From Arthrobacter hankyongi (GTDB lineage Bacteria; Actinomycetota; Actinomycetes; Actinomycetales; Micrococcaceae), in assembly GCF_022012395.1 (NCBI RefSeq), contig NZ_JAKLTQ010000007.1, positions 124,001 to 188,000 on the forward strand: 64,000 bases of DNA. The letters are read 5' to 3'. The notes beneath the pieces are model-generated. The model worked only from the letters and a program-made list of their open reading frames with translations, searched no databases and had not been told where the DNA came from. A program made the position numbers and the translations under genes. Shown one piece after another: positions 1 to 64,000 of this stretch. The stretch's first letter is position 1, and every line of letters begins with the position of its first letter.

Positions 1-63
1 ATGGTACCAGTTTACGCTGTCCTACGCGCCAACGGCGCCGTGACCTCCCAGGTCGACCCATAG
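1..63 (+). CDS. possible C-terminal tail of a gene entering from the left
   Basis: An open frame runs from base 1 to a TAG at 61-63. It could be the last 20 codons of a gene that begins outside the window. It has no visible ribosome binding site and is too short to assign, so it may also be chance. Confidence 0.15.
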   Translation: MVPVYAVLRANGAVTSQVDP

Positions 64-181
64 GACCTAACAGAGTCCCAAAGTCACTGACTCGACAAGC
101 GCTTGGGAAGGCTGACCAGGTCATCCGCTCAAGGAGCCCCTGCTGTCCGAGGGGCGGGCCGTTCCCTTTTACACTGGCTCT

Positions 182-1012
182 GTGCCGCAGATTTCCTCCG
201 CCCCGTCCGGAACCATCGACTCGCTGTATTACTACCCGGTCAAGGGGCTGAGTCCGCAGCGCCTGGACGAGGTGCTGCTGGAGACGGGGCGGGGCTTTCC
301 GCACGACCGCCGGTACGCTCTGGCCCGCCGGGATGGCCGGTACGTGCCCGGGGCCAGGCAGCTGTTGGGAAAACGTGAGTTCCACGTGCTGATGAAGGAT
401 GAACGGCTCGCCGCGGTGCGCAGCGTGTACGATCCGGGCACCGACGTCCTTGAGTTGTTCCCAGCGGCGCCCGCGCCGGGGACGGGGGCCGAGCTGCCTC
501 CGGTGCTGACGGCGGATCTGTCCACCGACGCCGGACGTGATGCCTTGGTGGGCTACATCGCCGGGCTGCTGGAGCTGCCCGCGGACCGGCGGCCGGTACT
601 CGCGGAAGAGGACGGGCTGCGCTTCCCGGACCTGCTGCGCACCGGCGAGCGGGAAATGCAGGCGGTCTCGATCCTCAACCTTGCCTCCGTACGTGAGCTC
701 GGCGAACGCGCCGGGGTCACTGTTGATCCACTGCGCTTCCGGGCGAACATCCATCTTGAGGGGCTGGAGCCCTTCGCCGAACGTACGCTGCCGGGCTCGG
801 TGTTGGAGTGCGGTGACGTGCGGCTCGAAGTCTTCCAGGAAATCGCCCGCTGCGCCGCCACCGAGGTCAACCTTGGCACGGCCGAGCGCGATCTGCCCAT
901 GCTGAAGCTTTTGTACGAACACCTCGGCCACTCGAACATGGGGATCTATGCGTACATCACCGGCGGCGGCCGGCTTACGGCGGGCGACGCCGTCCGCGCG
1001 GGCGGGGTGTGA
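182..1012 (+). CDS. MOSC domain protein
   Basis: This 276-residue protein has the usual two-part layout: an N-terminal MOSC beta-barrel region (from about residue 10, 'YYYPVKGLSPQ', a typical opening) and a C-terminal MOSC domain. The conserved cysteine that ligands molybdenum in this family is present near residue 223 in 'ARCAATEVNLG'. Family members carry molybdenum cofactor or sulfur in reactions such as N-hydroxylated substrate reduction, but the substrate cannot be read from sequence. The start is a GTG at 182. It stands alone, followed by 270 bases without a gene. The family call is firm and the reaction unknown. Confidence 0.85.
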   Translation: MPQISSAPSGTIDSLYYYPVKGLSPQRLDEVLLETGRGFPHDRRYALARRDGRYVPGARQLLGKREFHVLMKDERLAAVRSVYDPGTDVLELFPAAPAPGTGAELPPVLTADLSTDAGRDALVGYIAGLLELPADRRPVLAEEDGLRFPDLLRTGEREMQAVSILNLASVRELGERAGVTVDPLRFRANIHLEGLEPFAERTLPGSVLECGDVRLEVFQEIARCAATEVNLGTAERDLPMLKLLYEHLGHSNMGIYAYITGGGRLTAGDAVRAGGV

Positions 1013-1282
1013 ACGCCGACCTTGCTCTCCCTGATATGCCGGCTCACCGAAAATGTGCCCGTAACGGGGATGGGCCCGGACTCACTATTGATGCGGACGT
1101 GGAGACCGCGGGAACCGCCCTTAGGTAGACGCCGGACCGCCGGGTACGGACGGCCAATGTGACAACTGCCCGCCGGTGACTGTGCCGGCATCAACGTATC
1201 CGGGGCGCTTGCCGCTGCGGTAAGTTGGCTGCATCGTCCACGCGTTGGAAGAGCCCGTGCGGGCCAGGTGGGAGGAACCGGC

Positions 1283-1714
1283 ATGGCAGGAACCGTGATC
1301 GTGGGAGTCGACGGAAGCAGCACCGCGCTCAAGGCGGCCTCGCGGGCGGCCGCCATTGCGGATGGCCTCCAGTCCGAACTCGCCGTACTGTGCGCCTACG
1401 CCAAGGAGAATACGGAGGTCGTCAGGATCGGGAACGACACCTGGATACTGGACGACGCCGAACAGGCCCAGAAGATGGCAGAGCAGGTCGTGGCCACGCT
1501 GCGCGACGAGCGTCCCGGCCTCAACCTCCGTCCCCTTGCCGTGCGCGGCAAACCCCAGGATGCCCTCGTCGAGGAAGCGGAGCGCATGGGAGCCGGGCTG
1601 CTGGTCGTGGGCAACGTCGGCATGCAGGGCCTCGGCCGCCTGCTGGGCAGCGTCGCGAGCAGCGTGGTGCACAACGCGCCCTGCGACGTGTTGGTCGTGA
1701 AGACGGCCGGATGA
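1283..1714 (+). CDS. universal stress protein (UspA family)
   Basis: A 143-residue single UspA domain. It opens with a beta-strand ending in 'VGVDGSS' and closes with the ATP-binding pattern G-x2-G-x8-9-G-S near residues 112-126 ('GNVGMQGLGRLLGS'), so it is probably an ATP-binding type. The ATG at 1283 was preferred over an upstream GTG at 1268 because GGAGG lies at 1271-1275, seven bases before it. It is monocistronic and faces a perfect hairpin at 1777-1810. Such proteins are usually induced by stress or starvation; its target is unknown. Confidence 0.9.
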   Translation: MAGTVIVGVDGSSTALKAASRAAAIADGLQSELAVLCAYAKENTEVVRIGNDTWILDDAEQAQKMAEQVVATLRDERPGLNLRPLAVRGKPQDALVEEAERMGAGLLVVGNVGMQGLGRLLGSVASSVVHNAPCDVLVVKTAG

Positions 1715-1776
1715 CGACGGCGGTAGGGACTCCGGCACTTTGGAGGTTGTTCGCGGCTTCGATGATGCCTGCCGCC

Positions 1777-1810
1777 TTGGCCGGGTGCCGCAGCCGCGGC
1801 ACCCGGCCAA
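1777..1810. terminator. bidirectional terminator-like hairpin
   Basis: A perfect 15-bp stem (1777-1791 with 1796-1810) and 4-base loop sits between the convergent stress protein and the minus-strand gene ending at 1827. There is no long T run, as is common in high-GC actinobacteria. Confidence 0.7.
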
Positions 1811-1826
1811 TAATCCGGCGGTGGGG

Positions 1827-2372
1827 CTATTCGACGCCGAAGGATGCCAGCACTTCGTCCTGCCACTCCTCATGGAGCGACTGCATCATGGCAGCAAGGC
1901 CGGGGTCGAGCTGATCCAGGTTGTCCCAGTCGAAATCAGCCCACTCCACGATCAAGATCGCCGCGTACATTTCAAGTTCCGGCGGCAGGTCGGCTTCCGT
2001 CATCAGGGCATTCACCCGAAGGATGACGTCGGCTCTGTTCAGCAGTTCCATGCCGTTGTTGTGCTGGGCGACGGCGCACACCTCCGCCAGTCCTTCCCAG
2101 GCGTACACCAGGGTGCGCCTCGGGTCCCCCGGTTCCAGGAAGCGCCCCGTCAGTTCGGCGAAGTCCATGATCGACAGTGCCAGCTGTGGATCCATGGCAC
2201 CACCGTGGATATAGCCGGTTGCGAGGAAGCCCCAGACTCGTTCACCTAATTCGGCGATGTTCCGGTTGACCATGAAATGGACGGCAACTTCTTCATCCGG
2301 CGAGAAACGCTGCCCGGCCTCAGCGGCCCAGCGGTAGAAGGGGGATGCGGAATAGTCATTTTCGATGGCCAT
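1827..2372 (-). CDS. hypothetical protein, acidic, no recognised domain
   Basis: A 181-residue acidic, helical soluble protein with no signal peptide or membrane segment and no family I recognise. The reading frame is open further upstream, but the ATG at 2372 is preceded by AAGGAG at five bases, and the upstream residues are low-complexity and Ser/Arg-rich as expected of non-coding translation. It follows the BRCT gene by 67 bases on the same strand, so it may be the third gene of a NYN-BRCT transcript. A nearby hairpin at 1777-1810 would end that transcript. Confidence 0.75.
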   Translation of the reverse strand: MAIENDYSASPFYRWAAEAGQRFSPDEEVAVHFMVNRNIAELGERVWGFLATGYIHGGAMDPQLALSIMDFAELTGRFLEPGDPRRTLVYAWEGLAEVCAVAQHNNGMELLNRADVILRVNALMTEADLPPELEMYAAILIVEWADFDWDNLDQLDPGLAAMMQSLHEEWQDEVLASFGVE

Positions 2373-2439
2373 GAATGCTCCTTGGGATCTAGACGGCCTG
2401 ACTGGGTGAATGGACTTAGATGGGCGAGAGCTTCCCGAA

Positions 2440-2772
2440 TCAGGACGTCTGACAAACTGCAGTTCCGCCGTCCAAAAGGTCCGAGAGTCCTCGCGAGGTG
2501 ATGACGCAGATATGCCTCCCACGCGCCCGGACCGAGCGGACGAATTCGAGTTTCCTACTGAACTCAAGCCACTCGTTCACCACATGCTGCCCGGACAAAT
2601 CACCGTGGACGACAACCGAAACCTTGTTGGACGCGCTAGGCTTGTAAATGGCTCCGTGAGCTTGAACGACCTCGGCCAAGACCCTGCGCTTCACGTGCTG
2701 ACCGCGGAGTCTCACCTTTCCGGTCAATGCCATGGTCTGGCCGCCGAGTGATTCAACATTTCCTGTGCACAT
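2440..2772 (-). CDS. small BRCT-domain protein
   Basis: A 110-residue protein that is almost entirely one BRCT-like fold: 'GGQTMALTGKV' (about residues 10-20), then a helix, 'AHGA' and 'SNKVSVVVHGDLSG' (about 48-62), matching the GqTvvlTG...GGkv...s.kt..vV.G pattern of bacterial BRCT domains. BRCT domains bind DNA ends, nicks or phosphorylated partners. It starts at an ATG with GGGGAG upstream, 19 bases after the NYN gene, so the two are surely cotranscribed. A free-standing BRCT protein coupled to a nuclease-fold protein suggests a nucleic-acid processing pair; its partner and role are unknown. Confidence 0.7.
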   Translation of the reverse strand: MCTGNVESLGGQTMALTGKVRLRGQHVKRRVLAEVVQAHGAIYKPSASNKVSVVVHGDLSGQHVVNEWLEFSRKLEFVRSVRARGRHICVITSRGLSDLLDGGTAVCQTS

Positions 2773-2791
2773 TGCTTCTCTCCCCCTCTTG

Positions 2792-3388
2792 CTAGGCTGC
2801 GGTCCTGCGTTCGGGGACGCAGTGCCAGAAGTCTTCTTCGCTCAACCGGTGGTGCCAGAGATGCTTCTGCCGGACGGCGTACTCGGCCACCGGGCTGTCG
2901 AATCCATGGCTCCGGCTGCTCCAGAACGCCACTTCCACGCGAGTGCCCGCGGCGGCTGCGTCGTCGATGGCCGGCTTCAGGTCGGTATCGCCAGTCAAGA
3001 GAACTATCGCTTCATAGCGATGTGCCTTCGCTGCCTCTACGAAATTCAGCCCGAGCCTCAGATCCACGCCGGATTCCTTCGGCCGCGTCCGCTGGGGGCC
3101 GTAGTGAAGCGGCAGGTAGTCGCCCTTGACCCGCGGATCCTGCGACCAGGCGGCGGCGTCGCGCTCGAACCGGCTGGCTGCGACCGGATCCCGGAACCGG
3201 TTCGGCTGTCCCCGCACGATGGAGATTCGCGAGATCGGGGCAGCCTGATGCCGGCGCGAGGCGATCAACTCGGCCAGAAGCACCGGGGACACGGTGACTT
3301 CGGACTCGTCAAAATCCCTGGCGAACATCTGGTGGCCGGTCCTGCGGATGTTCTCGAAGTCCATAAAAACAGCAATTCCAGAATTCAC
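2792..3388 (-). CDS. NYN domain (PIN-like) putative nuclease
   Basis: A 198-residue LabA/NYN-type protein. The first strand carries the acidic motif in 'AVFMDFENI' (about residues 5-13), and the core motif 'VLLTGDTDLKPAI' near residues 131-143 supplies further acidic residues of the PIN-like metal site. NYN proteins are usually Mg-dependent RNases. The GTG at 3388 was chosen because AGGGGG precedes it by 4-5 bases; the upstream codons overlap a hairpin. It heads a minus-strand operon with the BRCT gene. A terminator-like hairpin in its leader (3411-3432) suggests attenuation. Target RNA unknown. Confidence 0.82.
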   Translation of the reverse strand: MNSGIAVFMDFENIRRTGHQMFARDFDESEVTVSPVLLAELIASRRHQAAPISRISIVRGQPNRFRDPVAASRFERDAAAWSQDPRVKGDYLPLHYGPQRTRPKESGVDLRLGLNFVEAAKAHRYEAIVLLTGDTDLKPAIDDAAAAGTRVEVAFWSSRSHGFDSPVAEYAVRQKHLWHHRLSEEDFWHCVPERRTAA

Positions 3389-3757
3389 GATTCCCCCTAA
3401 GACGCGAAAAACCGCCACCCAAAGGTGACGGTAATTATTTTTCGGATCCTTTTGACCCGCTAATCGAACCTGCTAGTAATTCTTCCGATCTGCCAGAAAC
3501 TAAATCTTGCCTGAAAAACAAAAGAAGGCTCGCGAAAACGAACCTCTTTCCAGCCATGGTCTCAGGGGCAGGCGCATATGTCAAATTTCGGACAGGGACC
3601 CGCCTACCGGGCGCCCCGTCCAGCAGCCCGCATTCACCAATATTGAGCCGATTCACTTAACGTTGCTTAACACCCAACCCTGCCCGTGTAATGGTCATCA
3701 CAGCAGGAAGCGTCCTGCACCACGCAGGCCAAGGCACCGGAAAGAAGGGAGGACGCC
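3389..3757. promoter_or_regulatory. divergent intergenic region between NYN and LacI genes
   Basis: No convincing gene lies here, and the part next to the NYN gene is noticeably AT-richer than its surroundings. It must hold the divergent promoters of the NYN operon and the LacI gene. A minus-strand open frame of 73 codons (3435-3656) ends just before the hairpin at 3411-3432 but lacks a good ribosome binding site. Two direct copies of CTTAAC (3656-3661 and 3666-3671), ten bases apart on the LacI side, are a possible regulator site. Confidence 0.45.
3411..3432 (-). terminator. attenuator-like hairpin in the NYN leader
   Basis: Read on the minus strand, a 9-bp stem with one mismatch (3432-3424 with 3419-3411) and a four-base loop is followed directly by a run of five T. 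This is the classic intrinsic terminator form, rare in this window. It lies only about 22 bases upstream of the NYN start, so it would stop transcripts inside the leader unless something prevents it. Confidence 0.55.
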
Positions 3758-4825
3758 ATGGACAACGCCACCGCGGAAGCCACCATCCGGCCCCCCAAGG
3801 TGTCCGCAGCCGCGGTAGCGCGGGCCTGCGGCGTCTCGCCGGCAACCGTCAGCTACGTCATGAACGGCAAGGCCGGCGTCTCCCCCGAAACCCGGCGGCA
3901 CATCATCAAGATCGCCAACGAGCTCGGGTTCCGGCCCCACGGCCATTCCGGGCAGCACAGCCTGGATCCGCAGCTGAACCGGGTGATCGGGCTGATCCTG
4001 CCGAACATCGTGAACCAGATGTACACCGGCTGGGCGGAGAACATCATCTCCGCCACGGCGCGCGACGGCTTCGAGGTGTTCGTGGCGACCACGCAGGACG
4101 ACCCGGACACCCTCGCCCAGGTCGCCGCCACCCTGGCCGCACGCCAGGTGGACGGCGTCATCATCGCCGCCGCGCTGCGCGAGGACTCGCGGGCCCTGCG
4201 GACGCTGCGCCAGCGCCGCATCCCGTACGTCTGCCTGTCCCGCCGCGCGGACCACCTGCCCGGCGATTTCGTGGGCATCGACGACGATACGGCTGCATCC
4301 CAGCTGATGCAGCACGTGCTGGACCACGGCTACCGGGAGATCGCCACGGTGATCGGGCCGCGCTTCTCCACGGCGTCGCTGGCGCGGGAACAGGCGTTCG
4401 TCCGGACTGCCGCGGCGGCCGGGATCACCATCTCGGGCGAGCGGAAGATCAGCACCCGGCTGAACCGGGACGGCGGACGCCTGGCGGCGCACAAGCTGCT
4501 GGCCGCCGCCGACCCGCCCCGGGCCGTCGTGTGCGGCTCGGATGAGATCGCCATCGGGGTGATGGAGCACGCGCTCTCGCTCGGCCTGCGCATCCCGGAG
4601 GACCTGGCGGTGGTCGGCGGCGACGGCCTGCCGCACAGCCGGTCGGCCCTGGTCGGGCTGACCACCATCGTCCAGCCGGTGCAGGAGATGGCGGAAAAAG
4701 CCTTCGACCTGCTGCTCGGCCAGATCACCAGTCCCAGCAACAACTTCACCCAAACCCTGTGCGGGCACCGCCTGCACATCGGCCGCACCTGCGGCTGCCA
4801 GCCGGCGGCTGCCCGCCGGCCCTGA
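3758..4825 (+). CDS. LacI-family transcriptional regulator
   Basis: A 355-residue regulator with an N-terminal LacI helix-turn-helix (about 15-60: 'AVARACGVSPATVSYVMNGK' then 'RRHIIKIANELGFRPH') and a periplasmic-binding-protein-like sensor domain from about residue 70. The ligand is not evident. The ATG at 3758 follows AAGGGAGG. It lies 76 bases upstream of the ACS-type transporter and the SDR-BKACE-glycerate kinase genes on the same strand, so it very likely controls their uptake and breakdown pathway, and perhaps itself. Confidence 0.93.
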   Translation: MDNATAEATIRPPKVSAAAVARACGVSPATVSYVMNGKAGVSPETRRHIIKIANELGFRPHGHSGQHSLDPQLNRVIGLILPNIVNQMYTGWAENIISATARDGFEVFVATTQDDPDTLAQVAATLAARQVDGVIIAAALREDSRALRTLRQRRIPYVCLSRRADHLPGDFVGIDDDTAASQLMQHVLDHGYREIATVIGPRFSTASLAREQAFVRTAAAAGITISGERKISTRLNRDGGRLAAHKLLAAADPPRAVVCGSDEIAIGVMEHALSLGLRIPEDLAVVGGDGLPHSRSALVGLTTIVQPVQEMAEKAFDLLLGQITSPSNNFTQTLCGHRLHIGRTCGCQPAAARRP

Positions 4826-4901
4826 ACAACCCACAGAACACCCGAACCGGCCGCCCCGCCGGCTGTACCCCACTACGCCCTCCAACAGGAAGGTCACCAC
4901 C

Positions 4902-6224
4902 ATGTCCACCACCCTGCAGGCCACGGCGATGAGGCCGCCGGCCGTCATCAACAAACTGATCTTCCGGCGCATCATGCCGCTGCTGATCGCCGCGTATGTC
5001 ATGGCGTTCCTTGACCGCACCAACATCGGGATGGCCAAGGACCGGATGGAAATCGACCTGGGCATCTCGGCCACCGCCTATGGCATCGGTGCGGGCCTGT
5101 TCTTCCTGACCTATGCGCTCTCCGAGATCCCCTCCAACCTGATCATGCACAAGGTCGGCGCCCGCTTCTGGATCATGCGCATCATGATCACCTGGGGCCT
5201 GATCTCCGCCGCGATGGCCTTCGTGCAGGGCGAGTGGTCCTTCTACCTGCTGCGCATGCTGCTCGGCGTGGCCGAAGCGGGCCTGTTCCCGGGCGTGATG
5301 TACTTCCTGACCCAGTGGTTCATGGTCCAGGACCGGGCGAAGGCCAACGGCATGTTCCTGCTCGGCGTCTCCATCGCCAACATTGTCGGCGCGCCGCTGG
5401 GCGGCCTGCTGCTGACCATGGACGGGGTCGGCGGGCTGCACGGCTGGCAGTGGATGTTCATGATCGAGGGCCTGCCCGCCTGCGCCCTGGCCTTCGTGGT
5501 CTGGAAGTTCCTGCCCAACAAGCCCACCGACGCCAAGTTCCTCACCCGGGCCGAGGCCGAGGACCTCGAGGCCCGCATCGCCGCCGAGGAGAAGGCCGGC
5601 GCCGATGCGGCCGGCAACTCCAAGCTGCGCCACGTGCTCAAGGACAAGCAGATCCTGCTGGTGGTCGGCATCTACTTCACCCACCAGATCGCCGTCTACG
5701 CGCTGAGCTTCTTCCTGCCCTCGATCATCGGCACCTACGGCGAACTGAACCCTTTCCAGATCGGCCTGCTGACCTCCGTCCCGTGGATCTTCTCCGCGGT
5801 GGGCGCCATGCTGCTGCCGCGCCTGGCCACCAACGCGACCCGCTCCCGGACGATCGCCACCTGCACCATGGTGGGCATCGTCGCCGGCTTCACCCTCGGC
5901 GCCGTCGGCGGCCCGGTGCTGGGCCTGCTCGGCTTCTGCCTGGCCGCGTTCAACTTCTTCGCCCTGCAGCCGATCCTCTTCACCTACCCCGCCACGCGCC
6001 TCTCCGGGGCGGCCCTGGCCGGCGGCATCGCCTTCGTGAACACCGTGGGCCTGTTCGGCGGCTTCCTCGGCCCGTACGTCATGGGCTTCATGGAGGAAGT
6101 CACCGGCAGCAAGCTCTCCGGCCTCTGGTTCATCGTCGGCATGTGCGTCCTCGGCGCGCTGCTGACCCTGCGGCTGAAGCGGGGCAGCGAGGATCCAAGC
6201 AAGGCCGCCGTCGGCGCCCACTGA
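4902..6224 (+). CDS. MFS transporter, anion:cation symporter (ACS) family
   Basis: A 440-residue inner-membrane protein with about 12 membrane helices. The early 'FLDRTNIGMAK' signature (about residues 38-48) and 'LPNKPTDAKFLTRAEAE' in the central loop (about 204-220) are typical of the tartrate/phthalate/hexuronate branch of the ACS family, which takes up organic anions with protons. It is downstream of a LacI regulator and upstream of SDR, BKACE and glycerate kinase genes, so the substrate is probably a hydroxy- or sugar-acid fed to that pathway. A 15-bp hairpin follows at 6235-6270. Confidence 0.9.
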   Translation: MSTTLQATAMRPPAVINKLIFRRIMPLLIAAYVMAFLDRTNIGMAKDRMEIDLGISATAYGIGAGLFFLTYALSEIPSNLIMHKVGARFWIMRIMITWGLISAAMAFVQGEWSFYLLRMLLGVAEAGLFPGVMYFLTQWFMVQDRAKANGMFLLGVSIANIVGAPLGGLLLTMDGVGGLHGWQWMFMIEGLPACALAFVVWKFLPNKPTDAKFLTRAEAEDLEARIAAEEKAGADAAGNSKLRHVLKDKQILLVVGIYFTHQIAVYALSFFLPSIIGTYGELNPFQIGLLTSVPWIFSAVGAMLLPRLATNATRSRTIATCTMVGIVAGFTLGAVGGPVLGLLGFCLAAFNFFALQPILFTYPATRLSGAALAGGIAFVNTVGLFGGFLGPYVMGFMEEVTGSKLSGLWFIVGMCVLGALLTLRLKRGSEDPSKAAVGAH

Positions 6225-6234
6225 CCGAAGGCAA

Positions 6235-6270
6235 GGCGTACGACGGCGGTGCGCGCCGCCGTCGTACGCC
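6235..6270 (+). terminator. hairpin after the ACS transporter
   Basis: A perfect 15-bp stem (6235-6249 with 6256-6270) with a 6-base loop lies between the transporter and the SDR. It may partly terminate or protect the transcript, separating transporter from enzyme levels. Confidence 0.6.
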
Positions 6271-6321
6271 CCCTTCCGCACCCACCACCCACCGTTAGCG
6301 CAGCACAGGAGCACAACACCC

Positions 6322-7086
6322 ATGGATTTCACCGGACGCAAGGTCCTGGTCACCGCCGGCGCCGCAGGCATCGGCCGGGCCATCGCCACCCGCTTCCGCG
6401 ACCTCGGCGCGGAAGTCATGGTCACCGACATCAACCCGGAAGCCGTGGACGCGGCGAAGCAGGACGGTTTCGCCGTCGCCCTCAGCGATGTCTCGGACGA
6501 GGCGCAGGTCCGCAGCCTGATGGAAGAGGTGCGCGGCACGCTGGGCGGGCTGGACGTGCTGGTCAACAACGCCGGCATCGCCGGGCCCACCGGACCGATC
6601 GACACGCTGGACTCGGACGCCTGGAAGGCCACCTTCGACGTGAACGTCCACGGCCAGTTCTTCTGCATCAAGCACGCCCTGCCGCTGCTGCGCGAGGCCA
6701 CGGACGCCGCGATCGTGAACCTCTCCTCCGCCGCCGGCCGGCTCGGCATGGCCGGCCGCAGCCCCTACTCCGCGTCCAAGTGGGCCGTGGTCGGGCTGAC
6801 CAAGACGCTGGCCATCGAGCTCGGCCCCGAAGGCATCCGCGCCAACGCGATCTGCCCGGGCGCGGTCAACGGTCCGCGGATCGACGCGGTGATCGAGGCC
6901 AAGGCCGCGATGCTGGGCCGGCCGGTCGAGGAGGTCTCGGACCTGTACCACAAGCAGTCCTCGCTGGAGCGGCTGGTGGAGGCCGCGGACATCGCCAACA
7001 TGGCGGCTTTCCTGGCCAGCGACCTGGCCCGCAACGTCAACGGCCAGGCGATGGCCGTGGACGGCAACACCGAAAAGCTCTACTAA
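6322..7086 (+). CDS. SDR family oxidoreductase
   Basis: A classical short-chain dehydrogenase of 254 residues. It has the cofactor motif 'TAGAAGIGRA' (about 11-20), an acidic residue after strand 2 ('VTDIN', favouring NAD), 'NNAG' (about 83-86) and the catalytic Tyr/Lys in 'YSASK' (about 148-152). It is cotranscribed with the BKACE gene (12-base gap). A plausible role is oxidation of a hydroxy acid to the 3-keto acid that BKACE cleaves. That is inferred from order, not from sequence. Confidence 0.92.
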   Translation: MDFTGRKVLVTAGAAGIGRAIATRFRDLGAEVMVTDINPEAVDAAKQDGFAVALSDVSDEAQVRSLMEEVRGTLGGLDVLVNNAGIAGPTGPIDTLDSDAWKATFDVNVHGQFFCIKHALPLLREATDAAIVNLSSAAGRLGMAGRSPYSASKWAVVGLTKTLAIELGPEGIRANAICPGAVNGPRIDAVIEAKAAMLGRPVEEVSDLYHKQSSLERLVEAADIANMAAFLASDLARNVNGQAMAVDGNTEKLY

Positions 7087-7098
7087 AAGGACCCCACC

Positions 7099-8031
7099 AT
7101 GGCCAGCAAGCGCAAAGTCATCATCACCTCCGCCGTCACCGGCGCCATCCACACCCCCAGCATGTCCCCGCACCTGCCGGTCACCGCGGAGGAAATCGCG
7201 GACGCCGCCATCGGCGCCGCGGCCGCGGGTGCCGCCGTCGTGCACATGCACGCCCGCGACCCGAAGGACGGCCGCCCCTCGCAGGACCCGAAGCATTTCG
7301 AGCCGATCCTCGAGAAGCTGAAGGCCAACACGGACGCGGTCATCAACATCACCACCGGCGGCTCCCCGCACATGACCGTCGAGGAGCGGATGCTCCCGGT
7401 CGCCACCTTCAAGCCGGAGCTGGCCTCGCTGAACATGGGCTCGATGAACTTCGGCCTCTACCCGATGCTGGACCGCTTCGCCGAGTTCGAGCACGAGTGG
7501 GAGCGCGAGGGACTGGAGAAGAGCCGGGACCTGGTCTTCAAGAACACCTTCGCCGACATCGAGACCATCCTGACCATCGGTAACGGCAACGGCACCCGCT
7601 TCGAATTCGAGTGCTACGACATCTCGCACCTGAACAACCTGGCCCACTTCCACGGGCGCGGCCTGGCGAAGGGCCCGCTCTTCGTGCAGTCCGTCTTCGG
7701 CCTGCTCGGCGGCATCGGCGCGCACCCCGAGGACCTGATGCACATGCGCCGCACCGCGGACCGGCTGCTCGGCACGGACTACCAGTGGTCCATCCTCGGC
7801 GCCGGGAAGAACCAGATGCCGCTGGCCACCATCGGCGCCGCCATGGGCTCGCACGTGCGCGTGGGCCTGGAGGACTCGCTGTGGATCGGCCCCGGCCAGC
7901 TCGCCGCCTCCAACGCGGAGCAGGTCACCCGCATCCGCACCATCCTCGAAGCCCTGAACTTCGAGGTCGCCACCCCGGACGAGGCCCGCGAGATGCTGGA
8001 CCTCAAGGGCCGCGGGAACGTCGGGTTCTGA
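7099..8031 (+). CDS. beta-keto acid cleavage enzyme (BKACE, DUF849)
   Basis: A 310-residue TIM-barrel enzyme of the 3-keto-5-aminohexanoate cleavage family, which condenses a beta-keto acid with acetyl-CoA to give acetoacetate and a CoA ester. The metal-binding 'VVHMHARD' (about 48-55), the Thr/Gly-rich 'NITTGGSPHMTVEERM' (about 82-97) and 'SLNMGSMNFG' (about 112-121) are family hallmarks. The start has AAAAGGA upstream. It lies between the SDR and glycerate kinase genes. Substrate preference in this family varies widely and cannot be fixed here. Confidence 0.9.
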   Translation: MASKRKVIITSAVTGAIHTPSMSPHLPVTAEEIADAAIGAAAAGAAVVHMHARDPKDGRPSQDPKHFEPILEKLKANTDAVINITTGGSPHMTVEERMLPVATFKPELASLNMGSMNFGLYPMLDRFAEFEHEWEREGLEKSRDLVFKNTFADIETILTIGNGNGTRFEFECYDISHLNNLAHFHGRGLAKGPLFVQSVFGLLGGIGAHPEDLMHMRRTADRLLGTDYQWSILGAGKNQMPLATIGAAMGSHVRVGLEDSLWIGPGQLAASNAEQVTRIRTILEALNFEVATPDEAREMLDLKGRGNVGF

Positions 8032-8038
8032 GCGTCCC

Positions 8039-9025
8039 ATGAAGATCCTGATCGCCCCGGACAGCTTCAAGGGCACCTACACCGCCGCCGAGGTCGCCGC
8101 GCACCTCGCCGCCGGGGTGCGCGCGGCCGGTGCCTCCGCCGTCGAGCTCCCGGTGGCCGACGGCGGCGAGGGCACCTACGAGATCCTGCGCGATACCCTC
8201 GGCGCGGAACTGATTGAGGTGGACACCGTCGGGCCCTGGCGCGATCCGCTCCGCGCATCGTACGTCCTCGCCGCGGACGGGACGGCCGTGATCGGTCTGG
8301 CCGCCGCCAGCGGGATCACGCTCCCCTGCTCCGGCGAGCGCAGCGCCCTGGCCGCGGACACCTACGGAACCGGGCTGCTCCTGGCCGACGCCGCGCGGCG
8401 CGGCGCAACCCGGATCGTGGTCGCGGCCGGGGGAAGTGCAACGACGGACGGCGGCATCGGGGCCGTCGCCGCCATCGAGGAAAACGGCGGGCTGCGCGGG
8501 GCGCAGCTGGCGGTGCTCTCCGACGTCACCACGGTCTTCGAGGACGCGGCCCGGGTCTTCGGCCCGCAGAAGGGCGCCGGCCCGGAGCAGGTGCGTCAGT
8601 TGACCGAGCGCCTGCATGCCCAGGCCGAGGCCTACCCGCGCGACCCCCGCGGCGTCGCCCGCACCGGCGCCGCCGGCGGCTTCAGCGGCGGGATGTGGGC
8701 CCGGTACGGCGCCGAGCTGCTTTCCGGAGCTGAGTACATCCTCGACACCGTCGGATTCGCGAAGCACGCCGCCGGAGCTGACGCGATTGTGGTGGGTGAA
8801 GGACGGCTGGATTCCCAGACCGGCCAGGGGAAGATCATCTCCGCGATCCTGGAACGCAACCCCGGCAAACCGGTCTACGCCGTCGTCGGCTCCGTCAGCC
8901 CGGACCTCGGCGGGTATGCGGCGAACTTTGCCGGCGTCCTGGTCGCTTCGGACGGCGACGCCATGCGGGAGGCCGGCCGGCAGGTTGCCTGCGCCGCCCA
9001 TGAACCCGCCGTGAACCGGCCGTGA
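8039..9025 (+). CDS. glycerate kinase (type 1, GarK/GlxK family)
   Basis: A 328-residue cytoplasmic kinase that phosphorylates D-glycerate, usually at the 2-position. Family landmarks are 'IAPDSFKGTYTA' at the N-terminus, 'PVADGGEGT' (about 40-48), 'AAGGSATTDGGIGA' (about 130-143) and 'GEGRLDSQT' (about 253-261). It is somewhat shorter than the usual ~380 residues, with the loss in the C-terminal lid. It begins seven bases after BKACE with a weak ribosome site, so it is probably translationally coupled. Its presence suggests the pathway yields glycerate or a precursor such as tartronate semialdehyde. Confidence 0.9.
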   Translation: MKILIAPDSFKGTYTAAEVAAHLAAGVRAAGASAVELPVADGGEGTYEILRDTLGAELIEVDTVGPWRDPLRASYVLAADGTAVIGLAAASGITLPCSGERSALAADTYGTGLLLADAARRGATRIVVAAGGSATTDGGIGAVAAIEENGGLRGAQLAVLSDVTTVFEDAARVFGPQKGAGPEQVRQLTERLHAQAEAYPRDPRGVARTGAAGGFSGGMWARYGAELLSGAEYILDTVGFAKHAAGADAIVVGEGRLDSQTGQGKIISAILERNPGKPVYAVVGSVSPDLGGYAANFAGVLVASDGDAMREAGRQVACAAHEPAVNRP

Positions 9026-9076
9026 ATGTTACGTAAGGCACAACCCCGCGGCAGGCCGCTAACGTAGGGTGGCTCC

Positions 9077-9871
9077 GTGAGAAAATTCCGCGCCGCGGCA
9101 GCCGGCGTCATGGCGCTGGCCATCGCACTCTCCGGCATCCAGCTCGGGAACGCACCGGACGCCTCCGCGGCCGGCAACAAGACGCTCCAGACCTTTGCCG
9201 CTGCCGGGACGACGTCCAAGTACCACGTATACGCCGCCGGCATCGGGGATCCCAAGGGCATCCTTTTCTACCTCGACGGCGACGGGCAGTGGGCCTTCAA
9301 CAACCCCAAGAGCTCCTACGCGCTCGGCGGTAGCACCGGCATCGTCGCCAAGGCCCGCGCCCGCGGCTACATCACCGTCGCGGTGAAGACCCCGGATCGG
9401 AAGGGCACGGCCACCTGGTGGGAGGACGGGGCCAAGAACGCCGCGTACTTCGACGCCATCCGGCGCAAGATCCAGGCCAAGTACCCGAAGGCCGAAAAGG
9501 TCTGGCTCGCCGGCTACTCGGGCGGCGCCGAGTTCCTCACCGAGTCCTACCTGCCCCGGTACCCCGCCGCGATCACCCGCGGCGGCGGCGCCGTCCTGCT
9601 CGGCGGCGGCAACGCGCCGTACCTGCGGGCGAAGGCCTTCGCCAAGGCCAAGGCGGCCAAATTCGCCATGCACTGGTACACCGGCGCGGCCGACACCGCG
9701 GCGAACTCCGAGGACGGATTCAACGCGATCGGCAACGCCAAGGCCGGCAAGGCCTGGTACGCCAAGCGGGGTTTCCGCACCACCGCCAAATATCCCGCCG
9801 GGGTCGGGCACGACCTTTCCGGACGGTTCGGCGGCGTGATCGCCGGGGTCCTCGACCGGAACAAGCCCTAG
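9077..9871 (+). CDS. secreted alpha/beta hydrolase
   Basis: A 264-residue protein with a clear signal peptide (basic start, hydrophobic core, cleavage after 'ASAA' near residue 32). The nucleophile elbow 'GYSGGA' lies near residues 143-148 and a C-terminal 'GVGHDLSG' near 239-246 supplies the likely catalytic His. The fold resembles polyester/acetyl esterase-like hydrolases. It starts at GTG 9077, 51 bases after the glycerate kinase, and may have its own promoter in that gap. It acts outside the membrane; the substrate is unknown. Confidence 0.82.
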   Translation: MRKFRAAAAGVMALAIALSGIQLGNAPDASAAGNKTLQTFAAAGTTSKYHVYAAGIGDPKGILFYLDGDGQWAFNNPKSSYALGGSTGIVAKARARGYITVAVKTPDRKGTATWWEDGAKNAAYFDAIRRKIQAKYPKAEKVWLAGYSGGAEFLTESYLPRYPAAITRGGGAVLLGGGNAPYLRAKAFAKAKAAKFAMHWYTGAADTAANSEDGFNAIGNAKAGKAWYAKRGFRTTAKYPAGVGHDLSGRFGGVIAGVLDRNKP

Positions 9872-9983
9872 GCATTCCCCGGCGCGGGGCACAAAGGAAG
9901 GTGCCGGATCCGAGACAGGAGAACCCATAGCTCTCCATGCCCAGAATCCGTCCCCTGCTCCTTTAGCCGTACAGCAAAGCCAC

Positions 9984-10508
9984 CTAACGGGCAGGGACTT
10001 CCGGGTGGTCCTGGGCAATCTTGTACTCGCCGGAGAAAAACACCAGGGGTTCGCCGTCCCGGCGGCTGTAGGAGTGCACCCTGCCCACAACGATGGTGTG
10101 GTCGCCCTCGACGTAGCTGGATACCGTCCGGCAGGCGAAGCGGACGAGCACGTCGCGGATTTCCGGCACCCCGTCGCCATCCTCGGTGACCTCCAGTCCT
10201 GCGAACTTGTCCGCAGCCGGGCGGGCAAACTGGCTGGACAGCAGGTGCTGCTCGGCGCTAAGCACGTGGATGGCAAAGCGTCCCGATGACCTGAAATGCT
10301 CCAGGCTCGGAGCGGTATTCGCGATGCAGAACAGCAGCAGGGGCGGGTCCAGGGAGACGGACGTGAACGAATTGGCGGTCATGCCGACCCGGCTGCCATC
10401 GGCGCCGCGGGTGGTGATAACCGTGACGCCGGTGGCAAAACGGCCCAGGGATCGGCGCAGGTCGACGGGGTCGAAGTCCGTCCGGTCAGTGAGGGAGATG
10501 GTGGTCAT
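9984..10508 (-). CDS. flavin reductase (FMN/FAD:NADH, StyB/HpaC type)
   Basis: A 174-residue flavin reductase-like split-barrel protein with 'GRFATGVTVITT' near the start, 'ANSFTSVSLDPPLLLFCI' (about 46-63) and 'GDHTIVVGRV' near residue 140. It supplies reduced flavin to a partner monooxygenase. The ATG at 10508 follows GGAG. It is the last gene of a minus-strand set headed by the styrene/indole monooxygenase-like gene, its obvious partner, although two genes (LuxR and SDR) lie between them. Confidence 0.88.
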   Translation of the reverse strand: MTTISLTDRTDFDPVDLRRSLGRFATGVTVITTRGADGSRVGMTANSFTSVSLDPPLLLFCIANTAPSLEHFRSSGRFAIHVLSAEQHLLSSQFARPAADKFAGLEVTEDGDGVPEIRDVLVRFACRTVSSYVEGDHTIVVGRVHSYSRRDGEPLVFFSGEYKIAQDHPEVPAR

Positions 10509-10538
10509 TTCTGCAGGCTCCAATTCCGTGGCGGTCCG

Positions 10539-11324
10539 TTACCGGGCCAGCTGTGCCATGAGCTGATCGGTACGTTCGGGGCCCATCGCCGAGTATCCGC
10601 CGTCCGCTGCGACGTCCGCGCCGGTGACGCAGGAGGCTGCCGGAGAAGCCAGGAAGGAGACGACGGCGGCGACCTCTGCCGGGTCCGCCGTGCGCCCGGT
10701 CAGGTGCAGCGGGGCGGCAATTCCGTCCGTTTTGGCCCGGTCCCCTCCGGTCATCGTGTCCATGACGGAGGACCAGGTCCAGCCGGGGGAAACGGAGTTG
10801 ACCCGGATGCCCTGCGGGGCCAGATCCATGGCCATGCTGCGGGTCAGCTGCACCATGGCCGCCTTGCTGGCCGGGTAGACCCAGCGGCCGGGCTGGGCAA
10901 CTTTGGCTGAGATGGACGTGAAGTTGATAATCGATCCGCCCGGCCGCGCGGCCAGAAAGGGCAGCAGCAGGTCCGCCGCCCGGGCCGCGCTGACCAGGTT
11001 GACGTTCAGCGCGCTGAGCCAGTCGGCCCGGGAGGTGGCCAGACCGTCATCCAGATAGCTGCAGGCCAGGTTCACCAGCACGTCAATGCAGCCATCTGCA
11101 CCGGCGAAGTCCCCGGCCGCGGCCATGACGTCGTCGTCCCGGGTGATGTCCACCGGCGCAAAGCTGGCGGCGGGCCCCAGCCGTGCGGCAGCTGCCGCAC
11201 CGCCGCGCGCATCGATATCCCAGATGGCCACCTGGGCGCCGCCGTCGATAAAGCTCCGGGCCACCGCTGCGCCAATGATGGTGGCACCTCCGGTGACAAC
11301 AATCTTCTTTCCCTGGTGGGTCAT
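10539..11324 (-). CDS. SDR family oxidoreductase with altered motifs
   Basis: A 261-residue SDR. The catalytic 'YPASK' is intact (about 152-156), but two structural motifs are unusual: the cofactor loop reads 'TGGATIIGAA' rather than TGxxxGIG, and the usual NNAG is 'NLAC'. The start at 11324 follows AAGGAG. It lies between the LuxR regulator and the flavin reductase on the minus strand. It may oxidise an alcohol or diol made from the epoxide product of the monooxygenase. Function is inferred from context only. Confidence 0.85.
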   Translation of the reverse strand: MTHQGKKIVVTGGATIIGAAVARSFIDGGAQVAIWDIDARGGAAAAARLGPAASFAPVDITRDDDVMAAAGDFAGADGCIDVLVNLACSYLDDGLATSRADWLSALNVNLVSAARAADLLLPFLAARPGGSIINFTSISAKVAQPGRWVYPASKAAMVQLTRSMAMDLAPQGIRVNSVSPGWTWSSVMDTMTGGDRAKTDGIAAPLHLTGRTADPAEVAAVVSFLASPAASCVTGADVAADGGYSAMGPERTDQLMAQLAR

Positions 11325-11356
11325 AGCCAGCTCCTTGTTCGTCAGGGCCTTGCGCG

Positions 11357-12469
11357 TCATGCCTGCGGCAGGCCGGGGTCGCCGACGGTCAGTACGGCCC
11401 GGGTCAGCTCGACCCGGGAACGGACACCGAGTTTCCGGTAGACCGCCTTCAAGTGTTGTTTGACGGTGTATGGGCTCAGAAACAACCGCCGGGCGATTTC
11501 CTCGTCGCCAAGGCCCAGCACGGCCTTCTGCGCCACCTCGGCTTCGCGCCTGGACAGCAGGCGGGACAGCTGAACCGGCAGCTGCCCCGGTGAACCGTGC
11601 GGCCGGGTCAGCTGCAGGATGCTGACCAGCACCTCCTTGCCCTTGGGCGTCGCGGGGAAATTGCGGAGCGTCAGCTGGCGCAGTTCCCCGGCGACGGCCA
11701 CCTCGCAGCGGTAGAGCTGGCAGAGACCGTCCCGGGTCCGTGCGGCGGCCATCAGTTCCTCAAAGAAGACCTCCGGTTTGTCCGGCTCCAGCTCGCCCAG
11801 GATCTGCACGGCCATCCCGTTCATGCGGCGCCTGCCGGTGCCGGTGTCACTGAGCACCATGGCCTGCGCAGACAGCTCGAAAGCCTCCAGCAGCTGGTCC
11901 CGCTCGCTGAGCAGCCCCTCCCGTTCGGCAATGCTGCCGACGGCGAGGCCCACCAGATTGCCGATGGTGCCCAACAACGCATAGTCCAGCGGGGAACCGA
12001 GCACGTCCTGGTCCCGGTCGGAGAAGTTCAGCGTCCCGACCACCTCACCCCGGTACAGCAGGGGGGCCTCCAGCACTACCCGCATGTCGTGCAAGGCCAG
12101 CACGTCCGTAAAAAACGGTGAACTGCTCCATTGCTCCTCGGACATCAGATCCCCGCTGCGGACCGGACGGCGGTCCGAGAGCACGGCGTCCAGCACCGGA
12201 TCGACGCTGCGCCCCACCGCTTCGTAGACTTTCAGGAACCTGTCGCTGACACCGGCGGCACTGGATAACAGGGCCGGCGAGCCGGGATTGTCAAAAATGT
12301 AGATCCCGTAGGCGCTGGCTTCGATCATGTCGGGCAGCAGCGCCATGCAGACGTCCTGGATTTCCTGCTGGGACTTCGCCGCTGCGATGGCGTCGCACAG
12401 GGATGACAGCCCGGAGGCGATCGTCCGGCCCGCGGCCTCGGCGGCGTCCCGGGTCGTGCGGTTCTGCAT
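11357..12469 (-). CDS. LuxR-type regulator with N-terminal GAF domain
   Basis: A 370-residue regulator with a GAF-like sensor (about residues 25-180, including 'APLLYRGEVVGTLNFSDRD') and a C-terminal LuxR/FixJ helix-turn-helix (about 305-362: 'LSRREAEVAQKAVLGLGDEEIARRLFLS' is its first half). It has no receiver phosphorylation site, so it is a ligand sensor, not a two-component regulator. It lies inside the monooxygenase gene set, between the StyA-like and SDR genes, which suggests local activation by substrate. Confidence 0.88.
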   Translation of the reverse strand: MQNRTTRDAAEAAGRTIASGLSSLCDAIAAAKSQQEIQDVCMALLPDMIEASAYGIYIFDNPGSPALLSSAAGVSDRFLKVYEAVGRSVDPVLDAVLSDRRPVRSGDLMSEEQWSSSPFFTDVLALHDMRVVLEAPLLYRGEVVGTLNFSDRDQDVLGSPLDYALLGTIGNLVGLAVGSIAEREGLLSERDQLLEAFELSAQAMVLSDTGTGRRRMNGMAVQILGELEPDKPEVFFEELMAAARTRDGLCQLYRCEVAVAGELRQLTLRNFPATPKGKEVLVSILQLTRPHGSPGQLPVQLSRLLSRREAEVAQKAVLGLGDEEIARRLFLSPYTVKQHLKAVYRKLGVRSRVELTRAVLTVGDPGLPQA

Positions 12470-12534
12470 GTGGTCCTCCTGCCAGTACGGATGTGACGGC
12501 CGCCGGTACGGGGCTGCCGGCTCCGGAACCGGGA

Positions 12535-13935
12535 TTAGCTAGTGGAATCTGCCAGGTCGCGGGCAGGTTCAACCGCTTGGGCGCGGTTGAAATTCTGCCC
12601 TTTCACAGCGTTTCGGGCCATGGCTGCCAGGACCTTAAGTTTGCCCTTGGCCACGACAGATCCTCCGGACTGTCCGGTGCAGCGGCGGATCCAGTCGCTG
12701 CCGGCGGCGGCATCGGCCAGCATGGGGAAGGCCTCCGGCGGCCGATTGAAGGTCTTCAGCAGCTGCCCGGCCACCCGCTGGTCGGCATACGCCGCAGTGA
12801 GGATCCGCACCGCGGCGGCGGGCGGCTCGAGGAAGGTATTGGTAAACCGGTAGGTCGGATCGATGTGGCTGCGATAGAACGCTTCCTGCGTTTCCTCCAT
12901 CCAGGCGCGGTCCAGTGGGCCGTCTCCGCTGGCCATGATCGCATCGTAGATGTGCCCGGCCTGCCGCACGCCGCTGCCGGCACCCTGGCCGCAGATCGGA
13001 TCATAGCTGACCGTCGTGTCGCCGAGGCTCATCACAGCGTGCCCGCCGGGGGTCAGGCCCGATCCTGCCCGGACGGAAGGGGCGAAGGCGCCCTTGAGCC
13101 AGCTGAACGGGTCATTGGCCAGAGGTTCCATGTACTGCATCGCCGGCCAGTCCCACGGGGTGAATTCCTTGACCAGCGACGTCGCCGTGGCGAACGCACC
13201 GGCCAGGTCATTGACCCCGTCCCAACGGTCAAAGGGGCCGCCCGGCCGTGCTTCGAACACCAGGCACCAGACTTTCTCCCCGTCCTTGTGCAGGAACGGC
13301 ACCCAGAAGATCTCCCCCGCATTGCCGAAGAGGTTGAAGCAGACGGGCGTATGTCCGGGAATCCGGTTGGAAAAGGCGGAGCCGTCCGTGGGTATCCCCC
13401 GGACCAGGATCATGGCCAGCTTGCGCTGCGGCGCGGTGAAGACGCTGCGCTGCGGATCGCGCGGGAAGAGTCCGGACAAGCCGCCCTTGCCAGTGGCCAC
13501 CACGGTCAGCTCCGAGCCGGCCGCGATCCGCTCCAGGCCGTCCATGTCCACGGTGCCGATGGTGACCTCCGCACCGAGTTCCTCCAGCTGCACCATGCGG
13601 TCATAGGAGCGCAGCCGCACATCCACCGCAGCCCCTGCCGTGTCGCTGCCCAGCGTGGTGCCGAAGTTGATGAACTCCTGGCCGATCCTGGGGCTGAAAA
13701 ACACGTGGATGCCGTCAATCGGATTGGTCTCGGACTGGTAGTCCCTGGCCCCGAGCCGGCGCTCCACCGCTAGGGAATCAGCGAAGATTGCCGCAGTTCC
13801 GGTAGGGGACGTGGTGTCGCGGATACCTTCGGCGTCCTTGTCGCTGTAGAGGCTGACCTTGTGCCCGGCTTTGGCCAGCCCGACGGCCAGCAGGGTACCG
13901 GAATGTCCGGCACCAATGATGGAGATCTCGCGCAT
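12535..13935 (-). CDS. styrene/indole monooxygenase-like flavoprotein (StyA family)
   Basis: A 466-residue class E flavoprotein monooxygenase. It opens with the FAD motif 'IIGAGHSGTLLAVGLAKAGH' and has 'PICGQGAGSGVRQAGHIYDAI' type C-terminal FAD contacts near residue 320-340. StyA enzymes epoxidise styrene or indole using reduced FAD from a separate reductase, which fits the flavin reductase at 9984-10508. It is longer than the ~415 residues of Pseudomonas StyA, mainly at the C-terminus. It heads the minus-strand set, and the true substrate is uncertain. Confidence 0.87.
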   Translation of the reverse strand: MREISIIGAGHSGTLLAVGLAKAGHKVSLYSDKDAEGIRDTTSPTGTAAIFADSLAVERRLGARDYQSETNPIDGIHVFFSPRIGQEFINFGTTLGSDTAGAAVDVRLRSYDRMVQLEELGAEVTIGTVDMDGLERIAAGSELTVVATGKGGLSGLFPRDPQRSVFTAPQRKLAMILVRGIPTDGSAFSNRIPGHTPVCFNLFGNAGEIFWVPFLHKDGEKVWCLVFEARPGGPFDRWDGVNDLAGAFATATSLVKEFTPWDWPAMQYMEPLANDPFSWLKGAFAPSVRAGSGLTPGGHAVMSLGDTTVSYDPICGQGAGSGVRQAGHIYDAIMASGDGPLDRAWMEETQEAFYRSHIDPTYRFTNTFLEPPAAAVRILTAAYADQRVAGQLLKTFNRPPEAFPMLADAAAGSDWIRRCTGQSGGSVVAKGKLKVLAAMARNAVKGQNFNRAQAVEPARDLADSTS

Positions 13936-14256
13936 ATGCTGCTCCTACTGAGGGAAGACATCAGGACCGGAAAGGAACCGGATCACCGGAAGTGGCGTGC
14001 GCCACATGGACAGCGTAGGTTGGCGGGTTGCCTGCCGCCATCACTCACCCGAGGGATGCCCTGGGCGTTGACGTGCTTTGGCCTCGGACCTGGTCAGAAC
14101 GACGCTGTCCCCGCCAAGCGGGCGGCTTAGCGGGGACACTCAAGTGTTTAAAAGTACTCCTTGGACCGGCATTGATAACTTGCGCTTATCGGTCCCGGTG
14201 GCGGCGGCCCCGTCATCCTCGCGTGGATGCGGAACCGCCGCCACAGCGGAGGTTTT
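13936..14256. promoter_or_regulatory. intergenic region upstream of the StyA-like gene
   Basis: No gene is visible in these 321 bases. They should contain the promoter of the monooxygenase set. A two-part hairpin (outer stem 14106-14114 with 14130-14138, inner AAGC/GCTT stem) probably ends the NCS1 permease transcript coming from the right. Confidence 0.45.
14106..14138 (-). terminator. hairpin after the NCS1 permease
   Basis: A 9-bp outer stem, one mismatch and a 4-bp inner stem around a 5-base loop. It lies about 120 bases downstream of the minus-strand permease stop. No T run follows. Confidence 0.45.
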
Positions 14257-15756
14257 CTAGATGGCCGGCGCCGGCTCCGTCATATCGTCGTCGTCCCGCA
14301 GTGCCGCGGTCCCGGGCACGTGGGAGGTCCCGGCGCCTTCGGGCAGGACAGAGCGCCGCAGCAGGACATAGATCAGCGGCGTGAGGACAAGGGTCAGCAG
14401 GAATCCGAGCGGGAATATTCCGGTGGCGGTGAGGAAGTAGGAGACCCCGGAGCCGGCGACGACGGCGATCAGGCCCGCCCAGTTGAACCGTTCGACCTTT
14501 GCGGTATCGGCCGGGCGCCGCTTCCGGACGATGAAGAAATCGGCGATGACCAGCGCGCACAGCGAGAACGTCAGGATGCCCAGCAGCCCCAGGTACTGCG
14601 TGATGACCCCCAGGATGTTGGCCCAGACGGAAATCAGTGCGATCACGTTGGCGGCGACCACCATGGCAATCCGGTTGGGCTTGCGGCCCAGGACGGCGTC
14701 GTACAGGTTGGCCAGGGTCAGGGATCCGGAGTACGTGTTGATGACTTGGGCCTTGATCTGGGCCGCATACATGACGAGGAAGCCGAGGAAGCCGCTCAGG
14801 ATCACGAAGTAGGCCCCGGGGTTTGAATGGGCCAGGTACTGGACCTTCTCCACGATCGAGCCTCCCTGCTGGGCGGCCGCGATGCCGGCGTTGGCAGAAT
14901 CCGAGAGGAACCGGGCGACGACGGCGTCACCGGCCTGGTAAAGCAGCGCCCCGAGGGAGACGACCAGGAAGTTCACAATGATGTTGCCTCCCACGGCCAT
15001 GATTCCCACGTCCTTGGGCGTGCGGGCGTAGCGTGCGAAGTCGGCGCCGACCAGGGACAAGGCACCGGCCATGCCGATCATCATGCTCAGGACGGTCATG
15101 ATCTGCACGGGGGTCACCTCGCCGGGCCGCGCGGCCAGCACCTCCCCGACGGTAAGCCCGGACTGCTGGAAGGCAACGAACCCCACCCACAGCATGAGGA
15201 CGCCGGCAATGATGGTCAGGACGAGCGACGTCTTCTGGACTACCTTCATGCCGAAGATGGTCAGCAGGATCCACAGCAGGGACAGGAGACCGTAGATCAG
15301 CACCGCGTTGCCCAGGTTGGGTGCCCAGCCGAGCATGAAGAGCGTGCCGTAGTAGAGCAGCACGTTCTCCAAGGCCAGGAAGCCGAGGATCATGAAGGCG
15401 AAGATCAGCGAAGCCAGCGAGGACCCCGACGCTCCAAGGCCGTGGAACCGCATGCTCACGGTCGAGGACATGCCCGTGCTTTGGCTGGCGCGGCCGGTCA
15501 GCATGCCGACGGCCGACCCGAAGAGGGCCGAAACGGCGGCCATGGCGATGGCCCACTGGGTGCCGACCAGGTAGCTGGCGGTGCCGCCGATGAGCAGCAT
15601 GGCCAGTGTGGTCCCGACGCCGGCGGTGTTCGCCAGGAGCGACCAGCCGCTCATGCGCTGGCTTGCGGCAACGGGATTGAGGACGTTGTCATCCATGGCC
15701 GCTTTGAGGCCGGTGGATTCCGGGGTGGAAGGGGTGGCGTTCTGTGCAGAAGCCAT
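14257..15756 (-). CDS. NCS1 family permease (purine-cytosine/hydantoin type)
   Basis: A 499-residue membrane protein with about 12 helices of the nucleobase:cation symporter-1 family, which includes CodB-type cytosine permeases and the Mhp1 hydantoin permease. The reading frame extends upstream, but the ATG at 15756 has AAGGAG at a good distance. It follows the hydantoinase/oxoprolinase genes on the same strand, separated by a strong hairpin (15927-15963). The neighbours suggest import of a hydantoin-, creatinine- or lactam-like compound. Confidence 0.88.
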   Translation of the reverse strand: MASAQNATPSTPESTGLKAAMDDNVLNPVAASQRMSGWSLLANTAGVGTTLAMLLIGGTASYLVGTQWAIAMAAVSALFGSAVGMLTGRASQSTGMSSTVSMRFHGLGASGSSLASLIFAFMILGFLALENVLLYYGTLFMLGWAPNLGNAVLIYGLLSLLWILLTIFGMKVVQKTSLVLTIIAGVLMLWVGFVAFQQSGLTVGEVLAARPGEVTPVQIMTVLSMMIGMAGALSLVGADFARYARTPKDVGIMAVGGNIIVNFLVVSLGALLYQAGDAVVARFLSDSANAGIAAAQQGGSIVEKVQYLAHSNPGAYFVILSGFLGFLVMYAAQIKAQVINTYSGSLTLANLYDAVLGRKPNRIAMVVAANVIALISVWANILGVITQYLGLLGILTFSLCALVIADFFIVRKRRPADTAKVERFNWAGLIAVVAGSGVSYFLTATGIFPLGFLLTLVLTPLIYVLLRRSVLPEGAGTSHVPGTAALRDDDDMTEPAPAI

Positions 15757-15926
15757 GGCCGTCTCCTTGGAGTTGGTTCCGGTGCTGCGGGGCACGGGAT
15801 GCCGGCAGAATCCGGAGCGGGTGGGCCTCCTGCGGCGGCACGGCAAAGCTGCCCGCGGCGAACGGAGGCTGAGGGTGGGGCTGTTGCACCGGGCCACCGC
15901 CTGACGAGGGATAGCCGGTTTGGTTT

Positions 15927-15963
15927 GGGCCTGGAGGCCGTGCGGGAGACGGCCTCCAGGCCC
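15927..15963 (-). terminator. terminator-like hairpin after the hydantoinase A gene
   Basis: A perfect 15-bp stem (15927-15941 with 15949-15963) with a 7-base loop begins 10 bases past the hydantoinase A stop, before the permease gene. It probably limits read-through into the permease. Confidence 0.65.
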
Positions 15964-15973
15964 TGCTTGATGG

Positions 15974-18073
15974 TCAGGACAGATTCAGGCGCGCCATGAT
16001 CTGTTCCTTCTGGTCCCGCAGGTACATCACGAAGGAACCGTTGGAGTCCACGACGGTGTTGTATTCGTCCAGGACCACGATCGTGGTGGTGCCCAGTTCG
16101 ATGATGGCCGGGCCTTCCACTTCCTCCCCCGGTCCCATGGCCGCGCCCTGGTGGACGTCGGCCTCCACCATGCGGCGCTGCAGCGGGGACCACATGTTGC
16201 GGCGCTTCCGTTCCGGAACGGCGCCGCCGGAGATGGTGCCGTTCAGCGTGACCCGGTCATTGGGGGTGCGGCCGACCGCGGAGAGGCGGATATTGAGCAG
16301 GTCGATCGGCATCTCGAAGTTGTTGTAGCCGAAGAGCGCCTCGTGCTCCCGGTGGAACGCCTCGGCGAACTTCTCAACATCCGGGGCCTCCAGGTTGGCC
16401 GGGTCGACCTCGATATTCAGCTCGTACCACTGGCCCTTGTAGCGCAGGTCCACGGAGGGGACAAAGGCGATGTCCGCTTCGTCCACGCCTTCGGCCAGCA
16501 GTGTGTTCAGACCTTCGGCCGCCATCTCCTTCCACGCGGCCACCAGCGTGCCCGGGTCCAGGCTTTCCAGGCGCTGGTTGGCGCTCTGGACGTAGTCGTG
16601 CTTGAAATCGCAGACCAGCATGCCCGCGGCACAGAAGATGGAGGAGTCGCGCGGGGTGATCAGCACGGGGATTTCCAGTTCCCGGGCAATGGCCGCCGCG
16701 TGGACCGGGCCGGCGCCGCCGGCGACGACGATCGGGAAGTCGCGCGGATCCAGGCCGCGGCGGACGGTAATGTCCCGCACCCCGGCGGCCATGTTGACGT
16801 TGACGATTTCGTAAATGCCGGCGGCGGCTTCTTCCACGCTGATCCCCAGCGGGTCGGCCACGTCGGTCTTGATGGCCTGGACGGCGGCCTCCCGGTCCAG
16901 CCCGATCTGGCCGTGCAGGAACGTGTCCGGATCAATGTAGCCCAGGACCACATCGGCGTCGGTGGTGGTGGCATGCACGCCGCCGCGGCGGTAGCAGGCC
17001 GGGCCGGGCACGGCCCCGGCGCTCTGCGGGCCGACCCGCAGCAGGCCGCCCTCATCCACGGAGGCGATGGAACCGCCGCCGGCGCCGATGGTGTGGATAT
17101 CCACCGCCGGCAGGGCGATCGACCACCGGTCGATCTCGCCGTCGGTCATCACCAGGGGCTTGTTATCCTTGACCACGGCGGCGTCGAAGCTGGTGCCACC
17201 CATGTCCACGGTGATGCAGGAGTCCCAGCCGTGGGTCGCGGTAACCAGCAGCCCGGCGGTGGGGCCGGACGCCGGGCCGGACAGCAGCGACAGCGCTGCG
17301 CGCCTGGCCAGCCGCTCCGGGGTGGCAACGCCGCCGTTGGACTGCATCATCAGCAGGACGCCCTCGAACCGGACCTCGGCGAGCAGTTCCAGCAGGGTGG
17401 ACAGGTAGCTGCTGATGATGGGGCCGGCATAGGAGTTCAGCACCGCGGTGCTGGTGCGCTCATAGTAGCGGGCCTGGCCCAGCAGCTCGGCCGACTTGGT
17501 GATGTAGGCGTCCGGCATGAGTTCGGCCACGATCTGCGCGGCCCGATCCTCATGGGCCGTGGAGGCATGCGAGTGCATGAAGGAGATGGCCACGGACTCC
17601 ACGTCCTGCTCCTGCATGACGGCGACGGCGTCCCGCACATCCTGCTCGGACAGCGGCGCGACCTCGTCCCCCTTGTAGTCGATCCGGCCGGCCACCGGCA
17701 GCCGCAGGTGCCGGGGCACCAGCGGGTCGGGCTGTTCCAACCGGTTGTCGTAGGGCTCCTCGCGGGTGCCGTGGCGCATCGGCAGCACGTCGCGGAACCC
17801 CTCGGTGCCCAGCAGCGCGGTCTTGGGTCCGCGGCGGGTGAGCAGGGCGTTGGTGGTGACCGTGGTGCCGTGCACAATCAGTTCCACCCCGGCCAGGAAG
17901 TCCTCGAGGGACGTATTGTCCAGTGCGGCGATCTCCTGCAGCCCGTTGTAGACCGCAAGCGGCGGGTTGGAGGGAACCGAACTGGTCTTGTGGATGCGCC
18001 GCTGGCCGTCGGGATAAATGACCAGGAAGTCGGTGAAGGTGCCGCCGACGTCGATGCCGATTCTGATGCTCAT
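15974..18073 (-). CDS. hydantoinase/oxoprolinase subunit A (HyuA/AcxA family)
   Basis: A 699-residue ATP-binding subunit. The N-terminal domain starts with the actin-like phosphate loop 'IGIDVGGTFTDF' (about 5-16). The central hydantoinase A domain has 'TVDMGGTSFDAAVV' (about 288-301) and 'IGAGGGSIA' (about 330-338), and a C-terminal domain follows. Relatives hydrolyse 5-oxoproline or N-methylhydantoin, or carboxylate acetone or acetophenone, using ATP together with subunit B. It lies 24 bases after subunit B. Which reaction applies is not decided by sequence. Confidence 0.9.
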   Translation of the reverse strand: MSIRIGIDVGGTFTDFLVIYPDGQRRIHKTSSVPSNPPLAVYNGLQEIAALDNTSLEDFLAGVELIVHGTTVTTNALLTRRGPKTALLGTEGFRDVLPMRHGTREEPYDNRLEQPDPLVPRHLRLPVAGRIDYKGDEVAPLSEQDVRDAVAVMQEQDVESVAISFMHSHASTAHEDRAAQIVAELMPDAYITKSAELLGQARYYERTSTAVLNSYAGPIISSYLSTLLELLAEVRFEGVLLMMQSNGGVATPERLARRAALSLLSGPASGPTAGLLVTATHGWDSCITVDMGGTSFDAAVVKDNKPLVMTDGEIDRWSIALPAVDIHTIGAGGGSIASVDEGGLLRVGPQSAGAVPGPACYRRGGVHATTTDADVVLGYIDPDTFLHGQIGLDREAAVQAIKTDVADPLGISVEEAAAGIYEIVNVNMAAGVRDITVRRGLDPRDFPIVVAGGAGPVHAAAIARELEIPVLITPRDSSIFCAAGMLVCDFKHDYVQSANQRLESLDPGTLVAAWKEMAAEGLNTLLAEGVDEADIAFVPSVDLRYKGQWYELNIEVDPANLEAPDVEKFAEAFHREHEALFGYNNFEMPIDLLNIRLSAVGRTPNDRVTLNGTISGGAVPERKRRNMWSPLQRRMVEADVHQGAAMGPGEEVEGPAIIELGTTTIVVLDEYNTVVDSNGSFVMYLRDQKEQIMARLNLS

Positions 18074-18097
18074 GGGAATGGACCTTCCGGGTGGGTC

Positions 18098-19855
18098 TTA
18101 GGCGCGGAGCGCTGCGGTCTGTGCGGTGTCGACGGCGGTTCCGTCTGCGGTGAGGACGACGCCGTAGTCCGAGCGCGCCTTGTCAACCGAGAGGATGCCG
18201 TCGCGGACCTCGGCCAGGACCTTCTCGGCCGGCCGCTTGTAGGGGTCGCCGTACCCGGCGCCGCCGCCGAGCAGGGATTCGACCCTGGTCCCCGGGGGCA
18301 TGGCGATGATCTCCTTGGACCCCCATTGGCGGACCGTGCCGTCCGGGAAGGTGACCGTCATGTCGTTGAGACCGGAATCCATGCCGCCGAAGAGCCCCTG
18401 CGCCGGTACCGCGCCTTCGGCGCGGACGTTGTCGCCGAGGGTGACGCCGTGCTGGTTCTCGCCGTAGCTGACCCAGGCGGAACGCGTTCCCATCCCGCCG
18501 CGGTATTCGCCGGCACCGGCGGAGTCGGGCAGGTATTCGTGGTACTCCAGGAAGTGCGGGGAGGTCAGTTCGAACATTTCCGGGTCCGGGGCGCGCATCT
18601 GCCCCGCGGTGCCGGTGAAGCCCAGGGCGTCCCAGCCGTCGGTGCCCTGCACGCCGCCGGGGCCGGTCCGCTGGAAGACGGTCAGGGTGCCGAATTCCTC
18701 GTTGCTGCGCGGGTCGACGCCGTTGGTGGAGGTGCACAGGTACTTGTTCCAGCCCGCGGACACCCGGTCCGGGAGGATGCCGGCCAGTGCCGTCATGATG
18801 CATTCGACGACTTCGTCCGACATCTGGTTCCCGAAGACGGTGGCGGCCGGGAAGCGCGGGTTGAGCACGGACCCTTCCCGGAAGACCGTCTTAATGGGTT
18901 CGAACAGCCCCTGGTTGGTGGGGATGTTGATGTCCCCGCTGGCCATGAGCATCAGGAACGCGATCCGCACCGCGCCCTTGGCCGAGGCCGGCGGCATGTT
19001 GGTGATGCCCGGCGCCTGGTCATCGCTGGCGGAGAAGTCGAAGGTGATCTCATCGCCCTTGATTTCGATGTCGCAGGCGATCTTGTAGCGCTTGGTGGTG
19101 TCGAAGCCGTCGGAAACCATCCAGCTTTCGCCGTAGTAGTGCCCGTCGGCCCACCGGCTGACCTCGGCCCGGACCTGGCGCGCCGAGCTTGCGAGGATGT
19201 AGTTCATGTGGTTCTCGTAGACCGGCAGCGTGTAGCGTTCGATCAGCTCGCCCAGCCGGCGGGCGCCGATGGTGCAGCAGCCGATCATGGACTTGATGTC
19301 CTCCATGACGAAATCGAAGCGGATGTTCGCCGCAATGAAGTCCCACACGTCCTTGCGGAAGACGCCCTTCTCCGCGACCTTGACCGGGGGGATGCGCAGG
19401 GCCTCCTGCCAGATGTCCCGGGCGTTCGGATCGTAGCCGCCGGCGGTCATCCCGCCGATATCGGCCATATGGCCCTTCGCTGCCGTCCAGCCGACCAACT
19501 GGCCGTTGGAGAAGACGGGCATGAAGATGCCGGTGTCCGCGTTCTGGTTGCCGCCGTGGTAGACGTCGTTGTGGACGATGACGTCGCCTTCGTGGATGTC
19601 GTCCCCGTAGTAGTTGATGATGTACTCCAGGGCCGGATGGGCGCCGAAGGCGATGATGGCGGCGAATTCGGCCTGGGCCAGAGTGTTGCCGTCCTTGTCG
19701 AAGACCACGGTCACCAGGTCCCCGATTTCGTTGAAGATCGGTGATCGGGAGGACCGCATCAGCATGGTCGCCATTTCCTTGGCGATCGCGTCGACCCGGC
19801 GCTGCAGCACCGACGCCGTGATCGGATCGATCCGGTTCTCAGCATTCGTTGACAT
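18098..19855 (-). CDS. hydantoinase/oxoprolinase subunit B (HyuB family)
   Basis: A 585-residue partner subunit with family landmarks 'DKDGNTLAQAEF' (about 60-71), 'GDVIVHNDVYHGGNQNAD' (about 97-114) and a Gly-rich 'GGMGTRSAWVSYGENQ' region in the last third. The ATG at 19855 is favoured: an AAGGTGAAG sequence precedes it and it overlaps the M24 stop by 17 bases, implying translational coupling. It acts with subunit A in an ATP-driven ring-opening or carboxylation. Confidence 0.9.
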   Translation of the reverse strand: MSTNAENRIDPITASVLQRRVDAIAKEMATMLMRSSRSPIFNEIGDLVTVVFDKDGNTLAQAEFAAIIAFGAHPALEYIINYYGDDIHEGDVIVHNDVYHGGNQNADTGIFMPVFSNGQLVGWTAAKGHMADIGGMTAGGYDPNARDIWQEALRIPPVKVAEKGVFRKDVWDFIAANIRFDFVMEDIKSMIGCCTIGARRLGELIERYTLPVYENHMNYILASSARQVRAEVSRWADGHYYGESWMVSDGFDTTKRYKIACDIEIKGDEITFDFSASDDQAPGITNMPPASAKGAVRIAFLMLMASGDINIPTNQGLFEPIKTVFREGSVLNPRFPAATVFGNQMSDEVVECIMTALAGILPDRVSAGWNKYLCTSTNGVDPRSNEEFGTLTVFQRTGPGGVQGTDGWDALGFTGTAGQMRAPDPEMFELTSPHFLEYHEYLPDSAGAGEYRGGMGTRSAWVSYGENQHGVTLGDNVRAEGAVPAQGLFGGMDSGLNDMTVTFPDGTVRQWGSKEIIAMPPGTRVESLLGGGAGYGDPYKRPAEKVLAEVRDGILSVDKARSDYGVVLTADGTAVDTAQTAALRA

Positions 19856-21020
19856 GTACTTCACCTTTCGAGAGACGGTGCAGGCCGGTCGGGTGTTCCG
19901 AAAGCTTACGGCTTCCGGTTTCCTCGACGACGTAGGTATCGGCCATGTAACCGCTGGTTTGTGCCTGGACGTCCAGCACCATCGGGTGCACGGCCAGCAC
20001 ATAGCCGGCTTGGAGGGCGGTGTCCTGGGACTGGCTGCCGTCCTCGACCACGTCGAGGCCGATCCAGGGCTGTTCGAGCACGTCCAGGCCCAGGGAGTGA
20101 CCGGACCAGTAGGAGGAGGTGGCCCCCTCGGTGCCGATGGCCTCGAGGATTGAGCGCTGGACGTCCGACGGCGAGGTTCCCGGCGCCATCTGTGCCGTTG
20201 CGGCCGCCAGGCCTTTGGCCACGGCCCGGGCCATGCGCGCGTCGTCGTCCTTGGGTCGGGCGAAGGTGACCATGCGGGACAGTTCGGTCCAGTAGCCCTT
20301 GGGCCCCACGATTTCGAAGGAGAAGGTGTGGATGTCGTGGGCGGTGAGGACGCGGTCCCGCGGCGGGCCGAAGGTCGCCCCGGTCCTGTCGCCGTCGACT
20401 TCGGTATACATGGTCAGGAACAGCGGGTCCTCGCCGCCGAGCTGGTGCCCCACCTTGTACATCTCGGCGCCGATCTCCCGCTCCGTGATGCCCGGCCGGG
20501 CGATCTCCAGCAGCCGGCTGAAGCACTGGTCCAAGATGTAGGCCGATTCCTCGACGCCGCGGATTTCCGCCGCGCTTTTGACCGAGCGGACCAGTTCGAA
20601 CTGGGCCGAATAGTCGATGAACTGTGCCTGCGGATAGGCATTGGTCAGGGCAAGATACTCGTCCACCTTCAAGACCTGCCCGAGGCCGACAATGCCGACC
20701 TTGGAAAACGTGCGGCCCTTGAGGGCGTCGACCAGGCCCTGGGCGATGGTCCCTGGGAAGCGGTAGTCGCTGACCCAGCCGCTGGCCGGCCGGCGCCCGC
20801 CGATCAGGTTCCCCGACAGCACGAGCACCGGCTCCTCGTCCTTGAACATCACGGCGTTGCCGGAACGGTGGGGCAGATTGTAGTCGGCCACGTAGCGCAG
20901 CGCTCCCTTGTGGCCGCGGTAATCGTTGGCGGCAAAGATCAGGGCGTCGACGCCGTTCTCCTGCATCGATTTGTTGAGCAGGTCCCAGCGGCGGTCCCGC
21001 TCCGAAAATGAATTGGGCAT
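19839..21020 (-). CDS. M24 family protein, creatinase/Xaa-Pro peptidase-like
   Basis: A 393-residue 'pita-bread' protein with an N-terminal creatinase domain (to about residue 150) and a C-terminal M24 domain. The metal-binding pattern of true peptidases seems eroded: the usual Asp pair region reads 'SFEIVGPKGYWTELSR', and 'VLAVHPM' replaces the usual Glu-Pro segment, while 'SGHSLGLD' and 'VVEETG' remain. This resembles metal-free creatinase and related C-N hydrolases more than aminopeptidases. It heads the hydantoinase operon and is divergent from IclR, so a creatine/hydantoin-like amide is a reasonable substrate. Confidence 0.82.
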   Translation of the reverse strand: MPNSFSERDRRWDLLNKSMQENGVDALIFAANDYRGHKGALRYVADYNLPHRSGNAVMFKDEEPVLVLSGNLIGGRRPASGWVSDYRFPGTIAQGLVDALKGRTFSKVGIVGLGQVLKVDEYLALTNAYPQAQFIDYSAQFELVRSVKSAAEIRGVEESAYILDQCFSRLLEIARPGITEREIGAEMYKVGHQLGGEDPLFLTMYTEVDGDRTGATFGPPRDRVLTAHDIHTFSFEIVGPKGYWTELSRMVTFARPKDDDARMARAVAKGLAAATAQMAPGTSPSDVQRSILEAIGTEGATSSYWSGHSLGLDVLEQPWIGLDVVEDGSQSQDTALQAGYVLAVHPMVLDVQAQTSGYMADTYVVEETGSRKLSEHPTGLHRLSKGEVHVNEC

Positions 21021-21239
21021 CTGTGCACCTTTCGCAATCGCTGCCGAGGGCCCATGCCGCTGCGGCAGCGGACCGGCACAGCCGGCCCCGTTGAGTGTAG
21101 GTAGTGAATGAACCGTGTTTCCCGGCGCCGGAAGGGGCCCGGCAGCCGTCGGAATATGATGCGGGTCACAGAGTGTGACTGGAAAAGGACATTACAAACT
21201 GATTTCCCCTAGGGCAACAGCAGGTGCAAAGATTCTTCC
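21021..21239. promoter_or_regulatory. divergent promoter region, M24 operon and IclR
   Basis: These 219 bases separate the divergent M24-hydantoinase operon and the IclR gene and must hold both promoters. A partly symmetric element at 21201-21218, with TTTCCCC followed by TAGGG, loosely resembles the complement of the dyad before the dioxygenase (22087-22103) and is a weak candidate IclR site. Confidence 0.35.
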
Positions 21240-22031
21240 ATGCGAAATACTGAGCAAGCACCCCCGCTCGATTCGGTGCACCGCGCCCTGCGGCTGCTGG
21301 TGGCCCTGCGCGACGGGCAGGTGCTCAGCGTCAAGGATGCCGCCGCCATGCTCGACGTCGTCCCCTCCACGGCACACCGCCTGCTGGCCGCCCTCTGCTA
21401 CGACGGCTTCGCCGTCCAGGACAGGGAACGCCGGTACCGGGCCGGGCCGGAGCTGGCCCACCGTGAGGAAATGCACTATCCCCCCAACCAGCTGCGCGGG
21501 GCCATCTGGCCCGCCATCGAGACGCTCAACAAGACTCTCGACGAGACCATCCAGGTGTGGGTCCTGCAGGGGCCGAGGGTGAGGTACATCGACGGGATCG
21601 AGAGCACCCAGTCCCTGAGCGTGCGCACGGCCATGTGGGACCTCGTCCCCGCCTACTGCTCCGCGGGCGGCAAGGCGCTGCTGGCCACGCTCAGCAACGC
21701 CGAGCTGGAGTCCCTCCACGCCGGCGGCCTGCCGCCGTGGCGCTCGTCCCGGATCACCTCCCTGCAAGCCCTGAAACGGCACCTGGTGACAGTGCGGCAG
21801 AACGGCTACGCGCTCAACCTCGAAGAGGCCGCCCAGGGGATTTCCGGAATTGCCGCCTGCGTGAAGGACCCCAGCGGTGGCGCGGTTGCAGGCATTTCCG
21901 TCGCTATCCCCAGCGTCCGGTTCAACCGGAAGAAGATCCCTGACTACGTCGAGGCCCTGCGCGCCGCCGTCGCCACGGCAGAGGCCGAGCTGGGCAAGCC
22001 TCCCCGGGAAACCTCCGCCGCGGCCCGGTAG
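21240..22031 (+). CDS. IclR-family transcriptional regulator
   Basis: A 263-residue regulator with an N-terminal winged helix (about 10-70: 'SVHRALRLLVAL', 'LDVVPSTAHRLLAALCYDGF') and a C-terminal IclR ligand-binding domain ('AYCSAGGKALLATLS' about 140-154, 'GISGIAACVKD' near 200). It lies between two catabolic clusters, divergent from the hydantoinase operon and 198 bases ahead of the Rieske dioxygenase operon. It may control either or both. IclR proteins often regulate aromatic degradation. Confidence 0.92.
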   Translation: MRNTEQAPPLDSVHRALRLLVALRDGQVLSVKDAAAMLDVVPSTAHRLLAALCYDGFAVQDRERRYRAGPELAHREEMHYPPNQLRGAIWPAIETLNKTLDETIQVWVLQGPRVRYIDGIESTQSLSVRTAMWDLVPAYCSAGGKALLATLSNAELESLHAGGLPPWRSSRITSLQALKRHLVTVRQNGYALNLEEAAQGISGIAACVKDPSGGAVAGISVAIPSVRFNRKKIPDYVEALRAAVATAEAELGKPPRETSAAAR

Positions 22032-22086
22032 GACCCCGCCGACCGGCGCCTCGCGCCGCCCCGCGGGATTCATATCCACCGCACCT

Positions 22087-22103
22087 GTTTTCATAGGGAA
22101 AAC
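22087..22103. promoter_or_regulatory. candidate operator before the dioxygenase operon
   Basis: A perfect 6-bp inverted repeat, GTTTTC and GAAAAC with a 5-base spacer, stands out in the 198 bases between IclR and the Rieske alpha gene. Its size and symmetry fit an IclR-type site, but this is only inference. Confidence 0.3.
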
Positions 22104-22229
22104 CAATCCACTAGATATTCTCCTCTGCGAAATGCTGGACGGGACTGTAGACCGGCTCGATCGGAGCCTCCTACGCTCGGTGCAACCATCCCGAGCCAGA
22201 GTCCTGGCCCACATTGAGGAGGCATTCCT

Positions 22230-23555
22230 GTGGTGGTTTCCCCTGAAATCTCCAGCCCCACGGCTACGGCAGCGTCGGACATCCCATGGCGCGATTATGT
22301 CCGCGGGGACCGGGTCCACCGGACCCTCTACACCGATGAGCGCGTTTTCAACGAGGAAATGGTCAAGGTGTTTGGCCATACCTGGGTGTACCTGGCCCAT
22401 GAGTCGCAGCTTCCGGAACCCAATTCGTTCGTGTCCACCAAGCTGGGCCTGCGGCCGATCATTGTCACCCGTGACCGCCAGGGCGGCCTGCACGCGGTCT
22501 TCAACCGCTGCGCACACCGTGCGGCCACGGTCTGCCGCGAGGAATCCGGCGTCGCCAAGAGCTTCCAGTGCCCGTACCACGGGTGGACCTTCAAGAACAC
22601 CGGCGAACTGGTCGGCGCCCCCTGGCCCCAGGGCTACGGGCCGGATTTCGACAAGTCCGAATTCGGCCTCGGCAAGGTCACCCGGGTCGAGTCGTACCGC
22701 GGCTTCATCTTCGGCACCCTCGGCGAGTCCGCCCCGGCCCTGGCCGACTATCTCGGCGAAGCCAGGCCGTGGCTGGACTACTGGATCGACCGGGCCCCGG
22801 AAGGGGAAGTCATCGTGCGCAGCGCGGCGCATCGGATGGGCTACCGCGGCAACTGGAAGCTCGCCTTCGACAATGCCGGAGACGGCTACCATCCCTCGTT
22901 CTCGCACCGTTCGCTGCTGGAAATGGCCTCCCGGATGGGCGACAGCAAGGACATGTCCTACTTCGGCAAGACACCGGACGACGGCCCGATGAAGGTGTAT
23001 TCGCTGGGCAACGGCCACAGCGTGATCGACCAGCGGCCCAACTTTGAGGGCCCCGGCAGCATCTGGGCCAACCAGCGCCCCCAGCCGGGCCGGGAGAAGT
23101 TCGAGGAACTGATCCGCGCCAGGTACCCCGAGGACGCCGACCGGCTGCTGGATGTCAGCGCCGGCGCGCAGATCAACCTGAGCATCTTCCCGAACCTGCT
23201 GATCATCGGCAACCAGATCCAGGTGATCGAACCGCTGAGCGTGGACCGTACCCAGCTGACCTGGAACGCCACGACGATCGGCGGGGTCCCCGAGGAAGTC
23301 AACACCATGCGCATGCGCACCCAGGAGGACTTCCCGGCCTTCGGCGAGCCGGACGACCAGGCGAACTTCGAAGAGGTCCAGCGCGGACTGGCCGTCACCG
23401 AGGAGGAATGGGTCCTGATGAACCGCGGCCTGAACGTGGACGGCTGGCAGACCATCGATGAAAACGGCGTCATCGTCACCGCCGTGACCGACGAAATCCA
23501 CATGCGCGGCTACTACGAGGAATGGCTGCGCCTGATGAACGGGGAAACCCAGTGA
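22230..23555 (+). CDS. Rieske aromatic ring-hydroxylating dioxygenase, alpha subunit
   Basis: A 441-residue catalytic subunit. The Rieske [2Fe-2S] ligands are C94, H96, C114 and H117 ('CAHRA...CPYHGW'), and the mononuclear iron site is in 'GDGYHPSFSH', with D218, H221 and H226. It dihydroxylates an aromatic ring with electrons from ferredoxin. The GTG start at 22230 follows GAGGAGG. Its stop overlaps the beta subunit start. The downstream glutamine-synthetase-like and amidotransferase genes are the mark of aniline dioxygenase clusters (TdnA1/AtdA3 type), so an arylamine is the most likely substrate. Confidence 0.93.
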   Translation: MVVSPEISSPTATAASDIPWRDYVRGDRVHRTLYTDERVFNEEMVKVFGHTWVYLAHESQLPEPNSFVSTKLGLRPIIVTRDRQGGLHAVFNRCAHRAATVCREESGVAKSFQCPYHGWTFKNTGELVGAPWPQGYGPDFDKSEFGLGKVTRVESYRGFIFGTLGESAPALADYLGEARPWLDYWIDRAPEGEVIVRSAAHRMGYRGNWKLAFDNAGDGYHPSFSHRSLLEMASRMGDSKDMSYFGKTPDDGPMKVYSLGNGHSVIDQRPNFEGPGSIWANQRPQPGREKFEELIRARYPEDADRLLDVSAGAQINLSIFPNLLIIGNQIQVIEPLSVDRTQLTWNATTIGGVPEEVNTMRMRTQEDFPAFGEPDDQANFEEVQRGLAVTEEEWVLMNRGLNVDGWQTIDENGVIVTAVTDEIHMRGYYEEWLRLMNGETQ

Positions 23556-24148
23556 GCCAGAAGGTCCAGGACTACTCCGACACATCCAGCTGGTCCTACC
23601 ACGTGGACGAATCCTTCTATGCGGACCTGGACCGCTTCGGCGAGGTGCTCCGGGCCGACTGGCCGGCGGCCGGTGTCCAGACCGCCCGGGAGGCCGAGGC
23701 CTTCCTGGCCCGGGAGGCGCGCCTGATCGACGAGGGCCGCTTCAACGACTGGCTGGAGCTCTTCGGCCCGGACTGCCTGTACTGGGTCCCCATCACCCCG
23801 GGGGGAGGCGATCCGCGCCGGGAGGTCTCGCATGCCTTTGACGACTGCCGCCGGCTCACCGACCGGGTCTACTGGCTGCGCACCGGGCTGGCCTTCAGCC
23901 AGATCCCGCAGTCCCGCACCCGCCGGGTCATCGGCAACGTGGAGGTCCTGGACGAGCCGGGCAGCGGACTGCGTTTCATCCGCTCCAACTTCATCGTCAA
24001 CGAGTTCCGAGCCGGAGTCGCCAAGACGTACACCGGCTGGTACGGGCACGTGCTGGCACCGCAGGAGGACGGCTGGCAGATCCGGCTCAAGCAGGCCAAT
24101 CTGCTCGATTCGGAGCAGATCCATGAAAACCTCACCCTGGTCTTCTAG
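23552..24148 (+). CDS. ring-hydroxylating dioxygenase, beta subunit
   Basis: A 198-residue small subunit of the NTF2-like fold that shapes the alpha3-beta3 enzyme but has no metal. Typical features are 'EAFLAREARLIDEGRFNDWLE' in the N-terminal third (quoted in part), the aromatic-rich 'CLYWVP' and the basic 'SRTRRVIGNVEV' segment. The GTG at 23552 overlaps the alpha stop as GTGA, so the two are translationally coupled. Confidence 0.92.
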   Translation: MSQKVQDYSDTSSWSYHVDESFYADLDRFGEVLRADWPAAGVQTAREAEAFLAREARLIDEGRFNDWLELFGPDCLYWVPITPGGGDPRREVSHAFDDCRRLTDRVYWLRTGLAFSQIPQSRTRRVIGNVEVLDEPGSGLRFIRSNFIVNEFRAGVAKTYTGWYGHVLAPQEDGWQIRLKQANLLDSEQIHENLTLVF

Positions 24149-24162
24149 CGGGCGGCCGGACA

Positions 24163-24453
24163 ATGACTGCACATGAGGACGACCACGCCGCCGAGCTGGA
24201 GCGGCTGCGGCGGGAAAACAACCTGCTGCGGCAGCAGGTGCACCGGCTCAAACGCGAAGCCGCCAGCATGCGCCCGGTGGTCGCCGAGGTCAAACGCCTG
24301 AAAATCTGGGACTTCACGCCCTACGCGACCACGCCGGACGATTCCTGGCTGGCCCTGGACCGGGTCAGCGCCATGGACCTGATGCGCGCCCTGGCCGGAA
24401 CGGACCACTGGCAGCCCTGGCAGTCCCGGATCGAACCAAGGCTGCAGCCGTGA
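24163..24453 (+). CDS. small coiled-coil protein in the dioxygenase operon, function unknown
   Basis: A 96-residue protein with a heptad-rich N-terminal half (about 8-48: 'ELERLRRENNLLRQQVHRLK') and a conserved-looking C-terminal half with several Trp and the segment 'DSWLALDRVSAMDLMRAL'. I recognise no family. It sits between the beta subunit (14-base gap) and the amidotransferase (GTGA overlap), so it is surely part of the operon. It could be an assembly factor or scaffold for the amine-activating enzymes or dioxygenase. Confidence 0.75.
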   Translation: MTAHEDDHAAELERLRRENNLLRQQVHRLKREAASMRPVVAEVKRLKIWDFTPYATTPDDSWLALDRVSAMDLMRALAGTDHWQPWQSRIEPRLQP

Positions 24454-25169
24454 CCGGCACCGGCGGCGAGGTCCTGGTCATCACCCATTTCGACGGCGCA
24501 GACCTGAGCTGGGTGGACCGGCTGGTCCGGCAGCAAGGCCTGGCGTGCCGGCGGGTCCAGCCGTTCGCGGGGGAAGCCTTGCCGGAGCCGGACCGCGCGG
24601 CGGCAGTCATCTGCCTGGGCGGCCCGCACAGTGCCTACGACGATGCCGGGCACCCCTTCCTGGCCGCGGAACAACAGTTCCTGCGGCGCGCCGTCCAGGC
24701 GGACGCTCCGGTACTGGGCATCTGCCTGGGCTCGCAGCTCCTGGCCCAGGCCCTGGGCGGCCGGGCGCTTCCCGGCACCCGCGGACTGGAATGCGGATTC
24801 ATCGACGTCCGGCCCGTGCAGGCACCGGTCCCCGGCGCCGTGGAGACGGCCGTCCCCGCCGGTCTGGACGGGCGTTTCTTCTCCTTCCACACCGATACGT
24901 TCATCCCTCCGGCAGACGCCGAACTGCTGGCCGTCTCGGACCGGTATCCACAGGCCTGGCGGCTCGGCTCCGCCCTGGCCATCCAGTTCCACCCGGAAAT
25001 CTCCCCCGCAGGAATCCGGCAGCTGCTCGCCCTCGAGGAAGACAAGCTGCGCAGCTACGGCATCGACGTCGACGACGTCATCGCCGAGGCTGCGGCAGCC
25101 CGGGACACCGGCTGGGCCGGGGCACAGCGGATCATCGGAGGCTGGCTCGCCGGCCGCGTCAGCGTCTAG
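24450..25169 (+). CDS. class I glutamine amidotransferase-like protein (TdnT/AtdA2-like position)
   Basis: A 239-residue GATase-1 domain with an intact triad: C92 in 'GICLGSQ', H181 and E183 in 'QFHPE'. No synthetase domain is attached. In aniline clusters the equivalent protein (AtdA2) hydrolyses gamma-glutamyl-anilide, protecting the cell from build-up of the conjugate made by the synthetase-like partner. The GTG start overlaps the previous stop. That function is assigned by operon position plus catalytic residues. Confidence 0.85.
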   Translation: MTGTGGEVLVITHFDGADLSWVDRLVRQQGLACRRVQPFAGEALPEPDRAAAVICLGGPHSAYDDAGHPFLAAEQQFLRRAVQADAPVLGICLGSQLLAQALGGRALPGTRGLECGFIDVRPVQAPVPGAVETAVPAGLDGRFFSFHTDTFIPPADAELLAVSDRYPQAWRLGSALAIQFHPEISPAGIRQLLALEEDKLRSYGIDVDDVIAEAAAARDTGWAGAQRIIGGWLAGRVSV

Positions 25170-25229
25170 GAACACACCATCCACCATCCGGCAGCTTCCG
25201 CTGCCGCACGACCACTTCAAGGAGCAGCC

Positions 25230-26723
25230 ATGTCCAATACCGGCAAGTTCATCCACAAACACGGCATCTACACCGCAGAGCAACTCGAGGCCGCAGAACG
25301 CAGCCGCACTGCCCTCGACACCGAAAACATCGAGATCGTCCGCCTCGTCTGGCCCGACCAGCACGGCCTGCTCCGCGGCAAGTCCGTCACCAGGGAGGCC
25401 TACCTGGCGTCCCTGGAGTCCGGGATGGACATCACGATGGCGCCGTTCTTCTTCGATACGGCCAACGGCATCGTGCTCAACCCGTTCTCCGCCGACGGCG
25501 GGTTCGCCATCGAGGGCCTGGGCGGCAGCCCCAACGTCAAGATGGTCCCGGACCCCGGCACCTTCACCGTCCTGCCGTGGGTGGAGGAAACAGCCGTCGT
25601 CATCTGCGACCTGTACATGTCCGACGGCCGGCTGTTCCCGTTTGCCCCGCGCTCGATCCTCAAGAATTCCCTGGGCAAGATGGCTGACAACGGCTACGGG
25701 CTGGTCGCGGGCATCGAGATGGAGTGGTATCTGACCCGGCTCGTCGACGACATGCTCGAGCACGGGTCGCTCGGGGCCCCGGGTTCCCCGGCCGACCCGC
25801 CGAAGGTGGCCCCCGTGGCGCGGGGCTACAACTACCTGCTCAGCGACCACCTGGACGAGATCGACCATATGCTGCGGCCGATCCGCAAGGCGCTCGTGTC
25901 CATGGGCCTGCCCCTGCGCTCCCTGGACGACGAATGGGCGCCGAGCCAGGTGGAGACCACCTTCGACGTCCTCGAGGGCCTGGCTGCCGCCGATGCCGCC
26001 GTGCTCTTCCGGATGGCGGTCAAGCAGATCGCCAAGCGCCACGGCCATATCGCGTCCTTCATGTGCACGCCGGCCATCCAGGGGTTCTACGCCAACGGCT
26101 GGCACCTGCACACCTCCGTCGTCGACCTGTCCACGGGCGAAAACCTCATGGTGCCCTCCTTCGACGAGCCGCTGTCCGACCTCGGCCAGCACTACGTGGG
26201 CGGGACCCTGGAGCACGGCATTGCCGCCTCCGTCTTCACCACGCCGACCATCAACGGCTACCGGCGCCGCCGGCCCTACTCGCTGGCACCCGACCGGCTG
26301 ACCTGGGGCCAGGACAACCGCGCGGCCATGATGCGCGTGATCTCGGCTCCGGGCGACAAGGCCTCGCACGTGGAGAACCGGGTCGGTGACTCGGCGGCCA
26401 ACCCCTACCTGTACATCGCAGCCCAGGCCGCCGCCGGGCTGGACGGAATCCTGAGCAAGACCAAGCCGGGCCCGCTCAGCGAAGACCCCTACACCCAGAA
26501 CGTCCCGCAGCTTCCCACCACCCTGGCCGACGCCATCGACGCCCTCGAAGCCGATACCTTCTACCGGCAGGCCTTCGGCGGCACCTTCATCGACTACCTC
26601 GTCACCATGAAGCGCAGCGAGGTGGCCAGGTACGAAGCCTGGGTGGCCGAGCATCCGGACTCCGAGAAGTACGTCAACGGCGTCACGGACTGGGAGCACC
26701 GCGAGTACTTCGAGGTGTTCTAG
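25230..26723 (+). CDS. glutamine synthetase-like gamma-glutamyl-amine ligase (TdnQ/AtdA1-like)
   Basis: A 497-residue enzyme of the glutamine synthetase superfamily. The N-terminal beta-grasp carries 'VRLVWPDQHGLLRGK', the catalytic domain 'GIEMEWYL' (about 165-172), 'GWHLHTSVVDLSTGEN' (about 290-305) and 'ENRVGDSAANPYLYIAAQ' (about 386-403). Length and divergence from housekeeping GlnA fit the ligases that join glutamate to an amine (AtdA1, IpuC, PuuA) using ATP. In this operon it probably activates an arylamine for the dioxygenase. It has an AAGGAG site and a 60-base gap from the amidotransferase. Confidence 0.87.
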   Translation: MSNTGKFIHKHGIYTAEQLEAAERSRTALDTENIEIVRLVWPDQHGLLRGKSVTREAYLASLESGMDITMAPFFFDTANGIVLNPFSADGGFAIEGLGGSPNVKMVPDPGTFTVLPWVEETAVVICDLYMSDGRLFPFAPRSILKNSLGKMADNGYGLVAGIEMEWYLTRLVDDMLEHGSLGAPGSPADPPKVAPVARGYNYLLSDHLDEIDHMLRPIRKALVSMGLPLRSLDDEWAPSQVETTFDVLEGLAAADAAVLFRMAVKQIAKRHGHIASFMCTPAIQGFYANGWHLHTSVVDLSTGENLMVPSFDEPLSDLGQHYVGGTLEHGIAASVFTTPTINGYRRRRPYSLAPDRLTWGQDNRAAMMRVISAPGDKASHVENRVGDSAANPYLYIAAQAAAGLDGILSKTKPGPLSEDPYTQNVPQLPTTLADAIDALEADTFYRQAFGGTFIDYLVTMKRSEVARYEAWVAEHPDSEKYVNGVTDWEHREYFEVF

Positions 26724-26744
26724 CCCTGCCGGACAAAAACCATC

Positions 26745-26778
26745 GTCCCGGTGCCGCTTCCGCCGGCGGCACCGGGAC
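26745..26778 (+). terminator. intercistronic hairpin, synthetase/ferredoxin
   Basis: A perfect 13-bp stem (26745-26757 with 26766-26778) and 8-base loop, 22 bases after the synthetase-like gene and 40 before the ferredoxin. It may set lower levels of the electron-transfer genes or stabilise the upstream mRNA. Confidence 0.5.
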
Positions 26779-26817
26779 ACCGCAGCACAGAACCGACAGA
26801 TAAGCAGGTCGATCCCC

Positions 26818-27138
26818 ATGCCCAAAATCATTCTCCGTTCCCCCGACGGGAACCTGCACACCGTGGACGCCCGCGTCGGGGCCTCCGTGATGGAAACCGC
26901 CGTCAAACACGGTGTCCCCGGCATCGTGGCCGAATGCGGCGGGGCGCTGTCCTGCGCCACCTGCCATGTGTATGTGTCCGGCTCCTGCCTGGAACGGACC
27001 GGCACGGCGGAGGATTTCGAAGACGAGATGCTCGACGACGCCGCCGCCGAGCGCCGTCCCAACAGCCGGCTCTCCTGCCAGATCCGGATGTCCGACGAGC
27101 TCGACGGGCTCGAGGTCGAGATTGCCCCCGAACAGTGA
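26818..27138 (+). CDS. [2Fe-2S] ferredoxin, putidaredoxin/adrenodoxin type
   Basis: A 106-residue plant/vertebrate-type ferredoxin with cluster ligands C40, C46, C49 and C87 ('ECGGALSCATCHVY' and 'LSCQIR'). The spacing (C-x5-C-x2-C-x37-C) is that of putidaredoxin. It passes electrons from the downstream FAD reductase to the Rieske dioxygenase. This three-component arrangement differs from Gram-negative aniline dioxygenases, which use a single flavin/iron-sulfur reductase. Confidence 0.93.
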   Translation: MPKIILRSPDGNLHTVDARVGASVMETAVKHGVPGIVAECGGALSCATCHVYVSGSCLERTGTAEDFEDEMLDDAAAERRPNSRLSCQIRMSDELDGLEVEIAPEQ

Positions 27139-27146
27139 AGGAACCG

Positions 27147-28403
27147 ATGGACATGGATACCGCCGAGACCGGAACGCTGATCATCGGTGCCGGTGAAGCC
27201 GGGCTCGGCATCGCCGTCGCCCTGCGGAACGCGGGGTACACGGCACCAGTCACGATCAGCGGATCGGAAGCCGACGCGCCCTACCAGCGCCCGCCGCTGT
27301 CCAAGGAGTTCCTCGCCGGCGAGATGGACGAGGAGAACCTGCTCCTGCGGGCCAACAATTTCTACCAGGACAAGGAAATCCGGCTGCTGACCAACGCGCA
27401 CATCGAGGACATCGTCCTGGACGACAATGCCGCAGGCGGAACCGCCACCACCTCGTCCGGCACCGAAATCCGCTTCGACAGGCTGGCGCTGGCCACCGGC
27501 GCCAGCCCGCGGCGCCTGCCGGTACCGGGCGCGGACCTGGACGGGGTCTGCTACCTGCGGGACATCCCGGATGCCCGCCGGCTGCGCGGCCTGCTGCCCG
27601 AAGCCAGGCGGGTCGTCGTCGTCGGCGGCGGCTACATCGGGCTCGAGGCCGCAGCGGTCGCGCGGACGCGCGGCCTGGAGGTCACCGTGGTGGAGACCTT
27701 CGAGCGGCTGCTGCAGCGTGTGGCCGCACCTCCGATATCGGAATTCTTCCGCGCCGCCCATGAAAAGCGCGGGGCCAGGGTGCTGCTCGGCGCCTCGGTA
27801 ACGGCCCTGCAGGGATCCGCCGGCAGCGTGACCGGCGTGGAGCTCTCCGACGGCACCGTGCTTCCTGCCGATCTGGTGATCATCGGCATCGGGGTCGAGC
27901 CCCGGATCGAACTGGCCCAGAAGCTGGGACTTGACTGCGGCCGCGGAATCATCGTCGATGACGCGGCGCGGACCAGCAACCCGGCCATCGTGGCCGCCGG
28001 TGACTGCACGATGCAGCCGCATCCGCTCTACCCCGGCGAGTTAATCTGCCTCGAATCGGTGCAGAACGCCGCGGACCAGGCCAAGGTGGCGGCCGCCTCG
28101 CTGCTGGACGGCCCCCGGCCGGAGCGCGCCGTGCCCTGGTTCTGGTCCAACCAGGCGGACATCAGGCTGCAGATTGCCGGCCTGTCGGCGGGCTTCGACG
28201 ACTACGTGATCCGCGGCGAGCCCGGTTCCGAGCAGTTCACCGTGCTGTACTACCGCGGCGGCCGCCTGATTGCCGCCGACGCCGTCAACAGCCCGCATGA
28301 CTTTATGGCAGTCAAACGTGCCCTCGGCAAGGGAGCGACAATCGACCCCGCCGACGCCGCCAACGTGGGCGTCCAGCTCAAGACCCTGATCCGCGAAACC
28401 TGA
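27147..28403 (+). CDS. FAD-dependent ferredoxin reductase
   Basis: A 418-residue NADH:ferredoxin reductase of the putidaredoxin-reductase type, with an FAD motif 'IIGAGEAGLG' near residue 11, 'LATGASPR' near 118, a second NADH motif 'VVVVGGGYIGLEAA' (about 153-166), 'AAGDCT' (near 285) and the C-terminal 'WFWSNQADIRLQIAG' lid. The frame is open further upstream, but the start is ATG 27147 or the in-frame ATG 27153, both just after AAGGAA. It is nine bases after the ferredoxin, its partner. Confidence 0.92.
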   Translation: MDMDTAETGTLIIGAGEAGLGIAVALRNAGYTAPVTISGSEADAPYQRPPLSKEFLAGEMDEENLLLRANNFYQDKEIRLLTNAHIEDIVLDDNAAGGTATTSSGTEIRFDRLALATGASPRRLPVPGADLDGVCYLRDIPDARRLRGLLPEARRVVVVGGGYIGLEAAAVARTRGLEVTVVETFERLLQRVAAPPISEFFRAAHEKRGARVLLGASVTALQGSAGSVTGVELSDGTVLPADLVIIGIGVEPRIELAQKLGLDCGRGIIVDDAARTSNPAIVAAGDCTMQPHPLYPGELICLESVQNAADQAKVAAASLLDGPRPERAVPWFWSNQADIRLQIAGLSAGFDDYVIRGEPGSEQFTVLYYRGGRLIAADAVNSPHDFMAVKRALGKGATIDPADAANVGVQLKTLIRET

Positions 28404-29294
<891 letters not shown>

Positions 29295-29312
29295 CCACCG
29301 CAATCCGCCTGA

Positions 29313-29349
29313 CGCACCGCCCTCTCAGCCTGCCGGAGGGGGTGGTGCG
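29313..29349 (+). terminator. imperfect hairpin after catechol 1,2-dioxygenase
   Basis: A GC-rich stem of about 12 pairs with two wobbles (29313-29324 with about 29336-29349), 18 bases after the stop. Probable partial terminator before the next gene. Confidence 0.45.
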
Positions 29350-29410
29350 GCATGTCCACGAACCGCCGGCGGCGGCACCCCTGCGTAGTGCACGGTCAAA
29401 GGAGATCAGA

Positions 29411-30148
29411 ATGTCAGCCAGAATCGGCATCCCCGTCCGCCTCAGTGATCCGGCGCTGGACAACCGCGTGGCGGTAGCCAACCGTCTGATCGGATTCATT
29501 ACCGACCACGTCAGCGCCGCAGGCGGCACTCCGGTACCACTCACTCCGGAATCCTGGGCCGCCGGACCGGCCATCGACGGGCTGCTGCTGCCCGGCGGCG
29601 GAGACCTGCACCCCGGCTGCTACGGCCAGGAACCGGATCCCCGCGTTTATGACACCAATCCGGCGCAGGACGACCTCGATTTTGCCGCCGCCCGGCATGC
29701 CCTCGCGGCCGGGCTGCCCCTCTTCGGCATCTGCCGCGGCATGCAGCTGATCAATGTGCTCTACGGCGGCACCCTCATCCAGGACCTGCCGCCGTCGGAA
29801 GTCGACCACCGGCACCGGCGCACGGCGGACCCTGCCGGCGCCTTCACCCGGCACCCGGTCGACATTGCCCCCGGTTCCCGGCTTGCCGGCCTCCTGGGCA
29901 CCACGGCCCCCACCGCCTCCGCCCACCATCAGGCCGTCGACCGCCTCGGCGGCGGCCTGATGGTCACGGCGCGCGCGGCCGACGGCTGCATTGAGGCCAT
30001 CGAGGATCCGGCGCGGCAGGTCCTGGGCGTCCAGTGGCATCCCGAGATGCTGGCCGGCGAAGATCCCAGGCAGCGGGCTCTGTTTGAGGCCCTGGTGGAC
30101 GCTGCCGGGCAGAAGAAACGGATGCAGCCCTCGGGAAACCTCTGCTAG
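29411..30148 (+). CDS. gamma-glutamyl-amide hydrolase, peptidase C26 (PuuD family)
   Basis: A 245-residue class I amidotransferase-fold hydrolase. The N-terminal 'RIGIPVR', the oxyanion-strand motif 'GLLLPGGGDLHP' (about 57-68), the nucleophile C108 in 'FGICRGMQ' and 'VQWHPEM' near the C-terminus mark the gamma-glutamyl-GABA hydrolase family. The ATG at 29411 has GGAG at a good distance. It is a second gamma-glutamyl hydrolase in the same operon as the class I amidotransferase, so it may release glutamate from an oxidised gamma-glutamyl intermediate. Confidence 0.88.
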   Translation: MSARIGIPVRLSDPALDNRVAVANRLIGFITDHVSAAGGTPVPLTPESWAAGPAIDGLLLPGGGDLHPGCYGQEPDPRVYDTNPAQDDLDFAAARHALAAGLPLFGICRGMQLINVLYGGTLIQDLPPSEVDHRHRRTADPAGAFTRHPVDIAPGSRLAGLLGTTAPTASAHHQAVDRLGGGLMVTARAADGCIEAIEDPARQVLGVQWHPEMLAGEDPRQRALFEALVDAAGQKKRMQPSGNLC

Positions 30149-30484
30149 CCGGATCACCTGGCAGCCCGCCACGCCGGCGGTGCCGGGCCGCGCGCTGGAG
30201 GACCACGGATGCTGTCCTGCAGGCAGCCGGGGTCTGCAGGCCCCGGGCCGTAACGGCCCCGGGTCACGGCGATTGACACCGGTCGGGTCAGGTACGGAGC
30301 GCTCCCGGACCGTTCCTTCAGCGCTCTCGAATCAGGACGTTGAGCGGAAGTCCGCTGTCCCTGGCAGCATCGGGTGATAATAAGCATCGTCGTGCCTTCA
30401 GCCGCGGGCTCGTCGATGACCTGGGCAATGCCCCGATCGACGCCGGGTCGTGCCTGCTGCTATCCACCCAACGGGCGGACTCCC
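30149..30484. other. convergent intergenic region with hairpin
   Basis: No gene is visible in these 336 bases between the convergent C26 hydrolase and AlkD-like genes. A bulged GC-rich hairpin (30242-30250 with 30254-30263) is the only clear structure and probably ends transcription. Confidence 0.45.
30242..30263. terminator. bulged terminator-like hairpin
   Basis: Nine pairs (CCCGGGCCG with CGGCCC-c-GGG, one bulged C) around a TAA loop, between convergent genes. No T run. Confidence 0.4.
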
Positions 30485-31156
30485 TCAGGCCCCGCCGCGG
30501 CGGCTGACCATTTCATTAATCCAGATAGGTGCGTACGGAGAGGTGCAGTTCGGCGGCGTCGGGTAGTCCTTGAGCACTCCCAGCCGTTCACCGATCTTGA
30601 TCGCCCGTTCCCGGTGCCCTGCATGCTCGATCCCGATTTGGGCCAGGGTGTGGTTCATCGCCCACTGCAGCCGGTCCGGCGCGTCCTTCATCTCCGCCTC
30701 AACCGTGTCCAGCAGGCCCGGCAGGTCGAGTCCTTCAGGCTTCTTAGCCACCCGTTCGGTGGTCAGTGCCCAGCCGGCGCTGGCCACCACCGGATCCGCA
30801 TCCGCGGTCCAGGCCACGCGCAGCCCTTCGGCATGCGGGCTCTTCTTGACCACGTAGTTCACCAGCCAGTCGTGCACCTTCGGGGCGCGCGATTCACGCA
30901 GCATGGCGTCCAGCTCGGCGGCCTCGAAGGCCTTCGGGCGGCAGATCAGCAGGGCCAGCAGCCGCGCCGCGGTATCTCCCGTCGCCCAGAGCCCGCGCGC
31001 CAGGTCCTGATCAGTCTTCAGCCGCTTGGCCACCGCGCGCAGCTTGCCCAGGTTCACCCCGTGGTCGTCGCCGCGCTTCTCGTTCGCCTCGCGCATCTTC
31101 GGATCCTCGAGCGTGGCCAGCTCGGCCATCACCTCGGCCACCGTCGTCTCGGACAT
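30485..31156 (-). CDS. DNA alkylation repair protein (AlkD-like HEAT repeats)
   Basis: A 223-residue all-helical protein of the DNA alkylation repair enzyme family: repeated helix pairs, 'HDWLVNYVVKKSP' (about 93-105), 'VVASAGWALTTERVAKKP' (about 122-139) and 'LQWAMNHTLAQIGI' (about 162-175). AlkD relatives remove N3- or N7-alkylpurines. The ATG at 31156 was chosen over ATGs 12-15 bases upstream, which overlap the GGGGGA ribosome site. It is divergent from the SDR gene and looks unrelated to the catabolic clusters. Confidence 0.85.
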   Translation of the reverse strand: MSETTVAEVMAELATLEDPKMREANEKRGDDHGVNLGKLRAVAKRLKTDQDLARGLWATGDTAARLLALLICRPKAFEAAELDAMLRESRAPKVHDWLVNYVVKKSPHAEGLRVAWTADADPVVASAGWALTTERVAKKPEGLDLPGLLDTVEAEMKDAPDRLQWAMNHTLAQIGIEHAGHRERAIKIGERLGVLKDYPTPPNCTSPYAPIWINEMVSRRGGA

Positions 31157-31333
31157 CCCATCCCCCATCACTCGTGCCTGAGGTCCAGCCTACGGCCCCG
31201 TTCCCCCGGTTCCGATTCCCAGTCAGGCACAACGACGCAGCGGCGCCCTCTGCAGGCATCCGAGGAACTAGTTCCGCACTTCTTTGTCGAGTAAAAAATC
31301 TTCTTGACCATGCCGCACGCCACTCGTACGATT

Positions 31334-31357
31334 GTCCAATATTGGACCGATGTCCAA
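31334..31357. promoter_or_regulatory. two overlapping palindromic operators before the SDR gene
   Basis: A perfect 14-bp palindrome (31334-31347, GTCCAATATTGGAC) overlaps the 16-bp site TTGGAC-CGAT-GTCCAA (31342-31357). The same TTGGAC-N4-GTCCAA core occurs before both TetR genes (32840-32855 and 38174-38189), so this is probably a TetR operator 53 bases upstream of the SDR start. Confidence 0.7.
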
Positions 31358-31409
31358 AGTTGGCAGGTCGGCTCACTTTCGGGCCGACCACGACGGAAAG
31401 GGTTTGGAT

Positions 31410-32180
31410 ATGACTGACAGTCAGCGACTGGCGGGCAGGATTGCCTTGGTAACCGGGGGATCCCGCGGCCAAGGGGCGGCGCACGTACGCCGGCTCGCCC
31501 GGGAAGGGGCAACGGTATTCTTCGGCGATGTGGGCACCGAGGCCGGGGCCGCACTAGAAAGTGAACAAACGTCCAAGGGACTTGATGTGAGGTTCCGCCG
31601 GATGGACGTGACGTCGGCCGATGACTGGTCGCAGATGCTCGGCACCATCGGGACGGAATTCGGACGGCTGGACATCCTGGTCAACAACGCGGGCATCCTC
31701 GACATGCGTGGCCCGGAGGAGGCGACGGAACAGAGTTGGCAGAAGACGGTTGACGTCAACCAGAAGGGCGTTTTCCTGGGCATCAAGCACAGCATCCCGC
31801 TGCTGCGCGAAAGTGCCTGCGCCTCCATCATCAACACCTCCTCCATCTTCGGCCTCATCGGGGCGGCGGACTACTTCGCCTACACGGCGTCAAAGGGGGC
31901 GGTCTCGGCCATGACCAAGTCCGCGGCCATGACCTACGGGGCCGACGGCATCCGGGTCAACAGCATCCATCCCGGCTATGTCTCGACCCCGATGCTGGAG
32001 ACGGAATTCCAGGCACTGCCGGAGGGAACCGAGGAAGCGAGCCTGGCCGCCATCCCGCTGGGACGTTTTGCTTCCCCGGAGGAGATTGCATCCGTCGTCG
32101 CGTTCCTTGCCTCCGATGACGCTTCGTACATCACCGGCACCGAGGTCGTGATCGACGGCGGCGTCGTAGCGGGCCGGTGA
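31410..32180 (+). CDS. SDR family oxidoreductase
   Basis: A 256-residue classical SDR with 'TGGSRGQGAAH' (about 14-24), 'NNAG' (about 93-96) and 'YTASK' (about 159-163). The ATG at 31410 was chosen over ATGs at 31332 and 31350 because those fall inside the operator palindromes and a purine-rich GGAAAGGG sits upstream of 31410. It is convergent with the first TetR gene and carries its presumed operators, so it is likely part of the regulon of the flavin monooxygenase operon. Substrate unknown. Confidence 0.9.
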   Translation: MTDSQRLAGRIALVTGGSRGQGAAHVRRLAREGATVFFGDVGTEAGAALESEQTSKGLDVRFRRMDVTSADDWSQMLGTIGTEFGRLDILVNNAGILDMRGPEEATEQSWQKTVDVNQKGVFLGIKHSIPLLRESACASIINTSSIFGLIGAADYFAYTASKGAVSAMTKSAAMTYGADGIRVNSIHPGYVSTPMLETEFQALPEGTEEASLAAIPLGRFASPEEIASVVAFLASDDASYITGTEVVIDGGVVAGR

Positions 32181-32211
32181 CTCTGCCGGCGAGGCCCCGG
32201 GGTGGCGGCCC

Positions 32212-32751
32212 CTAGTTCAGGGCCGTGCGCAGAAAGTCACGGGCCTGGCGGTCCGAAAGACTGGAATCACCCAGGAGTCGCTGGAAGGTCAGGCCTTCCC
32301 AGATGACCTCGAACCGCACAGCCACCTCGTGCGCGCACAGCCGCTCCACTTGGGCAGTGGCGGAGCGGGACCACTGCTGGACGATAGAGCGGTACCGGGG
32401 ATCGCGCACCCCCTGGGCATACAACTCGTACAGCAGCGTCGCCCCGGTCACATCCGAGTGCTGGACCCGCACCACCGCCAGCGCGGCCTCGATCAAATCC
32501 TCCATGGATTCCGCAGACTCGAACAGCCGGCTGTATTTGCCCGATTCCCGCTCGGCAAAGTACCGGAAGGCCTCGAGCAGCATGTCGTCGAGGCTGGCGA
32601 AGTGGTAACTGGTACTACCCAGTGAAATCCCGGCGGCCGACGCCACCCTGCGGTGCGTCACCCCCCTGACGCCATGGGCCGCCGCCACCTTCAGCACAGC
32701 CTCCAGCAGCGCCGTCCGGGTACCCTCCGAACGACTCATCGACCCCGCCAT
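32212..32751 (-). CDS. TetR-family regulator (paralogue 1)
   Basis: A 179-residue TetR protein with its helix-turn-helix at about 10-55 ('GVRGVTHRRVASAAGISLGS' then 'SYHFASLDDMLLEAF'). The ligand domain is closely similar throughout to the TetR at 37493-38077, so the two are recent paralogues. The ATG at 32751 follows GGGAGG. It is divergent from the flavin reductase-luciferase operon, with the perfect palindrome at 32840-32855 between them. It probably represses itself and that operon. Confidence 0.92.
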   Translation of the reverse strand: MAGSMSRSEGTRTALLEAVLKVAAAHGVRGVTHRRVASAAGISLGSTSYHFASLDDMLLEAFRYFAERESGKYSRLFESAESMEDLIEAALAVVRVQHSDVTGATLLYELYAQGVRDPRYRSIVQQWSRSATAQVERLCAHEVAVRFEVIWEGLTFQRLLGDSSLSDRQARDFLRTALN

Positions 32752-32839
32752 ACCCGAACCTCCCCCTAAAACCCCGCCAAACAAGCACCAAGCCGCCCGG
32801 CGGGAACATCAAGACACAGCCATTCTTGCGTCGCAAATT

Positions 32840-32855
32840 TTGGACATATGTCCAA
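32840..32855. promoter_or_regulatory. perfect 16-bp TetR operator
   Basis: TTGGACATATGTCCAA is fully palindromic and lies between the divergent TetR and flavin reductase genes, 42 bases before the latter. It is the best match to the TTGGAC-N4-GTCCAA family in the window. Confidence 0.78.
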
Positions 32856-32896
32856 TACCTGACGGAAGCAAACTCCATTCAGTTTAGGAGCATCCC

Positions 32897-33394
32897 GTGC
32901 ACTACCCGACTCTCGCCATCGACCCGGCGCAGATGCGGCAGACCCTCGGCCGTTTCCCCACCGGCGTCGTCGTCGTGACCGCCCAGGGCCGGTCCGGCCC
33001 GGCCGGCATGACGCTGCAGTCATTCATGTCGCTGTCCCTAGACCCGCCGCTGATCCTGCTCGCGGTGGCCAGGACCTCGAAGAGCTGGCCGGAAATTGCC
33101 ACCGCAGGACGGTTCGCCGTTAACATCCTCGCCGAGGACCAGGCGGGGCTGGCCCGGCAGTTCGCCCGCTCCGGGAGCGACAAGTTCGGCGGGGTCGGGC
33201 ACCGCACTGCCGATCTGACCGGCGCGCCGCTGCTGAAGGGCGTCATTGCCTGGATCGAATGCGAACTGCACTCCGTCCACCCCGGGGGCGACCACGACGT
33301 CGTCGTGGCCCGCGTCCTGGACCTGGGCGTGGCGGAGGAGTCTTCCGCCCCGCTGTTGTTCTGCCGTTCCGCCTTTCCCCGTCTCGAAAAGTAA
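32897..33394 (+). CDS. flavin reductase (HpaC/StyB-like)
   Basis: A 165-residue split-barrel flavin reductase with 'LGRFPTGVVVVTA' (about 17-29), 'LQSFMSLSLDPPLILLAV' (about 40-57) and 'GDHDVVVARVLDLG' near residue 130. The start is GTG at 32897 after AGGAG. It is 23 bases ahead of the luciferase-like monooxygenase, so the two form a two-component flavin monooxygenase. Confidence 0.9.
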   Translation: MHYPTLAIDPAQMRQTLGRFPTGVVVVTAQGRSGPAGMTLQSFMSLSLDPPLILLAVARTSKSWPEIATAGRFAVNILAEDQAGLARQFARSGSDKFGGVGHRTADLTGAPLLKGVIAWIECELHSVHPGGDHDVVVARVLDLGVAEESSAPLLFCRSAFPRLEK

Positions 33395-33417
33395 CCAAGA
33401 GAAAGCAGATACACGAC

Positions 33418-34503
33418 ATGAAATTCGGCATCTTCAACATCCCCTACGCCTCCGAATACGCGAACGGCAAGCGGACGCTGCGCGAGGTCATCGACTGGGA
33501 CCTGCAGCTGACCCGCTGGGCCGACCAGTACGGACTGGACGAGGCCTACTTCGCCGAGCACTACACCCTGGGCGGTGAGCCGAGCCCGGCACCGGATGCG
33601 ATGATCGCCGCCGCCTCCCAGATCACCGAGCGCATTACCCTGGGCGCCGCGGCCCACCTGCTGCCGTACCACAACCCTGTTGCCCTCGCGCACCGGATGA
33701 TGTGGCTCGACCACATGACCGGCGGCCGCTACATCGCCGGTGTGGCCCCCGGCGCCTACCCCAGCGACGCGCAACTGTTCGGCACCGGCAAGAACAACCC
33801 GAAGATGATGGTCGAGGCCCTGGACATCATCGAGGCAATCTGGACCAAACCCGGCCCGTTCACCATCGAGGGCGAATTCTTCAGCGTCGACATGCCCGCC
33901 TACGACGACGACATCCACGGCCCGCACCTGAAGTCCCTGCAGCCGCGGATCCCCATCATGCTCACCGGCATGCAGGCCAAGTCCCCGACCCTGACCGAGG
34001 CCGGCCGGCGAGGCGCCCTGCCGCTGAGCCAGCAGGTGCACGAATCCGTGCTGGTCCAGCACTGGGAAACCTACGCCGCGGCGGCCACGGCCGCCGGCCA
34101 CACCCCCCGGCGCTCGGACTGGCGGATCTGCCGCGACATCTTCGTGGCCGACACCGACGCCGAAGCCCGGCGCAACGTGCTCGACGGCGCCATGGGCACC
34201 CTCTGGGAGAAATACAACATCCCCACCTTTGCCAGCCTCGGCATCGGCGAACTGCTCTCCGGGGGCCAGGTTCCGGTCGATGAACTGGACCTGGACTGGA
34301 TGATCGACAATTTCCTCATCGTCGGCTCCCCGGACACGGTGGCCCAAAAGGTCACCGACCTCTACGAGGCCACCGGCGGTTTCGGCACGGTCGTGAGCTT
34401 CGCTCACGAATACCTCAACGACCCCGAGCCCTACCGCCGAAGCTTCGAACTGCTGGGCACCGCCGTCGCCCCCCAGCTCAAGGAACTCTTCCCAAACGAC
34501 TGA
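33418..34503 (+). CDS. LLM-class flavin-dependent monooxygenase (luciferase-like)
   Basis: A 361-residue TIM-barrel bacterial luciferase-like protein, opening 'MKFGIFNIPY' and containing 'DEAYFAEHY' (about 41-49), 'RITLGAAAHLLPYHNPVALA' (about 71-90) and 'GRYIAGVAPGAYPSD' (about 103-117). It uses reduced FMN and oxygen, supplied by the adjacent reductase, to oxidise an aldehyde, ketone or heteroatom compound. A strong hairpin (34518-34551) follows. The natural substrate is not apparent. Confidence 0.9.
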   Translation: MKFGIFNIPYASEYANGKRTLREVIDWDLQLTRWADQYGLDEAYFAEHYTLGGEPSPAPDAMIAAASQITERITLGAAAHLLPYHNPVALAHRMMWLDHMTGGRYIAGVAPGAYPSDAQLFGTGKNNPKMMVEALDIIEAIWTKPGPFTIEGEFFSVDMPAYDDDIHGPHLKSLQPRIPIMLTGMQAKSPTLTEAGRRGALPLSQQVHESVLVQHWETYAAAATAAGHTPRRSDWRICRDIFVADTDAEARRNVLDGAMGTLWEKYNIPTFASLGIGELLSGGQVPVDELDLDWMIDNFLIVGSPDTVAQKVTDLYEATGGFGTVVSFAHEYLNDPEPYRRSFELLGTAVAPQLKELFPND

Positions 34504-34517
34504 TCCGGTCCCCAACC

Positions 34518-34551
34518 CGGTGGCAGGCGGCGGCCCCGCCGCCTGCCACCG
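34518..34551 (+). terminator. long hairpin between monooxygenase and cupin genes
   Basis: A 16-bp perfect inverted repeat (34518-34533 with 34536-34551), in practice about 14 pairs with a 6-base loop. It ends three bases before the cupin ribosome binding site, so it could attenuate transcription or hide that site. Confidence 0.55.
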
Positions 34552-34565
34552 ATAAGGACATGCCC

Positions 34566-34934
34566 ATGCAGCACACCGCAGAATCCGCCGGGTTGGCCAA
34601 ATACCCGGCCCATACGATCAACCTCATCCCTGCCTCCCGCCCGGGCCCGGACGCACCCCGGACCTCGTCCGTACGCGTCTGGGAGGACACCGGGACCGGG
34701 CAGGCCCACGGCATCTGGGAGATGCAGCCCGGAACCCTGACCGGCGTCGAGGGCCCCGAAACCGTCGTCGTCCTCGAAGGGTCCGCCACCGTGGCCTCCG
34801 AACGTACCGGCGAGCGGGTCGACGTCTCGGCCGGAGACCTCCTGGTGCTGGCCGCGGACGAATCATGTACCTGGGTCGTCCACGAGCGGGTCCGCAAGTT
34901 CTTCGTCATCAACCCCTCACTGGCCGCCCGATAG
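34566..34934 (+). CDS. small cupin-domain protein
   Basis: A 122-residue single cupin of the Cupin_3 type (similar to EutQ/ureidoglycine aminohydrolase folds): 'IWEMQPGTLTGVEGPETVVVLEGSA' region (about 49-73, shown in part) and 'DVSAGDLLVLAADESCTW' (about 87-104). Metal-ligand histidines are mostly missing, so it may bind a small molecule, not catalyse. The ATG at 34566 was preferred over 34560, which touches the AAGGA site. It is 18 bases before the next SDR. Confidence 0.82.
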   Translation: MQHTAESAGLAKYPAHTINLIPASRPGPDAPRTSSVRVWEDTGTGQAHGIWEMQPGTLTGVEGPETVVVLEGSATVASERTGERVDVSAGDLLVLAADESCTWVVHERVRKFFVINPSLAAR

Positions 34935-34952
34935 AAGAAAGAGAACCCCACC

Positions 34953-35783
34953 ATGTCACTCCTTGAAAACCAGACGATCCTGATCACCGGGGGCGCCGCC
35001 GGCCAGGGCCGCGCGCATGCCCTCGCCTCCGCCCGGGAAGGCGCCGACGTCGTCGTCCTCGACGTTTACGACGAGGACGCCCCGCAGTTCATCGAAACCG
35101 TCCGCGGCGTCGAGGAGCTCGGGCGCAAGGCCCTAGCGGTCCGGGCCGACGTCACCTCCCAGACCGCCCTCGACGACGCCGTCGCTCGGGGAATCGAAAC
35201 CTTCGGCAAGATCGACGCGGCCATCATCAACGCCGGCATCCACCGCGCCGGCCTGTTCTGGGAAATGGAGGAAAAGGACTGGGACGCCGTCATGGCCGTG
35301 AACCTGACCGGCGCCTGGAAGACCGCCAAGGCGGTGGCCCCCCACATGATCGGACGCCAGTCCGGCTCGATCGTGCTCGTCTCCTCCGTCGACGCCTTCG
35401 ACCCGGAAGTCGATTCCACCGCCTACGGTGTCTCCAAGACGGCCCTGCTGGGCCTGCTGAAATACACCGCGAACGAGCTCGCACCGCACAACGTGCGGGT
35501 TAACGCCGTCGCCCCGGGTTTCATCGACACCGCCATGGTCAACAGCCAGGAGTTCTACGACCTGCTCGCCGGCGAGCCCGGCAAGGGAACCCGGCAGCAC
35601 CTGATCGACTACGGCCACCAGTTCACGGCCATGAAGGGCGTCAGCATGATGCAGCCGGTTGAGGTCGCCAACACGGTTGTCTACCTCAACTCCCCCCTCG
35701 CCCGCTACGTCACCGGCGTCACCATCCCCGTCGACGCCGGACACCTGCTCGTCAGCCGCATCAACCAGAACCCCGCCTACTAG
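34953..35783 (+). CDS. SDR family oxidoreductase
   Basis: A 276-residue SDR with a 'GGAAGQGRAHA' cofactor loop (about 13-23), 'INAG' in place of NNAG (about 94-97) and 'YGVSK' (about 163-167). The GQGRAHA loop is reminiscent of mycofactocin-type actinobacterial SDRs, but no mycofactocin genes are nearby. It is in the operon of the flavin monooxygenase and probably oxidises an alcohol related to its substrate. Confidence 0.9.
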   Translation: MSLLENQTILITGGAAGQGRAHALASAREGADVVVLDVYDEDAPQFIETVRGVEELGRKALAVRADVTSQTALDDAVARGIETFGKIDAAIINAGIHRAGLFWEMEEKDWDAVMAVNLTGAWKTAKAVAPHMIGRQSGSIVLVSSVDAFDPEVDSTAYGVSKTALLGLLKYTANELAPHNVRVNAVAPGFIDTAMVNSQEFYDLLAGEPGKGTRQHLIDYGHQFTAMKGVSMMQPVEVANTVVYLNSPLARYVTGVTIPVDAGHLLVSRINQNPAY

Positions 35784-35810
35784 AGAAATATCCGCAAAAT
35801 GCTGGAAAAC

Positions 35811-35844
35811 CCGGGCCGGACAATTGGACAATTGTCCGGCCCGG
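35811..35844. promoter_or_regulatory. large dyad before the permease gene (operator or hairpin)
   Basis: A 16-bp perfect inverted repeat (35811-35826 with 35829-35844). Its core holds the palindrome GGACAATTGTCC and the half-site TTGGAC, so it may be a variant operator of the local TetR proteins; its GC-rich ends could also fold as a terminator after the SDR. Confidence 0.5.
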
Positions 35845-35876
35845 GGACACCGACACAAGAGAAAGGGGGCCGGAAC

Positions 35877-37367
35877 ATGTCAGCAACCAACACCTCGAAC
35901 ACCGAGACGGATCCGGGAGCCTCAGCAACCGGATCTGCCCGGGCCGAGCTGCGCGGCAACCTCGGCGTCGTCTCGCTCGTCTTCACCGTTATCGCCTTCA
36001 ACGGACCCATGGCCATCCTGGCCGGCTTCATCCCGGTCCTGGTCTCGGCCGGCAACGGCCTCGGCACACCGCTGACCTTCGTTACCCTGGGGGCACTCGT
36101 GCTGGTCTTCGCCGTGGGGCTGAATGCCATGGCCAGCCGGATGAGCCAGCCCGGGGCGTTCTACACCTACATCAGCGCGGGCATCGGCAAGCCTCCCGGG
36201 CTGGCCGCAGGATTCCTCGCCATCGCGGCCTATGTCACCCTCGGCTCCGGGACGTACGCGCTGTTCGCCCTCATGTGCGAACACCTGCTGACCAGCACCT
36301 TCCATCTGGCCGGCGGGCCGCCCTGGTGGGTCTGGGCGCTGGCCGGCTGGGCAGTGGGAACCCTGCTGAGCCTGTTCAATGTCGACGTCTCCGCCAAAGT
36401 CCTCGGCATCGCCGCCCTGGCCGAAATCGCCCTCGCGGTCATCTGGAACTTCCGCATCTACCTCAACGGAGGACCCGAAGGCCGGACCGTGGACGTCATG
36501 GGATCGTTCTTCTCCGGCTCACTGACGATGGCCATGGTCTTCGGCCTGGTGAGTCTGACCGGTTTTGAATCCCTGCAGGTCTTCCGGTCCGAATCGCGCG
36601 ATCCCGGCCGCACCGTACCCCGAGCCACGTACTTCTCGGTGGCGCTCCTGGCCGGACTGTACGCCGTCTCCTCCTATGCGTACATCGTCGGCTTCGGCCC
36701 CAGCAATGCCACCACCGCCGGCGCGTCCGATCCGACCGGGTCGATGCTGCAGAGCATTGCCCACTACGTCGCCGCGCCCGCCGCCGACATCGCCAACGTC
36801 CTGCTCATGACCAGCTCCTTCGCCGCCTGCCTGGCCATCCAGAACATCACCGCCCGCTACTTCTTCACCTTCGGGCGCGACCGCATCCTGCCCACACGCC
36901 TCGGCGTCGCAAACTCCAAACACGGCTCGCCGATGGCCGCCGCCGCGCTCGGCGGGGCCATCATCCTGGTCCTGTTTGCCCTTCCCGCGCTCTTCGGCGG
37001 GGACGCCACCGCGACCTTCACCAACCTGGTCGGCGTCGGCGGCTACTGCCTGGTCGTGCTCTGGGTAACCACCAGCATCGCCGTCGTGGTCTTCTTCCAC
37101 CGCAGGCGCGCCGAACGCATCGGCGTCTGGAAGGCGACCGTGGCGCCGGTAATCGCCGCCGCCGGGCTGGGCACGATCCTGGTGCTGTCCACCACCCACT
37201 TCAGCGACATCCTCGGCGGCAACCAGACCGCTGCGAACATCTCGCTGGCCATCCTCACCATCATCTGCCTGGCCGGGATCGGGCTCGGATTCTGGTACCG
37301 GTCCAAACGGCCGTCGACCTACCGGCTGATCGGAAGCCAGGCCGAATCGGTGGAATCCCTGCAGTAA
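35877..37367 (+). CDS. APC-family amino acid/amine permease
   Basis: A 496-residue membrane protein with about 12 helices. The 'GVVSLVFTVIAFNGPMAIL' first helix, 'SQPGAFYTYISAGIGKPPG' (about 81-99) and 'VSLTGFESLQVFRSESRDP' (about 224-242) are typical of the amino acid-polyamine-organocation superfamily. The ATG at 35877 follows AAAGGGGG. It ends the TetR-flanked operon and implies that the substrate is an amino acid, amine or related compound. An 18-bp terminator hairpin lies downstream. Confidence 0.9.
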   Translation: MSATNTSNTETDPGASATGSARAELRGNLGVVSLVFTVIAFNGPMAILAGFIPVLVSAGNGLGTPLTFVTLGALVLVFAVGLNAMASRMSQPGAFYTYISAGIGKPPGLAAGFLAIAAYVTLGSGTYALFALMCEHLLTSTFHLAGGPPWWVWALAGWAVGTLLSLFNVDVSAKVLGIAALAEIALAVIWNFRIYLNGGPEGRTVDVMGSFFSGSLTMAMVFGLVSLTGFESLQVFRSESRDPGRTVPRATYFSVALLAGLYAVSSYAYIVGFGPSNATTAGASDPTGSMLQSIAHYVAAPAADIANVLLMTSSFAACLAIQNITARYFFTFGRDRILPTRLGVANSKHGSPMAAAALGGAIILVLFALPALFGGDATATFTNLVGVGGYCLVVLWVTTSIAVVVFFHRRRAERIGVWKATVAPVIAAAGLGTILVLSTTHFSDILGGNQTAANISLAILTIICLAGIGLGFWYRSKRPSTYRLIGSQAESVESLQ

Positions 37368-37426
37368 GTTCCAGGCGCCGGCCCAGTCGCGAGCTTTGCC
37401 GCGGCGCCTGCCGACTACCCGAAACC

Positions 37427-37467
37427 GGAGGCCGGGCGGGACGGAAAAACCGTCCCGCCCGGCCTCC
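37427..37467. terminator. strong bidirectional terminator
   Basis: A perfect 18-bp stem (37427-37444 with 37450-37467) closes on a five-A loop, between the convergent permease and second TetR genes. Read from the other strand the loop is five T. It is the longest perfect hairpin in the window. Confidence 0.8.
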
Positions 37468-37492
37468 GCCATTGTGTGCGGGCAGCCGGGGG

Positions 37493-38077
37493 CTAAGCCC
37501 CGTCAAGTGAGTGCAGTGCTTTCGCGGGAACCGGATCCGGGTTCAGTGCGCTGCGCAGGAAGTCGCGGGCCTGCCGGTCGGAGAGGCTGGAGTCGCCCAG
37601 CAGCCGCTGATAGGTCAGCCCCTCCCAGATGACCTCGAAGCGCACCGCCACCTCATGCGGACACAGTTTCTCCACCCGAGCGGTGGCTGTCCGCGACCAC
37701 TGCTGGATAATGGACCGGTAGCGGGGATCGCGCATCCCCTGGGCATACAGCTCGTACAGCAGCGTCGCACCGGTCGCGTCCGAGTGCTGGACCTGCGCCA
37801 CTGCCAGAGCGGCCTCGATCAGGTCCTCCAGATCCTGCGCGGCGTCGAACAGCCGGTTGTATTTGGCCGTCTCGCGCTCGGCAAAATAGCGGAAGGCCTC
37901 GAGCAGCAGGTCGTCGAGGCTGGCAAAGTGGTAGCTGGTGCTGCCCAGCGATATCCCGGCCGCCGCGGCGATCCGGCGGTGGGTCACCCCCTTGACGCCG
38001 TAGGCCGCCGCGACCTTCAGCGCAGCCTCCAGCAGCGCCGCCCGGGTCCCCTCGGACCGCTTGGCCGAACGGGCCAT
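37493..38077 (-). CDS. TetR-family regulator (paralogue 2)
   Basis: A 194-residue TetR protein nearly colinear with the one at 32212-32751: same DNA-recognition helix region ('GVTHRR', 'AAGISLGSTSYHFASLDD') and the same C-terminal 'GLTYQRLLGDSSLSDRQARDFL'. It has about 12 extra residues at the C-terminus. The ATG at 38077 follows GGGAGG. Operator TTGGAC-ATGC-GTCCAA lies about 100 bases upstream. Near-identical recognition helices imply shared operators. Confidence 0.92.
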   Translation of the reverse strand: MARSAKRSEGTRAALLEAALKVAAAYGVKGVTHRRIAAAAGISLGSTSYHFASLDDLLLEAFRYFAERETAKYNRLFDAAQDLEDLIEAALAVAQVQHSDATGATLLYELYAQGMRDPRYRSIIQQWSRTATARVEKLCPHEVAVRFEVIWEGLTYQRLLGDSSLSDRQARDFLRSALNPDPVPAKALHSLDGA

Positions 38078-38379
38078 ACGCGCACCTCCCTCACCGGACC
38101 CGCAGCCGGAATCCGTCACTACCGATGGACCCAGCAGGGGACGCCGGAAAGCGATCCCGCCACAGCCTCAATATTGGACATGCGTCCAAATTACACCTCA
38201 TAGGTCCGGACCTCAATTTGCGTGCGTGGCGCTTCGCACTAAATTTCTGCAAACCCTGTGCGTTGTTCTTTACGGGACAAAGACAACTGCAGGACTCTTG
38301 GGGCGCTCTTTTGGCCGCCAGTATTTCGCTTCAATCTGCGCCAAGCGCCGAGAACAGCGTATGCCTACCCTGTTCCAAA
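38078..38379. promoter_or_regulatory. intergenic region upstream of TetR paralogue 2
   Basis: No gene is visible in these 302 bases. The left part holds the TetR operator at 38174-38189. The rest is lower in GC and includes a short imperfect dyad near 38263-38288 with GTTGT/ACAAC arms, of unknown meaning. Confidence 0.4.
38174..38189. promoter_or_regulatory. 16-bp TetR operator
   Basis: TTGGAC-ATGC-GTCCAA, upstream of the second TetR gene. It matches the sites at 31342-31357 and 32840-32855 in both arms. Confidence 0.7.
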
Positions 38380-39168
38380 TCAGCGGCCACACATTTCGGG
38401 ATGTTGACGACACTGCAGCATGACCGGGTCTAGGCACACCGGCCGGTACTCTTGCTGCGGGCGGTTCAGCCAGAAGTTGGCCGAACTTCCTGGGCGGGAC
38501 ATGCGGTCGTCCTGTGAGGTCCAGATGATGATGTCCAGCAGCCGCAGGTCGGTTGCTTCGCTAATGTCGGGCACAGTCAAGGAGACTTCCCGGCGGATCT
38601 GAGCCAGTTCCGAATGCTGATGGCGGAGGATGCGCCGAAGTGCCAGCAGGGTTTGATGAATGCGCTCCCAGCGGGGCTCCTTGCCGGAGCTGAAACCATT
38701 GCGGGTGAACCCCATGGCGATCGCTACGTAGCCGTCGAGAACCGGAACCGAGTCGGGTCTGTAAAGAGCGAGCATCTTCGTGATTTTGGGAGCCCATACA
38801 CCGGAGAAGCCGAACCGGCACAGCAAGGTAAGGCTTGCAATGTCATCGTCGTCCATGGCGGCGAGGTCCTTGTCCGGCAGAACCTGAAGCCGCCGGACCA
38901 GCTCAGACCGGAGTTCATGTGTAAAGCCGGCAACATCCGAGACCGAAAGTCGCCCGGCCAGCGTGTCAGCCCACAAGAGTGACCACGGAGCGATCTCGTC
39001 AAAGTGCCCCCGGCGCCGGGCGGCTGCACCGAGCATGTCGTAGGTCTGCCACCCGCTCTTAGGATGGGTGCAGAACGCCACTACACGCGCCACCGCGTCA
39101 GATAGCGGGATGGCCCCTATGCCTCCTGGCATGTCAGGCGAGAGATCCAGTTGCGTATGCGGGTTCAT
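38380..39168 (-). CDS. hypothetical protein, 262 residues
   Basis: A soluble, mainly helical protein with no family that I can name firmly. A notable stretch is 'KITKMLALYRPDSVPVLDGYV' (about 152-172, shown at its limit in part), where 'RPDSVPVLD' recalls helical base-excision-like or DUF6308-type proteins; this is only an impression. The ATG at 39168 follows AAGGAAG, and an upstream extension to 39225 lacks one. It is not obviously linked to its neighbours. Confidence 0.7.
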   Translation of the reverse strand: MNPHTQLDLSPDMPGGIGAIPLSDAVARVVAFCTHPKSGWQTYDMLGAAARRRGHFDEIAPWSLLWADTLAGRLSVSDVAGFTHELRSELVRRLQVLPDKDLAAMDDDDIASLTLLCRFGFSGVWAPKITKMLALYRPDSVPVLDGYVAIAMGFTRNGFSSGKEPRWERIHQTLLALRRILRHQHSELAQIRREVSLTVPDISEATDLRLLDIIIWTSQDDRMSRPGSSANFWLNRPQQEYRPVCLDPVMLQCRQHPEMCGR

Positions 39169-39288
39169 CGTCTTCCTTCGAGCGGTACGTGGACCGCGTG
39201 AGTCGTGCTCGGCCGACCCGTCCACTGCGAGGGTCGAGGATGCCCGGCACTCAGGCTGTGGGGACCTAGCCAGGGGACGTTTACGGGC

Positions 39289-40128
39289 TCAGGGATTGGG
39301 CACGGACACGTCCACGGTTCTGTTTTTCCTGATCACCAGCAGGGTTAATGCCGTGACCGTAATGACCGTGAAAATTTCGGCCCCGCTGGCGCCCAGATCG
39401 GTCGCCACGGTCTGCAGCACGACGGCGGCCAGGCTCATGAACGCCGCGGTCGTCGCAAGGAATGGCGCCTTACGGATAAAGCGCCTGAACCCGGCTGTCA
39501 GCCAGATGCCGGCGAGCAGACTGGCCGAGCCAGCCAACAGGTGGAAGACCATCGGGAGTCCCACACCGCCGGAGGCGTAGCCTAGGAGGACCAGGTCGCC
39601 GAACCCCATCACTGCAAGGAATAGCAGGGTGATACCGGCTGCGATGCCCAGGCCTCCTCTGCCATCGAACATGACGGTGCCCGGTGCCTGTTCCCGGCGC
39701 AGGGCGAGACAGGCCAGGATAACCGCGGCCATGGCCGGCAAGGGCCCGGGTGGAGGCCCATAAAGGGCAACCATAGACAAGCTGGCAAGGGCGGCCGCGC
39801 TAAATATCAGCAGGACAACAGGCGCCCCGGGCGTGCGGAACCTGGCCGTGACAAGCATGACAACACCGGACACAAGCGAGCCAATGCCGGCGGAAATCGA
39901 CAGCAGCGCGGCCGGGACGGTAAGTCCAGGGAGCGCGTCGGGAAACGTCAGCGGCAGCACTCCGGACGGCAAGGCCCACAGACCTGTAAGCATGGCCAGG
40001 ATGCCGGCGGCAACGCGCAGACCCGAGACGGGGTGTGTGAACGGCTCGGGCGGGTCCCCCTTCCAGTCTCCCTGAGGCTGGGGCGGGCAGGGTCCTGTCA
40101 CTTTCTTCTGTCCGCTCCGGTCTTCCAT
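39289..40128 (-). CDS. multi-pass membrane protein, unknown
   Basis: A 279-residue integral membrane protein with a polar Pro/Gly-rich N-terminal 35 residues and about eight predicted membrane helices. No family is recognised. The ATG at 40128 follows GGGGAG. It stands next to the broken mcrC/monooxygenase debris, at the left edge of the 11-kb catabolic block. Confidence 0.75.
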   Translation of the reverse strand: MEDRSGQKKVTGPCPPQPQGDWKGDPPEPFTHPVSGLRVAAGILAMLTGLWALPSGVLPLTFPDALPGLTVPAALLSISAGIGSLVSGVVMLVTARFRTPGAPVVLLIFSAAALASLSMVALYGPPPGPLPAMAAVILACLALRREQAPGTVMFDGRGGLGIAAGITLLFLAVMGFGDLVLLGYASGGVGLPMVFHLLAGSASLLAGIWLTAGFRRFIRKAPFLATTAAFMSLAAVVLQTVATDLGASGAEIFTVITVTALTLLVIRKNRTVDVSVPNP

Positions 40129-40305
40129 GTTCTCCCCCACGATTGCATGTTTCACCTCGGACTCTAGCCGTATCCGGAGAGCGGCCGGGGTATGGACACG
40201 GCCGCGGATCATCGAGCAGCCGACGGTCCGCAGGTCCGGGCAGTTGGGATTTCCGGCAGGAGCGGGCCGTGCCCGAGTGCGGTATGCCAGCCGGTCTAGC
40301 CAGCT

Positions 40306-40740
40306 TCACACATGACCATCGCGCACTGCCTCATTCGCCAACCTGGCAATCCTCACCAGCAGTTCATCCGGCCTCCGCGACAGGTCCAGTGGGAACTCCA
40401 CGATTTCGACGTCGGAATTCCGCACCTTCCGCACCCGCACCGGCCCGGCATCCGCGTACACCAGCCAAGCCCGCGGCACGTCCAACGCTGTGCAGTAGGC
40501 CAGCATCTGGTACTGGTCCGCGTTCGGGTAGCCGGACCAGGAGGACGCCTTGTACTTGGCGTCGAAGACGGCCACCGGCTTCCTGTCGATCAGGTGCACG
40601 ACGTCGGCGAACATCCGCACGCGCGGGAGGCGCGTGCCGTCCGGCTCGTCCAGGAAGCATTCGTACTGTGCCTCGGTGCGTCCCGGCGTTACGTCGTGAG
40701 CCTCCCGTAGAGCAGCCGCTACCGCATAATCCATATTCAG
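40306..40740 (-). pseudogene. 3' fragment of an mcrC gene (direct repeat copy 1)
   Basis: The translation matches the last third of the McrC encoded at 51627-52837: the PD-(D/E)xK core region 'KPVAVFDAKYKASSWSGYPN' is present. By eye, 270 bases (40418-40687) are identical to 51733-52002; to the left the match continues as a diverged homologue with a different C-terminus, and to the right similarity falls off abruptly. The N-terminal two thirds are missing. It is not functional alone. Confidence 0.85.
40418..40687. repeat. direct repeat, copy 1 (mcrC segment)
   Basis: Identical by eye to 51733-52002 in the same orientation, with an alignable but diverged extension to about 40344. The two copies bracket about 11 kb of catabolic genes. 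Confidence 0.88.
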
Positions 40741-40769
40741 GCCAGCGGACAGATCATCACTGCACACGA

Positions 40770-41031
40770 CAGGTCGCCGACGTATTCGAAGCATGGATGG
40801 ATGAGTCCGACGCCGCCGGGTTCGGCTTCCTGCCGTTTCAGCATCCCGGAGACCTGAAAGACTTTGCCCAGATGGTCGTCCCCGAAATGCAAGAACGCGG
40901 CAGGGTGCAGTTGGCCTAAAGGATCGACGCTGCGTGAGAACCTGTATGGAGACGGCCAACGCCGCCTCCGCTACGACTATCCGCCGCATAAGCTGATCGC
41001 GTCCTTTGCACGGGAACCTATCTTGTCCTGA
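40770..41031 (+). pseudogene. C-terminal remnant of an NtaA/DmoA-like monooxygenase
   Basis: From 40770 one frame reads 'VADVFEAWMDESDAAGFGF' and 'VVPEMQERGRV', the typical C-terminal region of long LLM monooxygenases (compare 'WMDEGDIDGFQFA...VVPELRRRGRV' in the gene at 45669-47033), and stops at 40919. The family's closing 'TLRENL' motif resumes in another frame (40921-41031). So it is a truncated, frameshifted gene tail on the opposite strand to the intact copy. Confidence 0.75.
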
Positions 41032-41075
41032 CGACGAGCTGCCGAACTGCCTTTACTCTGTGAACGAACTACGGT

Positions 41076-41109
41076 GTCTCGGGATCTGGCCGAAGAGGAG
41101 TCCCGAGAC
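41076..41109 (-). terminator. hairpin downstream of the GAF regulator
   Basis: A 9-bp perfect stem (41076-41084 with 41101-41109) and 16-base loop, about 100 bases past the minus-strand regulator stop. Confidence 0.35.
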
Positions 41110-41212
41110 TCCGTGGTCGGGGCAAAGTACCTGAATGTGGCGCCGGTAATTCACAGTGGACTTGCTGTCCGCGGCCCGGTCCGGCATCTGTTAGGAAAGA
41201 AGGACGAGGAAA

Positions 41213-42433
41213 TCAATCCGCAAGGGCGCGCTGGATCATGGCGCGGATCGTCGAGGCGCGTGCATCACCCGGCGGGGTAACTTCGGCAAGATGTTCAAGG
41301 ACGTCGAGTTCGTAGGGGGACCTGGTCGCATACGTGAGTAGTGAAGTGATGTCCCGCGATTTCAAGGCTGCTTCCCGCAGGCTCGCTTCGATGAAATTCC
41401 GGTGTTCTATGATCGCAGGGGCACTGCTCTTGGGCATGAATTCCCCGCCCTGCGCCAGAATAACTGCCTGTGCGAAGTCTCCGTTCCGCAGCGCGCTCAT
41501 CAGGTCATTGGCGTCGAACCGGATATTCGCCAGCATCCGGTACGGACTCGGCGAGATTGCGCCGCCAAGGGCCTTCCGCAGCCGTGAGACCTCGCTCTTG
41601 ATGGTCGAAAGCGAACCGCCGCCGTCGTCGTACACATATGCGTGCAGTTGTTCCAGCGACAGTCCCTCGGGGTGCAGGAGAATCAGTGCCAGGATCTCCG
41701 CCTGCCGTCCCGGCAGCAGAATCTGTTGTCCGTTGTGCTTCACCATGGACCGGCCCATGAAGCGGCATGCAATGCTCTCCTGGGAACCCACGTCGATCCG
41801 GCTGAGCTCGGCAGCAACGATCTCTGCGAGGGATTTGGCGACGCCGAGGGCCAAGGGATGCCCGTGGCTGGAACGCGTGGCCAAGGCGATAGCGCCCAGG
41901 GCATCGCCCGTCACCGGATGGACAATGGGGGCGGCGTAGCATGACCACTGCGCCAGCGCCTCAATGTAGTGTTCGGAACCCAATACGGCCGCCGGTCGGC
42001 GCATCCGCAGGGCGAGTCCTCCTGCATTGGTGCCAATCGATGCTTCGTCCCAGCGCGTGCCCGGGACAAGGTTCACGGTCTCCGCAAGTCGACGGAGTTT
42101 CGAATTATAGTGCGCGCTCCAGACTACCCGGCCGACCTCGTCGGTGACGTTGACGGCATAGTTGCCGTCCTCCAGAAGGGCCGCCGCGGCACGTTCCAAC
42201 CTGCTGACAGCCTGCGCTGTGGGCTGTTCATGCCACCGGATGACGGCATCTTCACCGTCGGCCGGAGCGCTTTTGATTTCTTTCGGGACCAATGGAGCGG
42301 AACGTTTCCACGAGTTGTAGATCACCTCGCGGACGTCTGCCGAATTCTTGTCTTTCGCCACGCCCAGCAAATCGGCGCCCGCGCGGGATTCTGCCCGGCC
42401 GCCGGTTTTCGACGCCAAATCAATCGTTGGCAT
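41213..42433 (-). CDS. GAF-domain transcriptional regulator (AcoR-like sensor, winged-helix C-terminus)
   Basis: A 406-residue regulator. The N-terminal 200 residues resemble the sensor half of AcoR-type activators ('NSWKRSAPLV' about 40-49, 'GTRWDEASIGTNAGGLAL' about 125-142, 'APIVHPVTGDALGAIALAT' about 167-185). It lacks the sigma-54 AAA domain. Instead the C-terminal part has a predicted winged-helix ('LSLEQLHAYVYDDGGGSLST', 'SEVSRLRKALGG' about 257-292). It ends the minus-strand catabolic block and is its likely activator, perhaps through the GGTTG repeats at 48799, 49456 and 51265. Confidence 0.85.
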   Translation of the reverse strand: MPTIDLASKTGGRAESRAGADLLGVAKDKNSADVREVIYNSWKRSAPLVPKEIKSAPADGEDAVIRWHEQPTAQAVSRLERAAAALLEDGNYAVNVTDEVGRVVWSAHYNSKLRRLAETVNLVPGTRWDEASIGTNAGGLALRMRRPAAVLGSEHYIEALAQWSCYAAPIVHPVTGDALGAIALATRSSHGHPLALGVAKSLAEIVAAELSRIDVGSQESIACRFMGRSMVKHNGQQILLPGRQAEILALILLHPEGLSLEQLHAYVYDDGGGSLSTIKSEVSRLRKALGGAISPSPYRMLANIRFDANDLMSALRNGDFAQAVILAQGGEFMPKSSAPAIIEHRNFIEASLREAALKSRDITSLLTYATRSPYELDVLEHLAEVTPPGDARASTIRAMIQRALAD

Positions 42434-42607
42434 CCCCGCCTCCTCAACCCACTAGCGTGATGGGAATCACAGAAAAAATCCTGTGAGGCAGTTTATCCCG
42501 GCCATACTGCTCGGAAAACTTTCTCCCGCTTTATGACCGGGCGCCCGCCGGTCGCCCATATTCTCCTGCCCAATGAACTGTGGTCGGAATTTGCCTGAGA
42601 CGGCCAT

Positions 42608-42635
42608 GCCGTGCGGAGCCATGGCTCCGCACGGC
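42608..42635 (-). terminator. perfect 28-bp palindrome after the SDR gene
   Basis: Arms of 13 bp (42608-42620 with 42623-42635) around a central AT lie 20 bases downstream of the minus-strand SDR stop, before the regulator. Probably a terminator that separates the regulator from the operon. Confidence 0.6.
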
Positions 42636-42655
42636 GGCTTGAAGCTGAACCTGCG

Positions 42656-43447
42656 TCACTCACCGCCGACGACGGAACCCGCGGTAGCACCTCCATCGAT
42701 AGGAATCTCGGCGCCGGTGATAAAGCTCGCCTCATCCGAGGTCAGGAAGAGCACAAGGTTGGCGATGTCCTCGGGTTGAGCGATGCGCCCCAGCGGGTAG
42801 GCGGCACCGAGTTCGTCCAGCGTGGTATTGGCCTCCGCAGCACCATAGTCCGCCATGCCGGTGGCCACGTAGCCGGGGTGGATGGTGTTGACCCGGACCT
42901 GCTTGCGTCCCCATTCCATTGCAACGTCCTTGGACATGATGCGCACGGCCCCCTTCGACGCACCGTAGGCGGTGTGTCCGGCGAACCCCAACATCCCGGC
43001 GGCCGAGGACATGTTCAACACGGTGCCGCCGCCGTGCTCGGCCATCACCGGAACTACGTGCTTCATGCCGAGGAACGTGCCGGTGACGTTAATGTCCATC
43101 ACCCGGTTCCAGTCCGTCAGGCTGGTCTTGTCCAGGTCGGCAATCACGTAGATGCCAGCCGAGTTGAACAGGGCGTCAATCCGGCCGAACGTCTCCACGA
43201 CCGAGGCAACACCCTGCCGCCAGTTCTCCTCGTCTGTAACGTCAAGTCGAAGGCTCATTGCCTTCTGTCCGCGCGACTCCACGCCTGCGACGGTCTCGGC
43301 AGCCCCCGCCGGGTCCACGTCCGCGACGATGATCGTCGCGCCATCCTCAGCCAGACGGTAGGCCGCAGCGCGGCCGATCCCGGACGCTCCGCCGGTAATG
43401 AAAACAACCTTTCCCTCGACGCGGCCAATTTGGACTTCGTTGTTCAT
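42656..43447 (-). CDS. SDR family oxidoreductase
   Basis: A 263-residue SDR with 'TGGASGIGRA' (about 18-27), 'NSAG' in place of NNAG (about 95-98) and 'YGASK' (about 160-164). The ATG at 43447 follows AAAGGAA. It is the last structural gene of the minus-strand block before a palindromic terminator and is 80 bases from the next SDR. Confidence 0.92.
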   Translation of the reverse strand: MNNEVQIGRVEGKVVFITGGASGIGRAAAYRLAEDGATIIVADVDPAGAAETVAGVESRGQKAMSLRLDVTDEENWRQGVASVVETFGRIDALFNSAGIYVIADLDKTSLTDWNRVMDINVTGTFLGMKHVVPVMAEHGGGTVLNMSSAAGMLGFAGHTAYGASKGAVRIMSKDVAMEWGRKQVRVNTIHPGYVATGMADYGAAEANTTLDELGAAYPLGRIAQPEDIANLVLFLTSDEASFITGAEIPIDGGATAGSVVGGE

Positions 43448-43527
43448 GCTGGAATTCCTTTCATCCATGGTGGGAGTCTTAGTGCCGGCAACTGTGCGAC
43501 CGCCGGCAGTGGGGGCTGGCGGTGTCT

Positions 43528-44313
43528 TTACCAGGCGGTGTAGCCGCCGTCGACGTTCAGGACGCTGCCCGTGCAGTACGACGACGCGTCGCTGGCGAGG
43601 AAGAGAACCGCGGCGGCGACTTCGGCCGGCCTCGCCAGCCGGCCCATCGGGGTGCCCGAGACCCAGGCATCGAGCATTTCAGGGGCGTTCCGCCGGACCT
43701 CTTGGGTCATCGCGGTCTCCACATATCCGGGCGCGACCGCGTTGACGCGTACGTTACGGGGTGCCAAGTCGGTCGCCATCGACTTGGTCATCATGTGGAT
43801 GGCTCCCTTGCTGGTCATGTATGCGACCGAGTTTTGGGGACGGGTGACCACTTGCCCGCAGATCGAACCGACATTGACGATGCTGCCGCTGCCCTGCTCG
43901 GCCATCCGGCGGCCGAAGGCACGTGAGCACCAGAACGCCGCATTGCAGTTAACGTCCATGGTCTTGGCCCAACCTTCGTCGGTGGTCTCCAGTGGCGGCT
44001 CGATGTAGGCAACCCCGGCGTTGTTCACCAAGATGTCGATTGCCCCAACAGCGGCTGCGAATTCCTCGACCGCACGTCCATCGGTCACGTCGAGAGAGTG
44101 CGCCTCCGCGCTGCCGCCGGCTGCCACGAGTTCCGCTGCCGCTTGTTGTCCAAGGGCCTTGTCCAGTTCCGCGACGATGACATGCGCGCCCGCCTCGGCC
44201 AAAGCAGTGGCGATCTCACGACCGATGCCCTTTCCTGCTCCGGTGACGACCGCTCTGCGGCCTGTCAATGAAAAGAGCTCCGGGTAGGTCGACGGTTCCT
44301 GGGTGACAGTCAT
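43528..44313 (-). CDS. SDR family oxidoreductase
   Basis: A 261-residue SDR with 'TGAGKGIGRE' (about 25-34), 'NNAG' (about 97-100) and 'YMTSK' (about 165-169). Its ATG at 44313 overlaps the MFS stop by four bases (ATGA), so the two are coupled. The upstream-extended frame lacks a better start. Two SDRs plus an aldehyde dehydrogenase suggest stepwise oxidation of an alcohol released by the monooxygenase. Confidence 0.92.
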   Translation of the reverse strand: MTVTQEPSTYPELFSLTGRRAVVTGAGKGIGREIATALAEAGAHVIVAELDKALGQQAAAELVAAGGSAEAHSLDVTDGRAVEEFAAAVGAIDILVNNAGVAYIEPPLETTDEGWAKTMDVNCNAAFWCSRAFGRRMAEQGSGSIVNVGSICGQVVTRPQNSVAYMTSKGAIHMMTKSMATDLAPRNVRVNAVAPGYVETAMTQEVRRNAPEMLDAWVSGTPMGRLARPAEVAAAVLFLASDASSYCTGSVLNVDGGYTAW

Positions 44314-45575
44314 GCTGTTTGCCTTTCCTTTGCCTTGGTCAAAATGTGTAGGGAACCCATGGCGGCTACGCCCACTGCAGGTCCAGCCGCCAGCACCACG
44401 AGGGCAGCTGGCCATCCGTGACTGTCCGCAATGCCCGGTGTCAGCCAGACCGTGACAAGACTGACCAGGTAGCCGGCGGCCAGCTGGATGGACACCGCCG
44501 CACCGACGTACTCCTGCGGAGCATGCCGTGAGACGAGTGCGGAGAACTGTGCCGAGTCGGCGATCGCCCAGAATCCCCAGAGCAGGCAGATGCCCAGCAC
44601 GACCGGCACCGGCCAGCTTCCTCCGAGGGCAAGCAGGATCGCGCAGCCGCCGGAAAGGAGCATGGCGATACCAGCTGCCACCGTTGCGCCGAACCTGTCA
44701 CTAATCCTGCCGCCGACATAACAGCCCACGGCGCCAATGCCGATGACGGTGAAGGCGCTGAGCTGGACCGCCGGGCTTTCCGGCACCAGGTCGGCGAGCC
44801 GTCCATCGTGTCCGAGAAACAGCGCGATCCAGGCCCACATCGCGTACAGCTCCCACATATGGCCGATGTAGCCAAGATTGGAGAGGATGACGCTCGGCCG
44901 GCGCTGGCTGGCCATCGCTCCACGCATGTTCAGCCGCGTGGATGGAATTCCATGGGGACCGCTGCGGATGCGCCAGGCGAGTCCCGCGGCGCCGAGGGCG
45001 AGAATGCTGGTGACCACGATCGTCGGCCGCCATCCTGACACATCGAATCCCGCCGCCAGATGAGGCATCGCCGAGCCGAGCGTCAGTGCTCCAATGATCA
45101 GGCCGAGGGCGGTGCCGCGGCGAGCCGCGAACCAACCGGCGACGACTTTGACGGCCATCGGATACACGGCAGCCAGGCACATACCGGTGAGCAGCCGCAG
45201 GATGACGATGGCGACAGCCGACTCGGCAAGCAATAACGCCAGGTTCGACAATGCGGCCAACGCAGACCCGACAGTGATGATTCGTTGGGGCGGCCACGCG
45301 TCGGCAAGCCCGGAAACTGCGAGGATGAGCGCCCCGGCAACGAAACCGATCTGAACGCCCACCGCCAGCCAGCCTTCCACACCGGGACCGAGCCCGCGTT
45401 CCTCCACCAGCAGACTGCCGACGAATGATGCCGAGAACCACAGGCTCATCGCAAGCAGGGTCACCAGCGCGACCGTCCATAACGCCCGCCACGCTCCTGG
45501 CACTGTGCCAGTGGAAGGCTGGTGGGCCAATGGAGTCCGTGTGGCGGGTAACGGCTTGTGACCGGTCTGGGACAT
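44310..45575 (-). CDS. MFS transporter (CynX/NimT-like)
   Basis: A 421-residue, about 12-helix major facilitator. Features include 'ALVTLLAMSLWFSASFVG' in helix 1 and 'MCLAAVYPMAVKVVAGWFAARRG' (about 127-149, shown in part). It most resembles MFS proteins of the cyanate/nitroimidazole group, but the substrate is unknown. The ATG at 45575 follows GAGGAG. It is separated from the monooxygenase gene by a 13-bp hairpin and coupled to the following SDR. Confidence 0.87.
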   Translation of the reverse strand: MSQTGHKPLPATRTPLAHQPSTGTVPGAWRALWTVALVTLLAMSLWFSASFVGSLLVEERGLGPGVEGWLAVGVQIGFVAGALILAVSGLADAWPPQRIITVGSALAALSNLALLLAESAVAIVILRLLTGMCLAAVYPMAVKVVAGWFAARRGTALGLIIGALTLGSAMPHLAAGFDVSGWRPTIVVTSILALGAAGLAWRIRSGPHGIPSTRLNMRGAMASQRRPSVILSNLGYIGHMWELYAMWAWIALFLGHDGRLADLVPESPAVQLSAFTVIGIGAVGCYVGGRISDRFGATVAAGIAMLLSGGCAILLALGGSWPVPVVLGICLLWGFWAIADSAQFSALVSRHAPQEYVGAAVSIQLAAGYLVSLVTVWLTPGIADSHGWPAALVVLAAGPAVGVAAMGSLHILTKAKERQTA

Positions 45576-45598
45576 GCTGCTCCTCAGAACTAAGGCCG

Positions 45599-45648
45599 TC
45601 ACGGACCGGCGAGCGCAGCCATCAGGCGCGTCATCCGCCGGTCCGTGA
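45599..45648 (-). terminator. intercistronic hairpin, monooxygenase/MFS
   Basis: A perfect 13-bp stem (45599-45611 with 45636-45648) with a 24-base loop fills the gap between the monooxygenase stop and the MFS start on the minus strand. Confidence 0.45.
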
Positions 45649-45668
45649 AGCGGACTAGTCGGTTGCTG

Positions 45669-47033
45669 CTAGGAGGTGCGGGCCACTTCAGCAGGATGGC
45701 CCTGCAGCAGCGGGCTCTTGAAACCGAGCTTTTCGCGCAGGGTGCCGCCCGTCCGCTCCTCGGGAACCCGTCCGCGCCGGCGCAGCTCAGGCACGACCAG
45801 CTCGGTGATCGACTCATAGGTGTAGGGCATATGGACCGAGGCGAACTGGAACCCGTCGATGTCGCCCTCGTCCATCCAGCGTTCCAGCTCGTCGGCTACA
45901 GTCTGGGGCGATCCCACGATCACGGGGGTGGCGCCGCCGACCGCGATGTACTTGCCTAGTTGCTCGGCGGTCCACGACTTTCCTGCCCCACCGAACATGT
46001 CGGCGGCACTGCGAATGGAATTCGAGTCGGCGTGGTCGAGCGGCTCGTACGAGGGCAGGGCGCCGAGGTCGACGCCGCTCCACCCGCCAAAGAGCACGAG
46101 CCCGCCGTCCCAGCTGCCGGCCTCTTTGTACTGCTTGTAGAGAGCTTGCGCCTCTGCGTCGGTTTCGGCGACGACGACGGTGACTCCCGCAAGCACCCGG
46201 ACATCCTCGCGACCGCGGCCGACCTCTTCCGCCTGGGCACGGATCTTGTCCACGGAGCGACGCAAGGTGGTGGTGTCGCCGGAGATCAGGAAGATCATCT
46301 CCGCATGCTTGGCAGCGAATTCCTGGCCCCGGGAAGAGGCGCCTGCCTGGAACAGCACCGGCGTGCGCTGCGGCGAAGGTTCGCACAACGCCATGCCGGG
46401 CACGGTGAAGTACTTGCCCTTGTGCTCGATGCCGCGCACCTTCGACGGATCGGTGTACATACCCGCCTCGGCGTCGCGCACAACTGCGTCGTCGTCCCAC
46501 GAACGCTCCCAGAGCTGGTAGCAGACGTCCATGAACTCGTCGGCAATGTCGTAGCGCTCATCATGCGGGATCTGCCCGTCAAGGTTCATGTTCCGTGCCG
46601 CGCTGTCGAGATACGAGGTCACGATGTTCCACGCAATCCGCCCGTCGGTCAGGTGGTCGAGCGTGCTCATCCGGCGAGCGAACGAATACGGCTGCTCATA
46701 CGTGAGGGCGACGGTCACGCCGAACCCGAGGTTCTCCGTGACCGAAGCCATGGCAGCGATGGCCGGGACCGGGTCGAGAATCGGGACCTGCGCTGCGTTC
46801 TTGAGGGCCGGGTCGGGCGAATCCTGGTACACGTCGTAGATGCCCAGCACGTCAGCGACGAAGAGGGTGTCGAACCCGCCCCGGTCCAGGCGCTTGGCAA
46901 GATCGGTCCAGTACTTCAGGGACTTGTACTCATGGGATTTGTCGCCGGGCAGCTTCCACATGCCCATCGATTGGTGCCCAGGGCTGGAGATGGTGAAAGC
47001 GCTGAGGAACATCCGGCGGGGCTGGTCAGACAT
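45669..47033 (-). CDS. FMNH2-dependent monooxygenase (NtaA/SnaA/DszA/DmoA family)
   Basis: A 454-residue long-form LLM enzyme. 'RMFLSAFTISSPGHQSMGMW' near the N-terminus, 'DTLFVADVLGIYDVY' (about 54-68), 'GRIAWNIVTSYLDSAARNM' (about 130-148) and 'PVLFQAGASSRGQEFAAKHAE' (about 223-243, in part) are typical. These enzymes use reduced FMN to attack dimethyl sulfide, sulfones, nitrilotriacetate or related compounds. The flavin reductase at 48888-49391 is its likely partner and the next-door aldehyde dehydrogenase could oxidise the aldehyde released. Confidence 0.9.
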   Translation of the reverse strand: MSDQPRRMFLSAFTISSPGHQSMGMWKLPGDKSHEYKSLKYWTDLAKRLDRGGFDTLFVADVLGIYDVYQDSPDPALKNAAQVPILDPVPAIAAMASVTENLGFGVTVALTYEQPYSFARRMSTLDHLTDGRIAWNIVTSYLDSAARNMNLDGQIPHDERYDIADEFMDVCYQLWERSWDDDAVVRDAEAGMYTDPSKVRGIEHKGKYFTVPGMALCEPSPQRTPVLFQAGASSRGQEFAAKHAEMIFLISGDTTTLRRSVDKIRAQAEEVGRGREDVRVLAGVTVVVAETDAEAQALYKQYKEAGSWDGGLVLFGGWSGVDLGALPSYEPLDHADSNSIRSAADMFGGAGKSWTAEQLGKYIAVGGATPVIVGSPQTVADELERWMDEGDIDGFQFASVHMPYTYESITELVVPELRRRGRVPEERTGGTLREKLGFKSPLLQGHPAEVARTS

Positions 47034-47051
47034 GGTTTCTCCTTGGGAGCA

Positions 47052-47077
47052 CTGGCTCCGCCGTGATGCGGAGCCAG
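47052..47077 (-). terminator. intercistronic hairpin, aldehyde dehydrogenase/monooxygenase
   Basis: A perfect 10-bp stem (47052-47061 with 47068-47077) with a 6-base loop lies just before the monooxygenase ribosome site. Confidence 0.4.
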
Positions 47078-47106
47078 CGCGGTTGTAGCGGTCGTAATGG
47101 AGCGTC

Positions 47107-48624
47107 CTAGAAGAGGCCCAGCTTCTCGGTCGAGTAGCTCACCAGCAGGTTCTTGGTCTGCTGGTAGTGCTGGAGCATCATCTTGTGGTTCTCGCGGCCC
47201 AGGCCCGAGTTCTTGTAGCCGCCGAAGGCGGCACCCGCGGGGTAGAGGTGGTAGCAGTTGGTCCACACCCGGCCGGCCTTGATCCCGCGGCCCACGCGGT
47301 ACGCGGTGTTGATGTCCCGGGTCCAGACCGCGGCACCCAGGCCATACTGGGTGTCGTTGGCGATCTCTATGGCCTGTTCCATCGTGGAGAACTTCGTGAC
47401 GGTCACCACGGGGCCGAAGATTTCTTCCTGGAAGACACGCATGTCGTTGGTGCCGGCGATGACGGTCGGCTTGACGTAGTAGCCGCCCTCCCGCCCCTCA
47501 ACCTTGCCGGCTTCGCCGCCGACCAGGATCTTCGCGCCCTCGCCCTGGGCGATGTCGCAGTAGGACAGCACCTTCCGCATCTGTTCGGCGCTGCCCTGGG
47601 CTCCGAGCATCGTGCCGTCGTCGAGCGGGTCGCCCTGGACGATCGACTCCACGCGCGGGATGGCCATGGCCAGGAAGTCATCGTAGATCGACTCGTGCAC
47701 CAGGGCGCGCGACGGGCAGGTGCAGGCCTCACCTTGGTTCAGGGCAAACAGGGTGAAGCCCTCGAGCGCCTTGTCGAGCAGACCATCTTCGGTCGACATG
47801 ATGTCGGGGAAGAAGATGTTGGGGCTCTTGCCGCCCAGCTCCAGGGTGACCGGGTTCAGCGTCTTCGCCGCGTACTCCATGATGAGCCGGCCGGTAGTGG
47901 TCTCGCCGGTGAACGAGACCTTGGCAATCCGAGGACTCTGTGCCAGTGGCGCTCCGGCTTCCTCGCCGAACCCGTTGACAATGTTCAGGACGCCGTCCGG
48001 CAGCAAGTCCGCAATCAGTTCGGCGAACTCCATGATGGAGACCGGGGTCTGCTCGGCAGGCTTCAGGACGATGGTGTTACCGGCGGCAAGGGCGGGAGCC
48101 AGCTTCCAACTGGCCAGCAGGAGCGGGAAGTTCCACGGAATGATGAGGCCGACCACACCCATCGGTTCCTGGAAGTGGTACGCGACCGTGTCGGCATCGA
48201 TTTCGGTACTGACCCCTTCTTCAGCCCGAATAACCGAGGCGAAGTAGCGCCAGTGGTCGATGACGAGAGGAAGGTCGGCGTTGATGGATTCGCGGACCGG
48301 CTTGCCGTTGTCCCAGGTCTCCAGGACGGCAAGCCGCTCAAGGTTCGCCTCGATGCGGTCGGCGATCTTGTTGAGGATCCGCGACCGCTCGGCGACCGAG
48401 ACCGCGCCCCAGGCCGGCGCCGCGGCGGTGGCCGCATCGATCGCCGCCTCGATGTCGGTGCTGTCGGATCGGGCCACCTGGCAATAGTTCTCACCTGTGA
48501 TCGGAGAGGGATTGTCGAAATAGCGGCCGGCGGCGGGCGGGACCCAGCGTCCACCGATGAAATTGTCGTAGCGGTCCTTCGTGGTGCAAACAGAACCGGG
48601 CGTATTCGGGGCTGCATACTTCAT
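47107..48624 (-). CDS. NAD-dependent aldehyde dehydrogenase
   Basis: A 505-residue ALDH. '[23 protein letters not shown]' spans the cofactor site (about 155-177, in part), the general base Glu is in 'LELGGKSP' (about 256-263), and the nucleophilic Cys in '[11 protein letters not shown]' (about 290-300). It resembles the acetaldehyde/AcoD-like group that is often next to GAF-type regulators. It precedes the monooxygenase on the same strand. A GGTTG direct repeat lies 175 bases upstream (48799-48816). Confidence 0.93.
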
Positions 48625-48798
48625 GATCTAGAACCTTCCTTAGCGGGAATGAAATCGCGGACATCTGACTCGGAAAATTGACGAGGAGTTTCCTGGACCC
48701 CACATGGTCGCTTGACGCAATCACGGGAATGGAATTTTCTCCCGATATTCACATTCCGACCCGGTCGGACTGTATTGCGAATCACACTAATCAACTTC

Positions 48799-48816
48799 GG
48801 TTGGGCACCGGTTGAG
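48799..48816 (+). promoter_or_regulatory. GGTTG direct-repeat site upstream of the aldehyde dehydrogenase
   Basis: GGTTGG-GCA-CCGGTTGAG. The two GGTTG units are 11 bases apart, one helical turn. The same arrangement is found before the flavin reductase (49456-49473), and the GGTTG spacing recurs before the second MFS (51265-51280). Confidence 0.55.
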
Positions 48817-48887
48817 AAAACTCCCACCCCCCCAACCAGCCTTGAAGTGCTGACACTGCGGTCCATCATTCGGGAGCGCTGCGATAC

Positions 48888-49391
48888 TTATGCGAGGCTC
48901 CGGTAGCTGCTGTCAAAGAAGACCAGCGGCTGTACATTCCTGGATGCTTCCAGATCGACGACCCGGCCAATGACCAAGGTGTGGTCGCCGGCGTCGTGCT
49001 CCACCTCGATCACGCAGCTGATCCATGCCAAGGCGCCTTCAATTCGCGGTGCCGGGTGACCGTTCCGGACCGTCCAGTCCAGGCCCGAGAACTTGTCGCC
49101 GCCGCTGCGGGCGAACGCGCTGCTGACGTGCCGCTGCCCTTCGGAGAGCACATTGACGCAGAACGCTCCGGCGCGTCGGATCAGCGGCCAGGTCGTGGAC
49201 GTACGGGCCGGGCTGATGGAGATCAGCGGCGGGTCGAGTGAGAGCGACGTCAGAGATTGGGCGGTAAACCCAACCGGATTTCCATTGCCGTCAAAACCGG
49301 AAACCACTGTGACACCCGTACAGAAAGTTCCCATGACTTCCCGCATTTGCTCCTTTGACGGATACAGGCTCGTGTTTACTTGCGTGGTCAT
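48888..49391 (-). CDS. flavin reductase (partner of the NtaA-like monooxygenase)
   Basis: A 167-residue split-barrel flavin reductase with 'GTFCTGVTVVSGFDGNGNP' (about 21-39), 'AQSLTSLSLDPPLISISPA' (about 44-62) and 'GDHTLVIGRVVDLE' near residue 140. The ATG at 49391 follows GGAG; an upstream in-frame extension has no such site. It is transcribed apart from the monooxygenase by a 263-base gap, but shares its strand and the GGTTG repeat. Confidence 0.9.
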   Translation of the reverse strand: MTTQVNTSLYPSKEQMREVMGTFCTGVTVVSGFDGNGNPVGFTAQSLTSLSLDPPLISISPARTSTTWPLIRRAGAFCVNVLSEGQRHVSSAFARSGGDKFSGLDWTVRNGHPAPRIEGALAWISCVIEVEHDAGDHTLVIGRVVDLEASRNVQPLVFFDSSYRSLA

Positions 49392-49455
49392 GTCAACTCC
49401 ATTTCCATCCGAGATTTCCATTTTTGTTCCTGTTCCCACGAGAGTAATAAGAGCG

Positions 49456-49473
49456 GGTTGGTGTCCGGTTGAG
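49456..49473 (+). promoter_or_regulatory. GGTTG direct-repeat site upstream of the flavin reductase
   Basis: GGTTGG-TGT-CCGGTTGAG, identical to the site at 48799-48816 except for the three spacer bases, 65 bases before the flavin reductase start. Confidence 0.58.
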
Positions 49474-49728
49474 CAGCTGACCGCACCGGTCAAACCATGA
49501 CTGTGAATCGATATGGAAGCCGTTTCGCAGAAAGATTCCACGGAGAAAGGAAAAAATTTCCCAAGTGCGCGGCCGTCAGGAGACTTCCATACTCATGACA
49601 AAGCCCAGTGCCACTTTCTGGGAATGCAGTTGAGATGACTTTCCGCCTGAGCGGGACTGAGGCAGCGTCATCCTTGGACGAGCCTTGGAGCGGACGGCTC
49701 CGGGACGCCCGAAGCCGCGGCAGGGACA

Positions 49729-49767
49729 GCGAGGCCGTCCGGCAACAGGTTCACCGGACGGCCTCGC
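49729..49767 (-). terminator. terminator-like hairpin after the second MFS gene
   Basis: A perfect 14-bp stem (49729-49742 with 49754-49767) and 11-base loop, 46 bases past the minus-strand MFS stop. Confidence 0.6.
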
Positions 49768-49812
49768 ACCTGTCTTCATTGTTTGCCAGGCCCCAGCTCA
49801 AGCTGAAGCGGC

Positions 49813-51084
49813 TTAGAAATCGTGCAGCACTGCGTTCTTGCGAGCAGGACGCGGCGTCATGAGGAGGCCAAGCACGCAGATTACCGTGAACGGAATGGCA
49901 ATCATGAGGGTGAGCGCATTCCACGAGAAGGTGGTCACGAACGGTTCGACCAGCAGTGCACAAACTCCCCAGGCACACCAGGCGATCCCGGCGGCGAACG
50001 ATCCACCGGTTCCCCGCACCCACGTCGGGAAGGCTTCCTGCGCGAAGTTGGGAACGGCACCCCAGAGAGCCAACGATCCAACCAGGCACACGATGAACAT
50101 CGGAATGATGAGGTCCCCACCCACCATCACCAGGACCACGGCGGATAGGCCGTTGAGGACGGACAAGATGAGCAGCGCCCCGTGCGAGCCCCGGACAATG
50201 CTGAACACTCCGGCCGCGACGGCCGCACCGACACCGATCCAGTTGCCGATGGTCGCCGCATTGCTGGCGGCGAGGAACTCAATGCCGCGTGAGTCCAGAT
50301 ACGGCATGGTGTAGTACGACGTCAGGGCCAGGACCCACACGGCGAAGAAGAAGAAAAGTCCGACACCGATTGTGCGGCGGCGCAGGTCGGGACGGAAGAG
50401 GGCGCTGAGCGAAGGCTTTGCCTCGCGAAGCGCGGCAATCTCTTCCTTGTCCATTTGCTTAATTGCCAGGAAACGCGGCGTCTCCTTAATCGTGAACACA
50501 ACGAGCAGCGCCAGGACCAGCGGGAGGGCGCCGATCATCAGGAATGTCGGCCGCCAACCAATGCTTGTCGCTACTTGGCCAGTGAACATCGCCGAGATTG
50601 CAAAGCCCGCTCCCCAACCCGCCGGAACACAGGCCACCATCCACCCGCGGTGCTTCGCCGGAACGGTTTCAGCGATCACAACCGCGGCAGTTCCCCAGGT
50701 CATGTAGCCGACCGAGGCGATCGAACGCGCGACGGTGAATGATCCCGCATCCCACGCCAAGGTCGACAACATGGTAAATGTGGCTGTCGTCGTCAGTGCC
50801 ACTGCCAGGACCGGCTTCCGGCCCCACTTGTCGATGGCCCGCCCACCAATGGCGATGGAGACAATGCCGCAGGCCAGGAAGCCTGCCGCATAAATGTAGC
50901 CAAGCTTGGATAGATCCAAGGACAGGTCTTCAGTGAGCAGCGGAAGCGCCATGGGCAGCAGCGCAGAGTCCGCCGCGACAGAGGCGTACCCGACCACAGC
51001 AATAAGCATCACCCACACGTGGTAGCCGCGGAGTTTCTCCTCGACGGCAATCCCACGTGTAGTGGTCGTTGTTTCACTGGACAT
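49813..51084 (-). CDS. MFS transporter (sugar/aromatic acid-like)
   Basis: A 423-residue, about 12-helix MFS protein with the loop 2-3 signature 'GGRAIDKWGRKPVL' (about 79-92) and a 'PETR-like' central stretch 'IKETPRFLAIKQ' (about 192-203). It resembles the AAHS/sugar-porter region of the superfamily. The ATG at 51084 follows AAAGGAG. It is the most upstream gene of the minus-strand catabolic block and probably imports its growth substrate. Confidence 0.88.
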   Translation of the reverse strand: MSSETTTTTRGIAVEEKLRGYHVWVMLIAVVGYASVAADSALLPMALPLLTEDLSLDLSKLGYIYAAGFLACGIVSIAIGGRAIDKWGRKPVLAVALTTTATFTMLSTLAWDAGSFTVARSIASVGYMTWGTAAVVIAETVPAKHRGWMVACVPAGWGAGFAISAMFTGQVATSIGWRPTFLMIGALPLVLALLVVFTIKETPRFLAIKQMDKEEIAALREAKPSLSALFRPDLRRRTIGVGLFFFFAVWVLALTSYYTMPYLDSRGIEFLAASNAATIGNWIGVGAAVAAGVFSIVRGSHGALLILSVLNGLSAVVLVMVGGDLIIPMFIVCLVGSLALWGAVPNFAQEAFPTWVRGTGGSFAAGIAWCAWGVCALLVEPFVTTFSWNALTLMIAIPFTVICVLGLLMTPRPARKNAVLHDF

Positions 51085-51626
51085 GCTGCTTCTCCTTTCA
51101 ATCAGGATCGGTAACCAGACCCTGATGGGGGGCGATGAACATCAATCGAACCGAGTGCCGGCGGGGAACGGGTCGTCGGCACCTAAAGTTGGCTGATCCA
51201 AAAGGTCGCAGCACGGTCCTTACTCTCATGCCTTGTGACCTGTGCCATAAAACTAGAGCGGACCGGTTGAGAGATGGTTGGTGACGTGGCAATTGCCTTC
51301 ATGACGTGGGTAGATTCGCCTGGGTGCCGGCATGACGAACCAAGAGGCCATGAACACGGCGAAGCAGAGCAGCTTCACCGCTGCCCTGAACGAAGCCTCA
51401 GACGGGACATGGGTCCGTAGCCTGGCGGACAAAGTTCGGCAGCATGCTCACCGACGTCATCGTGGTCAAGAAGAGAAGGCGCCTGGGATCCCTGACCGCT
51501 CAGGGGGCAGCCCTTTCCGCCTCGAGCTCGAAAGCCCTAAGGGAAGCTTGCCGGCAGGTTTCCGGCGCTACCCGGCAGACGATTACCGCGCCAACCGGAT
51601 CTCCAGCTCCGCAGCAGGCGGCCCTT
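51085..51626. other. right border of the catabolic block, no clear gene
   Basis: These 542 bases lie between the MFS gene and the mcrC stop. The left part should be the MFS promoter, with a GGTTG repeat at 51265-51280. A plus-strand frame at 51332-51670 begins plausibly but has no ribosome site, and runs over the mcrC end; I do not accept it. The rest may be debris from the recombination that made the mcrC repeats. Confidence 0.4.
51263..51281 (+). promoter_or_regulatory. GGTTG direct-repeat site upstream of the second MFS
   Basis: CCGGTTGAG followed by AGAT and GGTTGG: two GGTTG units again start 11 bases apart (51265 and 51276), though the flanking bases are in the other order than at 48799 and 49456. 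Confidence 0.45.
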
Positions 51627-52837
51627 TCACTCCGTTGGCAGGGATTGACGCGCGAGCTGGGAAATCCTGACCAGCAACTCCCCCGGCCTCCGCGACAAAT
51701 CCAGCGGGAACTCCACGATTTCGACCTCGGAGTTCCGCACCTTCCGCACCCGCACCGGCCCGGCATCCGCGTACACCAGCCAAGCCCGCGGCACGTCCAA
51801 CGCTGTGCAGTAGGCCAGCATCTGGTACTGGTCCGCGTTCGGGTAGCCGGACCAGGAGGACGCCTTGTACTTGGCGTCGAAGACGGCCACCGGCTTCCTG
51901 TCGATCAGGTGCACGACGTCGGCGAACATCCGCACGCGCGGGAGGCGCGTGCCGTCCGGCTCGTCCAGGAAGCATTCGTACTGTGCCTCGGTGCGTCCCG
52001 GCACAGCAGCCAGCGCCTCCTTCAGCGCGGTGGTGACAAAGTCCTCGAACACCGCCGCCATGTTGACCACGAATGACGCGACCCGTTGCGGCCCAAGACC
52101 GGCCTCGGCGGACATGTTCCGCAGGATGAGCTCGGCCAGCCGCAGCGCCGGCACGTAATGAACGTTCGCCCGGGACTCGTTCCACACCGGCAGCGGTGCC
52201 CCGGCGCGCAGCAGGGTGACGCCATCGAGCTTGGAATCCAAGTGCGCCAGCCGCCCGCGCACCGTAGACGAGAGCCGCGGCAGCTGGAGCATCCGGCGCA
52301 GCGCCGCGCGCAGGATCCGGTTCTCCGGGATGTCGATGGTGAACTCGTCGTAGGAGACCTCCAGCGGCAGGAGCATGCCCGGCCGGCGGGTCATCTGGTC
52401 CCCGACCCGGATCCGGCGGCGGACGGTCCGCAGCGCGTCCTCCCATGGACGTAGCCGGACAGGGCCCCGCGGGCCAGGGCCCGCTCCCCCTGCCGGGTCA
52501 GGGACTCGGCGAGCGCCGAGAACAGGTCGGTATCCTCGGCCGCGGCCACGTCCTCGGGCCGGAATCCCGGATCCCGCGCGTAGCCGAGCAGGAACAGCAG
52601 CCGGTCCAGCCCCACCTTCGCCTTCGGCCGGACCTCCACCAGCAGGTCACCCACCTGCACCGCGCCGACGCGCCCGGCCGGCAGCACGCGCCAGCCTCCG
52701 CGCACGTCCGGCTGCACCGAGACCAGCCCGCTGGCGTTCAGCAGCGCCGCCGCCTCGCCGTCGAAATCTGCGAGGACGGGCTCCTGCTGGAGCTCGTCCA
52801 GCACCAGGTGCCGCAGCACCTCAGTCGGTCCTGGCAC
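51627..52837 (-). pseudogene. mcrC: mcrC-like restriction nuclease subunit, frameshifted
   Basis: The N-terminal part (GTG start at 52837, overlapping the mcrB stop) reads through 'PDVRGGWRVLPAGRVGAVQV', 'VEVRPKAKVGLDRLLFLLGY' and 'ALARGALSGYV', then leaves frame near 52446. The expected continuation ('DALRTVRRRIRVGDQMTRRP') is in the next frame, down to 51627, including the nuclease core 'VAVFDAKYK'. One base appears to be missing. McrC is the nuclease of the modification-dependent McrBC complex. Either the gene is dead or there is a sequencing error. Confidence 0.82.
51733..52002. repeat. direct repeat, copy 2 (mcrC segment)
   Basis: Matches 40418-40687 without a difference that I can see, same orientation, 11,315 bases apart. 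This copy is inside the longer mcrC gene. Confidence 0.88.
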
Positions 52838-53954
52838 CGAAAGCAGCTTCGAGCGGCTCACCGTCGAACTCCATGGACTCCTCCATGACCAGATCCGCCG
52901 CGCCGACACCCCGCGAGGCCTTCCTCCGGATCGCGGCCAGCCCGAAGCGCTCGTGCACCTGCTTCCGGCTCAACCGGCCGAAGAAGTGCTCCTCCAGCAA
53001 CGGCAGCAGCTCATAGCGCCAGATCCGTTCCAGGCCCACGTCGGTTCCGGCATGCGCCTTCATGAAGTAGGACGGGCCCACCATCAAGTCCCGGTCGCCG
53101 GCCTCCAGCTCGGAGTTCAGCGCATCCAGCAGCCGGGCCCGCAGCGGATCCTTCCCCTGCGCCTCCAGGTAGCGGGCCAGCATGCCCTCGACCATGCCCT
53201 CCTGCGGGTGCAGCTCCACAAACGCGAAGCGGCGGCGGATCGCGGCGTCCACCATGGCGATGGAGCGGTCCGCCGTGTTCATGGTGCCGATGATGAACAG
53301 GTTCGGCGGCAGCACGAAGGTCTCGGTCGGGCTGTACTGCAGGTTGATGCTCTGGTCCCGGTATTCGAGCAGGAAGTACAGCTCACCGAACACCTTGGCC
53401 AGGTTGCCGCGGTTCATCTCGTCGATGATGAGGAAGAACGGCTTGTCCCGGTTGCCCTCCGCCGCGATCCGCCGCAGCGGCCCCGGCTCCAGACTGAAGC
53501 CGATCTGCCCGCCTTCGCCCTGCGCCGGCCGGTAGCCCTCGAAGAAGTCCTCGTAGGCGTAGGAAGGGTGGAACTGCACGGTCTTGACGTGGTCGCCGTG
53601 CTCCTCCCCCGCCAGGTAACGGGCGATCTTCCCGGCCAGGTATGTGTTGCCGGTTCCGGGCGGGCCGTAGAAGACAATCTGGTTCCGGGTCTGCAGCAGC
53701 TCCACGATCTCCTGCAGGTCCCCGCGCTGCACGTGCAGTGCGGCGGCGAGTTCGCCGGTTGCCTCCCGAAGCTGGGGTACGACGGCGGGCTGCGGCTGGG
53801 GCGCGACCGTCACCTCATCGACGTCCTCCGGGAGCAGCTCGGGAGTCTCCCGCAGCCACTCACTAATGACTACTGGACCGTCCGATCGGCGTCGATCCGG
53901 TTTCCTTTCGAGTAAGAATTGGCTCTTCCAAAGGTTTCTGCGGGGTACCATCAT
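52821..53954 (-). CDS. mcrB: McrB-like AAA+ GTPase, short and with a mutated Walker A
   Basis: A 377-residue McrB AAA+ motor. Walker B 'FFLIIDEMNR' (about 172-181) and the sensor 'GTMNTADRS' (about 221-229) are normal. Walker A reads 'GPPGTGNTYL' with Asn103 (codon 53646-53648) where the nucleotide-binding Lys should be, which should abolish GTP use. Only about 90 residues precede the motor, so the DNA-recognition domain is missing. With the broken mcrC, the system looks inactive. Confidence 0.85.
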   Translation of the reverse strand: MMVPRRNLWKSQFLLERKPDRRRSDGPVVISEWLRETPELLPEDVDEVTVAPQPQPAVVPQLREATGELAAALHVQRGDLQEIVELLQTRNQIVFYGPPGTGNTYLAGKIARYLAGEEHGDHVKTVQFHPSYAYEDFFEGYRPAQGEGGQIGFSLEPGPLRRIAAEGNRDKPFFLIIDEMNRGNLAKVFGELYFLLEYRDQSINLQYSPTETFVLPPNLFIIGTMNTADRSIAMVDAAIRRRFAFVELHPQEGMVEGMLARYLEAQGKDPLRARLLDALNSELEAGDRDLMVGPSYFMKAHAGTDVGLERIWRYELLPLLEEHFFGRLSRKQVHERFGLAAIRRKASRGVGAADLVMEESMEFDGEPLEAAFGARTD

Positions 53955-54475
53955 CTTTGATCGTCCCTAGTCAGAGCCATTTTCTGCTGCCGTCCGCTTT
54001 CATCGGTTGTCATCGAATGTGCGGAATAGATTCGGGGGTCGGTGACAGTCTCAGGCCCGCGCTTGGCCAGTCTGGCACGCCAGGCTATCGATCCTCTTGG
54101 AGTGCACGCCGCCGCAGCGTGACCGACCTCAGATACAGAGTGGGACGGACCCCAATCCGTCCCACTCCTGCGTTGCCCAATGTGAAAGCGATAACCGCAC
54201 TGCAACCGTCAGTGGTAACTTTGACGGCCGGCTCGTGTCCATGGAATTCATAAGGCTGGTTTTTCAACCCGCAGAACCCCTAGCCTGACGAAAGATTGAA
54301 ACCAAGGCGCTAGTATAAACGCTGGCTCCCATAGCAACTGTCGTGCACGCCTATCAAATCATTCACGGCAAACCAGAACACCTACTAACCAAAGCTACTG
54401 ACATTTGTCTCGGCGCTGTCTGATACTCTCGTGTGTGACAGGAGTTTCGCATGTGACCTAAGCAGAAAGGACAAT
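53955..54475. other. intergenic region upstream of mcrB with hairpin
   Basis: No gene is visible in these 521 bases between the divergent mcrB and membrane-protein genes; base composition becomes distinctly less GC-rich to the right. The missing McrB N-terminus is not found here in any frame. A 12-bp perfect hairpin (54138-54149 with 54156-54167) is the main structure and may be a leftover terminator. Confidence 0.4.
54138..54167. terminator. isolated hairpin
   Basis: A perfect 12-bp stem with a 6-base loop, not adjacent to any intact gene end. Probably a relic terminator of a lost gene. Confidence 0.35.
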
Positions 54476-55072
54476 ATGACCAAGGTTGTCGCGACCGCAG
54501 AGGAGGGCGTAAACAAGAAAGTGTATTTGGGCAGCCACCTCGGAATTGCACTAATTGCCTTCGCGTTGACATTTTTTTGGCAGTCCAGACAGCCACACAA
54601 CAGTCGCTCAACAAAGCCAGCACTCGTTTCTAGCCCTGCTCCAATCACCTTGTCCCCATCAAGAAATCGAATTAAGTTTCTGAGAGCAACGATTACCGTC
54701 GCCTTCACATTTGCCTTCGCATTCGTGTGGCTTTTTGGGCTGGCATGGTATCCGAAATCAGCTACGGTATCGATGTTGGTCGGTGCAGCGGCCTGTATAA
54801 CCGTCGCGTTCCTCCTTCTCCGATACATTCGCAGGCAACATCCTCCGCTGCTCGATCTTCCAGATGAAAAGGTCAGCTTCTTATTCGGCTATGCCGGACT
54901 CGTAATCACGGTGCTAGCGTTTGTATTTACCCCACTTATAGATGCCAAGATGGCCCACACGCCTGTTAATGAAATAAAATCCCCCCTTGAATCACTTGCG
55001 AGTATTATTTTCACTCTCCTCGCGTTTGTGGCGGGTATTTTTGGATTCCATGCTGGGATAAAAAACAAGTAG
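54476..55072 (+). CDS. membrane protein of unknown function in the defence island
   Basis: A 198-residue protein with five likely membrane helices (about 21-35, 63-86, 92-114, 122-145 and 165-190) and a low-GC composition unlike the catabolic genes, suggesting recent transfer. I recognise no family. The ATG at 54476 follows AGAAAGGA. It is convergent with the CBASS-like genes. It could be an unrelated gene or an accessory membrane effector. Confidence 0.7.
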   Translation: MTKVVATAEEGVNKKVYLGSHLGIALIAFALTFFWQSRQPHNSRSTKPALVSSPAPITLSPSRNRIKFLRATITVAFTFAFAFVWLFGLAWYPKSATVSMLVGAAACITVAFLLLRYIRRQHPPLLDLPDEKVSFLFGYAGLVITVLAFVFTPLIDAKMAHTPVNEIKSPLESLASIIFTLLAFVAGIFGFHAGIKNK

Positions 55073-55477
55073 TAGACGCTTTCAACTCCCTGCCTCAGTA
55101 AGACATCAAAATTCACCATCTCCTAAGGCGTCCATTATCAAAGTCGTCTCAACGCCGAACAGGAGAACGCGTTTATGTTAGGTTCGTGTCAAAGCATTGA
55201 TCTGCGGTTTTGACATCGACGAACCGACACGACGCGTTGGTCGAAACAAACTACCTGCTGCCCACTCAGGAACGTGCGCCGCCTCATGTCGGTTCTGGAA
55301 TCCGCCTGCAAGGGCGAAACCACCGGCCACAAGCGTTGGGGATATTGATGTCGGGTATCGCGGTCAGGACCTCGCAGATAGGGTGAGCATCCGCAAGAGC
55401 TCCAACCTGTTCGATGCGTCGCTTCACACGGCAGGCATGCCACCAGCAGTTTCGCTCAGCCTCCCAGCGGCTATTGT
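55073..55477. other. convergent intergenic region with imperfect dyad
   Basis: No convincing gene lies here. An interrupted inverted repeat joins 55181-55193 to 55209-55225 (arms GGTTCGT-GTCAAA and TTTGAC-ACGAACC, with a 4-base insertion in the right arm). It may be a terminator for one of the convergent genes. Confidence 0.35.
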
Positions 55478-56818
55478 TCAGTCGACGATGACATCTTGGC
55501 GGCTCTTTGCCACGCAAGTGCCGTTCTTTACGATCATCGCTTCGACATAATGACGACCGGTGTAGGACGTCGATTCGGTCCAACTGCGCGTGCCGCTGTC
55601 CTTATGGATTTCGCCTCGCAGAGAGTTAGCCCTCTCTGCTTCCTCGCCGTAGTTTCGAATCTTCCAGTAAACGTCATAAGGTTCAGGGATATTCGATCCT
55701 TCGATTTTGAACTTCAAGGATCTGTGTTTCCCAACCCGGTCTCCTCGCCTCGGCAGCGGAGCGTTGCGAAACCCCTTCTTCGGGACGACATAGCCCACGG
55801 TTTTAAAATGATAGGCGGGATTTATGGCTTCAGGGATGTCGAAATCACGATCTAAGAAACGCTCAGAAGCCGGTACGTGCGACCTAGTGAAGGCCCCCGC
55901 TGTTATGCTGCCTGACTCAATAAGCGTGCCGAAATCAGATCCGAACAACTCGCGCCAGATCTCCACGGCCCTGCTGTAGTCAGGCTCATCGCACGCTTCA
56001 CCGATTTTTTCAGCATAGGAAGTGAATCGGGCACGGAAGTTCCGGTAGTTTTGGCTCTGCCAGCGGTCAGTCAGGTTCCGGCCAGTGCCAGGGTCCCCAA
56101 CGTATGGGGCATCGTATGGATATCCGGCGATCTGGGAAGCCAACTCATCAGAAAGCGTTCGGAGCGTATTTGCAACGTTCTTGTACGCGTCCGGGTTGAT
56201 GGTACTCGTGTTCTCGCTGACGTGGTGAGCCAGGGCAGCGGTCAGCGTGACCGACGGGATCACGTAGCGGGTCTTGTGGTCGCGCAGGTACTTCAGGAGT
56301 CGGACGACCTTGACAAGATTGCCGTTCGTAATTCGGTTCTTCTCCTCCAACCACTCGGTGAATTGGTCAGGAGCGGCCGGCTCAAACCGGTCGGTGTTCC
56401 TGTTGGTGACGTATGTGGTGTCATAGCGGGTCACAGACGGGACCACGTCAACATGGAAGTCGCCCGCATAGTCAATCGTCACGCAGCGCTTCTTGCGCGA
56501 TCGCATCAACCTGTAGGTCGCACTGCGCCCGAAAGCCTCGTACAACTTCTGCACATAGTCGCCGGGGCCCCAGCCGTCGACGGCGTCCATCAGGACCAAC
56601 ACGTCGGCGTCGAACTCCTTGTTGCCGACGGGCTTGATGATGGTCCCGTGCGCGAAGGAGCCTTGCGGTATCACCTCGGTTACATACTCACCAAAAACTT
56701 CATCGTTCGTCAGGAAGTTCTCGATTGCGGTCACGCGCTGAGAGAGCAGATTCAACCTGCTCTGGTTCAGGTTGACCTTCTCGGTGAGAAACGCCCTGAA
56801 ATCACTGGCTTGACTCAC
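55478..56818 (-). CDS. CD-NTase (SMODS nucleotidyltransferase) with C-terminal AGS-C sensor
   Basis: A 446-residue signalling nucleotidyltransferase. The pol-beta core shows 'PQGSFAHGT' (Gly-Ser at about 53-54), the catalytic pair in 'EFDADVLVLMD' (D70, D72) and a third Asp near 124 ('FHVDVVP'). A helical domain follows, and the last ~130 residues fit the AGS-C sensor ('VGYVVPKKGFRNAP', 'DVYWKIRNYGEEA', 'YTGRHYVEAMIV'). Such enzymes make cyclic oligonucleotides in CBASS antiphage defence. GTG 56818 is chosen because GGGAGG lies upstream. It follows the 2TM-NUDIX gene by 56 bases. Confidence 0.85.
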   Translation of the reverse strand: MSQASDFRAFLTEKVNLNQSRLNLLSQRVTAIENFLTNDEVFGEYVTEVIPQGSFAHGTIIKPVGNKEFDADVLVLMDAVDGWGPGDYVQKLYEAFGRSATYRLMRSRKKRCVTIDYAGDFHVDVVPSVTRYDTTYVTNRNTDRFEPAAPDQFTEWLEEKNRITNGNLVKVVRLLKYLRDHKTRYVIPSVTLTAALAHHVSENTSTINPDAYKNVANTLRTLSDELASQIAGYPYDAPYVGDPGTGRNLTDRWQSQNYRNFRARFTSYAEKIGEACDEPDYSRAVEIWRELFGSDFGTLIESGSITAGAFTRSHVPASERFLDRDFDIPEAINPAYHFKTVGYVVPKKGFRNAPLPRRGDRVGKHRSLKFKIEGSNIPEPYDVYWKIRNYGEEAERANSLRGEIHKDSGTRSWTESTSYTGRHYVEAMIVKNGTCVAKSRQDVIVD

Positions 56819-56874
56819 TCGTTGTCCTCCCACGGAAGTTCACTAGCTCGATAACCAGGCACAGCATGATGTCT

Positions 56875-57681
56875 TCAGATAGCGGCATCAATAGTCCACA
56901 CCGCTGTCTGGGCTATCTGGATTGTCTGGCTGGACGCGCCGACTGTTGCTCCCATTCGCCTTATTTGGTCTTCTGAAGCCCATAGAATCCGAGGGTCGGA
57001 ACGACTCTTCAGCTGCCGCAACGCGTCAAGCTGATCAGGCGTCGGGAGGAGCTCCAGGATATCGGCGATCAGTAGTTCCTGGCTCTGTGCCCATGCGCTG
57101 TACCTCAGCGGGTGGTAGATGCGTTCGATCCGGTCGTACTTGACCAGTCGGAACACCTCCTGGGGCAGAATGCCAGTAGCAATGAGTTCCTCATAGAACT
57201 CGCGCCAGCCGTCAGTCTCACGTCCACGCTCTTCCTCAAACCACTGTACGAACGAAAGTAACTTCTTGCCCGGGATGCGAACCCTCAGGTCGCCTTCGCT
57301 CACCGGGTCCGGGACCAACAGGGCGTCGTCCAGGACGTTCATGTCATTGCGCTTGCCTGAGGATGACGGATGGGTCTTGTAGACACCACCGACAGGTTGA
57401 TACTGATCGAACCGTTGTCCCTTCACGAGTAGGTAGGCGCCATCAACCCGAATGCGATAGAGGTACGACGCGGAGATGCGGACGCGGCTGTTCCAGGTAC
57501 GGAGGGAGTACCAGGCAATCTTCAGTTCACGAAAGTGAATAATCGCAGTGTCTATCAGCGGCAGGGCGAAGCCAATTACGAAACCGCTGGAGACCGCGAA
57601 GGCTCCGCCACTAGGATCCGACTTGATCATCACGACTGCCGAAACTAGCAATCCGATGAAATAGGCCAGCAAACGAGCCAC
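56875..57681 (-). CDS. 2TM SMODS-associated NUDIX (SA-NUDIX) putative CBASS effector
   Basis: A 268-residue protein with two N-terminal membrane helices (about 4-19 and 27-48) and a NUDIX-like domain: 'RVRISASYLYRIRVDGAYLL' (about 66-85), 'QYQPVGGVYK' (about 93-102) and a degenerate NUDIX box ending 'REFYEELIATG' (about 160-170). This matches the SMODS-associated NUDIX family that accompanies CD-NTases. It presumably senses the cyclic nucleotide and acts on the membrane. The GTG at 57681 follows AAAAGGAG. It heads the minus-strand pair. Confidence 0.78.
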   Translation of the reverse strand: MARLLAYFIGLLVSAVVMIKSDPSGGAFAVSSGFVIGFALPLIDTAIIHFRELKIAWYSLRTWNSRVRISASYLYRIRVDGAYLLVKGQRFDQYQPVGGVYKTHPSSSGKRNDMNVLDDALLVPDPVSEGDLRVRIPGKKLLSFVQWFEEERGRETDGWREFYEELIATGILPQEVFRLVKYDRIERIYHPLRYSAWAQSQELLIADILELLPTPDQLDALRQLKSRSDPRILWASEDQIRRMGATVGASSQTIQIAQTAVWTIDAAI

Positions 57682-58340
57682 GGCAAGGCTCCTTTTAACC
57701 GCAGTAGCCGGTGAGTTGCTGCTTCGGGACCAATAGGCAGAGTCCGGCGCCGCAATTTAGGAACCTATGGTTGACATTGCTTGAGTCGAGGACTTGCGCC
57801 TGCCTGCTGCATTGACCTTGCTCGGCCTCGATGTCGGCCAACTGAGTGCCAGACCTATACACGGGCACCCTACTGCGTGCACTCAGCGTCTTACAAGCTG
57901 CCATCGATAGCGCCCGTTCTCCTCGTCTTCAAAGATCAAAACCTAAACAAGGGTAGCCGGGCCAGGACGAGGGATGGGGCAGGCTGGGAGTTGAGCCCTT
58001 CCGCGTGGCTGAGTCAGAACGATGCTCTGTGAATCAGCCAGGACAGTGAGAACCAACGCATCCTGTGGTGTACCTATGTCCGTTGCAAGTTTGACGACGA
58101 AGTCCAGTTCAAACCTCGTGGCTTTGAGTTGCTCGACAGGTGAATGGAGGACGGTCGCCAAACGAGCCCATCGGTCCGGTGGCGTCTAGTCCCACAACAT
58201 AACCGACATTATGTTGTGGATTTGAGACGTACGGCATACCTCACTGCCGAGCGTTCGACTGTAGCCAAGACCTCACGGTGCAAAGCAGCTGACTTGCTGC
58301 CTTCGGGGAGATACCAGACAATCGGAACTAGATCGATCCC
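57682..58340. other. intergenic region between CBASS-like genes and recombinase remnant
   Basis: No supported gene in these 659 bases. A minus-strand frame of 69 codons (57695-57904) ends 14 bases before the NUDIX gene but has no recognisable family or ribosome site. The clearest structure is the 28-bp dyad at 58192-58219. The region should hold the promoter of the CBASS-like pair. Confidence 0.4.
58192..58219. other. 28-bp dyad, possible serine-resolvase site
   Basis: Perfect 11-bp arms (58192-58202, CCACAACATAA, and 58209-58219) around 6 bases, 28 bp in total, the size of a Tn3-type resolvase subsite. It lies about 120 bases ahead of the broken serine recombinase. It could instead be a regulator operator. 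Confidence 0.4.
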
Positions 58341-58670
58341 GGCTGACCGGCAACAACCGGGACCGGCCCGGCCTCCGTGAAGCTAAGCTTCATCGGATCC
58401 GTGTACGACCTCACCGACCCGGCCAACTGGCCCCTCTTTAACGTTCTGGCCATGATCGCCTCATTCGAATCCGACCCCATCCGCGCCTGCGCCCGCGCAG
58501 GCATGCAGGTCACCAAGCCAAGGGCCGGCTGCGCGGCAAACAGCCCAAACTCTCTAAAAGACAGGAAGCCCACCTCGTCTCCCTACATAAGACAGTGCGG
58601 CGCGGCAGTCCGATGATGTCGGATGCCCCCGCTAAAGTACGAGGAGAGGAAGCTCGCGCCTGTTCACTTC
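58341..58670 (+). pseudogene. serine recombinase (resolvase/invertase) remnant
   Basis: Fragments of a resolvase catalytic domain in different frames: 'LTGNNRDRPGLREA' (from about 58343), then 'GSVYDLTDPANWPLFNVLAM' and 'SFESDPIRACARAGMQV' (58377-58520, one frame), then 'GRLRGKQPKL' in another frame toward the C-terminal DNA-binding part. The segment between 'REA' and 'GSVYD' that should carry about 35 residues is deleted. The N-terminal serine region is absent. It is a decayed mobile-element gene. Confidence 0.75.
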
Positions 58671-58824
58671 GCGTGGCCCCATGCCTAGCTGCTTCAGGAC
58701 GAGACCTGCGTAGTTGGGCGGAGATGCTCCGACGGTGAGACGCAGGAGGCTCAGTGGAGTCCCGGGGCGGGGCATGCGTCGTGCCGACTCACGCCTTGCA
58801 ACTTCGAACTCGAAAGGGGGATCG

Positions 58825-60198
58825 GTGGACCAGTTCGCCGCCAGATTCCGATTCATCGACCTTTTCGCGGGGCTCGGTGGGTTCCACGTCGCACTCAGCG
58901 ACCTCGGTGGCAAAGGCGTATTCGCGGCCGAATGGGAACCCACCCTGAACACGCTCTACGAGCATAACTTCGGCATCGCGCCGTGGTCTGACGTGAACGA
59001 TCTGGACTCCGATGAGGTGATCGCGCAGACGGTGCCGGACCACGATGTCCTCACAGCTGGGTTCCCCTGCCAGCCGTTCTCGAAGGCAGGGGAGCAACTC
59101 GGTTTCGAGCATACGTTGCAGGGCCGACTCTTCTTCAAGGTGTTCGACATTCTCAGTGTGAAGCGTCCCCGGCGCTTCATCCTGGAGAATGTCCCGAACA
59201 TCCTCAGGCACCGTGGTGGACAGACTGCTGCAACGATCGTGGCAAAGCTCGAAGAACTCGGGTATGAGGTTCAGGTCCATCGTCTCTCTCCGCATCAGTT
59301 CGGCATTCCGCAGGTTCGGGAGCGGGCCTACTTCGTCGGATCACTAGACGGCCTAGACGCTTTCAAATGGCCGACGGAGTTCGAAGAGACGACCAGCATC
59401 GCTTCGGTACTGCACTCCGACGCTAAGCCTTCCCGCGACATCCCTGAGCAGACCTTACGGGCAATCGACATGTGGGACGATTTCCTGCGCCGCTCACCCG
59501 CTGAGGTCAAGCTGCCGTGGTTCCCGATCTGGTCCATGGAGTTCAGGGCGACCTATCCGTACGAGACCATGACCCCGCCGAAATTGTGGGCTAACGGTCG
59601 TTCAGGCGAACTCGACGGCTTTGCTGGTTCGTTCGGTTTCCCGCTCGAGCGGCTTAGCAGTCAAGAGCAGCGTGAACTTATCCCGAGTCACTCGCGCCGC
59701 GATGGCGATATGGAGTTTCCCGTCTGGAAGCAGAAATTTATCCGCCAGAACCGTGAGTTCTTTCTCACCAATCGGAAGTGGATCGAGCCATGGCTGGACC
59801 AGTGGCAGCCGTGGGAATTTCCGTCCAGCTTCCAGAAGTTCGAGTGGAACATACAGGGCGGAGTGCGCGACATCGACGAGTATGTCCTACAAGTGCGCGC
59901 CTCCGGCATCCGGGCGAAGCGGCCGACGACCGCGCCAAGCCTGATTGCGATGACGAACACGCAGGTTCCGATCCTCGGGGCGAACATCTCTCGCACCGGT
60001 AAGCGTCGGTATATGACGCCGAGCGAGTGCGCGGAGTTGCAGAGCCTGGGAGGCATCGACCTGCCGGAGAGCGACATCCAGGCTTACAAGGCTCTTGGGA
60101 ACGCAGTGAATGCGAGCGTAGTCAGAGCCATTGCCGAGCCGTTGCTCGTAGACCTGAAGGCACCCAAGAAGAGCGCGGCCCGCCCGCAGGCAGCATAG
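58825..60198 (+). CDS. DNA (cytosine-5) methyltransferase
   Basis: A 457-residue C5-methyltransferase with motif I 'DLFAGLGGF' (about 12-20), catalytic C82 in motif IV 'GFPCQPFS', motif VI 'ENVPN' (121-125), motif VIII 'QVRERAYFVG' (about 160-169) and motif X 'GNAVNASVV' near the end. The target recognition region (about 200-370) is long. The GTG at 58825 has AAAGGGGG at a good spacing, though the frame opens earlier. It is 31 bases ahead of the DUF262 gene and presumably marks self DNA for that system. Confidence 0.92.
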   Translation: MDQFAARFRFIDLFAGLGGFHVALSDLGGKGVFAAEWEPTLNTLYEHNFGIAPWSDVNDLDSDEVIAQTVPDHDVLTAGFPCQPFSKAGEQLGFEHTLQGRLFFKVFDILSVKRPRRFILENVPNILRHRGGQTAATIVAKLEELGYEVQVHRLSPHQFGIPQVRERAYFVGSLDGLDAFKWPTEFEETTSIASVLHSDAKPSRDIPEQTLRAIDMWDDFLRRSPAEVKLPWFPIWSMEFRATYPYETMTPPKLWANGRSGELDGFAGSFGFPLERLSSQEQRELIPSHSRRDGDMEFPVWKQKFIRQNREFFLTNRKWIEPWLDQWQPWEFPSSFQKFEWNIQGGVRDIDEYVLQVRASGIRAKRPTTAPSLIAMTNTQVPILGANISRTGKRRYMTPSECAELQSLGGIDLPESDIQAYKALGNAVNASVVRAIAEPLLVDLKAPKKSAARPQAA

Positions 60199-60229
60199 CC
60201 CGACTCGACGTGGAGAATAGGAATCCCTG

Positions 60230-62125
60230 ATGGAGACATACAGCATCGACGAGACCGAGGACGTCCTTCCTGAGGAAGACTCGCGCGAGCAACTGCAGGA
60301 GCGAATCGCCGAACTGCTCGCCGAACTGTCTGAGGCCACGGATACACCCAAGGGCGTTCAACCCTGCGCTCAGTTTACCGCGGGGGATGTCAGTTTTGGC
60401 TCAGATACGTGGATGACCCGTCTGGCGGAAGTTCAGGGCTGGCTCCATTTCAGTGACGACTTGTCGACCTCTGATCCAGCGGCATTCGCGGCGAGTCTGG
60501 CCGAAGCTCTCGGCTTTGAGACTCAGGCGGAAGGAATTGAGTCAGCATATGGCACGCCTCTGTTGACGGAGACAGCACTCGAACTGCTGAGCGAACGCGC
60601 CGAAATCGCGGCCCGGCTCCAGCAGGTGTTCCTCGCCGAACTAGATGCTGAGGGCGGTAGCCGGGCATCCGCGACTGCGTCATGGAACGAGGCGTGGGTG
60701 ACCGTGGACGATAGCGCCGAAGCAGTCGTGCCCGAGCCTGTGACCGCTAAGGCGGACGTGTGGCACATCTTCCAACTGACGAAAAAGAAGCTGAACCTCA
60801 CGCCGTCCTACCAGCGCGGCGACGTGTGGCGCACGGGCGACCGCCAAGCCCTGATCGAGTCCATCCTCCGCGGTATTCCGCTGCCTTCGATCATTCTGCT
60901 CCGCACAGGCGGTACAACTCCGCATGACGTTGTGGATGGTAAGCAGCGCTTGACGGCCATCCTGCGCTTCGTCGGCCAACACCCTATCGCACTGAAGAAG
61001 GTCGAGGAGGCGGACGGTTTGCACGGTGAGGCCCAATTTCCCAAGCTGTTCGCCGAAGACTACCCCAAGTTCCGCCGGGCATGGAAACGGTACATGGGCG
61101 AACCCCTGACCGCGAAGCTGGAGGATGACTACTACTTCCCATTCAAGCTCCGGAACGACGGAAAGGGCGGGCTCGTTGGCGACGACCTGGAACCCCTGCG
61201 CGGCAGATATTTCACCGAGATCCGGGACAAAGCAATCCACGTCGCCGACCAAGAGGTCACGGTCGAGGATTTGTTTGGGGGGGCACCCGACTACAAGGTT
61301 CCGGTGATCGAGTACACTAAAGCCAGCCAGCGACAGATCCATGAAGTGTTCAAGCTTTACAACAAGCAGGGTATGCACCTGAATGCCGAGGAGATCCGGA
61401 ACGCGATCTACCACGACGTCGACCTCACCCGCGCGATCCTCGTCGCTGCAGGCGACGTGACCGACCGCAGCAACATCGCCAAGGTCGCTCCCTGGCTCGT
61501 TGGCGTCCCCGGAATCCGCGACCTCGGCAACACCCTTGCGGATTACGGCTTTGGTGAGGCGCGCTATCGCCGGACAAAGGTTCTGGGGTGGATAGTTGCG
61601 ACGCTCATCAACGACACCCGAGGGAAGCTGTTGCCGTCAACGGCCCGTCACACGGACCTCCTCCTGAGCCAAGTCCAGGACAACAGTTCCCATGCGCTAC
61701 GCGACGGTGCGAAGATCGCGGACCTATTCGCTCTGATCGCCCAGGCAGCGGAACTCCACGCGGCACATGACGAGTTGTGGCCGGACAAGTTCCGCGGGGA
61801 CGGCAAAAGCGGCAAGTGGCAGGACCTCCAGCTCGTCGGCTCCCTTGTCGGCATCGCAATTGCCATGGCCGGAGCGCCAGACGACATCGAAGACCGGATC
61901 GACCTATCCGCAAGCGCGATCCGCTCGGCGGCGCTAGACGAATGGAAGCGCCCCGAGAAGACCCAGACGCGCACCCAATGGGACTACATCGCCAGAATCG
62001 TCCACGGCGTCGTCGAGAAGCTGGACGTCGACATCTCCACGGCGTCGGAGGCGATCAGGGCACGGTTCGGCTCATCTGGTGTCGAGTCACTCCTCGGTTC
62101 GATCCTCCAGCCGAAAGCCGAGTAG
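60230..62125 (+). CDS. DUF262 (ParB-like) domain protein
   Basis: A 631-residue protein. After a charged N-terminal region (about 1-175), the DUF262 core begins: 'LTPSYQRGDVW' (about 190-200), 'SILRGIPLPSIILLR' (about 211-225) and the signature 'DGKQRLTAIL' (236-245), a ParB/Srx-like nucleotide-binding motif, then 'VFKLYNKQGMHLNAEEIRNA' (about 379-398). DUF262 proteins are nucleotide-dependent components of several defence systems (GmrSD, BrxU relatives). This one lacks an evident fused DUF1524 HNH nuclease. It is between the methyltransferase and the Z1 gene. Confidence 0.9.
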   Translation: METYSIDETEDVLPEEDSREQLQERIAELLAELSEATDTPKGVQPCAQFTAGDVSFGSDTWMTRLAEVQGWLHFSDDLSTSDPAAFAASLAEALGFETQAEGIESAYGTPLLTETALELLSERAEIAARLQQVFLAELDAEGGSRASATASWNEAWVTVDDSAEAVVPEPVTAKADVWHIFQLTKKKLNLTPSYQRGDVWRTGDRQALIESILRGIPLPSIILLRTGGTTPHDVVDGKQRLTAILRFVGQHPIALKKVEEADGLHGEAQFPKLFAEDYPKFRRAWKRYMGEPLTAKLEDDYYFPFKLRNDGKGGLVGDDLEPLRGRYFTEIRDKAIHVADQEVTVEDLFGGAPDYKVPVIEYTKASQRQIHEVFKLYNKQGMHLNAEEIRNAIYHDVDLTRAILVAAGDVTDRSNIAKVAPWLVGVPGIRDLGNTLADYGFGEARYRRTKVLGWIVATLINDTRGKLLPSTARHTDLLLSQVQDNSSHALRDGAKIADLFALIAQAAELHAAHDELWPDKFRGDGKSGKWQDLQLVGSLVGIAIAMAGAPDDIEDRIDLSASAIRSAALDEWKRPEKTQTRTQWDYIARIVHGVVEKLDVDISTASEAIRARFGSSGVESLLGSILQPKAE

Positions 62126-62132
62126 TGGCGGT

Positions 62133-64000
62133 ATGACGGAGGACGCAACAGAGCGGGTGTACTTCGATGCACCGGCATCGGCGGCGACAGACAACTCCTG
62201 GTGGGATCGATACGCCGCCGAGTTGACGGCGCTGACGCCGGCCGCACGTGGAGCATTGCAAACCGACTGCGCCTACATCCTGAATCGCGGCATCTTCGGA
62301 GCCGGCAAGCCCGATGCCGGGGAGTGGCCCGACGACAGGACACGTACCGGCCTGGTCATGGGCTCCGTGCAATCCGGCAAGACAGCGTCGATGTTCGGCG
62401 TCACCGCGCTTGCCCTCGACCACGGCGTCAATATCGTCGTCATCCTCGCGGGCACCCGGTTATCCCTGTGGCGACAGACATACGAACGCTTAGTCGAGCA
62501 GCTCGACGCCGGAGCAGACAGCACGGCGAAGATAACCCGCCGCCTCTTATGCCCCGCACCCGGCGTCGCGCTCTCCGGAGCGCCGGCGTCGCTTCAGGAC
62601 ACGTACCGACTCTCTTCTGCGCAGGTCAGGCGCAAGCTTGCCCAGGAGCGGCCGCTGATTGTCGTCGCAATGAAGCAGGCGAACCACCTCTACGCACTCG
62701 GGAACATGCTGCGCGGCAGCGTCTTTGATGCAGTGCGGAAACTCGGGCGCCCTGTGCACATGCTGGTGCTAGACGACGAGGCGGACGACGGCTCGGTGCT
62801 CGATGCCGCCGTGGAGGCGGGACAAGATCCACTATCCCCGAACCTCAAACAGATTCCCCGAGCCATTGCAGACCTATGGGAGCCTCGCTCGGGTAATGCC
62901 CCGGATAACCTCTACACCACATACGTCGGCTACACCGCGACGCCGCAGGCGAACCTGATCCAGGAGGATCACAACCCGCTAGCCCCACGGGACTTCGTGA
63001 TCTCGCTGCGTACACCGCTTGATGTCGGACACCCCGTTGATCCCGATCGCAGCGATGCGCCAAGGTCATCGACTTACCCCGAGCCGGCCGGCATCGACTA
63101 CTACTACACAGGAGGCGAGGTCTACTACGACCGCGGGACGTCGGCGCAGCTTTGCGTAGAACTCGCCGGCCGTGCCGAAGACGATCTCGGGGAGGCAGTC
63201 CGCGCGTTTCTCGTTGCCGGTGCCATCAGGCTTCACCGAGTCGTTGGAGCGTCAGGGCCGTATTCCCTCGCGGGTGCTGACTTCGAAACCCGCGGCGCGG
63301 CGCTGTCTGCGTCGCCGGAACCGCACTCGATGCTCTTTCATCCGTCTGCGGACATCGGGCGGCACTTCACGGGCGCCGAGGACATACTGCTCTGGGCTGG
63401 TGTCGGTGACCGTGCTACGGCACGCGAACTGCTGGAATCAGGCGACGCTCGCCTGCCTGCCAGTCTGATCTCGAGGATGCTCAGTGAACAGCCGCTTTGG
63501 GAGGCCTGGGTCGACAGGTACCGTCATTCGTCCATCGAGATCGCTACCGAGTTCAACATCCTCAGCCCGCGCACGATCCCTGATTGGCCCGTAGTCCGGC
63601 AGATCCTCGAGACCGAGATCATCCCTGGGACGCGGGTCTCGGTCGTCAACAGTGACCCCAGTGCCGACGATCGCCCCGAGTACAAACCGTCCTTCGACGA
63701 GAGCACCGGGAGGTGGCGCGCGGCGCGCGACCTGTCCACTATCTTCGTCTCCGGCAACGTGATGGCCCGCGGGCTGACTCTGGAGGGGATGACGACGGCG
63801 CTGTTCCAGCGAGGGTCGAACAACCCGTTTGCGGACACCCAGATGCAGATGCAACGTTGGTTCGGCTACCGCGGCAAGCACATCGAGCTGTGCCGAGTGT
63901 TCGCCGCCCGCCAGCAAATCGACCTCTTCAGCGCGTACCACGACATCGACGAGGCGCTACGCGAGGGGATCGCCGCGAAGATGACTGGAGATGCCCCTTC
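62133..64000 (+). CDS. Z1 domain ATPase (SF2-like), 3' end beyond the window
   Basis: An open frame from ATG 62133 to the window end (622 codons, no stop). It has a Walker A 'GSVQSGKTAS' (about 77-86), a DExx-like 'LVLDDEADDG' (about 212-221), 'YVGYTATPQANL' (about 271-282, like helicase motif III), and late helicase-type motifs 'SGNVMARGLTLEGMTTALF' and 'QMQRWFGYRG'. These define the Z1 family of superfamily-II-like ATPases found with C5 methyltransferases and nucleases in restriction-type systems. It is 7 bases after the DUF262 gene. The rest of the operon is unseen. Confidence 0.88.
   Translation, partial: MTEDATERVYFDAPASAATDNSWWDRYAAELTALTPAARGALQTDCAYILNRGIFGAGKPDAGEWPDDRTRTGLVMGSVQSGKTASMFGVTALALDHGVNIVVILAGTRLSLWRQTYERLVEQLDAGADSTAKITRRLLCPAPGVALSGAPASLQDTYRLSSAQVRRKLAQERPLIVVAMKQANHLYALGNMLRGSVFDAVRKLGRPVHMLVLDDEADDGSVLDAAVEAGQDPLSPNLKQIPRAIADLWEPRSGNAPDNLYTTYVGYTATPQANLIQEDHNPLAPRDFVISLRTPLDVGHPVDPDRSDAPRSSTYPEPAGIDYYYTGGEVYYDRGTSAQLCVELAGRAEDDLGEAVRAFLVAGAIRLHRVVGASGPYSLAGADFETRGAALSASPEPHSMLFHPSADIGRHFTGAEDILLWAGVGDRATARELLESGDARLPASLISRMLSEQPLWEAWVDRYRHSSIEIATEFNILSPRTIPDWPVVRQILETEIIPGTRVSVVNSDPSADDRPEYKPSFDESTGRWRAARDLSTIFVSGNVMARGLTLEGMTTALFQRGSNNPFADTQMQMQRWFGYRGKHIELCRVFAARQQIDLFSAYHDIDEALREGIAAKMTGDAP

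Follow-up and report, generated by a model that had tools for sequence, protein, structure and literature searches.

Does the ring-hydroxylating oxygenase operon of Arthrobacter hankyongi serve simply to degrade aniline, or does it form the lower half of a pathway that starts from another compound? The window, the whole stretch of DNA that was analysed, comprises 64,000 nt of assembly GCF_022012395.1 (contig NZ_JAKLTQ010000007.1, positions 124,001 to 188,000, forward strand). At 22230-30148, nine genes lie on the plus strand in the order alpha subunit, beta subunit, 96-aa protein, GATase, ligase, ferredoxin, reductase, catA and C26 gene (Table 1). Gene calls, profiles and intact motifs agree with the gene set and order given in a preliminary description of this DNA. 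Chance can hardly account for the profile scores (Gln-synt_C, 2e-76; Rieske, 3e-18; Dioxygenase_C, 2e-66; Peptidase_C26, 9e-52). Motifs are intact in the oxygenase (Rieske CxH-x17-CxxH and facial DxxH-x4-H), the ferredoxin (cysteines), the GATase (GICLG and FHPE) and the C26 protein (GICRG and WHPE), the last being the second hydrolase of that description. Ortho cleavage is likewise borne out, as CatA exceeds the curated TIGR02438 cut-off (492 vs 404 bits).

Table 1. Features of the operon and its upstream neighbours in the window.
Feature	Positions	Strand	Basis or remark
Flavin reductase, StyB/SkaB type	9984-10508	-	PF01613 3e-41
Short-chain dehydrogenase (SDR)	10539-11360	-	profile
GAF-LuxR regulator, SkaR-like by kind	11357-12469	-	PF00196, PF13185
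Group E flavoprotein monooxygenase, StyA/indole/skatole type, SkaA-like	12535-13935	-	PF17885
NCS1-type permease	14257-15795	-	PF02133; TIGR00800 under cut-off
HydA, hydantoinase/oxoprolinase A subunit, ATP-dependent lactamase type	15974-18073	-	PF01968 4e-88
HydB, hydantoinase/oxoprolinase B subunit	18098-19864	-	PF02538 9e-137
M24 (creatinase/prolidase fold) protein, without usual metal ligands	19839-21020	-	alignment and model
IclR-type regulator	21240-22031, alternative start 21276	+	PF01614, PF09339
Rieske oxygenase alpha subunit, aniline-dioxygenase type	22230-23555	+	PF00355, PF00848
Rieske oxygenase beta subunit	23552-24148	+	PF00866 3e-27; GTG start overlaps alpha stop by 4 bases
96-aa coiled-coil protein	24163-24453	+	conserved in actinobacterial clusters
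Class I GATase, PRK07053-like	24450-25169	+	4-base overlap with 96-aa gene; nucleophile and HPE motif
GS-like gamma-glutamyl-arylamine ligase (predicted)	25230-26723	+	NpaA1 match, pocket residues
Intercistronic hairpin, 14-bp stem, ligase/ferredoxin gap	26745-26778	+	z -3.8
[2Fe-2S] ferredoxin	26818-27138	+	PF00111
FAD ferredoxin reductase	27147-28403, alternative start 27135	+	PF07992 and PF14759
Catechol 1,2-dioxygenase CatA	28434-29294	+	TIGR02438 492 bits
C26 gamma-glutamyl hydrolase family protein	29411-30148	+	PF07722 9e-52

Among solved structures, the ligase matches NpaA1 (8wwu) with an E value of 1.4e-173, against 1.3e-45 for the next relative, and it belongs with the arylamine systems, not with GlnA or PuuA. 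NpaA1 has been shown to glutamylate aniline and naphthylamine. The ligase is 50-58% identical to full-length proteobacterial ligases from aniline-type clusters and 73-92% to actinobacterial ones; it carries the aromatic-amine tunnel and pocket residues of NpaA1 (F75, F86, W235 and E234), has Tyr at position 201 as in AtdA1, and has Asp, not Glu, at position 232, as do all 13 actinobacterial rows. The 12 pocket positions compared are identical in these 13 rows, save for Ile/Val at position 81. The alpha subunit shows identities of 45-53% to proteobacterial GS-linked alphas and 75-95% to 12 actinobacterial alphas. Among the plasmid records listed (60 of 309), 21 have an alpha of at least 45% identity, each with a GS-like match (21/21), and the other 39, like the best listed matches in records that lack a GS-like one, do not exceed 38.3%. 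This plasmid comparison, together with an alpha tree whose support is limited (long branches, open forks), assigns the alpha subunit to the aniline-dioxygenase type and not to the benzoate/anthranilate group. A benzoate/anthranilate dioxygenase paired with a PuuA/GlnA-like ligase is an extremely improbable reading of these two proteins: the best NCBIfam names are indeed benA and gamma-glutamylputrescine synthetase, but neither score comes near its cut-off (242 vs 781 bits and 249 vs 650 bits, respectively), and the solved-structure and plasmid searches place both proteins with arylamine systems. Because of this grouping, the sequence-based outcomes that the preliminary description had named as contrary to its reading did not occur. 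Judged from its genes, the 22230-30148 operon very probably uses the known glutamylation route to oxidise aniline or another simple arylamine.

All 12 related actinobacterial clusters examined preserve the same run of genes, from alpha through beta, small protein, GATase, GS and ferredoxin to reductase. A pattern-based scan and a search of plasmids supplied the 12; the set is therefore not complete, and more may exist. In one of the 12 (L016) an IS3 element interrupts the GATase gene. The ligase-ferredoxin hairpin recurs at the same site in three of the four relatives folded (z -4.3 in L001, -6.4 in L002 and -3.6 in L004; -0.3 in L015), and the C26 gene is found in only two of the 12 (L001 and L015). 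The GATase is the probable gamma-glutamyl-arylamide hydrolase, the counterpart of TdnT/AtdA2; however, it is PRK07053-like, whereas the two proteobacterial GATases tested are PRK09065-like (identity 30-34%). The likeness to TdnQTA1A2B and AtdA1-A5 proposed in the preliminary description holds for the ligase and alpha subunit; the GATase belongs to another subfamily than the proteobacterial ones. The 96-aa protein, present in 12/12 actinobacterial clusters, consists of an N-terminal coiled coil and a tail conserved in the alignment (WDFTPY...DHWxPW...IEPRPQP). Its Pfam matches are weak and of coiled-coil type, none over the cut-off for the window protein; its AF2 model has a pTM of 0.44, and no homologue was found at E 1e-3 in the proteobacterial pNB8c, pTB30 and JS3066. 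This protein could be a part that is missing when such dioxygenases are expressed in other hosts.

The proteobacterial Atd/Tdn/Npa systems (pNB8c, pTB30 and JS3066) share with the window a GS-like ligase (52-58%), a class I GATase, the alpha subunit (47-51%) and the beta subunit, but pNB8c and pTB30 differ in gene order (GS, GATase, alpha, beta) and in their single FNR-type reductase. No such reductase is present in the operon; the separate ferredoxin and FAD reductase that had been predicted are a Fer2 ferredoxin and a Pyr_redox_2/Reductase_C reductase, as in the cad form, the latter being HcaD/AndAa-like by profile with scores under the cut-offs. The cad cluster of Rhodococcus sp. DH-2 (cadA1A2B1B2QT-catA, 7855 bp) is described as an aniline cluster induced by aniline and is said to be highly similar to that of AN-22 (PMC11596033). 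By gene content, cad (DH-2/AN-22) resembles the window in its alpha and beta subunits, separate ferredoxin and reductase, GS-like and GAT-like proteins and catechol 1,2-dioxygenase; the passages on cad in PMC11596033 make no mention of the small protein, a C26 gene, HydAB/M24 or monooxygenase neighbours. Since this gene set had already been published, the distinct actinobacterial pathway of the preliminary description cannot be called new: the operon is a further example of the known aniline gene set, not a new system.

The preliminary description overlooked what lies upstream of the operon: the IclR regulator gene at 21240-22031, then a conserved module on the opposite strand (14257-21020) and, farthest away, the monooxygenase block at 9984-13935. 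HydA and HydB are caprolactamase-alpha-like and caprolactamase-beta-like, respectively; they share the architecture of the caprolactamase CapAB but score below its cut-offs (684 and 355 bits, cut-off 1000 for each). The best solved relative of HydA is 6yra, labelled 5-oxoprolinase. N-methylhydantoinase and the N-methylpyrrolidone and 2-oxoindole-acetate lactamases are ATP-dependent relatives. The model of the M24 protein resembles creatinase 1kp0, prolidases and ectoine hydrolase; DddP, a DMSP lyase, is a further fold match. In 7/7 orthologues, the sites of the metal ligands D, D, H, E, E hold S, E, H, H and A or S; the first four were read from the alignment with prolidase 3q6d at its ligand positions and the fifth from the M24 consensus.

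The set hydA-hydB-M24-IclR lies upstream in 6/12 related clusters, on two branches of the GS tree, and its order and orientation beside alpha are conserved across four Actinomycetota families. An IclR homologue occurs in the locus of 8/12 relatives, in L016 3' of catA, and the NCS1 permease adjoins hydA also in L001/L035, L006/L038 and L007/L039. Relative to L006, the divergence of hydA and GS is matched (75% and 74%). At E 1e-200, hydA was found in 3 of 295 family genomes and 1 of 396 phylum genomes, its own included; a hydA of at least 75% was found in six of nine cluster genomes, each time at the cluster. In the congeneric genome G008, hydA and hydB (62-66%) occur with no GS match at E 1e-150 and no M24 gene in the 14 kb read, showing that HydAB can stand apart. 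The conserved module suggests a substrate upstream of aniline, and in this respect the earlier interpretation was incomplete; it is reasonably likely that the lower half works together with HydAB-M24.

Among solved structures the monooxygenase matches 7z4x with 208 bits and StyA (3ihm) with 57 bits. It has a Smoa_sbd domain with G-A-I at fingerprint positions 46/48/50, neither SMO nor IMO; positions beyond 96 are unsure because the anchor row deviates there. Homologues of 67-69% identity occur in three Cryobacterium genomes, ~10 kb upstream of alpha in all three (8.3 kb in the window), and at E 1e-60 the gene is found in 1 of 295 family genomes, its own. Cryobacterium L032 and L033 also hold homologues of the LuxR regulator and flavin reductase, and L032-L034 the SDR (68-69%); an SDR of 59% lies beside the Nocardioides SLBN-35 cluster (L038), next to a different flavin monooxygenase. 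The monooxygenase itself is absent from A. mangrovi, SLBN-35 and Geodermatophilus, all of which have HydAB-M24. A permease or ABC transporter separates the monooxygenase block from the HydAB block.

The skatole-induced ska cluster of Rhodococcus aetherivorans DMU1 and R. ruber R1 comprises SkaA, SkaB, a LuxR regulator and a three-component oxygenase encoded by skaCDFG, skaZ and skaE lying between skaD and skaF (PMC13101512). As described there, it is like the window in kind of gene (group E monooxygenase, flavin reductase, LuxR, three-component ring-hydroxylating oxygenase), and SkaA is likewise stated to have neither the SMO nor the IMO fingerprint; in contrast to ska, the monooxygenase block and oxygenase operon of the window are divergent, with HydAB-M24 in between. 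The terms 'hydantoinase', 'glutamine synthetase' and 'catechol' do not occur in the main text of that paper, which leaves the later steps open, and the title of a preprint links aniline dioxygenase to skatole. In Acinetobacter L052 (p38 genes 1684-1690, PMC11434297), a SkaMO-type monooxygenase (33% identical to ours), flavin reductase, SDR, Rieske oxygenase, ferredoxin and reductase recall the window, and an acetamidase/formamidase gene lies nearby, but no GS-like ligase or HydAB is annotated in the 13 kb read.

Assigning all reactions by family membership, we propose that the monooxygenase, flavin reductase and dehydrogenase would convert skatole or another indole to an oxindole, that HydAB would open its lactam with ATP, and that the M24-fold protein may help to free the arylamine. 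The ligase would couple this amine to L-glutamate in an ATP-dependent manner. Electrons would pass from NAD(P)H through the reductase and ferredoxin to the alpha/beta oxygenase, and the dioxygenated gamma-glutamyl-anilide would collapse to catechol and, presumably, glutamine, while the GATase, perhaps also the C26 protein, would hydrolyse surplus gamma-glutamyl-anilide. CatA would open the catechol, and CatB/CatC encoded elsewhere in the genome would carry on. CatB and CatC genes adjoin the cluster in 4/12 relatives; in the A. hankyongi genome, contig C34 carries CatB (57% to that of Cryobacterium) near CatC (60% to that of Nocardioides limicola). This CatB does not reach the TIGR02534 cut-off, and that family also matches in 13/14 control genomes, so that its name rests on identity and the nearby CatC. 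This explanation as a whole appears probable. Within it, the proposed course runs from indole or skatole through oxindole, lactam opening and aniline to catechol, its oxindole-to-aniline steps being deduced, and skatole or a similar indole-type heterocycle is a serious though tentative candidate for the substrate. The full version, in which the monooxygenase and SDR would give a 3-hydroxy-3-alkyl-oxindole, HydAB a 2-(2-aminophenyl)-2-hydroxyalkanoate, and the M24 protein, by protonating the ring carbon in a C-C lyase reaction, would release aniline and a 2-oxo acid (pyruvate from skatole), is highly doubtful, and C-C cleavage to aniline by the M24 protein is in itself very unlikely. Lyase activity on the M24 fold has a precedent in the DMSP lyase DddP.

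It is somewhat unlikely that this is a plain xenobiotic aniline operon with unrelated catabolic genes, HydAB-M24 and the monooxygenase, as neighbours in a variable region. Half of the relatives (6/12) lack HydAB, three of them being plasmid-borne in isolates from soil, water and moss, G008 carries HydAB without GS, and the DH-2 cluster is described as an aniline cluster; however, hydA-hydB-M24-IclR is conserved beside alpha in four families, with matching divergence, and this hydA is rare elsewhere. HydAB acting on a 3-alkyl-oxindole would yield an ortho-substituted arylamine, such as 2-(2-aminophenyl)propanoate or the corresponding 2-hydroxy acid, and the ligase might act on this amine directly, the side chain being lost during or after dioxygenation; a hydroxylated side chain could chemically leave as pyruvate by retro-aldol cleavage. 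Such a course is quite unlikely, as 0/503 GS columns and 1/459 alpha columns (a conservative change) separate clusters with HydAB from those without, and the 12 ligase pocket positions compared vary only at the Ile/Val site; the reductase, unlike GS and alpha, has 6/448 separating columns. GS and alpha being nearly unchanged, aniline itself is the likely junction between the upstream genes and the operon.

Aniline could also be freed directly if HydAB-M24 and the NCS1 permease import and open a non-indole N-aryl lactam, hydantoin or cyclic urea, the monooxygenase block being unrelated. The permease stands beside hydA in the window, L001, L006 and L007, lactams and hydantoins are substrates of HydAB relatives, and the M24 model is like creatinase and ectoine hydrolase, both C-N hydrolases. 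Yet Cryobacterium has ABC transporter genes in place of the permease and retains the monooxygenase block, and we know of no natural N-aryl lactam source, which makes this origin of aniline distinctly doubtful.

Research on aniline dioxygenases usually treats them as enzymes of pollutant degradation. Under the proposed indole or skatole pathway, those that accompany lactam-opening genes across four families of Actinomycetota would have a natural role, and the locus would provide candidate genes for the steps after 3-methyloxindole, stated to be unresolved (PMC13101512). If the full route by way of a C-C lyase were true, aniline would be a natural metabolite, the aniline dioxygenase of skatole degraders would be accounted for, and the M24 fold would gain a new reaction.

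The nine genes listed in the preliminary description, namely those for Rieske alpha and beta, a 96-aa small protein, GATase, a glutamine synthetase (GS)-like ligase, ferredoxin, reductase, CatA and a C26 hydrolase, were all found in that order. Alpha/beta and small protein/GATase overlap by 4 bases; the Rieske alpha, the two proteins of GATase fold (GATase and C26) and the ferredoxin all have intact catalytic motifs. The most telling part of the operon is the ligase: its top match among solved structures is NpaA1 from Pseudomonas JS3066 (8wwu; E 1.4e-173), versus 1.3e-45 for the second-best entry. According to the NpaA1 paper, aniline and naphthylamines are glutamylated by this enzyme, and the associated dioxygenase acts directly on the glutamylated product (PMC11335346). 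For residue comparison, NpaA1 was taken from its own plasmid (L019), and the 12 residues checked fit the numbering of that paper. In the alignment, the window ligase retains F75, F86 and W235 of NpaA1, the aromatics of its tunnel, as well as E234, which binds the amine; it has Tyr at 201, as in AtdA1, and Asp at 232. 1-Naphthylamine as a special substrate is not favoured, since position 201 is Tyr and CatA comes after.

The nearest NCBIfam names, gamma-glutamylputrescine synthetase for the ligase and benA for alpha, score far under their cut-offs. Scores lead us to reject a benzoate/anthranilate assignment of alpha and a PuuA/GlnA assignment of the ligase, the alternatives against which the arylamine reading had been set; the two proteins group instead with arylamine systems, through the NpaA1 match and the GS-linked alphas. 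The alpha search of the plasmid collection at E 1e-40 or better returned 309 records; among the best 60 of these, alpha has at least 45% identity in 21, all 21 of which also have a GS-like match in the ligase search, and at most 38.3% in the other 39. In the maximum-likelihood tree, the 13 actinobacterial GS sequences fall together (support 98/100). Because of long branches, and in the alpha tree also open forks, the trees serve for grouping, not rooting; tree proteins were cut out with heuristic starts, every start being written as M. Beta, alpha and a GS-like gene also lie together (48, 60 and 47% to those of the window) on plasmid pn1 of the lichen cyanobacterium Nostoc sp. UHCC 0926 (L020, an unannotated record); the window's alpha is nearer to this one than to any proteobacterial alpha among the best 60 of 309 matches. 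A GS-like ligase adjoins Rieske alpha in the rhizobial plasmids L021 (Shinella) and NZ_CP044126.1 (Rhizobium BG4), suggesting natural arylamine substrates; the Shinella plasmid also has alpha/beta hydrolases and a gamma-glutamyl hydrolase family gene there.

The separate electron chain and ortho cleavage, from which a distinct actinobacterial pathway had been proposed, are present as stated but belong to an already known type. In the available account of Rhodococcus sp. DH-2, cadA1, cadA2, cadB1 (ferredoxin), cadB2 (reductase), cadQ (GS-like), cadT (GAT-like) and catA lie within 7855 bp and are stated to be highly similar to those of AN-22; catechol and cis,cis-muconate were detected, and cadA1, cadA2 and catA were up with aniline (PMC11596033). 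Since this actinobacterial arrangement is in print, the two features define a known type. Neither the small protein nor a C26 gene is mentioned in the portion of the DH-2 account consulted (PMC11596033).

Features of the window and their positions
Feature	Position	Strand	Remark
Acetone transferase gene	7099-8031		In LacI-MFS-SDR-glycerate kinase cluster
Flavin reductase, SDR, GAF-LuxR regulator, group E flavoprotein monooxygenase	9984-13935		Further upstream of alpha than the HydA-HydB-M24 genes
HydA, HydB, M24-fold protein	15974-21020	-	Divergent side of operon, flanking alpha
IclR gene	21240-22031		Flanking alpha
Nine-gene operon	22230-30148	+	
Hairpin	26745-26778		Between GS and ferredoxin
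Second block	31332-37367		
REase_II/IetA-like gene	52821-53813		
C5 cytosine methyltransferase	58825-60198		
NsnA/PD-T4-2-like protein	60698-62125		
Helicase-like gene	63477-64000		Cut by window end

Twelve related actinobacterial clusters (L numbers) were compared: nine loci from one contig scan and three added plasmids. The scan worked by exact identity to short query peptides (32 stretches matched, nine confirmed) and thus reaches fairly close relatives only, so more distant actinobacterial clusters may be missed. The order from alpha to reductase is kept in all 12. CatA lies near the cluster in 8/12, CatB and CatC also adjoin in four (L002, L003, L005, L017), and the C26 gene occurs in two (L001, L015). 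In L016, GATase is split by an IS3 element, and the L008 stretch stops 1.9 kb past the reductase gene, where missing neighbours say little. At E 1e-150, the ligase was found in 2/10 genomes of the genus, 2/295 of the family and 1/396 of the phylum, own genome included in each. Another contig of the own genome carries CatC (60%) and, close to it, a candidate CatB (57% to one from Cryobacterium); since the candidate is under the TIGR02534 cut-off, and the same family matches in 13/14 control genomes, its naming rests on identity and the nearby CatC. With these two, the first three ortho-cleavage genes are present.

The 96-aa protein comprises an N-terminal coiled-coil helix and a tail that is conserved; in the alignment of 13 sequences, 17 columns are invariant (the L004 row being cut at the C-end). 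Pfam, PDB sequence and fold searches gave coiled-coil-type hits (weak family matches) or no meaningful matches, and the model (pLDDT 70, pTM 0.44) is too weak for a meaningful fold search. At E 1e-5, the one match among 266 phylum genomes is the operon's own. In two Rhodococcus Rieske operons, the small ORFs that follow beta look unrelated by eye. Our guess is that the protein may bind or order the oxygenase or the ligase. The hairpin between GS and ferredoxin is strong (z -3.8, stem of 14 bp) and lacks a T-run on the coding strand. Folding covered four relatives (L001, L002, L004, L015) and left out L003, L005-L009, L016 and L017; a hairpin with other stem sequences is at the same place in L001, L002 and L004, and that of L015 is not significant. 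The hairpin may modulate how strongly the two message halves are expressed or how stable they are. The promoter/terminator scan was no better than shuffles (promoter-like, 1 found vs 1.0 expected; terminator-like, 4 vs 4.4).

The HydA-HydB-M24-IclR module, whose HydA and HydB are hydantoinase/oxoprolinase subunits, is in the same place in 6/12 relatives (Arthrobacter mangrovi, three Cryobacterium, Nocardioides SLBN-35 and Geodermatophilus sabuli), which belong to four families and fall into two distinct branches of the GS tree. Between the window and the SLBN-35 cluster (L006), HydA is 75% and GS 74% identical; such equal divergence is what joint inheritance would predict. Elsewhere, this clade of HydA is rare (E 1e-200 in 3/295 family and 1/396 phylum genomes, own included). 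Among nine cluster genomes, six have a HydA orthologue of at least 75%, each at the cluster, and other HydA-like matches reach at most 47%. G008, in the same genus and the third of the three family genomes, carries HydA and HydB at 62-66% but neither a GS match (E 1e-150) nor, within the 14 kb read, an M24 gene, which is a case against a strict link. Searching 26 genomes from a single further genus for hydA at E 1e-190 gave 0/26, an uninformative result. By eye, hydA has an NCS1 permease as neighbour in the window, L001, L006 and L007, its place being taken in Cryobacterium by ABC transporter-like genes. A second M24-hydA-hydB trio, whose members match the window's at 28%, 46% and 41%, lies on the A. 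mangrovi contig (G005:C15, L036 3334-8293), roughly 8 kb away from the first and next to ABC transporter-like genes.

The monooxygenase further upstream scores 208 bits with 7z4x, which we take to be an indole monooxygenase, vs 57 bits with styrene StyA (3ihm). It lies about 10 kb upstream of alpha in 3/3 Cryobacterium (67-69% identity); in one of these, L034, the gene finder called only the SDR of the block, and the monooxygenase came from a separate homology search. It was not found in the cluster genomes of A. mangrovi, Nocardioides SLBN-35, Geodermatophilus, N. limicola and Granulicoccus, and Gordonia has a homologue at 37% only. At E 1e-60, the one match among 295 family genomes is the own, and the best of 23 plasmid records reaches 36%. 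An SDR homologue (59%) beside the SLBN-35 cluster adjoins a different flavin monooxygenase. The 2026 Rhodococcus skatole paper describes a 14-gene ska cluster, up under skatole, with group E monooxygenase SkaA, flavin reductase SkaB, a LuxR regulator and a three-component ring-hydroxylating oxygenase (skaC, D, F, G); it names Arthrobacter and Cryobacterium among the taxa with homologues at 40% or more, and states that later steps of the route are unresolved (PMC13101512). Like SkaA as described there (PMC13101512), the window monooxygenase has neither the styrene nor the indole fingerprint, positions after 76 being unsure. On an Acinetobacter pig-manure plasmid (L052), a comparable set comprises a monooxygenase, a flavin reductase, an SDR, a Rieske system and an acetamidase/formamidase, but the 13 kb read has no annotated GS-like ligase. 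The gene spacing of this set fits, by eye, the p38 genes, of which 1687 together with 1688 is described as degrading skatole (PMC11434297).

A different amine in clusters with HydA and HydB would leave residues separating them from clusters without. Separating columns number 0/503 in GS and none in beta or ferredoxin, 1/459 in alpha (a conservative change) and 6/448 in the reductase. The lack of such residues in GS, beta and ferredoxin, with one conservative change in alpha, makes aniline itself the likely junction of the lower and upper halves, as judged from these alignments. With aniline as the junction, something must remove the side chain, and the M24-fold protein is the free candidate. 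Its five metal-ligand places are S, E, H, H and A or S in 7/7 orthologues. The best matches of its model (mean pLDDT 76; 304-332, including one active-site motif, of low confidence, and five models differing much) are creatinase, prolidases and ectoine hydrolase; the matches further include DMSP lyase DddP. That this protein might carry out C-C cleavage is a speculative inference of ours.

Elsewhere in the window, GC falls to 0.53-0.62 at 54-62 kb; the methyltransferase, NsnA/PD-T4-2-like, helicase-like and REase_II/IetA-like genes suggest a restriction/defence island within 52821-64000. The acetone transferase is 3,5-dioxohexanoate:acetyl-CoA acetone transferase (NF053538, 546 bits, cut-off 430). 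The second block holds an SDR, a flavin reductase, a luciferase-like monooxygenase, another SDR, a permease and a gene that by eye looks TetR-like; no homologous block was found in the stretches of other clusters read.

The earlier interpretation is right in kind but already described. The added element is the conserved link to a lactam-opening upper pathway, possibly of the skatole type, and this link makes specific steps testable.
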